Assembly: GCF_026151205.1 (NCBI RefSeq)
Contig: NC_087074.1
Span: 14,878,667-14,942,666, forward strand
Source of the DNA: Bolinopsis microptera
Taxonomy: Eukaryota; Ctenophora; Tentaculata; Lobata; Bolinopsidae
Reading direction: 5' to 3'
Length of the DNA: 64,000 nucleotides
Numbering within the stretch: position 1 is the stretch's first letter; each line of letters starts with the position of its first letter. The notes beneath the pieces were generated by a model, which was given only the letters and a program-made list of their open reading frames with translations, had not been told where the DNA came from and did no database searches. Shown in pieces: positions 1 through 64,000 of this stretch. Both the position numbers and the translations under genes were made by a program.

Positions 1-1545
1 TCATATTGTCCGGTGACAATACGTTAATGATGTTATACAGATACCATCTTTTGTACCACAAGTCAAGACTACAGATAAATTATACCTTTATCGCTTTATG
101 AAAGTATAAAACCAGCAAACTAAAACAATAGTCTTTAATTGACAGCCATCTCGGATCTGACGTTGGACAGTACGCAGCTTTGCCGTTACTTTGATATCGC
201 AGTGAACATTACGTATTTTAATTTCGTACGCATTTGTCTTTGAATTTGATATAATTAAATTTGACATATTTAAACATAAATCCCTCCTCAAACTATGGCG
301 ATAAAAAGGTTGTCCTGCTGTTATTCATTCAATTCGTCGTGGTGATATGCTAACCTAAAATCGTGGCCAGGAGATCTTGGATATCCTGCATCTTTGGTTA
401 ATCAACAAAAAACAAAATGATCTAATGAAGATTTTCTTGTCGTATTAGCGTGAGCGCTGATCGGTATAATGGTTAAAGGAGCGATCAGCGAGCTACCCAT
501 TGCCATCCAGGAGCTACCAATCACCAATGGTGTCTGATATACTCAGATTTGGGAATTCTACCATCACCATAATTAGTTTGCAAATTCGCGTTTCATCTTT
601 TCGAGTGGTTTGTGCTAAACAAAATACCAAACTAGCGCAGTGTATGATGATTTTTGGAATATCATTTGATTCGCTTTCGATTGATAGATATCTTTAGATT
701 TCAATATAATTTTGAAAATGTTTATGTCCAAGAATGTGCCATTCTTGGCATGAGAAGTCATACTTTTATCTCTCGGGCATGGAATTGGAACAATGACGAA
801 TTTTATACCTAATAACTCTTTTCAAACAAACGACAGGTGCCGGTGTGCTAAAAGCTCAGTTTACATGAATTACAAAACAGATTTGCCAAAAGTTATTACA
901 AATGTGATCACACAACCCCCACATCCACTGAGGAGTTGGAGTTAGATCATTTCTCACACGTCGCCGGCAGATTTTCCATGTGATTTGAACTGGAGTGGCA
1001 TCCCTCTCTAGGATATATCCTGGCACATTAAACTGGCACTTCTCTGTCTACCTTGACTTGTAATGGCCCATCATCCCTACCTCCACTAGTATACTTATCA
1101 GCGGGTCCATCTCTCTTTCTCTCTCTCTCTCTCTTGACAGCTTATTAACTTGTACACCAATGACTTAAACACTCTCATTAATGAGTGCCCCTAGTGTCAA
1201 ATGAGGGGCAGTGTGTCAAATGGGCTTCTAGAATAAAGTATTATGAGCATATTCGTATTCTTGGTGTTTGACTCATGACAATATCATTGATGGTAAAGCT
1301 ATGTCGGTGGATACACTGTGTGTCAAGGTGATTTGTTCACAAATGCCCCTTCCTTCGATTAAGTCTAAGTTTAAACGCATCAGTATTTTGAAGGGACTTC
1401 TCTTACATTTCTTTACTGCCGTTTGATTTTCAACCCTTGATAGAAAATCCAAAAACTAATCGACCGTCTACCATTCACAAAAAACAATGTTTCAAGTTAT
1501 AATTTGCATTTAAACTTGTATTTAAAACGTGTAACTCAACAATAT

Positions 1546-1813
<268 letters not shown>

Positions 1814-4570
1814 TCTCGTTTTGGTACCTTTTTGATTTATACAGCGTATACCTTGCAAATATTGAGACCGGGAGCTTAAAGTTGATTTGGTTTTCTAGGG
1901 ATTTATCCAATATCCACGATTGTTGCTAAACCAGTTAAAATGTTGAATTAAATCAGTTAGTGCCTATTGACCGTGTCCCCGCCTAAATATTAGTTTAATG
2001 CCACCTTTGAATAAATATATGATTTGTCATTTGTGATATAATAGTGCAGCATATATGTTATGTTTTATAGGATTTTTGTTGATCTTGTAGATAGGTCTTG
2101 TGGACAGATCCAAGATAGCACATACGCAGAATTTGAAAAACTTTTATCCATGAATCTCTAACTAGATAATACTTATCTTGAATTCTAATTTCCGACAACA
2201 ATAATATCCTTTGTCATATAACTAATTGTTACACACTGAGGAAAAATAAAAATTCAGCAAGATATAATATATATGTATCATTATATTGATGTAGAATATC
2301 ACACAGATATAATGGGAACATTTTCCATGTTTCAACACCGATAATTTCTATTATCCGACGTTATTATGACAGTTGCACGGCGTACCTTAAAATTCATTAT
2401 AAAACTAGAACTTTCGATCTCGACTTGTTTAAAACAGTAGCCAGTAGATACTTTAATTTGTTCGTTTAATGCAATAAAAAGAGATTTAATGAAAAGATAA
2501 CGGATATTAATAATCAATAAGCTGTGCTATATTTCTTCATAGAATTACTGGCTTACTCCTAAAAACGAGAAATGAAGAATTTCGTTTAAATTAAAATTAT
2601 CACATTTCATTCCGATGCAGATGGGGGCGTGTTCGTGAGACTGAGTGCGTACTCATTAGTGCATTTCAACAGATATTTTTAATTTTTAGCATTTCTTCTA
2701 CCTGGGTACCTGCACTCATGCTAGGACGGGGTAAGGGACAGGTACTAAAGAGCCCGCACTTAATATACTACACTAGCATAATATGGGTTAAGTTCTCCTC
2801 TAGATATTAGGCCATATTATTATTTATAATCTTTTTCATTATTTTTACTGGTACTAACGTTGCTTTTTCCAATAAATTTCATGCTTTTCAGCAGTTTTTA
2901 TAATCATACTGATACCTAAAGGGTAAAAGTTCCTAGGAATTGGGCACCTTTTCAACCCTAGCGCCACCAGGATACCCGGTCTTGACATTTGGCATCGACT
3001 AATCCGTAATCCATACACAGCTGCTTATCTAGTGCTTAAACCATGTATACTGCCTGTATGTTATCTCTCACCCAAATGTATGTGGCTCACTGAGGTTACC
3101 TTTTGTCTTTCCTGCTCTCCCCTCCCCGGCTCACAGAGCAGTTAAAGCCACCCACTACCCTGGATTTATGACATACATTTATTCAGCTTACATCTTTAAC
3201 CCGGACATTTCTTTAATAACTTATAACTGTAGGCTTGAGTCAGCTGGGTGGCGTCAGTCCTCTGTTTATTAACAATGATACAATTTGTGACCACTGTTCA
3301 ACAATTGAAAGACCAAGATGCCGGGAAATAGTAAATGGACAAAGTGGTCCAGCTCCGTGCTCACATACCGTGGGATGAGAGATCAGCGTCGAACAATTTT
3401 TAGGCATTGTGTTGCAAATTTTGTTCATCTGACAATACCAAGCTAGTTCTAACTTTCTAATGTGCCTCTCTCTCTCGGTCTAAGAGCAAGCTCTCTTAGT
3501 AGTCACACCAATATAAAGCAGCATCTCCTCTCTAGCTACTCTAACACCCTGTTAGCTGTTATACACGCCTGGTCCTAAAGTGTCATAGTTAAGCTCCTAG
3601 CTCACACGTCCCTTTTCCTGTAGTGGTCCTGGTGTTATAGCTCAGGTTATACGGTAATGGCTCTTCTTATACCCCAATTATTCCATCCTAACTGTTACAG
3701 CATGTGGTTAATGGGTCGTGCTTTATGTCGAGGTGCTCACAGTCCAGCCAGAATCTAGACAGTGGTATTATCGTAGCTAACACGCTTTCGAAACACAAGG
3801 TTCCTGCGTGATCTGTAGGATCAAAGAGGTTGTAAGTGTCAAGGATTGCATTCTTTAAATATATCTGCATTATTAATAGTAATATTTGTGATCACGTGTT
3901 GTTCGATTAGGCCATCCCAAATGAGCGGCGTTCCATTATGGGTTGATTGTCCGTAGAGTAAGGTTTGGCGTGAGGTTACAATCAGGTTCTCCGATTCTCC
4001 GTTTTTATTTCCTGTCCCTAGGCGCGATCAGATGGAAACGGTGAATACGCCTACTTTATCGGGCCTTGTTTGGACGGCCACTCTACTGCTCATAGCTAGA
4101 ACCGCTCAAAAGTTTGGCTGTTCATTATGTCCAATAATAGATTCGAACCAATATTTATACAATTACAATACACCCAAAATATTTTGTTGGCAACTAGGAA
4201 TTCACAGTTTAGCATACTTTGCGTATAGTGAAAATATGGTTGTCATATTACGTGTGGTGTAATGGTCGTGGACACTTTTTAGATCGATTCTAAACCTCGC
4301 TGATATCTGCAAGCACTGCTTAACTAAACTTAAACTTTGATTGCCGTTCATTTCAGCAGTGTTGACCTTCCGAATTAGAGTCAATAAGGAATCTTTTTGA
4401 AACATCATATTATTATCGCTAGATTACAACTTTCTCTATTTTTAGCAGGAAACATTCGTATGATCCTAGCTTTGTAGCTCCTTGTTCGGTTGTTCAGTTC
4501 TACGTACCATTTGGCTATTTGGGTACCCCGAGTGTGCATTTACTCATTTAGCTTCAGACTACTACTAGGT

Positions 4571-4719
4571 CAGGGACAAAAGGAAATCGCGGCATGTACG
4601 GAATCGCGATTTTCCCCATTATTTGCGACCAATTTTATGTATAGTGTAATGTATAGTCTGTTAAAATTCGCGGTATTGCGATTTTTGGACAAAATAATCG
4701 CGAAATCCTTTTGTCCCTG
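4571..4719. mobile_element. hAT-type MITE, 149 bp
   Basis: The element begins cagggacaaaaggaaatcgcg and ends with its near-perfect inverted copy ending in ccctg, giving about 21-bp terminal inverted repeats. It is flanked by 8-bp direct repeats tactaggt (4563-4570) and gactaggt (4720-4727), which match at 7 of 8 positions. CAGGG termini and 8-bp target duplications are typical of hAT transposons. There is no coding capacity, so it is non-autonomous and needs a transposase from elsewhere. Confidence 0.8.
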
Positions 4720-5095
4720 GACTAGGTTAGTGTCCCAACTGAAACTAGGTTTGTGCCACAACCGTGCCGATTACCAAATTACCGCGTTCTTAGAAATGAA
4801 AACTGCCTAGCGTTTAATTTCATCGTAAGTTTATTGTTATTACTGGGAATTAAATACCGGCTGATGACTGATGATGCTAATCAATTCACATTGAAATAAT
4901 TTAACTCAGGAGTAGATTGTGGACAGTGCAATTGAAGTTTCATGCCGATTCGAAACAATTCCTGCAGTTCACCGCCAGGAAATAATCAGGATTCTGGGCC
5001 CAGAATTCTAGGAGGGCGGAAAACGGAAGATAAAAAATCATTATTTCGAATCAGTCGGGGAGGGGGATCATAAGGTCAGAATCGTACGTGACGTT

Positions 5096-5119
5096 GGGGG
5101 GGGGGGGGGGGGGGGGGGG
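5096..5119. repeat. poly-G tract (24 G)
   Basis: An uninterrupted run of 24 G on the plus strand. It faces a 26-C tract about 480 bp downstream and could form a G-quadruplex. The length may be affected by sequencing error. Confidence 0.9.
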
Positions 5120-5163
5120 TACGGTGGGTCATTATTTTCTTCTGCTGCTCATTTCCCAGAAAA

Positions 5164-5545
5164 ACAGTTAGAACATGGTATTAAGGGGGGTGTCCAACCC
5201 TAAAAAAACCCATTTTACCTCAAATTTCAATTTTGGGATTGGGTTTTGAGGTTTTTTGAGGTTTTTTTTGGGTTTTTAAATACATTTTCCTTTTTTTAAA
5301 ACTTTTTATCTAATTCGGCTATTAAAACAAAACCCCCACTAAATAGTGGGTATAATTTGCCCATTTCCCAATGTTTAATGACCTGTTTAAAGCAATTTAT
5401 GGGTGCAGGTATCTTATTTTATATAACAAGACACAGTTAGTACCGTGATTTCTCAACAGTTAGTGCCGCAAAAGGGGTGGGTGTCCTAAATATTATCCAA
5501 AAAAACAGTTAGTACCGCGAAGGGGGTGGGTCTTTTTTGTAAATT
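5164..5545 (+). repeat. dispersed short repeats with aacagttagtaccg core
   Basis: Between the poly-G and poly-C tracts, a motif of the type aacagttagtaccgcg followed by a purine run and ggtggg recurs at roughly 5430, 5455 and 5503, with a degenerate form near 5164. Spacing is irregular. There is no coding potential. This may be the body of a small non-autonomous element delimited by the two homopolymers, but no target duplication is visible. Confidence 0.45.
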
Positions 5546-5603
5546 CCAAAGTTACACTTATAAAAGGAAGTCGACGTACCACGTACGGAACTTAGTACCT
5601 GAA

Positions 5604-5629
5604 CCCCCCCCCCCCCCCCCCCCCCCCCC
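5604..5629. repeat. poly-C tract (26 C)
   Basis: A run of 26 C on the plus strand, complementary to the poly-G tract at 5096-5119, so the two could pair as an inverted repeat. Confidence 0.9.
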
Positions 5630-7768
5630 GAATCAGTTAAGACTAATTATAAGTACTCCTTCAATATTCATCCTCGAATATATACCATTGATGATGAGAT
5701 TTACACGATCAGTACATTCCTAACTTAACTAAATAACTCGATATCTCGAGATATTCTCCAGCTTATTATACTTTGTTCGAGAGGTGGGACCGGCTCAATG
5801 TTAATAGTCATTAGCCAGCTCTGGCAATGGATTATATTCGCATTGAAAGTATTTGAGCTGAGTTAATTCTATAACTGACTCTAATTTCCATACCGTGTTT
5901 GGTTTTTCACAAAATATCATACCCCAACATGGTAATTGGTAACTTGTTCATTAAGCAATTATCGCGGAGAGGTTATAATTTATGATCGTCAAGTTGTTAT
6001 TCACACTTCATATTTTATCCGATATCCATAATCATACACATAGGCATATAATGAGCCGAGTATTCATTGGTTTTTAGCCGAGAATATTTCCATCAATACG
6101 TACATATAATTATTTAGGGCTTAATGGAATTTATCCTCGTTGTAGTTCATTACGACATCAAATTTGTAAATCCCCACCCAAAAACCAGCCATTTGTTCGT
6201 TTTTGAATATATTGCTGTTGAATTTAATTCAAGACTAATTTGGGTATTTTTATCTTATATTTAATGATTTGTAATTATATCAATAATCGATCAGACGGAC
6301 ATTGTACATGTAGCCTTAGATTCTGCGCAAATATGCTATAATTATATGCTGATAGTTGGATAATATCCGGTTATATGCTCTCCAAATATTTACTACGAAG
6401 AAACCTACATGACAATAAATAGACGGTCGAGGCATTTTAATCCTACTACTACTAGCAGGAACCCGTCTAACACTAAAGTGGTGTCAAGACTCAAGAGACT
6501 AAACTAATTATTACTTATTTAATTCGCGTTTTTGACACCATTTGGGGGTCCAAATTTTGGGCACAAAAATTCTTATTCCTAATTGGCCTATTTTTTATTT
6601 TTTTCATGTTGATTTGAAGGCCATTAAAGTATTTGAACCAGTCATAAAAGTTTAAGTTGTATATCTTTTACGGTTTTTGCGGACATTCGTGTTAAAGGTG
6701 ATATGATGTCTTGGTGTCAGTTAAATGGAAACAAATATATATATATATTTTGTTGCTGTACTCCTACACATTAAAAGTTGGTGTTGATTAGATCTTCGAA
6801 ATTCTTTGCATCATTTATTAAACATCGTTATCTCAAATTATTTGTTATATAGTAGTGTTGAAAGTATTAAAACTAAAGTATTTACATATATATATTTATA
6901 ATATATATGTACTACTGGAATGATTCTTCGGAATTTCGCTGGATTGTACAACTTTCGTCTTGGTAGATTCCAAACACAAGGAAATTTTCCTCTTGGTTGG
7001 TAATATACTCAATGATGGAAGTGTAGTGTATTGGCTATGCCCCGCTTACTAGTTTAGCTCTTTCTAGTCCCCTGCTACACGGCATGTAAACAGGGATCGG
7101 CTAGTTGGAGGCGGTCCGTGTAGGCCTTACACTGTGCTTTCAGCAATACTCATAATATAGCTCGTGCCATCGGGCCAACATTTCGAGAAGAAAGCGGCGC
7201 GCGCTACTTCGAAGAAATTTAGACGAGTAACATCCATCAATATAGGGCTACTGGGGGCGGAGTTTGTTGACATACCACCACTGGCACTATTGGAGAAGAT
7301 TGGAAATCTTTGTCAATTCTTCAGATCGTTGATCTCGAGCAGAATAAATTCAATTATAATATAAGGTCACCGCAATTTATCTAGGACCGGAATTTTTCAA
7401 ATAACTCCGCAACTCAAAAGTTCTTAACTTTGGTATGATGACGAAATTATATTCTAATAACTGATAGATGACAAAATTATTGCGCGTATATTAACCCAAG
7501 TACATATTTCGAGGTGAGCTTACATATTTTGAACAGTCACTAACTGGTCAACAGCAGTGACTGATCGTTAAGCAGCATCACACTGTTTTATTTGTCACAA
7601 CATTTCTACACGTATAAGGTAGTTTTTTAAATTTCTTATCAGGAGAAATGTTGTGCTGCTTTACTCATTTTCAGACGCATTTACAATTTATCCGGAATAA
7701 AATAGTTTGCGACCACGCTTTTGAATTTTACGTTCGTGACGATTTGATGACTATTATAGAGTTCAACT

Positions 7769-7833
7769 AATCTTACTATATATAAAGCGAGACGATATAT
7801 ATTATATATCGTCTCGCTTTATATATAGTTAGA
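7769..7833. repeat. 65-bp near-perfect palindrome
   Basis: Both arms contain the core aaagcgagacgatatat, and the arms run about 32 bp with a single mismatch around a very short AT centre. A related sequence (gtctcgctttataa followed by atatatagtaagatt) occurs at 32340-32375, so this is a dispersed family, probably the end or remnant of a small DNA transposon. Confidence 0.75.
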
Positions 7834-8725
7834 TTGTAAGGTACATGGAAATAAATTTGATTAATTTGTAGTTATACATATCAATATAATTATTTCTAAT
7901 CCACCATTTGCAGTTTCATTCGATCATCTACAAGAATACTCGGATAACATTCGATATTTCGATAACATTCTAGTATAATAGTTTTAATTTCTCCGCAGCG
8001 TATCCTAATTTCGTTATTATTCTAGTACAGGGTGTTTCAAGATTCGTGTCCACATTTTGAATGGCCCTTAAAATCTAACAAATAGGTCAAACAGTTCGAT
8101 TTTTGTCAGATTCAGTTTGTGAGTAGGCCAATCGTGCCTCGTACTTTTGTCGTAGTTGCTTACTGTATTTTGACGTATCGGTATTCAGGGTTTACAGGAT
8201 GCACGATAATTCGTAAGGGTTATAGTTAATTTGAAGCTCAGACTTCAAAGTTCTGATCAGAAAGTCTGCGCACTGTGACAGAAAGTCATCATGCGATTAG
8301 TAAATGAGTATACTTTTATGGTTTCCGAATAAGAATGTTCAAATTCTTGAAATTGCGAGTCAATATTCCGGTTTCTTCTCAATGCTCGATGTAACGATCG
8401 CCAGTAAATTTAGTTCATTAATTATTTTATTCATTTTACATGTCCTACCGACCATGTCGCTCAAATAATCACTCGATATGCTTCAGATGTTTCCTTCGTC
8501 ACATTCCTTAGCTTACTCCACCCCGTATTTTGTTCAATATTTTTCTATTCTCTATATATTTCTTAATTATGTTTCCACCGTTTTGTAAAGTTTGTAAAAG
8601 TTTTTTTCCCCAAAATCCACATATTTTTAAAGTACTGTAACATCACGTCCCATAGTTATGAGTTAATAAAAAATTATTTATTTTAGTTGGTGTTGGTGTT
8701 ATGACATGAAGATGTGAGCCGAGAG

Positions 8726-8922
8726 ATGGGAACGAAAGCTGAGACCCACCTGCAGTATGGTGACACAGTCATGCTCACCCAGAAAGGTGCTATGTTGGGG
8801 AGCTACTACACCAATGACGCTGTCTCCAACCTCTTCATGCTGCCTCTCAACTACAAGACGCTGCCTGATGAGCTCTCGTGTGTTAAGACATGTGGTGTGT
8901 TTCGCATCATGCCGCTCTATGA
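8726..8922 (+). CDS. channel exon 1: N-terminal beta-trefoil start
   Basis: The start ATG at 8726 lies in a purine-rich context (gagagATGG), with an in-frame TGA at 8702. Residues such as HLQYGDTVMLT and CGVFRIMP match the first strands of the ITPR suppressor domain, where vertebrate ITPRs have a LHIGD-type opening and a CLFKLCP-type segment. The exon ends two bases into a codon (GA before gtaagt), and the Glu codon is completed at 10568. This position is usual for ITPR exon 1. Confidence 0.88.
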
Positions 8923-11900
8923 GTAAGTTTCTCAGTTGTGTTATAATCTAAGCTATTCAATAAAATTTACTTGATATCGTGATAATCATTTTTAAGTACC
9001 TCATAACTAATTATCAGAGTTGAGACACAGTTAATAAACTGCGGAGTGACTAAAATGCTATACAGCAAAAACAGAACGCTCCAACCAAACACTCCACCTA
9101 CTGATCCTAACCACCCTAACAACTCTCTAGCTCTCTCTCTTCAACCCTCATTCCCTCACTCCTCTTGGTGCACAAAACCATTCTAACCTATGTATGTCCC
9201 CCTGACGGGTTCCACAAGCCCAACGGTACATAGTTAGACGAAAAACAGAGAAGCCTTGATTGCCAGATCAAGGACTGCATCAGTAGCAGCGAAATACGGA
9301 TATACCTTCTCCCTTACAGTCAGCGAGCTGACAACTATCTGACTGTGTCTTTTAGGCCTTGTCACACCACCTTCGCTATTGCATCCGCTCGCCCGTATTC
9401 ACTGACACATGCCACACCTGGGTTTAGTATGAAGATGTACGCATATTCACCCAAGATGCGGAGATGCCTCAGTTTAGCGAGTTGAGATACAACAGCAAAC
9501 TCACAGGAGCATGGATCAGAATCATCAGTTACCAACCTGACACCGTTTCGGGGCTTTAATCGCAATACGGTTTCCTGTCAGGCGCCCCAGCAGTCCACCC
9601 TTGAACCACCATCTGATCCGAGAGTCACTTGAGGAGACCCGTTAGAGCTCGCAATTGGCGACGAGATAACGTTTATGGTACCTCTAGATGTTATAGTGAA
9701 CTCTCAAGCTCCAACCTTCCTGAACTCCCACTCCCTCTTTCTCGATAACAAGTAGATCCATCTGGAACAGTGGGCTGCCTCTTTCCCACTGTCCCGTACC
9801 AGCTTCTTCAGCTCTCTTCCCCTAAAACCAATCCTCCTCGCAGCTCTCTCCAAACTCTGCGCAACCACTCCCCTAGCTCCAACTTCGACTGCGGCATTAT
9901 AACAGCACCAACCTTCCGCCTGAATCTCAGCCTGCAGACCGCTGTATCGGTCGAGCTTGTACTCGTGCGATTCAGCGATCCGCTCTTCAGATGGTACTGT
10001 TAGCTCCCACCAAATAACTGTCTTTGCCGACCTTGAGAATATCACAAGGTCCGGCCTCAGCCGTGTTTCCACAATCTCACTGGGAAACTTAAGCTGCCCC
10101 TCAAGGTCTGACAGCACTATCCAATCCCGATACCCACTCAGGATCCCAAAACCACGACTATCCTTCCGGTCGTCTGTACCTGCTTTTCTTTTCCCAGCAG
10201 GAACAAAATCAATGAACTGCCTTCCATCGCCGGCCTTGTTCTTATAAGTGTTCACTCGGCGATCACAATGGAAGACAACCTGTTCAGAGATCTGCTTCAG
10301 AACCTTGTCGTGCCGCCATCTATACCTTCCTTGACTAAGGGCCACCTTACACCCAGCCAAAATGTGCTGAATGGTGCCCATCCTCTCCTCACATAACTTG
10401 CACTTCCCATCCTCATCTTCACTCCACTTGGAAACCATAGAGGGGGTTAAGAGGGTGCCGTACACAGCACTTAGCATGAACCCAATAAGTGAGTCACCAT
10501 ACTTAAAAACTAATTATCAAAAAGAGATAGAAATGTCACAGCTTAAGAATACGCCTTAATCAACCAGGTACGAATCTTTGGAAGAGCTAAAAGAAGAAAA
10601 GAAGCGAAAGAAGTTGAATTGGAACAAAATTCTGGAGCTGGAAAATAACCACAAACGAGAAGAGAAAGATAACCGGAAGCGTTTAAACCGTTACGAGGGA
10701 CGAGTCGTGAGATACGATCACGTGATTCAGCTGTTCCACCTGTATTCCTGCAAGATTCTCACAGCATCACCCAGCAACACATCTTGCACTGAGCCGAGAA
10801 ACTTTGCCTGTTATCTAGACTCGGACCCCAGTAAGCACAGCCGTTTTAAGGTCATCCCCGCAGTGGATGGCTACGATCCTGGAGACCCTGTTAATCACTC
10901 AGACTTCATCAATTTGTACAGTGACCCAGACGGGTTTGTCGGCACTAGTGTTCGAAATCTAGATCCGATCCAAACGCTTTATCCACCACTCCCAGAAGTA
11001 TTCATAGGACCTAGAGGCGGAGGTTTTTCTATCAAGCTCTACAAGGAGAAAGTTGAAGTAACAGCAGAAAATGCTTTGTCTCAAAACACAGTACTGGGAG
11101 GCGACCTGGTTCAATTTTACAACAAGAACTTGAACCTTTTCTTGGCTGCCGATGAAAACAATAATCTAATTTTGAAAAAGCCAGCCTCCGGTGAATTAAA
11201 GAACTTCAGTTCATTTGCCGATAGTTTCTGGGTGGTTAACAAAATTAAAGCTAAGTATTCCTCCCCGCTCAAGATTTGCTCAGGGTCCAGCACAGACCAG
11301 GATATCACTCTCACGAACTTTGTGACGGGAAAGAAGGCCATATTCCCTTCTGGTCATGATCAAACTTCATTGAAGTCGCTGATAAAGATCACTACTTTAG
11401 ACATTAAATCAGGGGATTGTTTAAAGATGTTTGCAGGAAAGTCCTGGTTGAGTTTCGGAGGAATTGAAAGTGACGGATTCACAAGAAAAATCATTTGCAT
11501 TGACCACAGGGACCATACAGATGTTTTTACTATCCATAAGATAGATGCTTCCACAAAGCAGCGTATGTTTAAACTTCTGGGCTTCAAACTACTTCTCACA
11601 GTCATTGAAACCAGGTGCAAAAATAACCAGCTGACAGAGGCGCATCTTGAAAACATCCTGTCAGCATTTCAAGAAATGCACACCTTTATTGAAGGACTGA
11701 AAAAGAAGACTGAAGTTTACGAGAACTGCTACGCTTTGGGCATCACAACATTGTGTTTCAACATTTGCAACATGTTGATCCCACAGATGCAGGAAGGTCA
11801 AGGATTCAAAAAGGACGTGGAGTGGATGGTGATTCTCATCAGAGACATGATGAAACACACTGGAGAACTGCTAGACAACCCTGGATTAGACCTCACCAGG

Positions 11901-14900
11901 AACCTCTTCATTGACAAGTCAGGAGTAGGACTGGAAGCTTTCCTGAATATCATCAGACATAATGTTAACCTGGTGTCCCTGATTCCCACTGATTTGGTTG
12001 AGAGTATTGTTGAGGATTACACCACCTCAGGGAAACCCATCTACCTTAAAGTGCTCAGAAAGCTCTGCAAGTGCAAGAGACAGGCAGTTACAAGCAACCA
12101 AAATGTAATCATTAAATCGCTGTTGGGCAGTAAAATTCATCAGCGATTTATCCAAATACAGCACAGCAAGGGTCAAGTAAGCGTTATGTATGGAAGTGAA
12201 TGGATTTTATTGACTGATCTTACCGAAGTGAACAACAGCCAGAACTTCAAGGATTTCCTCAGCCAACTTGATTTAATCAGAAACATGTTGTTTGGAAAGA
12301 ACTCTGTGGGAAAAGAGTTGATCGTGGGGAAGTACAACATGTTTAGTGAAGATGAGTGTGTTGATGTGATAACAAATGAGAAAATAGATGTCGAGGTAAG
12401 GGATTTTTTCTTAAAGTCGATATGTTTAAATCGAAAAACTGGAAATTATTCCATAATCTTTTTTACAATCGCCAAAAATCGTAAACACTTCACTACCAAA
12501 GTATCAGTTTTCAATATTTTATTGCGTCATTTGACTCATATCCTCTTGTATTAGTCCCTCCAAACCACATTGCTTATTTTCAGATTCGCAGTAGATACAT
12601 AAAAATCTTAGTAGCAGCCCACATCGATCACGAAATAAGGACTGCAACTTTTGAACCTAGGATGCTGTCGTACCAGCCCGTGAAGAAGTCACCAGAACAA
12701 CCTCCCCAAGCGAGGGATATCTACTCTGTTCTTGATAAGTGGCTAATCCAATACGTGGAGAACAACACCAACGTAATCACGTCGCAAGAGGTGAGAATAA
12801 ATTGTCATAACTGAAACATCTTTTACAAACGTCTCTGAAAACCAAGTGCCTGAAATTTATAAAATAAAATTGCAGTATAACACATTGAACCAAAACCTCT
12901 ACTCTTAAGCCGTTATAAGCCTAATACATTTACTAAATTAGTAACTGAGTTACTTCCTCCAGGAGAACAACCAGTTTAAGAACAGTGTGATAATGTTGGT
13001 GGAATATATGTTTAGGAAAGAAGACCTCGACATCAGCAGCAGCCACTTGGAGAGGTACTTAGAGTTGTCATGTGTTAAAGAATACATTTTAAAGTTACGT
13101 GAATATGACAAATTATATCATTGAATTAACAGTTTGCAAGAAAGAACAGGAGATTTTCATTATTCTTAATTTTTTGGTAATTATTCCAGATACATTAAAG
13201 CACTGATTAAATGGTTGGACGGAAGGTTAGATAAATATTACGAAGAAGAACATGATAATGCCAGTAAAGATGTATTCAGAAGAATTTTCAGGTAAGGACC
13301 TTACCTCATCATTTAATTATCTAATTACCTCATTATCTAACATAAAATAAGTAAAATACTGACAAATGAGTAAGATACTGACTAAACATGAACAAACATG
13401 AATCGAGCCGTAAAATAATGCCCTATGGCGGTGGTTGTGGTTATGGTAAAATCTTGGTTATTCTTACATTTAACTCACAGACACATTTCAGGTTCCGAAA
13501 TCTACCAGAAAACAGAAAATGTAATGTCATCAAACAGCGAGTACTGGAAACAATTCACCTGGCATTTTGGCACTGTCTGACACATTTCTGGGAGAGAACA
13601 ATGGCACCCCTCTACTCTGCTCTTGCAGAAACCTCCTCAGAGGGTCAGAACAAAACTTTGGACACCTGCCAGATCAAATCCAATATATCGAGTGCTGTTC
13701 AAGGCGTCCTCCCAATAATGACGCTTACTGAAGCAGTTTCTACTACTCTCAACATGAAAGCTTGTGAAAACTTGAGGGATGATTTCGAGTCCAACTCTAA
13801 AGGAATCTCTCCATCTGCCGCATCGGCGTTTATAGAGTTTCTTGAAGATCTTCTGGGTGACATTTACCTGTTCTCTGAGACACCTGACATAATGACAGTG
13901 ATATTAGACACCCTGAACTACGAGTCTGATTATCTTACTACTAGGTTCGTAAAACAAAGCTCACTACAATATAGCATATTTCTGTGGTCACCAATTCCTA
14001 TAAAATCTTATGTAATTAATCTTGTAATATTTACAATCATTAATATAATATGCCATATGGAATCCTCAATCCGAAAGTGGTTGATCTCACAATTTTACAA
14101 CATTTTGCAGAGCAACAGAGCTGATGGTCCATCTTTTTTCACCAATACATAAGCTGTTGGCAATTCTGCCTAATACGAGGATCATGATCGCAGAGGAAAC
14201 TTTCCAAACCAGAAAAGAGATCACTGAGAACTATCTCCAGATCAGGAAAATAGCCACCGATCCACTCACGTAAGTTTTGATGGCACGTTAGAATCGTAAT
14301 GACTTATCTGCTGAGCCCTGGGGAGAGGTATTTAGCTTAACAAAACTGTTTATTTCAATATTCAAATATCAAAATTGGTGTTTGGCGCACTGATAAAACA
14401 AGACTTAAATGTATGAAAGTATTTAGGACCTTTATTTAAACGAGTTATTCCGACAGGGAAAAGTTGTTAGAGAAAGTGATCTTGTCGATGAACAAGCTTA
14501 GAGAATCTTGCTTGAACGAGGACAACAGCATAAACAAGACGATGCAGAAATTTGTGTTCGATCTTGGAACGGTGAAAGAGATAATCCGGATAGTGCTAGC
14601 TAACAGAATTACCATCTCTTCCACCTATTTACCAACTGATGCCAATGATTATATGGACGAAAAATTACTTCAACTCAAGATTGAAAGCTTTCGACTTCTG
14701 AAGGTAAGGTTGTCGAAGTTTCTGAAATTGCTGATAATCTCAACCAAATTTCTTGACGGAATAACAAATACGCAGAAAATTAACCAAAGTCTCAGTCTGA
14801 TGATCTTATAACACGACGTTATAAACTACCCAAATTAAAATTCAGGTAGTCATCTCTGGTTTAGACCAAGGGCAAGAGCGGGTGATGGAATACTTCAAAG

Positions 14901-17900
14901 ACCTTCTGACAGTGAAAGATGAAGATGGAATCGATAAAGAAGGGAAACTTGAACAGGCTAAGGCTTACGCTTTAGATGAAATCTTCACAGATAATACCAA
15001 TCTCAGTTTGAACGTCCAAGAGGATGAGATTTTAGGTAAAATAAAAAGTGATCAACCATAATCTCCAGATAATGAAATTAGATTATCATCGAGAGAATTC
15101 TAAAGATCATATCTTATTCTTGGTATTTCATGATGCATGTTCAAAATCGTCGAAAAGCTGATAACTCTGTTTAAAAACAAAACGCACCCAGCCCTGTTCC
15201 ACGTTATCATAGAAGCGGTAACTGGAACTCCAGAGAACATAAACAATAAAGCTAGGTTCAGTTACCTCTACCTGGCCATCATTGAGAACATGATCGATAT
15301 GGAGGACTCAACTGACTTCTTGTGTAAACATCAAACTTACGTTCTGAGGTACCTACACTTAATTAGAGATTTGGGAACTGAGTAGTAGGGATATTCATTA
15401 TTCAGTATACGCGGTGCACCATGTAAATTTTGATATATTTGTGATTATGACCGACCGAATTATTATAATTGAATGTCAATTTACATCGAAATTGAAGCTG
15501 AAAGACTCAGACGTGTTCCCAATGCAGGCTTATCCGAGAGTACTGGAATGAGCTGAACGGCAGACTGGTCTTAAGGAATGGAGACGAGGAGCAACTGGTG
15601 GAAATGAATCTGCTGAACCTTTGCAAGGGGGAACTTATTGACATCCCAAGTTATGATGATTTGAACCTGAACAAGGAGGATTTACTCTCTGGTCAAAGGT
15701 ATCTGTTGCTAAAAATATAATCTTTGTCACATTTTTGTCTCACCAGAAGTATTGAGACACGTTGTTTTGTAACAGAATTCGTTCTGTGAGAGAGTATTAA
15801 TTTGAGGTTATGAAAATGGAATAATAGATGAAGAACCAAGCCAGTGTACCAAGACCAATGAATACATCACTATAAGTATAACATGTATTGTTCACGCAGT
15901 CTAAGTGGTTTAGACGCAATGCCAATAGGAACGAACAATAACACAGAACAAAAGATGAAGTAATGCACACAAGGCTGTATTTAAGCAGTATTTATTGCTG
16001 AGGCGGGCGTTTCATTTAACATTACACTATCATAATGATTCCTGGGAAGCTGATATACGAAACAAAATTAATGCTTAACTAAAAAATAGCTGAATATTTA
16101 TCGCTAATCTTATATCTAATAAAGCAGTGGTCAAGAGATAGGCCAATGGGAGAATAGGTATGTTACGAGGTTGATGTCTGAATATCTGATCTTTTACTAT
16201 CTCCGGGATTTGATCTTTCTTTGACTGTTTTGTGGTCTTGCATTTGCTCCTTCTTATCAGCTAGTAGCTACGGTTTATTTAGTTTATAATAAGAGTCCTA
16301 ATTAGAGTTATAATTAAATTCCTTAAAAGCTTAAAGGACAGACTTCCTGCTGATATCATTAAAAGCTACATTTTTGAAAGTTATAGTCGTCTGAAAGTGA
16401 AATACAGGATCTCATTTTAAAATACCTTTTTGCTCTCTTAGAACTAGAACATAACGTGTTCTTTCAATCTTTATTTTTAATTACATTATCCATGGTCAGG
16501 GGCTGGCAAGGACTGTATTTCACCCACATGATTTCTCTGATGGCATGTTGTGTTGTTGGTGATGCCAAATCAACCGAAACCATCTGCAAGGTAAGTTACC
16601 CACAATTCATATTTCTCAGCTAATTACGTTACGGCTTTTACCGCGAAAACAAACCTCAACCAAATCCTTGAACTCACTCTTCTGAAGCCGCGCAGCTATA
16701 ACAAACTTGTTGTGCCCAGGAGCAATATCCACTATCCATCATCTTCCCTCTGTTACGAGCAGCTAAGAACGATATAGTCTACTTCACCTGCTTGTCTAAG
16801 TTTGTACTGAACGTGTACATCAAATCAACCAGTGTAGTTGACAGACAGGTATGTCTTTTGCTTTTAGATTTCTAGTTGGATGATTTATTTAAAATAAGAT
16901 ACTCTATTAACTCTATCGGACCTTATTTTAATGGACCTTACTTTGAGAACACTAAACTAACTAAAAATTTACATCTTTTGCACCATAGCGATGCCTACCG
17001 CTAGTGCGCGTATGTACTGTAATGTACTATGTAAAATGTGTGCAGCACTAATTTGATTTGTTAATCAACATTTACATGATGAATTATAAACATAATCAAC
17101 ATTTACATGATGGATTATAAACACAAAAGCAACTTTGGGTTTGATGTTGTGGTGAAAAGTCAAGAATACCATCTGACGTTCTTATACTGCTATTATTAAG
17201 TTTTTCTGTAAAAAGAATTTCCTTTTCTCATAGAATCTTGATACCATGTAAGTTACGACTGAAAATAACGTCCGATAGGGTATAAAAGCTATCGTGCAAG
17301 AATATTCATTATGCATTATGATTCATGATACATGAGGGTATCCTAATCCAACATAAAAATGTATTATATGCGGGTACACGCATAATGTTTAAGAACAATT
17401 GGACAACTACACAATTACTATTGCTCTCTTGGTTACAGAGCAATCGTAGCGTTAAGCTTGAAGAGTTTTTCTACATGCATCATTTGCAATGGGTAAGAAG
17501 GGCCCATGATTTTCGTGTGAGATTGTAAAGATGTGGATTCTGGTTGGGAGGTGTAGAGGCATATTTTTCGACACGTGACATTGATTCTGGGGTTTTGGTG
17601 GTTAATAGTGGATTCGATTGGATACTTGCTGTCACGTGTAAACTAAATATGCCACTCACCTCCCTCATCTTTACCCTCTATAATACTGCGAGAAGTAACT
17701 GTTTATATTATAGAGCATGGTGTGTGCGGTCGTGAAACTACCTTATCGGTCATAATTATCACGGACATAACACGTGTGTCCCTACATATGTGTAGATACT
17801 AGATATGTGTGTAGCCGATTACTATATTAGCTTATTAGTATACTAGGACAAACATAATCACTCCTCAGTCGCATTCTAGAGTTTTTTTAAAAAGTAGAAC

Positions 17901-20900
17901 ACTTATTAAAAATCACCAAAAATGTTCACAATTTTTTGGAAATTTTTGGGCGGTCGCATGAGCGTGAATAATGATGTCCGTGAAAAATTTGGTCCGTGAA
18001 AAACTTGTCCGTGACAATTATGTCCGATAAGGTAGTATGTTCCGGTGTGCGTGGTCGTGAAACTAACTCCTTTTATCTATTTACCTTTCCCTCCTCATGT
18101 AGAGTAAGAAAACAGCGGTTTATAGGTGTTTGGTAAGATATTGCATGAAGCAAAGACACATAATTGAGAATTTAACAATTTGATTGATTAGAAATCAAGG
18201 TTTTGATGAGCCGTGAATGTGTTGAAAAAAAGGTTCCCTAATAATTATTTCAATTGATTGAATAAGCTGACACAATTTAGTAAACAACTATTTAAGCAAA
18301 GGTTATCCTAGAAATAATTATGATTACATCAAATCACACTTTAACAACTACGACGCAATGATCCCATTTAACGTTAAGCATGTATAATGTATATTGCATG
18401 TATGATTCATCGACGATTCTTAATGCACCTCTTTTCTTCTTAGTTCTTGCATATCTGAGTTTACCCATGCATCTTTTCTTGAATCATCATCAAATAACTC
18501 GATCTTAATAAATGATATTTAAAACAAAAGCAAAAGTAGAAGATAAAGCAAAAGTAGAAGATAAAGATCAAAAAGCAAAAGTAAGTTGCTAGTAACCCAA
18601 CTGTTCAGCAACTGCTGGGGAATGACCTGTCCTGGTATGTTAACGAGGGTATAAAGCTGGTGGAGAGGGTTACAAAGCACCTCAGGAGTTGTACCACCAA
18701 CCAGAAGATGACTTATCTCAACGTGTTGGGAGACCTGGGAACCCAGGTAATATTTGGGGTTATCATTAATAATGTATGCGCATATTTCGGATAGTTTCGA
18801 ATCAATGCATTGATTGATGAGATGACTTAGGACAGTCAGACCGTGTCGACAAGAGCATATTTTCTCCGTATTCCTGTACTGTTGCCATACAGATGTTATT
18901 GAATGCATCGCAAAAATCATAGAAATTAAGGTTGAGCTACATAATTTGCATCTTTATAATGTATCCATTCATCCTTATTTTATAGATGAATGGAAAGAGC
19001 GACTATGCCCGAAATGCCACTATTGACATTGTGGTATGCAGTCATGCGGGATAATGCTTAGACATCTGCTTTTACAGAATTTGTTTCACTGCACCAGTGC
19101 ACCGTTATCAAATAGGAGCACACTGTGAATGACCCAGTTTAGAAATAATTTCTTACATTAAATAAAGTAAATGGAAAGGCCTTGATAAGTGAAAATTGAA
19201 GATGAACAACGAATTTTAAAAACTAAGAGGAGGGCAGAGGAGGTTGGGACATTTGCCCGTCAAGTCGGGGGCATTGTTACATCAATGATCATAAATTTTG
19301 TTTTAGATAAAGCTGCTATCGAGTAGAGACGACGTTGACGCAGCCCTGAAGGACCTTGTTTGTTATTACGACTACATATTCTTTGTCCTTTGTCCGATAA
19401 TAACCAATATATTCAGCTCTGATAAAGAAATGGTGAGTCATCATGAACAAATCTCTGTACACACGTCGAATTATATCGACAATAGTTTAATAACTCATGC
19501 AGTACGCTCAAATATATAAGTATTTAGGGATTTCACCGAAACGGCTAAAGCTATGAGTTAAAATTAATTGAATCACTCGGATATTGGGCTAAGATCATAA
19601 ATTGACTCCTTTCAGGTACTACAAACCTTCCAAGACGTGGATAGATTTAACATGATGAAACAGCTCTGTAAATTTGGGAAGTTTGTCTCGCCCTTCCTGC
19701 ACCAAATGCTGTGGACCCTCCTTTTCGAAGCTGTTCAGGCAGTGAACGTCATTGATACTCATGACCTCACTGACTTTTATTTCTCTGATAGGAACAACAA
19801 AATGTACCAGTTTCAAACTCCTGGCTACCTGATAATGGTATGTTATCAACATCTTAGTTCTTAAAGCTTACGTTTCCTTCTTCAGCATTCTTTAAAAGAG
19901 TATTGAAATAAAATGTTTTCCACTATAACAATCACTCCATTGTAGGTCGACAAACCAGTGGTGTTTAATAAAGAAGTACAAGACGTGATGGATCTACTGC
20001 TGAAGAAAACAGGCTACAGACTGAAGGAGGCCTACACCAAGAAGATAATGAAAGAAAACAAGGAAGCAAGCATTAACACTGCGTTTCACAAGATAGCCAA
20101 AGCTTTGATACAGGTACATGAGTACTTAATACTTATTGAAATTATCATGACACACTTTCGGCTGTTTCAGATTGCTTCGAAACGGCATTTCATTTTACAA
20201 AGTGTCTCATTTACATCCTTCTGACAGATCACGGAGAAGCAGAAGGAGGGTAAGAGTGTAAAGATGAGTGAGGAAGTTAAGGGACTTGGAGGTATTATGT
20301 TTGAAGAGGCAGAAGAGTCAGGGAAAGCAGACGCCCTTACTAACTTCGCACCATTCTGTGACGATGAGGTTAGTTAATAGTGCAGCACATAGAATACTTT
20401 CCAATAGAGCTCCCATCAGTGCTACGTGTCCATTAGGTCTGGCTACTGATTCAATATTCGCTCTCATAATTAACACCCCAATATTACAGTGCAACAAAAC
20501 GGTTCTCTTAATAAATCTGCCTCCAGGAGGACGATTTCGATACCCACGAGCCAGTACCACAGCTGACTAAGATAATAAGTAAGGTTGAGAATGAGGAGTG
20601 CTCCGACTACACCACCATCAGACTTATTAACGTGTTCGCTGCTCTGGCGGAGGATAGTAACCGGACCAGGGTAAGAACTTTTAATGTTTTGATCTTTCTT
20701 GTTACCAAGATAGTACCTTGTGAATTTGATGTTGAGCAAAACGATGAAAATGTCTGAATTGAAAACGTTGTTTTAATGAAGAATATCAAGGATTTGAACA
20801 AGGAATTAAACGACATGCCAACGAGCAAAGGGAAATTCAAAATAGCCGTGAGTTCATGTAGCTGCTAATCAGCATAATAACAGCTAATTAGCATAATCTG

Positions 20901-23900
20901 CTAATATGCTAATTAGCATACGCTAAACGCTGCTGTTTACGGAGGTCAAATTATAGGGGGCCAGCCACGTCGTGAATACTAACTGGTTGCGGGTGCACTG
21001 TCGTGAAGTAAATATTATCAATGTTCTTACTTCTTACTAATTCATGTGGCCAGTTTCTGATCAAGATATATGTGGGAAAAGGAAGTCTCCGCTCGATTTG
21101 TTATGGGTGATTTATATTCATTATTTAAATGTTAACCTAATGAATGTTGGATGCATGTTGCACAGTTAAATCACACGATCAATGTTATTCATATTGATCC
21201 ACCAGTAAACCGAGTTACTATTATAATAGTATGTATGCAGATGAAATAATCAAATCTCAGATTGAATTTGACAATTAATGTTGACATGATTACTGGTACT
21301 GGTAGATCAATCGCTAGTTTATTTTTTTAAATGTTGGATCACATGGGACATGGTGATTTCTTGTCACCATGGTGATCTCTTGTCACACGCTAGTTGCTAT
21401 GAACATTGTAAAGCTGAAGAGAGAATGAATGAGATTCAAGATATAAGTATAACCAAGCTATGAAACGCTTACAAATCTATGATTGTCACTTTCCTACCTG
21501 TATGTTTACTCGATCTGCAACAAAACACGTAAAATATTTCTTTACATGGTCTATAAACGTGGTCACATGACCTACACTCCACAGTGTTCCCCAGCCACCT
21601 CCCTCCTCCACCTTGGTCTGACAGAAGCACTGGGAAGTCTCATGTCCTCCTGTGAGAACGACCACATCCAAGAGGCAGTGACGGAGTGTCTTCTCTCTCT
21701 GCTCCAGATCCCCACCACTAAAAACAGGTTTGTCACGTGGTCCGGTGTTTGTTTATGTGGGGAAAGCAGAATCTAACGTTGTGTTTCTGCATTATTCCGC
21801 TCAGTTTCTGTGAATGATATCATACCAACTTTTCTAGATGCTTATTAGAACATGGGAGAAAAGGAGGTGTATGCAAGGCAAGGTTTGGGAAAACTTTCTT
21901 TGCATGAGCGCCGATATGTTACTCGTAACTCTCTTGAACGCGATCTTATCTTCTATGTGTAGATTTCTATATGTAAATTTCCATGTATATGAGAATGCTT
22001 ATAACTTTACCTTCCAAATTTATTTCAGTAAGTGTCTATCAGGAATGGTTAAAATGTCTAAATAATTTTGCGATTCTTTTCTATATGCTTGGCATTGACA
22101 TTTGGCATGCGATATTTATGTTCATAAAATTAAATAATGTCCACGCATTACGTTACATTTGCGTTTAATACACCACTACAATTGAAATAGCTGGCGTAAT
22201 ACATGGTGAATTGTTAGCCTTCAAATATTAATAGGATCGTCTCAGGGTTCGAGAAATACTAATGATCAAACTATTCAAGTGACCAAACAAATGAAAAGAA
22301 CAAGTACTAAAGCCGATTTAGCCGTGTCAGGCGCCAAAAAGCCGGCCATCGTAGCCGAACAATTAAATATTCTGAGTAACTATTGTTCAGAAAAAATGAA
22401 GATGAAAAATTACCAAAATTGATTGAGCCCGTTTTTATGTCCTAAACGTACGACAGTGATGTTACTGCACCCATCCCCAGGTTAAGGGAATATTGTCAGA
22501 AGACGGACGAACCATTGTTTGAATGGGTCTCGGAGAACATTGTGGCTGCTATTGAAGGTGAGGCTTTCAGATAGACTTTAATTGAGATGATCATGACTGC
22601 AAGAATAGACCGTTCTGCTAAAAGATACTGTTATGCAGTTGTTGTTTGCAGAATTGTTCACTTTTGGATTCAGAGCGTAAAAATGTAACAGTAATGGTAT
22701 TGTAATGTTTTGCTAGGTATACTGTATATCTTATTGCATGATTTAACGCGTGGGATGAAAATTATTGACATAAGTTTAAATAAATTAATTCAATGTTACA
22801 GAGATAGAAGTATTTTACAGTAAGTTACACTGCGTGTAATAATAACTTTAATTATTTTGATCTTGATCTTTTCATCGTCAAAATCTTCAATACGATAAGA
22901 TCGGCTTTGGTTAAATCTGTCTTTGTTGAATTCTGAAGCAGAAAGGTTTCAATTTCCTCTTTAAAGGCAGAATATAAAACTAATTGGCGACAAGCCGTTA
23001 TTAGAAGTAGATTGTTCGCCTTCTTTGCGTTATTTTCTGATTTGTACTTAGCTATAGTGTTTATCAGTATTATCCATGAAGTACCTGACTCAAATCCACA
23101 ATGACAGACCATGGTCGAGTGTGGTTCTTTGAAATAAACCTCTATTATCTGTGAAAATCCTCAGGAATGTTTAGCTGTTTCCTTTAATCAAGCTCAATTT
23201 ATTTCCCTTTATATTTGAAGTGTTCTGTTTGCTGCTTTTGCTGTATCAATCGAGTGTTCGAAAAATAATTTCTCGACATTTCATCAGAAATTCTGACACC
23301 CTCAATTGCACCGACTCTGATCCTAAAACTTGACCTTAAGAGCAATACTATAACCAACAAGGAACCCTAAAAGTAAATTAATGATGTCAGTAAGAAATTT
23401 TGGGGATTCTATACGTACACAATACACATGAAAGTAACAAATGGACTGTTCAGGTAACAACCAGTTGAGCATGATACAAGCCATGCGGGACAGAGCAGGA
23501 GTTGACGGCATGACAGATGATATCGGGATAGTATCCTCCACCCCAATTATCAGACTGTCCATTCAACTGATCGGTGCAATGTGTGAGGGCCAATATACTG
23601 AGATGCAGGTAAGTGTAATTTAAATAAGGAGGTTGCCGTTATGTAGATTAAATACTTCACAGCGTTTTGAAATCACCGCGATACTCAACCACAATACTCA
23701 ATTAACGCCCATAATTCAGAACTATCTGCGACTCCAAGACAACAAGTTGGTATCTCATAACTTCCTGGTTATGTTGATCAGACTCCTTCACTGCGTGAGA
23801 TCGGGGGAACTCCTCATGGATACCATGAAAGCGATCAATTCCATGATATCGGCTAATGATGCGGCGAAAGAAACTGCTATTGAAAACGATATAGTAGAGA

Positions 23901-26900
23901 TATTGAACACCATCATTGCTGCAGAGGCACCAGGTTACTTTCAAATGCTTGTTAGGGGAAGTGAACTGTGATATCTAGCATTAAAAATTAAAACAAGGGT
24001 AACTAAAATCTACCAAATTAAATAAAATCAAGATTTAACCGGTACTTGAACGGCATAGATCATTTAGTTAACCCTTAGCTAAATGTATGGTATGATTTTA
24101 ACTGTCAAATTTTCAGCTAACGACTTCGAAAATGCCCAAGAAATAAAAGCAAACGCCTATGCACTCTTATCAACACTTGTTGAACAATCCAACATGCTCT
24201 CTGAATTCTACGACAAGGTTTGCAAGAAAACTTGAAATGTTATATGCATGCACAAATAATAACGTCTGGAAAACCCGAAAGAATTTTCTCGCTGCAGAGA
24301 ATATTGACAAACAATTATTTTATATTTTTAGGTAAGAGAGGAGCTAGACATTTACACACTCCAAAGTGAAATAAACAGCCATCTTGGATTACTGGGTACG
24401 GAGGGAGGCGAGAAGGCTCAGACAGCTGCTTTCAAGGGTTATGCCTTACTCAAGAAGATTAGTGCTTTGGAGAAGAAGGATTATGTAGGGAAGTTAGACG
24501 AGGAGATATCTCAAAAACTAAAGGTTACAAATCAACATCTAGACGAGATTTTTATTGTGAATAGCGATATCAAGCTTGCCTTAAGTAGACATAGTACGGT
24601 TAAATATGAAGTGAGCTCTTTCGATTTTTACCATCTCAAGTGGAGTATAAGAAACAACTGTTTTAAACCATGAGTGGCTTCATGATATTACAACAGGTTG
24701 GAAGCGTTGAAGTTCAATGGAAGGGACATCTGGAGAAGGTATACTATCCAATACCAAAGAGTGGCCAAGTCAGGAACAAAATACGGGAGGAACTTAAGTG
24801 GGGTATTGATAGAAAATCGAAGTTTGACAAACAACGAGATTTTCTCATCTGGAGCCAAGAGGTCAGCCTTAAATCCTATATCAGATTGATAAAGACCTGA
24901 AATTTTAATTATATGTGATTCAAATAAATTCTACGAAATTTAAAACCACCGAAAGTTAACAAATCTCTCTTTATCAGATTGTAGAAGACGTGGCTCACCA
25001 GCGTTACTTCATGTCCGTACCTTTTATCAGTTGGGTCATGGCCCATGAGATCTGGTGGGATTGGCTCGTCTTCCTCATAGCTCTTGTAGTCCAGGTATCT
25101 GGCAAGATGTGTAAATAAGATTAAACCGTGCAAGCTGCCTCAGTTCGTTTAATTATGGCGGGTTAATTTGGCGGTTTTTCGGAAAAAACCCGCCATTATT
25201 TTTACCCACCACAATATTACACGCCATGAATATGCGAATTAAGGTATATAACATTCTCTTTCAATTTAGAATAATTTAGTTACCGTATCTATGTAACATG
25301 AATATTGAATAATCCACACGAATTAACACGGAAGATTGAAGGCAATGTTTACTCAGCTGTGGCTCCTGAAAGAATGGGTGGACGTTGACTGGGTGGTTAC
25401 CCCAAACGGGATTACCCCAGACGGGGTTAGAAATGAAACTTACCTGGAGACTGTACCTCCGCATCTTGTTCAGTGTTATGATAATAAGAGAAATGGCGGA
25501 AAGGAATCCTACGTTGGGGTTTGTCCTTCGGAGGGCTTCTACTTCACGATAGTGTGTTTAGGTAAGGTGATGTTTGTGGGAGAGCTAATATAGCAGAGAT
25601 TGTTACGGAGTAAGAACAGTGTCTTATAGCCATTTTACTATCTTGAACTTTTAAATGAAATAATATAGAAGGATCCGACAGCAAATATTGGCCGAAAAAC
25701 CTAACTTCGGATTTGGATAAGAGTCGCTGTCGGACAAGACTCGCCCAATCATTTATTTCAGATTGAAAAATGTTAAATAACTAAGAAAATCAAACCTGAT
25801 CCCACCCAGGAACCGTACATTTGTTTGCCTGCATATTCCTAACCTTAAGCTACGTACTCTCCAACTACCACAGAATCTCGCTCAAGTTTAACCCAAACAA
25901 AAGGATGAATATCCAGTGGCATTCCTTCTACCACTTTTACCTACTTGCACTTCTTATCTGCAGTTGTTTAGGCATATGGTAAATATACTTTCCATTTATT
26001 GCATTTTTAATGTAACTTTCAAATTGAGAATTAATATAGTTATAACATTATTCTGTTGTTTATCTAAAGCTGAACTATTACTAATTTCAGGTCAGATGGT
26101 ATTGCGTACTGTTTCCACTTGTTCCACATTGCTACTCTGTTTGACTTACTCGGAAGGGTCATTCGTGGAGCAACCACCCATGCCGACCAGCTTTTGGTAT
26201 CTAAAATATTACTTACTTGAGTACCATAATTTACTAATTTTAATTTTACAATTTAAAAGTACACAATCAATTTCAAATTTTAAAGAAAACATATTCTAAT
26301 ACTGCGCAACGAAATGTAACTACATTCCCGCTGCACTTTCCCCAAGCACACACTGCACATGCACCACACAGCTTTCTAAAGCACTCAAGCTTCAGCGCTA
26401 AATCCTATTTCAGTTCTGCTTTCCTTTTGCGATTTTTGTCACGTATGCATATGCCGTTCTATACACGGTAACAGTGCGGGACATCTTTGATGAAGAGGAG
26501 ATGGAGTATTGCACCACCACATTCCAATGCTTGATAACAGTGCTGCACAAATCCCTCCAGCCGGCCGGGGGAGGCCACAACTATAGGTTGGTGCTGCACT
26601 GCTGATCTCCCCTTCTCTCTTCTAATCACCTTTACCCTGTATCTTTCAGGTGTGCGTTCCTTTCGCAGCCATTATTGCCTACATTTACGCCATTATATAC
26701 TTTGGTGCCTTCCGGAAAATGTTTGACAATACAAAAATGGAGTATTGCGATACACTAGGTCGTTGTCTTGTTACAGTGCTGAAGAACTCGTTGCGACCTT
26801 CGGCAGGCGGTCATAACTATAGGTACTAAACCAAGCATAGCCAAACTGCACCAAGCTATAACTAAATGTACTGTAGATCCGGGTGCTGGTTGGGAGGGGA

Positions 26901-29662
26901 AACTTGGTTACCACGGTTACCACGGTTTTGCTCTGACACGTGACAGGTATTAACCAATCAAAACACAAGATCACTGTCACGTGTCAAAACAAATATAGTT
27001 CACCTTCCCGCCAGTATTTAGATTTATACGAAGCATAGCCTAACTGTACCTAGCTATAGCTGTTGTAGTATTTCAAAGAATGATATATGTTGTTACGTAG
27101 CATTTGTGGGAAAATACGTTTTTAATGGATGCTGTTTAATGTTTAATGTTTAATGTTTATGCCATAAATTATTATTTATGGGCTTGTTATGTATGTGAAT
27201 GTTTGTTGTTATCTCGTGGGATGTAAAGCCAATGAAAGCAAATAAATTAACGTCGCTGAAATTATGATTATTATATGGATTACCATTAAATTAATTTTTG
27301 TTTAAATGTATTTTCAACAATTGAGGATAGAAGGTATCATGATATGATCTTCAACGATAGTATCTTCTAAGTTTATCATTTTAGTCACACAACAAACATT
27401 TCAGTTGGAAAGACAGGAAGACATTTGATGACCTTTGGATGCGTTTACTAATAGACGCCAGCTTTTGGATCCTATTCACTGTTATTGGTCTTAACGTGGT
27501 GACCAGTTTGATCTTGGACGGGTTTCGTCAGCTAAAGGTCTGTCAATTATTCATGTCAAAGCTAAACCGTTGCCTAATGTGTTGCAAATTTATGAGAATG
27601 AAAACTTCTTGTGCGGTGAAGAACTTGTCAGTACCGTATAAATATTAAATACCTCTCAATTTGTCCTCTGCCTAATACGTTTCCTGACATATTTACTGAA
27701 AATCCTCAAATAATTCCACGAAGGTTCTATTTATAGTGGCGGTTCTATTTATATAGTTCAGTTTGACAGAAACTAAACAGGGAACCTTTAAAAATACCAA
27801 ATGAGGGAATAAATCTGTTTATCACATACTATTTACGGGAACTAACGACACATTGTGCTCAGACAGAATTGCCTCTTTATTCTTTAAACTGAACGACTAA
27901 AATGACCAAGCACACCTTTTATCGCATTGAATCACCTCACCGACACTTCTGACATCATACTGTTCCTGCAAGGCGAAGCAGCAAAGGGTGCGGCCAGGCT
28001 ACAAGCTTATGGCAGCCTCACTCTTGAAACTATCGCCTTCAGGAAGGGAACTATCAAAAATCATACCACTATCAACAAACAATTCATGGCAGACCTCATT
28101 ATCCCACCTAGAGCAACGAGAGACCTAACAACACCAACCATGATGCTGGGACGGCACTTCACCGTCACAACAAAAAGCAGATGAGCTGGCCAAGCTTGGT
28201 ACAACCAGTGAATCCACTTTGAAGTGTCCAATTCCACAATCCTACATCAAGCGTCAAATCGACAACAAAGTCAACAGACTGAATCAGGAAACTTGGTTAA
28301 CTGACGGTCCCAGACACACCAAACTGACAATCGGCCACAAGCATGCCAAAATCATCAAAAACCTCAACACTACACTCAGCAAAAACAGACAAGATTACAG
28401 AACTGCAGTTCACCTCATCACGGGTCACTGCGGCTTAAACAAACACCTTCACACCATTTGCAAATCAAACACCAGTGCTTGTCCTATGTGCGGCGACGGA
28501 GAGGAAACTGTCTCACACTTCCTTGGACAGTGTCCAGCTATTGCCCAAATTAGAGGTCAATATTTCCAGGACTACTACCTCTCTGTCAATGACATATTCG
28601 ACAACCAACACATCACCACAATTGTCAATTTCGCAAACCGCACCAAACGCTTAATTGTGCCGGAAGAGCTGGATCAGACCGGGGTGACTTAAAGTATTAT
28701 CTCATATGCTGTCTCGTCTCGTTTTACTTTTCCAAACCCAGCTGGCATTTAAGCGTATCATTTTGACTCATATATCATCTTACACCATCCTCCACCAATC
28801 ACTCTGATTTCACCGGCAACCTTCCCCAAGGTTGCCACACCCCAGAGGTAGGCAGAGCATCTCAATGCTATCCTCTCGTGGGCTATCTTGGCCCAGCCTC
28901 TCTTAAAAAAAAATATATATATTTACTGAAAATCCTCAAATAATTCCACGAAGGTTCTATTTATAGTGGCGGTTCTATTTATATAGTTCAGTTTGACAGA
29001 AACTAAACAGGGAACCTTTAAAAATACCAAATGAGGGAATAAATCTGTTTATCACATACTATTTACGGGAACTAACGACACATTGTGCTCAGACAGAATT
29101 GCCTCTTTATTCTTTAAACTGAACGACTAAAATGACTCCAGGCTGAGCGAGAACGAGCGCTAAAAGACATGACTACCTTGTGTACAATTTGTGGCCTCTC
29201 TAAAGATTCTCTCACTACACGTGGTGTGTCCTGGTCCAATCACGTGGAGAGGGAACACAATATCTGGTCCTATGTTACCTTCTTTTACTACCTCCAAGAG
29301 CACGATGGTCGATTTTCTGCCGTGGAAAATGAGGTTTGTTTGAACTCCGAACTCTAATCTCTGAACGAGAAAGTCCATATGTTTGGACCTGATTTTCAGT
29401 TTCACTTCCAACGTACTAATTGTACTTTCAATCACGCTTGTTAAGTTGGAAGTGGAATAATAGTACTTTTCCTCCATGATGGTTTCTAGAGTTAATACAC
29501 GTCAGACATAATCATAATACCAAAAGAGAATCAAAATTAAGCTACTTTTATAACTCAACAAATATTCAGGTCCTGAAAAAGTTCCAAAAAGCGGATCCCT
29601 CTTTCTTGCCCGCAGGCCGCTGCATATCAATCGACACCAAGATCGATCTGGAAAAGAAGTGA
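8726..29662 (+). CDS. IP3-receptor-family intracellular Ca2+ release channel
   Basis: Complete multi-exon gene for a tetrameric ER Ca2+ channel of the ITPR/RyR superfamily, about 2,470 aa against about 2,700 for vertebrate ITPRs. Exons: 8726-8922, 10568-12395, 12584-12790, 12963-13054, 13190-13291, 13492-13944, 14111-14269, 14457-14703, 14846-15035, about 15135-15348, 15528-15698, 16500-16590, 16720-16848, 18609-18746, 18986-19033, 19307-19432, 19616-19837, 19946-20113, 20228-20368, 20527-20670, 20782-20847, 21585-21727, 22481-22557, 23454-23608, 23663-23933, 24117-24217, 24332-24523, 24697-24861, 24978-25094, 25357-25561, 25810-25978, 26091-26196, then 26414-26586 or 26650-26822, then 27405-27537, 29142-29333, 29570-29662. 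All junctions keep frame with GT-AG except the exon 9/10 acceptor, which is unclear. Domain order is N-terminal beta-trefoil, MIR, RIH repeats, RIH-associated helices, six-TM channel, C-terminal CxxC/HxxxxH linker. Several weakly conserved helical exons could have slightly different boundaries. Family confidence is high; gating ligand is not established. Confidence 0.93.
9018..10507 (-). mobile_element. 5'-truncated RLE-type non-LTR retrotransposon
   Basis: The insert lies antisense to the channel gene. It contains the C-terminal coding part of an endonuclease-bearing retrotransposon followed by about 0.7 kb of 3' UTR (9018-9703). The direct repeat aactaattatca flanks it at 9005-9016 (adjoining the 3' end) and 10508-10519 (5' truncation point), as expected for a target-site duplication from target-primed reverse transcription. 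The 3' UTR is homologous to 56716-57108 in this window, so the family has at least two copies here. No polyA tail is evident. Confidence 0.75.
9704..10477 (-). pseudogene. C-terminal fragment of retrotransposon: CCHC + restriction-like endonuclease
   Basis: A 257-codon open frame, the 3' remnant of a larger ORF whose reverse transcriptase is lost by 5' truncation. The segment CKLCEERMGTIQHILAGC fits the C-x2-C-x8-H-x4-C zinc knuckle placed just before the endonuclease in R2/NeSL/Dong/Hero-type elements. Downstream RPDLVIFS and WELTVPSEER fit the RPD...E/D PD-(D/E)XK nuclease core that nicks target DNA. The frame has no internal stop, which suggests a fairly young copy. The first in-frame ATG is not a real start, because the family's ORF begins far upstream. 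Assignment to a particular RLE clade is not possible from this fragment. Confidence 0.8.
10568..12395 (+). CDS. channel exon 2: MIR domain and first RIH region
   Basis: A giant 1.83-kb exon covering about residues 66-675. It starts with a charged helix, then GRVVRYDHVIQLFHLYS, the ITPR beta-trefoil/MIR signature, with a second MIR-like element at GGDLVQFYNKNLNLFLAAD. From about residue 350 it becomes helical (RIH). The RTTGR-type loop that binds IP3 phosphates in vertebrates is replaced by a LKKPASG-like stretch after this MIR repeat, and a SQQDYRKNQE-type basic helix is not recognisable. These comparisons are from memory. It ends with a complete codon before gtaagg. Confidence 0.88.
12584..15348 (+). 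CDS. channel exons 3-10: RIH solenoid part
   Basis: Eight short exons joined in frame: 12584-12790, 12963-13054, 13190-13291, 13492-13944, 14111-14269, 14457-14703, 14846-15035 and about 15135-15348. They encode helical segments (for example NSVIMLVEYMFRKEDLD, VLPIMTLTEAVSTTL) as expected for the ITPR modulatory armadillo-like solenoid. Junctions rebuild codons correctly, often Arg across AG|G or AG|A. Exon 9 ends one base into a codon, but no AG lies at the right phase before the exon 10 frame (FKIVEKLITLFKNK), and an in-frame TGA sits at 15131. The exon 9/10 junction therefore needs transcript evidence. Confidence 0.75.
15528..21727 (+). CDS. channel exons 11-22: central modulatory region
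   Basis: Twelve exons: 15528-15698, 16500-16590, 16720-16848, 18609-18746, 18986-19033, 19307-19432, 19616-19837, 19946-20113, 20228-20368, 20527-20670, 20782-20847, 21585-21727. They join without stops. Sequence is helical and only weakly recognisable (RGWQGLYFTHMISLMACCVV, NVLGDLGTQ, FGKFVSPFLHQMLWTLLFEA). This central part varies most among ITPR homologues. A charged, flexible stretch (20228-20300, rich in Glu and Lys) probably forms a surface loop and may be a regulatory site. Exons 15 (48 nt) and 21 (66 nt) are very short and could be alternatively spliced, since both start and end in phase 0. Confidence 0.72.
17546..17664. mobile_element. MITE-like palindromic element, family with gacacgtgac core
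   Basis: Ends are gggaggtg and its complement cacctccc, with inner inverted repeats cgacacgtgac and gtcacgtgt and an ATATTT/AAATAT segment in each arm. A second family member lies at 26892-27009 in intron 34 of the same gene, so the sequence is dispersed and mobile. It has no coding capacity, and no clear target duplication was identified. Confidence 0.65.
17737..18036. mobile_element. MITE with actaccttatcgg termini
   Basis: About 30-bp terminal inverted repeats: the left end reads actaccttatcggtcataa and the right end is its near-perfect complement. Inside the right end, gtccgtg recurs three times. A 19-21 bp sequence ending ggtcgtgaaacta lies just left of the element (17721-17739) and again 9 bp to the right (18045-18065), suggesting a duplication linked to insertion. 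No ORF. The termini resemble those of the element at 40111-40693 (taccttacaagac). Confidence 0.65.
20861..20925. repeat. cluster of GCTAATTAGC-type palindromes
   Basis: Intron 21 of the channel gene contains four imperfect copies of gctaattagcata within about 65 bp, including the perfect palindrome tatgctaattagcata. TAATTA is the core homeodomain site and ATGCTAAT resembles a POU octamer. Whether this is an intronic regulatory element or a simple repeat cannot be decided from sequence. Confidence 0.5.
22481..24861 (+). CDS. channel exons 23-28: RIH-associated domain
   Basis: Exons 22481-22557, 23454-23608, 23663-23933, 24117-24217, 24332-24523 and 24697-24861. The stretch LNHNTQLTPIIQNYLRLQ parallels the ITPR RIH-associated segment with ENHNRDLQNFLR, and EIKANAYALLSTLVEQ parallels its LELKNNASKLLLAIMES helix. 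Exon 28 begins VGSVEVQWKGHLEKVYYPIP, matching the ITPR linker (IEIVR...EQIVFPIP) just before S1. The intron between exons 24 and 25 is only 54 nt, the shortest in the gene. All phases are consistent. Confidence 0.85.
24978..26196 (+). CDS. channel exons 29-32: S1-S4 membrane segments
   Basis: Exons 24978-25094, 25357-25561, 25810-25978 and 26091-26196. S1 is near IWWDWLVFLIALVVQ. A luminal loop with several Cys follows in exon 30, then a hydrophobic run FYFTIVCLG continuing into VHLFACIFLTLSYVL. Next come FYHFYLLALLICSCLGIW and the S4/linker FHLFHIATLFDLLGRVIRG, which matches the ITPR S4-S5 region (LLFDLVYREETLLNVIKSV). Exon 32 ends in phase 0, which fits both alternative pore exons. Confidence 0.87.
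26414..26586 (+). CDS. channel exon 33 (pore variant A): S5, pore helix, filter
   Basis: A 173-nt exon in phase 0 in, phase 2 out. It encodes S5 (FCFPFAIFVTYAYAVLY), a short acidic luminal linker (VRDIFDEEEMEYC, net about -5), the pore helix (QCLITVLHKSL) and the filter region QPAGGGHNY. ITPRs and RyRs have GGGVGD or GGGIGD here, so the triple Gly is kept but the following Gly-Asp is not. The last codon is completed by exon 35 (AG|T, Ser). It is paralogous to the next exon, and splicing both in series shifts the frame to a TAG in the second exon, so the two should be mutually exclusive. Confidence 0.88.
26650..26822 (+). CDS. channel exon 34 (pore variant B): alternative S5, pore helix, filter
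   Basis: Also exactly 173 nt with the same phases as exon 33, starting 63 nt after it. S5 is VCVPFAAIIAYIYAIIY, the luminal linker FRKMFDNTKMEYC is net about +1, the pore helix is RCLVTVLKNSL and the filter region is RPSAGGHNY. About 30 of 58 residues equal exon 33. The first filter Gly is Ala here. Good acceptor (tttcag) and donor (AG|gtacta) are present, and there are no in-frame stops, so this is a maintained exon rather than a dead copy. Confidence 0.87.
26892..27009. mobile_element. second MITE-like palindromic element of the gacacgtgac family
   Basis: Arms gggagggg/ccttccc, inner repeats tgacacgtgac and gtcacgtgtc, same architecture as 17546-17664. It sits in intron 34, right after the alternative pore exons. 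Diverged flanking repeats containing aagcatagcc and agctata lie at about 26832-26862 and 27032-27062. An internal ggttaccac dimer is specific to this copy. Confidence 0.6.
27405..29662 (+). CDS. channel exons 35-37: S6 and C-terminal zinc linker
   Basis: Exons 27405-27537, 29142-29333 and 29570-29662. Exon 35 encodes S6 (WILFTVIGLNVVTSLILDGF), where ITPRs have VIIIVLNLIFGVIIDTF. Exon 36 contains CTICGLSKDS and HVEREHNIWSYV, matching the conserved ITPR/RyR C-terminal CxxC...HxxxxH zinc site (CFICG...HIKEEHNMWHY). Exon 37 supplies a short tail ending EKK and a TGA at 29660. The tail is shorter than the coiled-coil tail of vertebrate ITPRs. No canonical AATAAA was found close downstream. Confidence 0.9.
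27689..27906. repeat. 218-bp direct repeat, left copy (target-site duplication)
   Basis: Identical over all 218 bp to 28919-29136. The two copies bracket a retrotransposon fragment exactly, so they are best explained as an unusually long target-site duplication. The copy reproduces the pyrimidine-rich tract upstream of channel exon 36 but not its acceptor AG. Confidence 0.9.
27907..28918 (+). mobile_element. 5'-truncated LINE fragment with RNase H tail (I/Jockey-like group)
   Basis: A 1,012-bp insertion in intron 35, sense to the channel gene. It holds two frame-shifted coding remnants and about 0.23 kb of 3' UTR ending in an A-rich tail that runs into an AT run. The tail region (agcatctcaatgctatcc, ctcgtgggc) is homologous to 48895-48995, so the family is dispersed. 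The 5' end is truncated within the region between reverse transcriptase and RNase H. Confidence 0.85.
27927..28692 (+). pseudogene. remnant of LINE polyprotein: RT-RNase H connection, RNase H tail, zinc finger
   Basis: The first frame (from about 27927) contains FLQGEAAKGAARLQAYG, typical of the segment between RT and RNase H in I-group LINEs. It ends at a stop near 28182. In another frame, ADELAKLG is the end of RNase H, followed from 28219 by a C-terminal domain with GHCGLNKHL and ACPMCGDGEETVSHFLGQC, a C-x2-C...H-x4-C zinc finger found at the end of these proteins. The catalytic RNase H core is missing, so there is an internal deletion plus a frameshift. The fragment is non-functional. Confidence 0.8.
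28919..29136. repeat. 218-bp direct repeat, right copy (target-site duplication)
   Basis: Perfect copy of 27689-27906. It ends five bases before channel exon 36 (29142). Because the duplication carries the original sequence upstream of the acceptor, the exon keeps its pyrimidine tract and branch region despite the insertion. Confidence 0.9.
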
Positions 29663-30263
29663 TCAGGGGTTGAAAAACATCGATTGTCCGAAAATGAAAG
29701 GTATATGCCCAACACGTCGTTTAAGAAGAAAGTCAAAGCTATAAAGTAGATAAGCTGTCAAGATAAACTTGTTAAGTTGCCTACAGTAGAGATTGATGTG
29801 AAATCAGAAAAGGTGGCGAATAAGAACGATAGAAATGAGGAAATTGTGCCAGCTTATGCTTTAACACAGGGATAGTTATTTTATATACAGATTGGAGCAT
29901 GAATTATGTGCTTGATTGAGGTTTATTTGCCGTATTTCATGGGAATGCGATGTTGTTGTGAATTTTCATTTATCATATCATTTCAATTTAGTTAGAATGG
30001 ACAGAATTGTTAATTTTTGAAAACTCTAATTATCAATTTAAAGAAAGAAGGTGGTTAGGAAACAAATATGGAATATATCAAGGAGGTTGATATAGATCGT
30101 CAGTATGGAAAGATTATTATCTTCGCAAACACGTGATATTACAATGAGGGACAGTGACAACTCGATTTACACCCACGTCCAACTACTTTTACATTCGAAT
30201 AATAATTGGAAAAAAGTTGAAGGGTCATTCAACAAATTACGTGCTTTCTGCCTGTAGCATAAA

Positions 30264-30320
30264 TAATGTAGCATGTACAGTGTACAATGCACAGTGTACA
30301 GTTTACAATGTACAGTGTAC
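30264..30320. repeat. short TGTACA-type repeat cluster
   Basis: About 57 bp containing several overlapping copies of tgtacagtgtaca and related dyads. It lies in the intergenic gap between the convergent channel and GPCR genes. Function unknown. Confidence 0.6.
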
Positions 30321-30372
30321 ATGCTTATAAATTAGACGTACAACTTGCTCACAATCTTTGCCACCAAAATCC

Positions 30373-30378
30373 TTTATT
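30373..30378 (-). promoter_or_regulatory. polyadenylation signal AATAAA for the GPCR gene
   Basis: TTTATT on the plus strand reads AATAAA on the minus strand, about 57 nt after the GPCR stop codon. Position and orientation fit, but use is inferred. Confidence 0.5.
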
Positions 30379-30434
30379 TCAGTTAGTTAAAATTGACATA
30401 AATACTTCTCTGAAGAAATACTTGTTCTTTTTCA

Positions 30435-31671
30435 TTACGAACTCTGCCTGTTCAAGTGAAATGAAACCTTGTTCATTGGACTACGGTCCCTCATAAAAGT
30501 AATGATAAGGGACAACTTAGTGGGGTTACCTTTCTTATTTCTAATAGTCATCACCCTCCTGAAGCTTGTGTCCCGCAAGATGTAGATAATAGGTGTAAAC
30601 ATACAATGTACCTGAAGTAGAAACCTAAAAACAAGGTACATTTCTGGTGAAATCTTAGCGTGTAGTGGGGTAAGAGCGTAGGGAGTGGAACACACCAAGT
30701 ATCCTCCCACAATCAACAACACAGTCTGACAACTCCTCCTCACTATAGCTGAACGTTTCCCTGTCTCTCTTATCTGGAGGAGGATTATCAGGACCACTGA
30801 TGACGTCACAAGTATAATGAAGGGTAAGTACATGGACAGTATGGACTCCATGATGGAGAAGTTAGAGTCCCGGATGGTTGTGTGGACCTGAGGACCTGGT
30901 CTGTGCATGGTGTCGTTCTCAACCTCCTCCGCTATCACCACCACACACATGGACTCTGGAGGGTGAAACGAGTAGATGATTTTAGTCAAACCGAACACTT
31001 GTGGGCCGAGAAAAGCAAGCAAAACAGAGGAAACCCACGACATCACAACCTCTATCTTGATAACATTCCTGGTTACTTTTCTCTTGTATCTTGCACCGTA
31101 AATCACAACCAGACACCGGTCCAGAGCGATACAGGACAGTGTCATGTAGGAAGCGTACACGAACATGGTGGAGAGAGGTCCCACAAAGTGACAGGGGATC
31201 TCCCACATTTCCGAGAGGTCGTGGTATTTGTTAGTGTGGAGACACGTGGAGATGCCTGCTATCAGGATAACGTTGCTGACCAGTCCTACAAAGAGATCTG
31301 CTATTGCTGTGTTCATTACCAGGTAGTGGGCTTGTACTCTTTTTAACCTGAAATCGTGTATGTTTTAGCGTATTGCTTTTAACAGGATAGCAATTAGGGT
31401 CTGCTATTTTATAATTGCAGTTGTTTGATGGCTCAATGGACTTATAGAGCTATGTAACTTTGGCTTCTTTAATAAAGGCAATAAGTAACGCCTACTTAAA
31501 GTATGTAAAAAGTAGAACTGTTATTTACCGTTTGCAAGCTACAAGGACCACAATGTTGAGGAGTATAGTAACGGGAGTACAGATCACCAGGAACACCAGG
31601 GTAACTGCTCGAACTGTCTGGTGGGTCAGTATCTTCTCCGCGGACAGTGGAACGGTGTAGTTTGACACCAT
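30435..31671 (-). CDS. class A (rhodopsin-like) G-protein-coupled receptor
   Basis: Two exons on the minus strand: 31671-31529 (start ATG at 31671, TM1) and 31347-30435 (TM2 to stop), joined through an Arg codon CG|G, giving about 351 aa. TM1 is VTLVFLVICTPVTILLNIVVLV. TM2 has NTAIADLFVGL with the conserved Asp. TM3 has an extracellular Cys (EIPCHF) and ends CIALDRC instead of DRY. TM6 is LLIVGGYLVCSTPYAL without CWxP. TM7 is CMFTPIIYILRD with TPIIY in place of NPxxY. Unusual microswitches suggest altered activation. Several families (peptide or glycoprotein-hormone-like receptors) are possible, and the ligand cannot be assigned. It is convergent with the channel gene, about 770 bp away. Confidence 0.88.
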
Positions 31672-33434
31672 CCTATGAAATGTAACGTTTAGAAAATTTG
31701 TTGGGAACCTGGTTACCCGTCGATAGTTGATAATGATACGAGTTTGCTAAATGTGCCTTAAGCGACCATCAATTAACGAATACCAGGTTGTCAATTATTG
31801 AGTGATATTCCATAAGGAGGCTGGAGGAAACTAAAAAATAAGTATAAGGGGAAGGAGTCCCTACTCTGTAAGACAAGCATAATATATTCAAGTTATCTAG
31901 TAAGGTCACTACGTCTAACTCTAAGTGTTGAAACTTATCAATTTCAACTAGCAGCTGATCAGCTGCTGAACGCAATGATGCGACGAATGATTTATCTTAA
32001 TTACGAGTAATAAAATCAGATAAATTAAAATAACGAGTAAAATCATAGCGAGTAAGGTATATAATTATAAATGTCATGACTCTAATTATAATATTATGAC
32101 GAACGGATGAGAAAGCAGTACAAAACGGAGACCTTAATCAAGCAGGTGCCAGGACAGCTGGTCAGCATTAATACATTAATAAGTGTGAACTTTGATATGA
32201 AATCAGTCAAATACTTTTCCTTGGATCAAGATCAACGAGGCGTGAACCTTCTTTAATTATTGTACATATATTCTTTATAAAAGGTTTACGATATATATAT
32301 ATACATATATATCGTAAACCTTGTATCGTAAACCTTGTATCGTCTCGCTTTATAAGTTTATATATAGTAAGATTATCAAGTTACTAGCGACCTAGCGTGT
32401 CAAATCTACCCAAACCTTTAAAGATTAAAGATATGAATTTATTTAGGTGGAGAGACAGCAAAGGAGCCGTCTTGGTAAAATTATCTCAATTAGTAATGCT
32501 CAGTGGTTTTGGTCAATTTGTGGAGTGTCCAAGTGGACAGTAGGATGGGATTGAGATATAGAGATCATTCACTAACTTACAGTCGCCAGGTGCTGTCCTA
32601 TTTCTATTAAATCAATTTATAATGACTGTTATAATCTATAAATTGTAATGGTTCGGTCTGTGATTGTTAAAGACTGCTTCGTAGTTTGCGATTTTGTAAT
32701 TTGCATAGCGTTTTGTTAGATAGTACAAAGATTAGAAGCTCGTTTGTTAACCTGAAACCGCGCAATATCTACAAATCGAAGGCTATTCATGAAAAACTTA
32801 ACTGCTTATAGCACTTAACAAGCGGTTAAATGATACAACAGCACTTGATGAGGTCACGAGTATAATACTTGGCATTCTTAAGACGTTAAGAGCTTAAGAA
32901 ACTACGACGTACTCCAGGAAATCTAGGATACTGGCGACCACTCATTGCTCGATAATGTTAAACCGCAAAATTCAGTAACCTAGAACTTTCATAGGAAGTT
33001 TCAGCACAAATATTTAAGATCATGCCAACAAATGAGCTTGAACTGCAAAATCACAACAGTTAGTTTGCATAATCACATTAACAAAGATTACGAGAGTCAG
33101 ACTTTTGTACAAATCTCACGACTCACTCATTCGTCTTTACTCACCATAAATTAGCTCAGTGTACTGGGGTTGTATATTAGGAGTGGTATTCGTGACCACA
33201 CATAGGGCGTAACATCGTGTAATTTGTGTAAGGTTTAAGAAGTAAAGGTGACTTTATTCGATGGGAAGCAGTGTATACTGGATTGTGGGACAATGAAAAA
33301 GCTGGTGAAACCACTTTAAAAACAATTAAAATGCTCGCAGACACCTTTGAACATGGCAATATGAATAAAGCTATTTACTTTTGTAAAATTATACATTGAA
33401 ATAACGCATGGAAGTTACATTAAAAGCATATGTG
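31672..33434. other. intergenic region upstream of the GPCR
   Basis: No coding exon recognised. It contains the GPCR upstream region and, at about 32285-32375, an AT-rich hairpin (ggtttacgatatatat with its complement) joined to a sequence related to the palindrome at 7769-7833. Otherwise nothing notable. Confidence 0.6.
32285..32375. repeat. AT-rich hairpin related to the 7.8-kb palindrome
   Basis: The arm ggtttacgatatatatat and its complement form an imperfect hairpin, followed by a second ttgtatcgtaaacc-type repeat and by gtctcgctttataa plus atatatagtaagatt, shared with 7769-7833. Probably the terminus or remnant of a small DNA element. Confidence 0.6.
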
Positions 33435-33899
33435 CAACTTACCAACTAGTCAAACTAATCGACCAACTTACCAACTAGTCAAACTAATCGACCAACTTAC
33501 CAACTAGTCAAACTAATCGACCAACTTACCAACTAGTCAAACTAATCGACCAACTTACCAACTAGTCAAACTAATCGACCAACTTACCAACTAGTCAAAC
33601 TAATCGACCAACTTACCAACTAGTCAAACTAATCGACCAACTTACCAACTCGTCAAACTAATCGACCAACTTACCAACTAGTCAAACTAATCGACCAACT
33701 TACCAACTAGTCAAACTAATCGACCAACTTACCAACTAGTCAAACTAATCGACCAACTTACCAACTAGTCACACTAATCGACCAACTTACCAACTAGTCA
33801 AACTAATCGACCAACTTACCAACTAGTCAAACTAATCGACCAACTTACCAACTAGTCAAACTAATCGACCAACTTACAAACTAGTCAAACTAATCGACC
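33435..33899. repeat. 29-bp minisatellite, 16 copies
   Basis: Sixteen head-to-tail copies of a 29-bp unit starting caacttaccaactagtcaaa. Only a few single-base variants occur (for example tcgtc, cacac, tacaaac), so the array is young or homogenised. Not coding. Confidence 0.97.
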
Positions 33900-36800
33900 A
33901 AAATTGTGAAGATGATTAGTGTGCAAGCTAAATTAGATTTGCAATTTATAAGCTCAACCTAATTTACGAGTCACATGCTGCAGTGAAAACCTTGCCAGAC
34001 GCTGAAAGTAAAACCAACGAGAAAAAACACAAAGCTTAAGACCATGATTTGCACGTGCATGAATTAAGCGGTTTTTAAGCCGACGTTATCATGAGAAAAT
34101 TCGTGACAGAACCAATAACGATATGTATAAGAGATGGCTGCTGGGGCTATTAGTGGCATTTCCTGTAAAGTCAGCGGATAATTAATAGCTTAATTAATAG
34201 CTTAAAGTTAATAGCCTGCACAAAATTTAGACTGTGATTTTTACTGAAATCACAGTCTAGGGTCATCATCACTTCCTTAGTCGTCAACTTTTAGATCGGT
34301 GCGGTTAAAAAACATTAGAAAACCACTTTAACCTTGCAATCATCACGAATGGATTTTAATGAACAAATGAACACGATAAGTCTAATGAATTAAATTTATT
34401 TTCTTCTCGACAATGCTGATCATCTATCCGTAATATGTATTTAGTTTATCATAGATATGAGTTTATCATCAATTCCGGAATATCTTAACAAGAATATGAG
34501 GTATTAAAGAAATTCAAAGCACAATAATATTGAAACTGTTATCAAACTGATGATGGCTTAATGGCTGACATAATCACTAACATAATCACTAATGAAGAGC
34601 GCTAAGTAGAAAATCAGTAGAACTAATTCTGTCTGACAAAGATATTTATTCATGGGAACAAAATTTTCCCATAAGAATATTGAACAATACGTAGAAATTG
34701 GTTGTCGTATATAAAATGCAGTGATTGTTAAGTTCAACATCGAATTAGTACAAAGAAATTTTAGACAAATAAACCAGATATAATAACCACTCCTCGTCGT
34801 GACGTTATACCGAGCTGTGCCACATACCTTGAGGAGGTGAGCCGGCATCAAGGGGAGAGTCCAATAATCTCCCTAAAGAGGGTTCAACAAAGTTCAATCG
34901 GGTTTAATAGAGTTCACCAGCCTCTATAAGAATGGTATAAGATAATGATGTAGCGCATGTGCATGCTTTTACTTACAGTACAATGAGCACATGTATGCTA
35001 ATATTGACACTAATATTTCCTGGATATGATTGCTGTCCTGCTCTTCAGAGTACACGTCCAAATGTCCTTATTGAGTTATTGCTTTATTGCAAGTCCAGAC
35101 TTGACGTAGGAGAGTTTAATGTCAAGAAAATCAAATTAAAGTAATTTCATTTGGTGACGGACTGTTACAGTTGGCATTAAGGTAGGACGAAATGTCAACG
35201 GGTAGAAGAATCAGGATGGCACTTCAAATTTTGAAAGTTCATGCTTTTAATTCCTCCATTAGAGCAATCATCCCTTTTGACTATGTTATTTTGTAAACGC
35301 AGATATCCCCAGATATCAATATATGTATACAGGTATACATGCTATTGAAGCCTATTTTGCATATATTGATTACTGCAGTCACTCATTGACTGCAGGGGGC
35401 GTCGCCGTATACTATTTTGATTTATTCGAACCAATATTTTTCATAGTGAGCTTTTACAGTAATCGATCCTTACTCAAGGGTACGATTTATTGGCAGTATA
35501 CCTATCTATGAGGAGTTAAGGTTAGGGAGTATTCTCAGGTGGATTATTCGAAAGCGCAGCATATTATACTGATGTAACATTACCTTATACATACGATCAC
35601 GTTGTGTTTAACACGACAATTGAGTTCGACTTACAAGGTGTTTTACGTATCATCTTACACTGAGTTTCCTGACAATTCAGAACATATATACCTTCATTCA
35701 TTCTCGTAGAAGGATTTACAATAAGATGGGCATTGGGCAGGATGGCTGGGGTTACTTGAGCTGGTCATGAGCATTATCGAAGTAGAGTTTTCAATATCAT
35801 AACTTTTAAATTTAACAATATAAGATTTAGATAGTGTGTATAAGTGACTAAAGTGACTTCATCTTAATTTGTTGAGGGATTTCGATCCAGCTTGATAATA
35901 TATTGCCGATGGTGCATTATTCAGGTGACTGATCGAGATTCGGGTGACCGATCTGGAGAAATGTACACCATTTTGTGGTGCTGACTCAGTCTCAGGTCCT
36001 TTGATTTCAAGAATATTTGATGAACAGTATTGGAATTTGATAACGATATTTTGACAGGTCTGGTCTTATCGGCTGATTTCCTTCCAATCCTGACAGCTTT
36101 AAAGCTGTCAGGTTACACTTCTATCTGTTCAAACAGTTCGTCTTATTTTAGTTTCCTTTCACGTCCGTCTCCTTCAGACCAAAGATGAGTAAGTTCCTAC
36201 TGCGATCGTCTTTCGAAACAACACTCTGAACAATCCTTTTCAATCTGTAGCTCTTTTCTGTCAGTCCGTTTTCCGGCAAGGCTTTTGAAACAGCTTGATC
36301 CTAGTGAAGTATCCCGAACGATAGATTTCATGGTGGTCTGAACAGATTCAAACTGCTTTGATTAGGTTTCAAGAAGTTCACTCTGCAGCTTTGACAACCA
36401 AACATTTTGAATTTTGTGACCGAATAAGAGAGTTCCTCAACTCCTACATATATTTCATCATTCTCATAGTTTCTCTGACTAAGAGGTTCATTTCTTTGTA
36501 CATATTATATTTAACACCAATTTTGACATAACTTTCTTATAAGTTGGTTTTGAAACATTTTCTGCTGAAAACTCTGTTTTGTTATTACAGCTCGAGGCTT
36601 CCACAAGTTCTGTAAGCCACAAGTATCAATGTCCTGATGCGCCTTAGTGAAATATGTGGAGCGAGCTGACAAACGTTGAAATAAATCCAAATCATCTATG
36701 ATGTACTTTTATTTGTATTACGTTGAAAAGCACAAATTATAACGTATTTCGGCTAGTGTTTGTCGTACAAAAACTTTTGAAAAGGTTTAATCATTAGCTC

Positions 36801-37595
36801 CAACAGCCAGCGACAAAGAATAAATTTAATAATAATTTCGAAACAACAAATTATTTCTGATTCCTGCACGAATTCACCCTAAAAACTAATTAGAGTAGCT
36901 CAGTCTGCCCCAATCGATACTCTGTTACTGATCACATGATAGGGTAATGGGCTGTGGAGCACGAGTCACGTGATTAGAAGCTCTCACCGCAATATGTCCT
37001 CTGATTGTACCTCCATCACAATTATAAAAGTTAAGACAACAAAGTTGAACGTTTCATGAAACTATACAATATTTGCAAGATTACCTAATATAATTCCGAT
37101 AACTAATAACTATATTAACGGCAAAATTTTGTACGAGAGACGCGATCAATGAGGGTCTGCGGTGTCGATCAATTGATATTTTATTAGTTCCACAAGCACC
37201 AGGTGCCTAGTAACATAATCACGTTGGTCCTTAACAGTTTAGTGGGCGTAAACCGCGAAAATTCACATTACTGCGACCACGTGTTCGGTCTTTTCATAGA
37301 ACATGGGTATACAAATTACAAAAACGACGGAAAAGGAATGCTGATCCTTCGTAAGTAAAAATTTTGTCATACTAGACATTTTTAAATGAAAACCTTTTGG
37401 TTTTTGACCATCAGACAAGATAACATAAATAAAATATAAAAGCCCAAATCGTAACCTGGTAAATCTATTACTATTGATTACATACAAATATATAAATATT
37501 TCATTTGGAGCGGTGGAGCAGGTGCTGTGTTCAAATATTACCGTGCGGAAATATCAAATAAAAATTAAGCAAGATTCTGTCATTCTGTAGCAGAT
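33900..37595. other. intergenic region, no gene seen
   Basis: Only short unsupported open frames. Notable structures are a 13-bp-stem hairpin at 34229-34260 (tagactgtgattt), a ctgcagtca hairpin near 35375-35397 and a perfect 24-bp palindrome at 36089-36112. A TTTATT near 37180 could be a distant polyA signal for the P450 gene. Confidence 0.55.
36089..36112. repeat. perfect 24-bp palindrome
   Basis: cctgacagcttt followed directly by its complement, without spacer. It could extrude as a cruciform or bind a dimeric factor. No other copy was noticed in the window. Confidence 0.85.
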
Positions 37596-39600
37596 TTAAG
37601 ATGTAGCTCTCTCGCGGAGTCGAAGTCGGGTTCCCACCTTAGGGCCCAAGGTGATCCTAAACTCTGGCTCTATATCTTCATCTGATGGGGCACTCAGTTC
37701 AAAATGCTGGAGTATTTGACCCACAACAATTTTTATCTCATTCATAGCAAATGTACTACCGATACACTTTCGAGGACCAACAAGAAAAGGAATGTAAGTG
37801 AACTTTTTAAGGGACTCTGTTTTTAAAAAGCGTTCAGGTTTGAAACTTAAGGGTTCTGACCAGATCTCCTCTAGCCTGCCTTGAAGGAAGGGAAGGAACA
37901 TCACTTGGGTGTCTGTGGGTATCAGATGCTTATCTATAATGCTATCAACATTAGTACTACGTCTTACAAGCGATACTACTGGGTACAAGCGCATAGCCTC
38001 CTTGATGACGCACTCCAAGTAGCTCATCTCCGAGAGATCGTCTTCATCAAGAAATTGTTTGCCCTCAACCAGGTCCGTCATCTCCTGAGCAGCCCATGCA
38101 GATACTCCTGGATTACGGGCCAGCAGGGCCAGCACAAACGACATGACATTGGAAGTAGTCTCAAATCCTGCCACGATGAAAGTCACGAAGTCGTCCACAA
38201 CTTCCTCGTCAGAATACCACGGACTGTTTTCTTGTATTCTGATCGAATGGGCTAAGAGGTCAACAGGAGTTTCTAGATTTTGCTTTATTTGATCACGCCT
38301 ATGCTTCAAAGCATCATGTCCAAGCCTTCGGAGGAGGCATCCCGCTTCTTTCGTCTTTCTTGTGAGATGACGGTTCATGGGATTATGTAAAAACAATGGA
38401 TCAAAAGCTTCACCAAAAAACCCATCCATCATGTCATTCATGGAATCCAGGATTTGTTCCATTGATACGTCCTCTCTATTATTCAAGTCGATGCCGTATC
38501 CTATGCTTGCTATGAGCAAAATAGCTGACTTCTTCATGTACCAATCCATATCTATAAAATCATTTGCATTGGTATTTTGTTTCAGCTGTTCAATCATGGC
38601 CCTTGTCATTTCATTCATCTTGGGAATCAAACTCTGTAGATACTTCTTGTGAAATGCAGGGTCCAGCGCATGCCGCTTCCTTCTCCAAACGTCTCCACCC
38701 ACATTATTCAGGAGACCACCATACCCCGTGAACCGCTGTCCACCAAAGTAAGTCAGACTAGATTTCTGAACCTTATACAGTCCACCGTTAGTGATGAACA
38801 TATCTTTGATCCCGTCCACCGAAAGCACTACCACTCCTGCAAGAGAAATGGCACGTTATCATGACGTGACTTCACCACATATTCCTAAATTTTTGCAATT
38901 AAATTGTCATGTGACTGGTCAAATCAACTAAAAGTTATAAATACCTGCTTTCCAAAATAGAAACCGACACCAAATAAGGCCATAATTCTCCGTCCATTTG
39001 AGATAGAGATTAAACATATGTCCGTCCTGTTTCGTAGCTTCCTTGATTACAGGAAAGTGACCGCCAATAAAACTGAAATTACCCTTCGTGTGAGGGCACA
39101 CACGGCAAAAATATTATATATTGATAATATATATTGCATATATCACGTGTTATTAATATTATATATCACATATTCCTGTGTTTTAAAAAATTGCAATAAA
39201 ATCTTATTTTTATGGTTCATTAAGATTAAATTTAATCGTATTCTCGTTTCTGTTTTTAAATAGGACAAACATCATAGTGGCCCACTATATGATGCGCTTT
39301 TTAAAAACTATAGTAGTGGGGAAGTGATTAACCAATCAACTTATGTTGAAATATTAAACCTAAACTGTTCAGATTCCGTAGATTGTTCACCAATCCGGTT
39401 TCAAATATGCTTTAGCTCTTATATTGTCATTACGGTTAAGTCGATTTTTACCATATAAATAACAAACGCTTGTAACAATGTTACCTAGACAAAGGAGGCA
39501 TCGGGAGATGCTTGTACCTTCTACGTTTCATCTTAAGAAGAACTACCCCATATACCATCAGGGAGCCGAACGCCAACAATATCAAACCAACGAACAACAT
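37596..39600 (-). CDS. CYP46A-like cytochrome P450
   Basis: Three exons on the minus strand: 39600-39485, 39072-38945 and 38836-37596. They join in frame (AG|T, then G|GA) for about 494 aa, close to the 500 aa of vertebrate CYP46A1. Exon 1 encodes an N-terminal membrane anchor (LFVGLILLAFGSLMVYGVVLL) followed by basic residues and a proline-rich hinge (HLPMPPLS), so it is an ER monooxygenase. Further motifs are FIGGHFPV, the I-helix FIVAGFETTSN, the K-helix EAMRLYP (ExxR), the FKPERF segment and the heme-thiolate loop PFLVGPRKCIG with its Cys ligand. All catalytic residues are present. CYP46A1 hydroxylates cholesterol at C24, but this similarity was judged from memory and CYP4 or another clan remains possible; the substrate is not established. 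Confidence 0.9.
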
Positions 39601-40971
39601 TTGCCAAACAAAGAGAGGAGACACACACTATAGCTGAGAGGAAATCTACAGTGCGATCTCCTCTCCGTGCACCAGAATAATACCCGTTAACCCACGTGTG
39701 TGCTACAGAACAATACATAAATTACCAGAGCTCTTTTGTAGATACAGGGTGTGTGTGTGGTGAAGCCTCTCATCTGCCGGAGTACTACAGCTCTCTTCAA
39801 TGGTAATATATAACACACCTCTAGAATTTACCACAACGTCAAATATTCGGAGAATTATCCTATATTAGAGTATTTATGTATTAGAGCTCAATCGTACTGC
39901 AATCCAATCAGAGTTGTGGGTATTTTGAGGGACAGTCGCTCGCTTTTGTCTTGCGACTTGTCACGCTTGATGCTACTATTATTATATTTTGCTTCTATAC
40001 GTAACAACAAAAACAGTTATGCAGTACTTAAACAATTCTAACTTGAGCGCCAAATTTAACTTGCACTGATTGTTTGGTTATTGCGAATGAAGAGTAGTAT
40101 AGTTACCGCATACCTTACAAGACATTTTTATAACGTACGAAATGCGACGGTTTTCCCGAAATTTCGCCATATTTTCGGACCGCCAAAATTTCGGTCGTCG
40201 TAATAGAATCCGTCGCATTATTTTTAGCTTATTCCAATAATTGTGGCTTCATCGATTCATTTTGTTTTTGAAAAGTTAGTGATATGATGGTGGGACAAAT
40301 AAACACAATATTCCATGATGAATTTAATGTCAAATTAAACGTTTTAAATTTACAATAAATTACATTTATGTGCTAACATAAACGTCTTATAGACTAAGTC
40401 AAGATAAACAATTTAATACCAAACTCAATAAGTGAAACTGAAAGATTCGAACCGGACCCCTTAGAGGAAGATGAAGAAATCGATTTATAAGTTTCATTTT
40501 GTTTCAACATGATTTTACCGATTTTTAGAAAATTTTGAATTTCCTTTGTGTCAGAAAACAAAATGATGAAAAATACCCTTATTTTCTGTGACGTCCGAAA
40601 TGTGACGGTTTTTGTTCAATTTCGCCATATTTTCGGACCGCCAAAATTTCGGTCGTCGCAAATTGGTCCGCCACAAAAATGTCTTGTAAGGTAAGTTGTT
40701 CTCTTGAACGAACAATGGATATTGATCGAACAGTAAAATGATGCTATTTTGATCAATCGTCCTACTGAGGATTGAGGAAGTAGGAACTAATAGTTGTTTG
40801 AGGGTTACAAATAAATTCCCAAATATTAAATCGGCCCTTAAACCGCTTTTTGGCTAGGGTTGAATAAGCTGCGAGAGTTTTGGCGCCGTATTTTTAACGC
40901 ATTAGTATCATCATCGAAAAATCAACACCAATATTTGCGTATAATACTCGTATCAGACTTTATTTGAATGG
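39601..40971. other. region upstream of P450 with MITE
   Basis: No coding exon seen. It holds the presumed P450 promoter (no clear TATA box chosen) and the 0.58-kb MITE at 40111-40693. Confidence 0.55.
40111..40693. mobile_element. 0.58-kb MITE with taccttacaagac termini
   Basis: Terminal inverted repeats taccttacaagacattttt (19 bp). Just inside each end is a direct repeat of about 38-40 bp (40161-40200 and 40619-40658) containing ttcgccatattttcggaccg. The same-orientation internal repeats inside inverted termini are unusual. No ORF. The TACCTTA end is shared with the element at 17737-18036. Confidence 0.7.
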
Positions 40972-41332
40972 ACATTACGAGGCCGGGTGGTGAAGTGGTA
41001 ACATTACGAGGCCGGGTGGTGAAGTGGTAACATTACGAGGCCGGGTGGTGAAGTGGTAACATTACGAGGCCGGGTGGTGAAGTGGTAACATTACGAGGCC
41101 GGGTGGTGAAGTGGTAACATTACGAGGCCGGGTGGTGAAGTGGTAACATTACGAGGCCGGGTGGTGAAGTGGTAACATTACGAGGCCGGGTGGTGAAGTG
41201 GTAACATTACGAGGCCGGGTGGTGAAGTGGTAACATTACGAGACCGGGTGGTGAAGTGGTAACATTACGAGGCCGGGTGGTGAAGTGGTAACATTACGAG
41301 GCCGGGTGGTGAAGTGGTAACATTACGAGGCC
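40972..41332. repeat. 29-bp minisatellite with box-A-like core, about 12.4 copies
   Basis: Head-to-tail 29-bp units starting acattacgaggccgggtggt, nearly identical (one gagacc variant near 41240). Each unit contains tggtgaagtgg, one mismatch from the tRNA/SINE box A consensus TGGCNNAGTGG. No box B or tRNA fold accompanies it. It has the same period as, but is unrelated in sequence to, the array at 33435-33899. Confidence 0.96.
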
Positions 41333-42394
41333 ATTACGTTTTTTGAAATGCCTTAGAGCGTTCATATTAATGCCTGGTACTATTTGATGAAAAATTGGCA
41401 GTTTTGAAATTGAACAAGGCCTTATCTTCTTATCAACATCATTATTCCATGCGTCACACACTTGAAACGTGGTACATAATTGAGTTCTTTGTACTATAGT
41501 TATACTTTGTTCTATAGTTGTACAGGTAGGACAGCTGACCAGAAAAACAAAAGCTGCACCGTCTAGTTGGGTGCTGGGGAGACCTAAGATAATTGTTTGA
41601 TCTGCTCCTCCTCCAATAATAGTTTAGCTATAAACTGGTACACCTTAACGTGACCACAAATTCTTCGTTATGCACCCAGCTTTCAGTGCTTCCCAGCTTA
41701 ATTATTATGTGGTCATCTCAACGCTAGTCAACTATTTTATCGCCCAAGTAATAGTGTAAGAAGGCCAGTAAGGGTTTGAAGACTCTGATATTAATATAAA
41801 TCATGGTCCATGACTGATTCATACTTTTAAATTTAGCAATTGTTGGTTATGCCGTTAAGAGTAAAAATGAATTGGATTTAACATTCTCAAACATTTGAGA
41901 ACCCGCCAAAAAGAGATTATTTGACGGTTAATTTGCTTTGACGATAATTAACTTTGAGCATTAATATTTATGCATTCGGAAACGTAAACACAAGCAAATC
42001 ATTATATATTAGCGGATCTAACGACAAAATTCCTTTTTTTAAACCGTGATTTATCTGCAAGATCTAATATATAATTAGGAATAAAGAATAGCATAAGGAA
42101 TGTGACCTGCTTCCTTATAACTTTTATAAATATTTGTACGTCTTTTATGATTTATCTGTGTTATCCATTTCGAATAGTGTTAGAGAAATTGATGCTTAAT
42201 CTAATTTCTACCATTTCACCCCTTTTTGCATCCAATTTGATTCTTGTTTGATAAGAAATTAACCTCTCTTCATCAGCACTTATGAATATGACGTGATTTA
42301 ATGGATACATACGATTACGTCACGAGTGGTGCCAAGGACAAAAGGACTAATCTCTTGTCAGACTTTTACCGTGTGCTTTTACATTAGAGTTGAA
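41333..42394. other. intergenic, nothing recognised
   Basis: About 1 kb of AT-rich sequence between two arrays, without supported genes or repeats. Confidence 0.6.
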
Positions 42395-44317
42395 TATTGG
42401 TCAGTGTAACTGTAAGATTGGTCCGTGTAAGATTTTTCAATGTAAGATTTTTCAGTGTAAGATTAGTCCGTGTAAGATTAGTTAGTGTAAGATTGGTCAG
42501 TGTAAGATTGGTCAGTGTAAGATTGGTCAGTGTAAGATTGGTATGTGTAAGATTGGTCAGTGTAAGATTAGTCAGTGTATGATTGGTCAGTGTAAGATTG
42601 GTACGTGTAAGATTAGTCAGTGTAAGATTGGTCAGTGTAAGATTGGTCAGTGTATGATTGGTCAGTGTAAGATTGGTCAGTGTAAGATTGGTCAGTGTAA
42701 GATTGGTACGTGTATGATTGGCCAGTGTAAGATTGGTATGTGTAAGATTGGTACGTGTATGATTGGTCAGTGCAAGATTGGTCAGTGTAAGATTAGTCAG
42801 TGTATGATTGGTCAGTGTAGGATTGGTACGTGTAAGATTAGTCAGTGTATGATTGGTCAGTGTAAGATTGGTATGTGTAAGATTAGTCAGTGTAAGATTG
42901 GTCAGTGTAAGATTAGTCAGTGTATGATTGGTCGGTGTAAGATTGGTCAGTGTAAGATTGGTACGTGTATGATTGGTCAGTGTAAGATTGGTATGTGTAA
43001 GATTGGTACGTGTATGATTGGTCAGTGCAAGATTGGTCAGTGTAAGATTAGTCAGTGTATGATTGGTCAGTGTAGGATTGGTACGTGTAAGATTAGTCAG
43101 TGTATGATTGGTCAGTGTAAGATTGGTATGTGTAAGATTAGTCAGTGTATGATTGGTCGGTGTAAGATTGGTAAGTGTAAGATTGGTCAGTGTAAGATTT
43201 TTCAATGTAAGATTGGTCAGTGTAAAATTGATCAGTGTAAGATTGGTCAGTGTAAAATTGATCAGTGTAAGATTGGTCAGTGTAAAATTGATCAGCGTAA
43301 GATTAGTCAGTGTAAGATTGGTCAGTGTAAGAATGGTCAGTGTAAGATTGGTCAGTGTAAGATTGGTCAGTGTAAGATTGGTCAGTGTAAGATTAGTCAG
43401 TGTAAGATTGGTCAGTGTAAGATTGGTATGTGTAAGATTAGTCAGTGTAATATTGATTTAATATTGGTTTAATATTGGTTTAATATTGGTTTAATATTGG
43501 TTTAATATTGGTTTAATATTGGTTTAATATTGGTCAGTGTAACTGTAAGATTGGTCCGTGTAAGATTTTTCAATGTAAGATTAGTCAGTGTAAGATTAGT
43601 CCGTGTAAGATTAGTTAGTGTAAGATTGGTCAGTGTAAGATTGGTCAGTGTATGATTGGTCAGTGTAAGATTGGTCAGTGTAAGATTAGTCAGGGTAAGA
43701 TTGGTCAGTGTAAGATTGGTCAGTGTATGATTGGTCAGTGTAAGATTGGTCAGTGTAAGATTGGTATGTGTAAGATTGGTACGTGTATGATTGGTCAGTG
43801 TAAGATTGGTCAGTGTAAGATTAGTCAGTGTATGATTGGTCAGTGTAAGATTGGTACGTGTAAGATTAGTCAGTGTATGATTGGTCAGTGTAAGATTGGT
43901 ATGTGTAAGATTAGTCAGTGTAAGATTAGTCAGTGTATGATTGGTCAGTGTAAGATTGGTACGTGTAAGATTGGTATGTGTAAGATTGGTACGTGTATGA
44001 TTGGTCAGTGTAAGATTGGTCAGTGTAAGATTAGTCAGTGTATGATTGGTCAGTGTAAGATTGGTACGTGTAAGATTAGTCAGTGTATGATTGGTCAGTG
44101 TAAGATTGGTATGTGTAAGATTAGTCAGTGTAAGATTAGTCAGTGTATGATTGGTCAGTGTAAGATTGGTACGTGTAAGATTGGTACGTGTAAGATTAGT
44201 CAGTGTATGATTAGTCAGTGTAAGATTAGTCAGTGTATGATTGGTCAGTGTAAGATTGGTACGTGTAAGATTGGTACGTGTAAGATTAGTCAGTGTATGA
44301 TTGGTCAGTGTAAGATT
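42395..44317. repeat. 15-bp minisatellite, left block
   Basis: About 120 copies of a 15-bp unit of the form gattggtcagtgtaa, with variants cag/acg/atg before tgta and aagatt/atgatt. The variants are arranged in higher-order blocks: for example a rare gtgcaagatt marker recurs 255 bp apart (17 units). Near 43445-43530 the unit is replaced by about eight copies of aatattggttt (11 bp), after which the array's starting motif (tcagtgtaactgtaag) is repeated, so a large segment was duplicated. As 15 is divisible by 3, several frames stay open by chance (IGQCK-type repeats); these are not real proteins. Confidence 0.96.
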
Positions 44318-47300
44318 CAGGATGGTCGCACAGGAGTGATGCCCGTGCCTACGCTGGGGGAGACATGTGACACCTATGGTCCCTTAAAAGATCGTCGCCT
44401 GTACTCTCAATCTACCTCAACTACAGTGAATTTACTCGTCATTGCTATGATGTCTATGCTAAGTATCGCTAGTTGGAACGTTCATGGGTTAACAAAGGAC
44501 CTTAAAAAGGAGCAGCTTGTTATAGACGCTAAAAGGTATGGTTTTGATTTCGTGGCTCTCCAGGAGACTAAATGCCAGGACTATGCTGAAATTGACTTAA
44601 TGAACTACAGTCTTATTTTATTTGAACAGTTACCTCATGGTTTTTATCATCACGGTTTGGGGTTTCTAATCAGCCCTCAGCTCAGAAAATCAGTTGTCGA
44701 TTGGAGACGTGTCAGTAACAGAGTTGCTTTCATCAACTTCAGACTTAACTCAAAAAACGGTACATTGACTTATTTTAGACTCATTAACGCGTATGGACCC
44801 ACCATGAAAAATGTAGAGGATGCTGATTGTACAGGTGATTCCAACATCATTCTAGAGGAGTTTTACGCTGATCTGAATTCTGCACTTGACAATATTCCTG
44901 CTCATTACGATGTGTTTATAGCCGGGGATTTTAATTCTCGTCTGGGTCGTAAATCAGATGGTGACATCCTTTCTGGTTTATCACGCAATATGGGTATGTA
45001 TGGAGTCGGTCAACGTAACAGCAATGGCCAACGTTTGCTTGATTTTATGATTGAGAAGGATTTTTATGCCTGTAACACAAGCTTCAAACATTCAGCTCGT
45101 CACATTACATCATGGCACGGTACTACTACAGCCCGAGGTGACCCTGACAAGACCGTGAAATACTACAAGCAGATTGACTACATCCTTTGTAAATCTAGCT
45201 ACAAAGTGAATATCACGGACGCTCGTTCATACGGAGGAGCCCTACTCAAATCAGATCACAAGCCTGTAGTCGCTCGCATCACACTCCACCAGAAGTACCT
45301 TGTCCATAAGAAGCACAAGACGTCCAGAAAGCTTGACCTCAAGAGACTACAAGATCATGGAGTTAAGAAGAAGATGCTGAGTACGTTTGAGAAGAAAGTA
45401 AGAATGAGACCCAAGACAGGCAACCCCAACGATGACCTCAACAACCTGATAACAGATGCCTATAACACTGCTGACGAGGTGCTAGGAACTATACCTCCAA
45501 AAAAGCACAAATCCTTCAGTACTGATCCTGAGATCGCTGAACTGTCACTTGAACGCAAGCAGCTGATGATTGCAAATATGCAGAACAAATTCCCGACCAA
45601 CAGGAAGCATGTCAAGACCAACATCAACCAGCTAAGACGTAAAATCACAAAGAGACTCAGAGATATCAACAACCGCAGTGCTGACACACTCGTCGAAGAG
45701 ATAAACAAGACAGACGACGCCCGGAGATACTTTGGAGCCTCTAAGATACTCGCCAAAGGATATGTTAGACCAGCTCTAACCGTCCACAACTCTGCTGGGA
45801 ATATCGCAGGTACTAATGAGGAGAAAGCGAGGATTATTAAGGAGTACTTTGAAGCTGAGTTCAACGACGCTGATGAGCCCACCCTTCCTGCCTTCCTTGA
45901 CCCCCCATCTAGCCTTAACAGTCCCATCACCGTTGCAGAGATAGAGAGAGCCATCAGTAAACTCAAGTCTGGTAAAGCAGTGGGTATTGATAAAGTTCCT
46001 GGCGAGGTCATGAAAGCCCTGAACAACCCCCTCCTTCATGAAGAGCTAGCTAAAGTGTTCAACGAGTCTTTCGAGAAAAACATTCACATTGAAGCAATAG
46101 GAGCAGGCATCCTCACACCACTGGCTAAGCCTGGTAAAACTCGTGGCCCAGTTAAGTCGATACGACCATTGACCCTGCTGAATGTTTCTAGAAAGATCCT
46201 GTCACTGATAGTGCTAAACAGAATAGAGAGAGCTGTGGACAACTTCACCGGACCGTTCCAAGCTGCCTACAAAGCTGGCAGGAGCTGTGCCGACCTAGTT
46301 TGGGCACAGAGCATGCTCATATCTGTAGTAATGAAGAAGGAGTTTGAATGGAACAAAGTGAGTATCGACATGTCAGCTGCTTTCAATACCATCCGCAGAG
46401 GTACAACAATCAGACTACTAGAAGCTGCAGGATGCTCCAGAGACGACCTGAGGCTTGTACAATACCTCATGGCTAACACCACTCTAGTAGTCAGAGTGTG
46501 TTCTACTGACTCAGAGATGTTCTCTTTCAACATAGGAGCCTCCCAAGGAGACAGCACAGCTGGTAAATTGTTTACCCTCAATCTAGCTGGAGCTGTAGTG
46601 CACATAAGAGCAGTCCTCCCCTCAAGACCCAACCCTCCGATAGCCGATAACCACATGCCTCTTGAGTCCGGCTATTCAGACGATGTAGAGGAGATTGGTG
46701 AAGATATGGAGGAGTTACAGGTTATCTTTCAGATCTCCAAGAATATTCTCAGTGAATGGAGTCTCTTTGTCAATGACACAAAGACAAAGTTTACCAGAGT
46801 GTATTTGGAAGAAGTTGGTGCCTGTGACGAGTGGGGTAATGAACTAAGAGGAAATGAGGAGTGGAGAAACGAGACGCTTCTTGGTACTAAGCTTGGATCA
46901 GAGCAGGATGTTACTAATAGAATAAATAAAGCTAACTCTGCCTTCTGGTCATTTGACAAGCTGTGGTGCCAGGGATCAGAGAGGAGTCAGATAACTGAGA
47001 AGAGAAAGATCAAACTCTACGACTCACTAGTAGTATCAGTGCTCCTGTACAACTGCTGCTGCTGGGCCGTACCTCAGCATGTTCTAGAGTCTGTAGATGT
47101 TGTTCAGAGGAAGCACCTCAAGCGCATCCTACATATCTATTGGCCTAGCTCAATATCTAACAAGGCCCTCTACGCTCGTACCCAGACCAGGCCCCTTTCC
47201 GAGAGTGGAAAAGGCACGGTGGACAATGCTAGGTCATGTTCTACGCAGTGACAACGACACGCCTGCCTACCAGTCTCTGTTATTTGCTACACTAGGATGT

Positions 47301-47560
47301 CAAACACTAAAGGGACGAGTGGGTAGACACAGGACTAATTTGTATGATATTATTGTAAAAAAGGACCTATTTAAGAGACAAATTTATTTGAAAAATGAAG
47401 ATGATTTTACCAACTTAGTGAACTTGGCAAGAGATAGAGTAGGATGGAGGAGTTTATTTACTTTGAGACATATTGAACGAATGAGTCTTCGTAAGCGTAA
47501 ATAGGCCAGCACTTTGCTGAGCCTCTTTAGGTGCTCTTTTGTTTATAGATGTTATTATAT
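44318..47560 (+). mobile_element. RTE-type non-LTR retrotransposon inside the minisatellite
   Basis: A 3.24-kb element, near the full length of RTE-type elements, inserted in the 15-bp array. Apparent 21-bp flanking repeats starting atgattggtc (44297-44317 and 47561-47581) could be a target duplication, but array sequence makes this ambiguous. The 3' end has a short AT-rich tail (gttattatat). The array continues on both sides, so the array predates the insertion. Confidence 0.88.
44339..47504 (+). CDS. RTE-type polyprotein: AP endonuclease + reverse transcriptase (one frameshift)
   Basis: One ORF from an ATG at 44339 (or 44447) to about 47195, continuing in another frame to a stop at 47504. 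The N-terminal endonuclease has ASWNVHGL, LQETK, INAYGPT, AGDFNSRLG, QIDYIL and SDHKPVV, the complete catalytic set. The RT has PLTLLNVSRKILS, SIDMSAAFNTI (motif A), GASQGDS (motif B), GYSDDVE (motif C, YSDD) and FVNDTKTKF. The C-terminal part (SVLLYNCCCW, QRKHLKRIL, then RWTMLGHVLRSD) resembles the RTE tail. There is no RNase H. A single-base frameshift lies near a C run around 47186-47197; it may be a real lesion or an assembly error. The open frame continuing upstream into the minisatellite (from 43652) is accidental. Confidence 0.88.
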
Positions 47561-48325
47561 ATGATTGGTCAGTGTAAGATTGGTACGTGTAAGATTAGTC
47601 AGTGTATGATTGGTCAGTGTAAGATTGGTATGTGTAAGATTAGTCAGTGTAAGATTAGTCAGTGTATGATTGGTCAGTGTAAGATTGGTACGTGTAAGAT
47701 TGGTACGTGTAAGATTAGTCAGTGTATGATTGGTCAGTGTAAGATTGGTATGTGTAAGATTAGTCAGTGTAAGATTAGTCAGTGTATGATTGGTCAGTGT
47801 AAGATTGGTACGTGTAAGATTGGTACGTGTAAGATTAGTCAGTGTATGATTGGTCAGTGTAAGATTGGTATGTGTAAGATTAGTCAGTGTAAGATTAGTC
47901 AGTGTATGATTGGTCAGTGTAAGATTGGTACGTGTAAGATTGATCAGTGTAAGATTAGTCAGTGTAAGATTGGTCAGTGTAAGATTGGTACGTGTATGAT
48001 TGGTCAGTGTAAGATTTTTCAATGTAAGATTGGTCAGTGTAAAATTGATCAGTGTAAGATTGGTCAGTGTAAAATTGATCAGTGTAAGATTAGTCAGTGT
48101 AAGATTGGTCAGTGTAAGAATGGTCAGTGTAAGATTGGTCAGTGTAAGATTGGTCAGTGTAAGATTGGTATGTGTAAGATTAGTCAGTGTAATATTGGTC
48201 AGTGTAAGATTAGTCAGTGTATGATTGGTCAGTGTAAGATTGGTACGTGTAAGATTGGTCAGTGTAAGATTGGTGTGTGTAAGATTAGTCAGTGTAAGAT
48301 TGGTATGTGTAAGATTGGTATGTGT
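47561..48325. repeat. 15-bp minisatellite, right block
   Basis: Continuation of the array after the RTE insertion, about 51 units. From about 47610 to 47940 it shows a clean higher-order period of 120 bp (8 units) repeated nearly three times. It ends at 48325. Confidence 0.96.
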
Positions 48326-48892
48326 TAAAGTTAAACACCCCACGTGAATTGTCATTAACTACTCACAGCATGTGGACACGTACTATAAGTGATTAAAGTA
48401 CAAAGCAGAGCAGTTCTGTGGGTGAATGATTATACTGTAGTCTGTACTGGGCGTCCTAATATGGAATCTCATTTTTGTGTTCAGAAAGTCAACTCTAATT
48501 GTTAATGGCCACTATTATTCACGCGGACCCACGAAAACTGATACTCAATTTGGCGCAGGTCACAGGTAGCCGTAACTATGGTAACAAAACGCAACAGGTG
48601 GCTGGAACTCGTGGACCACTGTCTCTTTTTGAAAATTGTGTTCCTCTTTCTGGTGTATTTACCGTAGTAGTCCAGTGTAACATCCTACCTCACGTGCAGT
48701 TTACGGCACTTATTGATTTATCACATACAGTTACTGTTAGCTTATTTTATCGCAATCTAGACTTTTGCAATTAGTTTTTATACTAACATCTTCATTTTAT
48801 AGAACCGTTTAAGACCTTGTTTATGGTCGAGTGTTGTGATACACAGAATACAGATATCCTAATATGGTTGCGTTACAGTTAGGCTTTATAAA

Positions 48893-48995
48893 CCTGTAGC
48901 GACCCAGCGTAATAGTGCTATATACCTTATCTTTAACAGAGCATCGTCATGCTATCCCTTCGTGGGCCATTCAGGTCCAGCCTTTCTTGAAAAAG
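48893..48995 (+). mobile_element. 3'-end remnant of the RNase-H LINE family
   Basis: The segment agagcatcgtcatgctatcc, followed by ttcgtgggcc and ccagcctttcttgaaaaa, matches the 3' UTR end of the element at 27907-28918. Only the last about 100 bp remain. Confidence 0.65.
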
Positions 48996-50019
48996 TCTTT
49001 GATTCCCAGAATTATCAGTGATATTTAAATGATTAACAAATTCTATAGTAGACAAATGCATTACATAACTGAATATAAAGTTCATCACAAACATGGCATA
49101 ACTATAATTGAAACCGGTACTGTAGACTGTAGTGGTACTGAACTGACTTTGTGAAGTTAAGATATCTGATAGCGATCTTTAAAATTTATGAAGATTTTAG
49201 TTCATTTTAATTGTATTAACGAAGTTAAGATACCTCAGATGTTAACTCGCTGAACTATTAAGTGTTTCATATCGGAGACATATCTAACGATCAGTCTAAC
49301 GATAAAATAATAATATTTCTATATTATCAGCCAACCATCGAAATCACTTGAAGCTTTAAACTTTATGTTAAGGAGAGGATGTTGAGGGGTTGGGTCAGCT
49401 TGGGTCAGCGTGATTCTTTGAACGTGATGGTAGGTATTTGATAACCGAATTAAATGTAGCTTGCCAAAATTACCATTAAATCCCTTAAAAGCCTTGTCGA
49501 AAATTTATTAAATTTTCTGCGATTTGTGAATTGTCTCAGTTAATATACTTATAGAACTAGAATAGCATCATTCAGTCTACAGAATTATTAGTTTTTGTAT
49601 GATGTCTAACAATTTCACATAACTTGACTTACCCATTTATTTGTAATAAGCGCGCACATAAATCAGCTCAAGTACAACTTTCAGTTAATAAATTTCTCAG
49701 TCTCGCAGTAGTACTCGTAACCGTTTGGTTATGTCTGCAACGCCACTCGTAAAATATGATTTTATAGCCTGGACAGCTGCACTTGTAGAGATTGCGACAG
49801 ATGATTTATAATATTCCCCTAGATCACGTTCATTTAGCAGATTGCAAAATTAGCTCCAGAATGTTCCATTTGACATATACCATATTTGACACTCGTCAAA
49901 TGCAGTTAAACGATTTGCCAGCCAAGGATGGCATATTATGTAAAACAGCAGTAAATCTCATGTACGGGTACAAAAAACTAGCAGTCTTATGCTAACCAAC
50001 AGCTGCAGCTCTGAGTTCA

Positions 50020-50095
50020 TTTATACAAGTGTGTACTTTAATACCATTAGATTAGATTTATTTATACAAGTGTGTACTTTAATACCATTAGATCT
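50020..50095. repeat. 41-bp tandem duplication
   Basis: Two copies of tttatacaagtgtgtacttt followed by aataccattagat, 41 bp apart. Confidence 0.8.
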
Positions 50096-52902
50096 GTTTA
50101 ATCGTATGATTAATTACGTATATAACCGTGTATACATTTTAAAATGAAATTAAATTACATTCCGATAAGATCAGTATTCTCGTGACGTGATAGAGATTTG
50201 AGTCTTTACCTTATTATAAATCGTTTAGTTTTTCTGATTATAAGTTTTACTGCGACCATTTTTCATTTAAAATGGGGGTGCAAGGTAATTATTAAAAACA
50301 GATTTACATATTATGTCGTTACAGTATTTGTCTGTATTTTGGGCCATTTAGATTGAGGGACCTGGTGAATGGGATCAGGTACTGTAAAAAGGGGTTCATG
50401 GTATAATATAATAGAGTTCGCCATAACGCAATATGAACCAGAACTGTCTAAAAAGTGAAGAAAACTCCTCTTTATTGCTATGTGTGACGTTTTCATGGGC
50501 TATGATACCTTGACACTGAATTTACTGCATTTTATGTACCATTAAGATGACACTTTAAGAGACCACCTACTCAGTTTTTTGTTCAGATTATTACAAAAGT
50601 TGACATGGAAATTCGGCATTTATTTTTGGAATTCTGGTCCTTATTGCCAAGCTGTCCTTATTATACCTGTCCTTGGAATTCTGACACAGCCAATTTTGTG
50701 ATTTGCATATCGATTTTTAATTTTAAGTACGACTGCGAAACTTTGAATATTTGAGCGAATTATGGTGATTGACTGATCGTTTTATCGGTTTTTTGTTTTC
50801 CTGCCAAGCTGAATAAAACAGACAAGGATACCAACGAATATTTAAAAATAAATAGTGACAGTTAGTATAATAATATTATAACTATAATATAATCTCCATC
50901 TATATTAATCTTCGTGTACGATATATGGCACTTCCAGCGACCCCCTATATAAGCCAGAAAAAGTGCAGCAGAATAGTTATGTTGCTGTGATAATTTCTTG
51001 CGAATTTTTAACGTTTCAAACACAGTTTAATTGCACAACCATCTCGAATTCTTTGAAATTGAAAGTTAAGCAGCTGAACGCTGCTTAAGATTTAGTGAAA
51101 TATCATCCAGCTGCAGCACTCTGCATTCAGGAAGTTTCGTTGCCTTGTGATTATTTCTTACACAAGGCCCTTCAATTTTTTTTGGGTATCTCGAATCACT
51201 CTCAGTTTTCAAATTCCCAAAACTTCTGTCCCCCTTTACCTTTGTGCTGCGAGAATAATAAAAGTATCAGTAATGCACACGATTATAGCGAATTATACAA
51301 GTACACTAAGTGGCGTGTGGTGCACGGGTTTTCTATGTGAACCTTGTGATATTGCGATCTGTTTTACAGAGTTGTTGTCATGGGCGGGCACCGTTTTAGC
51401 TTACACCGAGTGAATATACGTTTCAATCGTATATTTTGCGTCACATCACTTCCTTATTTAAATAATCTGTGTTTTAAGATCGGTTGTTTTAGATTCGAAG
51501 GTATTTTCTATGTGGATTTTCATTTTCATGCGAGAAACAAATCGTTGTGCACATTGTTCAGGGAAGCCTATCGCCTGATCATGTTTAGGACTGACCCCAA
51601 TTAAGAACGAAAAGAAGATATGACCCTAACCTAATCTTTATCTGAACAAGGGATTCATATCGTTGTACTTGTATCCTTATACCTCGACATGAAAATTGGA
51701 AAACAGTACATACAATGTAAAACCAAGTGTTGTACCATAATGTAATTACTACTTTATTAAAATCCGTATCTCAGTTTAATTTCAATTTGCCTTGTTATTT
51801 TAATTGTGAAGCTATGTACTGCAAGCCGCAGTCTCCCGTGCAGACTCCATCATTCATTGATTACCATACAGTAATCACCATGTTTAGCCATCCGATACTG
51901 ATTTAACCTCGATTAAAATCCGGTATTACCACAATTACAGTCCATTACTCCTTAACTCGTAAATCACGCAGCACAATTTAGCTGCATCGTGTTGGCAGGA
52001 ATATTTTAATAAAATCCCTTCCTCAATTCAACCAGAACATGCAGTATCTGTTTCGTGCAACACCCTCTATAATCTATATTCCTTCTATATTGTAAGTTTA
52101 AACAGCTAAAAAGTCTTGCCCTTTAATTGAAGTTAAATTGAAAATGTTGTTGAATTTGTTTCGAAATTATACACCGAAATTTCTTCAAACGGTATCCCCA
52201 TGAGACACTGCTCCAGCCTTGCTGTGTCACCGCTGTGGCCTGTGTCACCACTGCGTCACCACTGTGTCAGCAGAATGGCTTTTTGATCATTATTGTTCTG
52301 GCAAAGTTAATTTGCTTGGCAAGATAATGTCAAAATAACATTTACAAATGGTTTTCAGTCTTTCTGCGTTTGTTTAAAATCAAATGGATCAGGATGAATC
52401 CCTTAATGTTGACAATTATTTACTAGAATTCCACTGATAGAAGTGATGTCCTACTCCTAATGGATGATAATAGTTTCATACTCGGTTTTGAGTGTGGCTC
52501 TATGTAATTGTAAGCTTTATCTATTTTACTACAATGAAAACACCGGGGTAATAAAAAGTATTGCTATTGGACTTTCAAAGTTGCGAAATGAGCAATAAAA
52601 ACGACTCATATCGGCCAGAAAATGTTTAATATCGTACGGAAAAGGGTATGATATTGAACGTAAAAAGTTTTGATATCGAACGGAAATTGTTTTGAAATGA
52701 TCTATTGCTATTTTGTTATTTGGCAGCTGCTAGTGGTGGGTAAAGCTGCCTCGCCGCCACAGTTATCTATTTTCAAGTTGTAACCGCTTTTTTACTGTCA
52801 ATAAACTAATAAACTTGCGTCCTTTTCTTCGGTGATAGCATATATCGCTTTTAATAAAGGGTGACTTTTTCGTTCATTTTTATCATCGTAAACAGTCCGC
52901 GT

Positions 52903-53426
52903 TAGTCCAGGTGCACCTGGCTGGTTGTGCACTTCTGACTTTAGTCCAGGTGCACCTGGCTGGTTGTGCATTTCTGGCTTTAGTCCAGGTGCACCTGGCT
53001 GGTTTTGCACTTCTGGTTTTAGTCCAGGTGCACCTGCTGGTTGTGCACTTCTGACTTTAGTCCAGGTGCACCTGGCTGGTTGTGAATTTCTGGCTTTTAT
53101 AGTCCAGGTGCACCTGCTGGTTGTGCATATCTGGCTTTTATAGTCAAGGTGCACCTGGCTGGTTTTGCACTTCTGGCTTTAGTCCAGGTGCACCTGGCTG
53201 GTTGTGCATTTCTGGCTTTTATAGTCCAGGTGCACCTGCTGGTTGTGCATTTCTGGCTTTTATAGTCAAGGTGCACCTGGCTGGTTTTGCACTTCTGGCT
53301 TTAGTCCAGGTGCACCTGGCTGGTTTGTGCATTTCTGGCTTTTATAGTCAAGGTGCACCTGGCTGGTTTTGCACTTCTGGCTTTAGTCCAGGTGCACCTG
53401 GCTGGTTGTGCATTTCTGGCTTTAGT
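52903..53426. repeat. 39-42 bp minisatellite, 13 units, with palindromic double E-box
   Basis: Thirteen units, most with the perfect palindrome ccaggtgcacctgg, which joins two E-boxes (CAGGTG and CACCTG). The units differ by small indels (gtcaagg, acctgctgg, tttatagt variants). One strand reads as PGAPGLK-like, the other as SPGAPGW-like; these collagen-like frames are repeat artefacts. The E-boxes are the type bound by Snail/ZEB/E-protein factors in animals. Confidence 0.93.
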
Positions 53427-54635
53427 CCAATAGTCCAGGCACACTTGGTGTTAAATGATAAACTTGGAGAAGTCTCTATAGTTGATTCAAACTTTTCAAT
53501 AATCTCCATATCGCATTGCTGAATCACTTTCGAAGGTTGAAATCACTCGGATGGTGTTGTCAGGGGAAACAGGGGGTCAGATTGAGCTATTTGAGGTGTT
53601 TTTGACACTGAACAAGAAAAAACGTGGAAAACCCTGATTGTAAACATAAACGGGAGATTAAATAAGGTCATTTTAATCGAGAAACTTTATAAATTAATTT
53701 AATTTTGGTGTCTGACTGCATTGGCTATAAGTAAAACACGTTTAAGTTTTTGCTAAGGATGCTACTTGAAATTGGAATACAAATCTGGTCTGGTAGTCGG
53801 ATCCCAACCGTTCTAAAAGGCTATCTCGTTAGCTTTTCGTGTTAAAAGCGATTTCTCAACGGTTATCACCTCTCTAGATGATTCTTAAAACATTTGGACA
53901 CTATTGCATTTTTGAAAAAAATGCAATAGTGGCGTTTTCGGCCACACCCTTTTTCAGGGTTTCGCGGTCAGTCGAATTTTTGTATTTCAGCCCAGGAAGG
54001 TCTTAAAGACTATTCCGATACACCAAAATGTGCCTAATAGCCACATTTATATACAACTTATGAAGCAACATATACCTTAAAATGCTTCGTTTCGGAAATA
54101 TGGCCGAAAAACGGTTTTTGGCTTGACGCAGTTCATAATTTCCGTGATTTTTGGCATTTCAGCCCAGGAAGGTCTTAAAGACTATTCCGATACACAAAAA
54201 TGTGCCTAATGGCCATATTGATATACAACTTATGAAGCAACATATACCCTAAAAGGCTTATTTTCGGAAATGTGGCTGAAAAACGGATTTTTGCCGAGCG
54301 AAAAATGACAATATTCACAAATTGGCTATTGGACTGTTAACTAGAAAGGTCTTAAAGACTCATGAGCAACATTTGTCACAAGATGTAAGATGACTCACTT
54401 TGTGTCCAGAAACTCCTACAAAAATTGGAGAATGATTTACTTTATTGGGCATCTCTCTTAATCATAATGGGCCAAGCCAGCAGCATATTTGTGTCTTACG
54501 AAAGGGCAATTTTTCAACGGTTTCTTAAGGTCAAAGGATCGGCCGCTAACAGCAAATTGTTTGCAATTGCCGACTCATGCACGTCATATAGTTATACTGA
54601 AAAACGCTCACTTTAGGAGTCATCAGTAAATAAGT

Positions 54636-55247
54636 TTAACTACTGCATGATTTGTGAAAACTCCAACAATTAATTTTCATTGGCACCAATTTAGCCAAAA
54701 TGTAATGATCAGAATTCAACTTTTGATTTATTTCCTGATTCCATGAAACCATGATATATGTACCAAGAATACCGGGCCTAAAATAAATCGGCACTGGATC
54801 CGGGCCAGACTGTTGCTTGACCGCTGACCAGTACCCCACTTTATAATTATGATTGATTTCGCTGCCTCGACCAATATTGGTCTGTAATCCCTGGATTGAG
54901 ATCTGTTGGCTGCAGTTAAATTTAGCTAATTTCCTATAATACTGCAGTGGTTTGGTTCCCACTTCAGAATGACCACATATTCTTTTTTTCAGTCGCATAG
55001 ATTTTCCCATCGTATGATAATGATATTGCGTGTCATTCCCTCGTTTTTTAATCAAGTGGTGACTGGCTAGTTCTTCTATTATTATAGCTGTGAGCTGCCT
55101 CAAGATCTTATCTGGGGCATGGGCTATATATATATATATATCCTCGAACAAGTAGGTACAGCATGCCATCTGCAAAGCAACAACTCTAAAATATAAAACA
55201 CGGCGGAGGTATAAGACCCAACGTATGGGTACTGACTTTTGGCCCAC
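54636..55247 (-). other. open frame in left arm and spacer, 203 codons, unknown
   Basis: An uninterrupted minus-strand frame. Its last 67 codons lie in the left arm and have a counterpart on the plus strand in the right arm (56367-56570). The copies differ at seven bases, six of them amino-acid changing, so there is no sign of protein constraint. I recognise no domain. It begins near a sequence (cagggtgggccaaaagt on the minus strand) that looks like a Tc1/mariner-type terminus. Probably not a functional gene. Confidence 0.3.
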
Positions 55248-56164
55248 CCTGTATAACAGAAGGTCTCGAGATGCTGATTTAGCTATTGAGGTTTCAGATG
55301 TGAAATTTTTCCAGCTTTGGGTAAAGTGGACTTTAGAGCGGGGAGGGGATCAAAATCTGAACGATCTCTTATTTACGGATCTCGGGCCTAATACTAATAG
55401 CTGGTTTTTAATGAGAGGCTGGAGTCTGGACCTAGATGGTCAACGTGAGGATAGCTTGAGGATTTAGGATGCTATGCCTGCCTTTCATGGGGTTTTGTAA
55501 CCCCGAAAGCTGGTATATCTCATCTCACTTAACCTTGGTTACATCCCGTGCATGTTTAATTCCTGTTTAATTTAATTCCTGTTTAATTCCCGTGCTGTTT
55601 CGAATATATAATTAGATTTAAAGGTCCAATATCAAGCAAAAAAGTCTGATCTCCGGTACTGATGTTACACTTACATGATTTCCGACGCGAGGATCTCCGA
55701 AGTCCGATCTTAAAGTTGGATCTCAGAGCCAAAAAGAGGAACCTAAGCCTTGGTTCCTCTCTTTGAGAGTCAAACAGGAAATTCGGTGTTATCAACTCAA
55801 ACTCGGATTCGTAGCACAATTGAAAAACCAAAGAATAAAAATCTTAATGAATTTCCCGACATCCTAAAATTAATATCAGGTCGTATTCGGTTCAGTGGCC
55901 CAAACTCCAATAGGTTACAAGACTTAAGTTCAAGTCGAGGAACACTTTGATTCAGCATGATCCTTGACTAGTTGGATTTTTCCCATACCATACAGTTGTT
56001 ATCTACTAATTACTCCTAAACTGAACGTTTTAGATTCGAATCTCGAACCCTGCCATTCAGCCAAGAAATCTTAATCTGAAGTTCTAGAATTACAGTTCTA
56101 ATGTTCTAGTACTAATGTATTAGTGCCCTAGATAAGATGTCGAGGCAGCTGTAAAAACAAAAGA
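55071..56164. other. spacer of the inverted repeat
   Basis: About 1.1 kb of unique sequence with an AT run near 55120-55140 and a short plus-strand open frame (55225-55467) without recognisable domain. Nothing here resembles a transposase. Confidence 0.5.
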
Positions 56165-56715
56165 GACAGCCAGTAACCAATTGATAAAAAAAACGAGGGA
56201 ATGACACACATTATCATACGATGGGAAAATATATGCGAACCAAACCACTGCACTGCGGTATTACTATTATGGTAAATGAGCTAAATTAAACTGCAGCCAA
56301 CAGATCTCAATCCAGGGATTACAGACCAATAATGGTCGAGGCAGTGAAGTCAATTATAATTATAAAGTGGGGTACTGGTCAGTGGTCAAGCAACAGTCTG
56401 GCCCGGATCCAGTGCCAAATTATTTTGGGTCCGGTATTCTTGGTACATATATCATGGTTTCATGGAATCAGGAAATAAATCAAAAGTTGAATTCTGGTCA
56501 TTACATTTTGGCTAAATTGGTGCCAATGAAAATTAATTGTTGGAGTTTTCACAAATCATGCAGTAGTTAAACTTATTTACTGATGACTCCTAAAGTGAGC
56601 GTTTTTCGGTATAACTATATGACGTGCATGAGTCGGCAATTGCAAACAATTTGCTGTTAGCAGCCGATCCTTTGACCTTAAGAAACCGTAATTTTGAAAA
56701 ATTGCCCTTTCGTAA

Positions 56716-57108
56716 GGTAAAGATACAGTTAAACTGCGAAGGCACAACACCAAACCAACCCTACTCTATCTCCCAAAAACAACCTTCTCCTGGTCGGCCA
56801 TGTCCCTCATCCTGCACTTGACCCCCGCAGAGGTCACAAGCCCATCGGAGCACAAATGAGCGAGAAACGGGGAAGCCTTAGCTACCGGGCCAAGGACTGC
56901 ATCACTAGCAGCGAAATACGGATATACCCTCCCTTTTACATGCGTTCAACCGGCACCCGAACCACACGCTGTTTCTTAGACATAACTTCCCACTTACATC
57001 AGTGTCTTCTCGCATCAAATGGCATCGGCAAGTGGCGACACTGTGTAGACTCAACCCTGAGCTTGATCAGAATCTTCAGTCACAAACCTGACACCGTTTC
57101 GGGGCTTG
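56716..57108 (-). mobile_element. 3' UTR fragment of the RLE retrotransposon in the right arm
   Basis: Homologous to about 9060-9560, with shared segments such as aaggactgcatca, agcagcgaaatacggatata and acctgacaccgtttcgggg. It is absent from the left arm, where the flanking sequences cgtaag and tgctgctggcttgg are only about 10 bp apart, so it inserted after the inverted repeat formed, or was lost precisely from the other arm. Confidence 0.75.
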
Positions 57109-57777
57109 GTTGCTGCTGGCTTGGCCATTATGATTAAGAGAGATGCCCAATAAAGTAAATCATTCTCCAATTTTTGTAGGAGTTTCTGGACACAAAGTGA
57201 GTCATCTTACATCTTGTGACAAATGTTGCTCATGAGTCTTTAAGACCTTTCTAGTTAACAGACAACAGTCCAATAGCCCATTTGTGAATATTGTTATTTT
57301 CGCTCGGCAAAAATCCGTTTTTCAGCCATATTTCCGAAAATAAGCCTTTTAGGGTATATGTTGCTTCATAAGTTGTATATCAATGTGGCCATTAGGCACA
57401 TTTTGGTGTATCAGAATAGTCTCTACGACCTTCCTAGGCGGAAATGCCAAAAATCACAGAAATTATTACTGCGTCAAGCCAAAAACCGTTTTTCGGCCAT
57501 ATTTCCGAAACGAAGCATTTTAAGGTATATGTTGCTTCATAAGTTGTATATAAATGTGGCTATTAAGCACATTTTGGTGTATCGGAATAGTCTTTAAGAC
57601 CTTCCTGGGCTGAAATACAAAAATTCGACTGACCGCAAAACCCTGAAAAAGGGTGTGGCCGAAAACGCCACTATTGCATTTTTTTCAAAAATGCAATAGT
57701 GTCCAAATGTTTTAAGAATCATCTAGAGAGGTGATAACCGTTGAGAAATCGCTTTTAACACGAAAAGCTAACGAGAT

Positions 57778-60700
57778 TCCGTTTCGTCTCTGACTATGGC
57801 TTCATAAGGAAAAATTGAAAGACGTTTGCCGTAAGGGGATCTTAATCCTCGATCCCCATTGTGTAAATTGGTGGTACAAATAATAGTTTGGTGACAAGTC
57901 AAGCCGGCTAGTCCGCAACTGTAAAATTATGAGTAAAGAATTTAAATTTTGTTTATCAATTTCTAGTATCTTAAGAACTAGAGTTTGTCTTAACCACTAT
58001 AAGTTGGATTGGTGCTTATCTCAAAAATTCATTCCTCAACTCGTACGAGACCGGGGTCCATTAATCAAAGTCAAATATAACATAATTGGTGTTTAAGTTT
58101 GACACGAGAGCAATTGCTTGAAGCGACAGCTAGTCACCACTGCTTTTATCATCAGCTACCCCTGATCTTAGCTTACACGCAATATAATATCCGCACAGCT
58201 CACAGCTCAATTCCTCTGATTGTATTACTATTGATTGTCAACGACAACGTTTATTACAGCAAGGGAGTCCTTACTCCGTGCCGATAACCTATTACGGCAA
58301 ATACTGAGTGATCGGGTTTTTATTCAAGACAGCAGCTTGCATGAATACGACATGAAGTAGCATCTATTCTTATACAACGGACTGTAGATTGAAAAACGTG
58401 CACAAATGGCAGAGTTCTGACAATTATTGCTTTGTGTGTAGTGTTTGTGTTACTTCCACATGGAATTTATATTACATTCGATATTGAGATACTGGAACTA
58501 CGTTTTATAATATTTTGTTGACAGCAATTTTTTGAAGCAATTGGATCAAAACAAGAAACTTGGTGAGCTCACCGTGCTAGAGTCCTTCACAAGGTGTATT
58601 CAGTAGGCAGTTTTGTGGTGATTTTACTTTGCAAGGTGGAAGCTTTCTGTTTTAGTAAATAACTTTATTCCATTTTTAGTCCCCCTCACGTAATATTCCA
58701 CTGTTGCTCTAAGTGGAATACTGCAATTGATTGGCAGATGTTTCTTATATTCTCGCGTTACATGTCACACCGTATAATATGATATCACCAGCATTAATAT
58801 GGTGTCAAAACAATGACTTCATCAGGAGATGTTGAGTGAACTGCTTTTTGTGAATAATTAATTACAAAGGGCGGGATGATCTGAGTCTCCACCTAGCTTT
58901 AAACAAAATATTCAGGTATTGTCCTCCGTCCTTCCTTCTAGGACATGCCTTTGTCACGGAAAACCGTTAATATTACACTTTACATAGTTATGCTTTACAT
59001 TGTCACAGATCGTTAGTCCCAAACATACGTAAGGGCTTCATGGCCTAGATGCACTAACTTTGCAGTTTACATTTACACCGCTGGATGGGTTTTTTCATTT
59101 GCTGACTCAAGACAGGTTTAGACGTTTAGATAGAGTTCGGTTGCGTTCATATCTCAACTAGGTGTTGAGCCTAGCTTATAGCAAATACCCCAACTATGTT
59201 AAACTATAAATAATACTCCAACTAGGCTCAGTTATATAAGCTAATACCCCAACTCATACATAAAGACGAAGCTATAATATACAGTCGTTACAGTAGTATA
59301 ACTCAACAATCTAACTGCATCTCGAATTTAATCATCCCTTGGCCCGCCGCTCATTCACATTTGTCGACTTAAATTGTTCTCTGTATTTGGTATGTTGTTG
59401 CAGGGTTCACGGTCGACCAACATCTTACAGCTAATTAGATCAATAGTCCAGACGCTGAAAATGTTTGATTCGCCGGGCGGCCGGTGGCGACCATCTGGTG
59501 ACGGTGCTGGTTACGGACTGTGGGAGCTATCAAGTTACAGGCTCGTACCGAGACTCTATCTCTCTATACACCTGCACCCGGCCCTTCTTAGTTCTTAGTA
59601 ACATGGCTTGTGCATCAATTAATATGTGGGTGCAGCTTTTGCTGGTTTCACATGGTTTGCTCAAAAAGTTTGATTAATTAACCCCGATCTGGGACGTCAT
59701 CCGTTTAATATTTATTCTTGTGGTGCATTTTATTTTCAGTGCAAGCTGGACTCTATAGTTTAATAATGAATAAAAAGTAGTTACATGGTAGAACTAGTGC
59801 TCTTTCTAGTACCGAGGAGTTTTTCTTGAGCACTTGTCAAACTTAGAGGTGTGGAGACTGGAGCTGTTAATAGAATGTACGCTCAGTGAAGGATTCTTCT
59901 CATGAAGGCTTCCCAGCAGTTTAAATTCACGTGGAGCGATCTATTTCAACGATAAACTGATATGGGTTTTAGGTGCGGTTAGGGTTCGTGATATCTATCA
60001 AAGCCACCTACAGAACGATCAGTCACGTGACAACGATCGTAGACTGATTAATCATCATTCAAATCCAACCCACGGCTTCTCTGGTGGGAGCCATCTTCCA
60101 GCAGCTTCCTCATAACACGGAGAACACTAGGAACACAAGCTCACTGGTTTACATTTCATGAGTCTCACTGTCTCAACTACACAGTTTCTCACAGGCAACC
60201 GTAGATTGTGACAAGTGTGCGGGAAGAATGTGTCATTAGCACCTGAGCACTACTTACATTTGGACCCTCTTTAACTGTTTCTGCAACTATACTGATCTGT
60301 TCTGGGCAACTAATTAATCAATTATTGTAATTAAGATTAGCCCCGAGTCAAAAGTGAGTTGGGAGTCTCCCGTGACCACTTATAAGTGGCTATAAATAAC
60401 TTTATAGCGACTACAGTTACTTCTATAAAAAGAACATCCTCGCAAGAGTTTTATAGTTAATACTTTAGTTACTTATAGTTACCTTTTAAGGAGATTTGTG
60501 GACTCTCAGACTACCTAGTTGAGTGTGTCCCACAACCTAGCACCTTGCCTAAACGTTCGGCACTCCTGGGCACCTATGTGGCAAGCTTGCTCCCTGAAAA
60601 ACAAAAAAAATAATTTCAGTTATACACTCAAATAAGCAGGCCGGTCAAGCATTTTCTTCTAAATTATTGTTCAGTCTCATTAAATAGTCTTGTGTTCAAA

Positions 60701-63700
60701 AGCTATCCGATCAAAATCGAATCAAGACAGTAAATTTCGATTTTGATCATAAAACAACACAAATTTAAACATGTTTTGTACTTAACAATTTTTAATATAA
60801 TTTGGAATTATGATAATTTAATAATTTACTCATACAAACTTACATACTTGATTAAATTATTAATTTACCCGTGTGAGCTGTCTCACGGAAAACCCCATTA
60901 ACCCCATATTGTGACTCAGAAATCACTGCATTTTCAAATTAATCCGCCCACGAGGAAATGTTTTGTAACTTTTGACAGGCTCAAATTTAAGGATGATCCA
61001 AAAATAGCTCCTTGAATTGCAATAAATGCGGCCGTTGGATCATTACCATCTATGTTGGGAACCTTTAAAATACGACCCAGGACTTATTTCTGTCAACTCA
61101 GTCTCCACTGTGTATCACTATAATGTCAGTCATGCAATTCGGAAAAAATAATGTGCGTGGTCGGATTATACAATGGAGCTGAGTTTGTGGTACCGAGTGT
61201 GTTACCATGTTGTTCTATAAGTATAATATATTGTTATAGCTTTATAGGGTTTATTATCTTACTGTATAACTTTACCGTTTACTATTAATGTATTTATTTT
61301 GCTCTGACAGTTCGCTTGGGAGCCGATATCATTGTAGTTATCGTAGTCATTGTAATCATTACAATCATAGATCGCATTTCTAAACGAAATCTGAAAAAAA
61401 TAACATTTCTCGATCACTATTCATCGTGAATTCATTTGTTCTGATAATAAAAGTATAATGTATGAAGTAAAATAATTAATATCTTTCAACAACCTAATTT
61501 TATAGGCTATATCCAATTCGTTTTTATGTCCACTTATGGTCTTTATTAGGTTTAACCATCACATTGTATGCAATTTATTTAAAAATGCTTAAACTTTTAC
61601 AGGTGTTAAGTAGGGATGGATTAAACTTTCTATTCGAAAGCATCTAAAATATTTCTGAAACTAAAAAATGCGTTTTTCGAAAGATTCCAACTGATCTACA
61701 CTGTTCTCGACTAGTCTCCTCCTTTGCAATTAACAATACATTGTTTGTGTCTTGACTAGGGAACAATTAGAGTCTATCACAAGTATAAATATGATATATA
61801 TATATATATATGTCATATATGTGTCATAAGTATATAGCTGAGTAGGACAACAATGCACCACTTAGGTTCGTGAGGCCTCCTCGCAAAAGCAGTTCAAATG
61901 GCCGCGTATCACGTTCAGACACATTCACTATAATATATACATGCGGCTTGAAATGTGCGAACTTTCCTGCGTTCCTGACATACCGTACCCTGTCATTATA
62001 AAACTTATACTTCTTCCAGCAATGATACCAGTTTGTATTTGTACTTTAACAGAGGTGACTCAGCTCTCAGTTAGCGTTTAACGTCACTAGATTTCTCAGC
62101 TACACCGAAATGCAGTTGACAGTTCTGTAAATAGTACCATTTTGCAGCTACACCAAAATGCAGCTGACAGTTCTGTAAACCATTTTGACACCTGAGGAGG
62201 TAATTATAATTCACCTTTTTGCCAGTTCTACCCATTATAATTAGCTTCCAGATGACTGATAATCATGTGGGCGTTTTATTAAAGTTCCCTTGAACATGAG
62301 CGATTTATTAGCTGTTTCACAGAATCTGAAAACGAGCCCAATCTTACCATTATGGCAAATCATAAGTTTCGCAATTTATGATTCCCTCGTATATGTGCAC
62401 CATCGATTGCGAAATTCATTGTTTGCAATAAATTTCCAAGGTTTATATTGTCTAATATTTATGTCTCCAGTAATTTGATGGATAAATATATTATATTACA
62501 CATGTTATGCCTTTGATAGCTAAAGACGTAAATCATGAGAGACTAATTAAGCCGGTTATTTAACGCTTCCTTGAAGTTTTCAGCAACTAGGTTGAAACTA
62601 CGGAAAATCGCTAATTATAATAGGGGAAATTTCCAGGAAAAACCTATTTTAGTTAAGGCTTCTCTGTGGCAATCAACAATTAGGTTAAATCTACGATAAA
62701 ATTGCTAATTGTTGAGATAATTTACCAGGAAAAACTACTCTGGTTAACATACAGCAAGAAAAATATTACCATTACCATTGTACTGCGCCACGTACAATTG
62801 CTCAGCGTCTGCAGTTTATTCAGGTGTCTTGAGCAGGAGATTATAATTACCAGAAATCTTTTATAAATTATTCGAACATTTTAAAAACATTTTCTAAACA
62901 TTTTTCTTTTCATCGACTACATCATTATGCCAATTTTGCTACAAACCTATCCAGTCTGCGACAAATATACAAACGATTTGTCTTCAAGTTGTTCAGTGAA
63001 AATTTGAACTATCCTAAAATTAAATTTAGATAAAAATATGCCGATGACGTGGTAGTTCTTATTCTAATTCCTGTAAGCAGTGGTAACACATCAGATTAAG
63101 CTAATGACGTGTCCAATAACAAGACAGCTCTAAAATTACCAATACGTATGCCACATGACACAAACATTCGTTAATCTGAAATGGCCGAATTACGTATTTT
63201 TCGAGGCAGTATATTTAATCAGTTTTGTTGAGGGTGTCTTTAGATTATTTTTACATAGTTTTGATGTGTTTCATATGGTTATTTTATGTTTTAAGTTAAA
63301 ATATTGTTTGTTTGAGCGTCAATAGTATGAGATTAGTGCTGCTGTAGTAGATCGCACAGTACTAAGTCACTCAGTCTCTGGGGCTTCTTCTACGGTGCAC
63401 TTGGTGACCAAATTGATACCAGAAACAGTGCAGAATAATTCCCCAATACCTACCGTGTGTACCTAATTGGGTCAGATTCGAGCTAGATTGCTTAGGCCAA
63501 GATATTGAGTATCCCCACCGCAAAGTTTTCTATTTCTAGTTCTAGTAATGGTAGAAATACGAACATTTTTTTAGCAATATGAAAAATTAGATTATCTGAA
63601 TCTTTCAATAGCGCAGTTTAAATGATTCAAACCTTATTTTTGACGCAATCTAGAAACCTAAGGATAAACCTAATTGCTGAATAGTCTCTATACAACCAAC

Positions 63701-64000
63701 AGCTTGCAGTATAAGCTTGGACTGTTGGCATTATTCCAACACGCAATTCACAGCTTTCTGCTCTGCAATTATACTACAGCCAGAGCCCAACGGTTCATTA
63801 ACATTTAACAGTTTGATTAAACTGTATTTATTAAATTGCCGGGGTCGCAGTTATTTTATTGATCTTACTGAGGCTCGAATTCGGCCGATGTGCAATATAG
63901 TTTTGAAATTGCCAGTCTCACAAACAGATTGCATGCACGATCTTTAAGTTATGTTAATTTTCAAGTGTAGGCATTATCTTAAAATCATTTAAATATCCAT
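57778..64000. other. gene-poor terminal region
   Basis: No supported coding exon or RNA gene over 6.2 kb. Open frames at 58099-58287, 59374-59677, 62290-62478 and 63717-63947 lack motifs. It contains a 48-bp tandem duplication (62098-62190), a diverged roughly 100-bp duplication (62590-62755) and an AT run near 61793. Confidence 0.5.
62098..62190. repeat. 48-bp tandem duplication
   Basis: Two copies starting agctacacc, each with aaatgcag and gacagttctgtaaa, 48 bp apart with a few differences. Confidence 0.75.

Follow-up and report, generated by a model that had tools for sequence, protein, structure and literature searches.

A tandem pair of pore exons, candidates for mutually exclusive splicing, in a divergent channel gene of the IP3R/RyR family from Bolinopsis microptera

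The window analysed here is a 64,000-nt stretch of contig NC_087074.1 from Bolinopsis microptera, one of the ctenophores, a lineage that is perhaps sister to all other animals. It contains a large channel gene, for which a model was assembled by hand from positions 10400-22000 and 22000-30000 and checked with a script (table 1). No start-codon exon was found for this 35-exon model; it would be expected upstream of 10568. Two neighbouring exons, designated A and B, are candidates for position 32 of the 35. Several other features were seen in and beside the gene. The intron that follows the S6 exon (27538-29141) carries a direct repeat of approximately 200 bp, seen by eye at 27690-27883 and 28925-29137, which brackets a retroelement-like fragment with an open frame at 28144-28692. 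Two long single open frames lie beside the gene on the minus strand, one cytochrome P450-like (37596-38855) and one GPCR-like (30435-31364), both named by eye. A long minisatellite at 42384-48358, which translates as TNLTL or CKIGQ repeats, flanks a reverse-transcriptase-like open frame (43619-47251, likewise named by eye) on both sides, and the GC skew over 42001-44000 is 0.54.

Table 1. Features of the channel gene, in coordinates of the window.
Feature	Coordinates	Strand	Remarks
Host gene, 35-exon model, 2,399 codons	10568..29662	+	introns GT-AG; open with A or B; start-codon exon absent
Large exon with N-terminal Ins145_P3_rec and RIH domains	10568..12395	+	
Upstream constant exon (S4 / S4-S5 region)	26091..26196	+	assigned by position and weak alignment; phase-0 donor
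Exon A (candidate alternative exon encoding S5, a luminal loop with acidic charge, the pore helix and the filter GGGHNY)	26414..26586	+	173 nt, phase 0/2
Intron separating exons A and B	26587..26649	+	63 nt
Candidate branch point, motif CTAAT with its A at 26625	26622..26626	+	motif match only; lies 38 nt downstream of donor A and 24 nt upstream of acceptor B
Exon B (candidate alternative exon encoding S5, a loop of near-neutral charge, the pore helix and the filter AGGHNY)	26650..26822	+	173 nt, phase 0/2; more ancestral-looking copy
Downstream constant exon (S6)	27405..27537	+	
Exon of C-terminal CxxC...HxxxxH zinc-finger-like domain	29142..29333	+	aligned with IP3R
Last coding exon including stop codon	29570..29662	+	

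The tandem exon pair, with a reading frame that accepts one copy only, is a confirmed observation. Two adjacent exons of equal length and phase without stops had been predicted, and the coordinates, the AG and GT that bound each exon and the open frames bear this out. In the spliced gene model, either exon singly gives 2,399 codons followed by the terminal stop. Placed in series, A and B run into a stop at codon 2297, within exon B, at the 'gatacactag' that had been foreseen, while skipping both brings a stop at codon 2211. The two proteins share 29 of 57 whole-codon residues, or 30 of 58 when the shared junction serine is counted, in agreement with the earlier estimate. At the DNA level 101 of 173 nt (58%) are identical and 72 differ. 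A haplotype duplicate as the source of the pair is excluded by so low a DNA identity. Chance resemblance and annotation artefact could also be dismissed, since the similarity between A and B reaches a tblastn E-value of approximately 1e-19 and a self-scan of the 35 exons against window positions 8001-31000 (E <=0.01, with exon B representing the pair) gave two off-exon matches, exon A and an unrelated one at E 0.008. When the flanking introns were compared (blastn, word 7, E <=1), the intron between A and B gave one 8-base match with the downstream intron (E 0.51), and the intron upstream of A matched neither of them. The duplication is old, because the flanking introns have lost their mutual resemblance.

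Each exon had been proposed to encode S5, a luminal linker, the pore helix and the selectivity filter. This was upheld: the pore helix and filter are homologous to those of IP3R and RyR, and an S5-like helix comes first. AlphaFold models of the exons alone, used for helix positions only and with the first codon of exon B (GTG) read as M, placed helices at residues 3-24 and 36-48 for A and 3-25 and 36-47 for B, both with low confidence (mean pLDDT 58.8 and 56.7, respectively); the two predicted helices per exon fit S5 and the pore helix. Between them, the 12-residue loop of exon A (RDIFDEEEMEYC) has a net charge of -5 and that of exon B (RKMFDNTKMEYC) a net charge of +1, as had been anticipated, and the translations also confirm the difference expected in the filter, GGGHN in A and AGGHN in B.

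The original prediction assigned the gene to the IP3 receptor family. To the two ends of the protein, which were the parts scanned (all but some 940 residues in the middle), Pfam assigned Ins145_P3_rec, RYDR_ITPR (RIH) and RIH_assoc, in order and each above its curated cut-off; in the same two ends there were no RyR or SPRY repeats and no MIR match at E <=1. The Ion_trans model matched a 258-aa piece with exon B just above the cut-off (26.9 versus 25 bits) and gave no match at E <=1 in a 760-aa piece with exon A. By phmmer, the C-terminal 760 aa with exon B matched IP3R1 (E 6e-26) and RyRs (E approximately 1e-25); a 258-aa piece with exon A, searched against the PDB at thresholds of E 1e-22 (no match) and E 1e-15, gave ITPR2 at 7.9e-21. 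This signal is carried by the pore helix, the filter, S6 and the zinc-finger-like C-terminal domain. S1-S5 are weak, contributing 10.6 bits in the B form, and the S5 part contributes 7.5 bits in the A form. The model has the six-TM pore domain followed by CxxC...HxxxxH that is expected in the IP3R/RyR superfamily; its length is approximately 2,400 residues, compared with approximately 5,000 for a ryanodine receptor.

Other family hallmarks are absent. The GGGxGD filter is replaced by GGGHNY (A) or AGGHNY (B), without the Asp; in an ungapped alignment H-N sits at the position of G-D, and N-Y does so if the preceding proline is treated as an insertion, so that no acid is present either way. A 388-aa segment expected to contain the IP3-binding core had no PDB match at E <=10, which shows divergence and does not mean that IP3 is not bound. 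By these signatures, the host is a divergent channel gene of the IP3R/RyR family with an altered filter and not an ordinary IP3R, so the superfamily assignment stood and the narrower one did not. Because the expected core has no PDB match and the filter Asp is missing, the terms 'Ca2+ release channel' and 'conductance change' in the original prediction are kept conditional here. The genome also has an ordinary IP3R, on the minus strand of contig C5 (approx. 6.126-6.237 Mb), with the filter GGGIGDVLRRP. It resembles the window gene in superfamily, TM layout and C-terminal zinc-finger-like domain, but it keeps GGGIGD and has S5 and the pore helix in separate open stretches approximately 1 kb apart.

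A further comparison is offered by a paralogue 8.7 Mb distant on contig C3 (approx. 6.165-6.198 Mb), which has diverged from the window gene. It has a single pore exon at 6.19 Mb; bounded by AG and GT, this exon also accommodates 173 nt, and its filter is NGGHNY. This exon is identical to B at 33 of 57 residues and to A at 24 of 57, and 22 of the 57 columns are invariant across all three. Its loop has a net charge of -1 and shares the motif FDNxKMEYC with B, where A has FDEEEMEYC. Because B and the paralogue have this motif in common, the acidic loop of exon A looks derived. The most parsimonious account is that a single exon of this subfamily came to contain S5, loop, helix and filter, that the window gene acquired a second copy of this exon by duplication and that A diverged afterwards; as an alternative, the duplication may have preceded the split of the two genes, with one copy later lost in the paralogue. 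At the 5' end, from C3:6.165 Mb, homologues of window-gene exons 1, 2, 4 and 5 run contiguously and almost without gaps in a 953-codon open frame, a region in which introns appear to have been lost or never gained. At C3:5.24 Mb the 3' part of the paralogue recurs as a near-copy. Its S6 exon is broken and its pore-exon donor is lost (it reads AT), marking it as a visibly decaying duplicate.

Searches of the whole genome (264,652,675 bases, 232 contigs) with exon B plus S6 (8 matches) and with exon A (4 matches), in which the best candidates were scored, revealed no third pore copy and no pair in the paralogues. The matches listed were A, B, the S6 exon of the window, the single pore exons of the two C3 loci (6.19 and 5.24 Mb) and the S6 exon of the paralogue, with two remaining ones at E 0.195 and 0.99. 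Weak exon-A-like matches at two further loci, L012 and L021, proved to be repeats. A genome search with PF02026 (RyR) gave no match, and its control likewise matched nowhere. The genome also has a large glutamate-receptor-like family, found in at least 32 places, many of them single open frames of approximately 900 codons. Part of the solved glutamate receptor ML032222a, a Mnemiopsis protein by its ML prefix, is matched in this genome with 80% identity.

Coding constraint on the two copies shows in the distribution of their differences: 24 fall on first, 11 on second and 37 on third codon positions, there being 57 positions of each kind (Fisher p 2e-5). A codon model with one omega, fitted to A, B and the paralogue exon on three branches, gave omega 0.078 (lnL -574.76), and fixing omega at 1 everywhere was rejected (lnL -596.46, 2dlnL 43.4). 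Relative to a model with all branches free (lnL -574.24), omega = 1 on the A branch was disfavoured (lnL -577.24, 2dlnL 6.0, p ~0.014), while the B branch was indistinguishable from omega = 1 (lnL -574.25, 2dlnL 0.02); branch lengths hit their bound through saturation, so these values are rough and the A-branch test is weak. Neutral drift to 72 differences was also simulated, with 20,000 runs starting from each exon. The frame was open in 1,807 and 1,554 of 20,000 runs, at least 29 identical residues were kept by none of the 20,000 runs begun at B and by 2 of the 20,000 begun at A, and the two properties never occurred together in the 40,000 runs. Neutral drift over the entire path that separates A from B is thereby excluded, a very recent loss of one exon lying beyond the reach of the test. 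Judged from the coding sequence, A and B are shown to have kept their protein-level resemblance between the same exon boundaries.

The splice sites of the pair had been described as good, which holds for the acceptors: that of A scores above 17 of the 33 constitutive acceptors of the gene, and that of B above 30. It does not hold for the donors, which are weak and exceed 4 (A) and 2 (B) of the 33 constitutive donors; among 3,959 GTs in the window, 12% score as high as donor A and 16% as high as donor B. Weak donors are usual in regulated exons. They are also consistent with a fading exon, and this bears on the possibility that one copy is silent or dying, with splicing confined to a single exon (probably B) and the other persisting as a pseudoexon that decay has yet to erase. 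That the paralogue manages with one exon, that the near-copy at C3:5.24 Mb demonstrates decay within the family and that Pfam detects Ion_trans in the B form only all lend this some credit. Nevertheless, after changes at 72 of 173 positions both exons are open and all four AG/GT sites are intact, the drift simulation never reproduced that outcome at this level of protein similarity, and omega = 1 is disfavoured on the A branch, so we regard a silent copy as distinctly improbable.

How two such exons might be kept apart is suggested by the intron between them, which at 63 nt compares with 86-1,760 nt for the other 34 introns of the gene. It holds a candidate branch point, and a second CTRAY match 18 nt from donor A; CTRAY occurs 12-60 nt from the 3' splice site in just three of the 34 other introns. 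The preferred candidate is a motif guess, and its distance from donor A is below the approximately 50-nt steric limit known from OGDH. For that gene (PMC7969005), exclusive use of exons is enforced by branch points that lie 25-41 nt from the donor and so under the limit of approximately 50 nt; the paper also cites an alpha-tropomyosin study with a similar title. The branch point of OGDH exons 4a/4b is less than approximately 50 nt from the donor of the upstream exon, and the candidate here would give A and B a comparable geometry; unlike here, where we argue from intron length and a motif, exclusion in OGDH was shown experimentally (PMC7969005). Because the 63-nt intron sets the candidate branch point approximately 38 nt from donor A, we infer that exclusion would be chiefly steric. 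Nonsense-mediated decay would clear joined or skipped errors, and the weak donors would leave the choice between A and B open to regulation.

Both exons could also be in use with exclusion imposed by competing RNA pairing or tissue-specific splicing proteins rather than by intron size. Donor A (26582-26594) is complementary at 12 of 13 positions to 26848-26860, beyond exon B, but this pairing is no better than that of shuffled sequences, 50 of 200 being as low. Across five sites and two introns, each compared with 200 shuffles, one pairing, between the branch-point region and the downstream intron, had an energy reached by 1 of 200 shuffles, two stood at 10 of 200 and the rest at 50 or more. 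A single 1/200 result among 10 tests is weak, and although the set gives no clean negative, as a mechanism of exclusion RNA pairing is unconvincing. The steric limit suggested by the 63-nt length would, moreover, persist. We consider exclusion by pairing or splicing proteins unlikely.

A further reading takes the choice between A and B to be mainly an on/off switch, in which joined or skipped forms are made deliberately and destroyed by decay, so that the dose of channel and not its pore is set. It is in keeping with the premature stop that follows from using both exons or neither. A plain poison exon, however, requires no second constrained coding copy, and the loop charge differs systematically between A and B; such a switch seems to us highly improbable.

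The interpretation we favour, and hold to be probable, is that A and B are tandem-duplicated mutually exclusive exons in a divergent IP3R/RyR-family gene, with both copies presumably used, exclusion that would be steric and a pore that would be switched. It is supported by the equal length and phase of the exons, the frame trap for both or neither, the coding constraint, the intact gene and the short intron. The original prediction of mutually exclusive pore exons is in this sense partly supported: it fits the features that can be tested in sequence, and use of both exons in RNA would be expected.

If both exons are used, splicing would switch the pore mouth of the subunit between an acidic (A) and a near-neutral (B) state, and in a homotetramer the loops would contribute a mouth charge of approximately -20 with A and approximately +4 with B. 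Because the filter is without an acidic residue, the charge of the loop may be the main cation-concentrating feature of this pore. Such a switch could alter cation conductance or selectivity, and mixed tetramers would be possible. A broader scenario can be offered tentatively, as a possibility we think rather unlikely: a lineage of ctenophore IP3R/RyR-like channels may have lost the filter Asp, gained an exon spanning S5, helix and filter and duplicated it, leaving splicing to set selectivity. The acidic-mouth form would favour divalents, the near-neutral form monovalent or counter-ion flow, and heterotetramers would be graded, in an intracellular or another membrane.

The original prediction also held that no pore was known to be swapped by splicing. 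As a general statement this is refuted by NALCN exons 15a/15b and 31a/31b and by Cav3 exons 12a/12b. According to the excerpted text of Senatore et al. 2013 (PMC3557258), the NALCN exons are tandem and mutually exclusive, span the P-loop, give alternative filters in invertebrates and derive from what was ancestrally a single exon. NALCN is unlike the present case in being a four-domain channel in which the swap alters one of four repeats (PMC3557258), whereas A and B include S5 and belong to a subunit with a single domain, which presumably forms a tetramer in which all four loops can change. Cav3 exons 12a/12b are also alternative and modify the part of the S5-P loop that lies outside the filter, and Na/Ca selectivity shifts with them, but they affect the domain II turret only, differ in length and leave the filter untouched (PMC4436565).

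Within the superfamily, insect RyR offers a parallel, with mutually exclusive exons in a related channel. Three papers (PMC3342285, PMC3787966 and PMC3989282) place these exons between residues 1135 and 1173, which is distant from the pore, and the first two locate them in the second SPRY domain and describe stage-dependent use; a Tribolium pair, 19a/19b, is given by exon numbers only in PMC4204029. Genes with tandem exon swaps in human and Drosophila are described, again in excerpted text, as enriched for ion channels, with RYR3/Ryr/unc-68 included and no position given. No account of splicing that exchanges the pore of an IP3R or a RyR appeared among the listed titles, abstract openings and passages of the open-licence literature searched, so for this superfamily the original claim is tenable.

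Those who look for variation in IP3R and RyR usually turn to distinct genes or to alternative splicing that alters cytoplasmic domains, the insect RyR papers being an example. A swap extending from S5 to the filter, if true, would make the pore itself an adjustable module in this superfamily, with the four loops of a homotetramer altered together. Such a swap would also be convergent with NALCN and Cav3, reached by a similar route, in a genome that keeps an ordinary IP3R as well.
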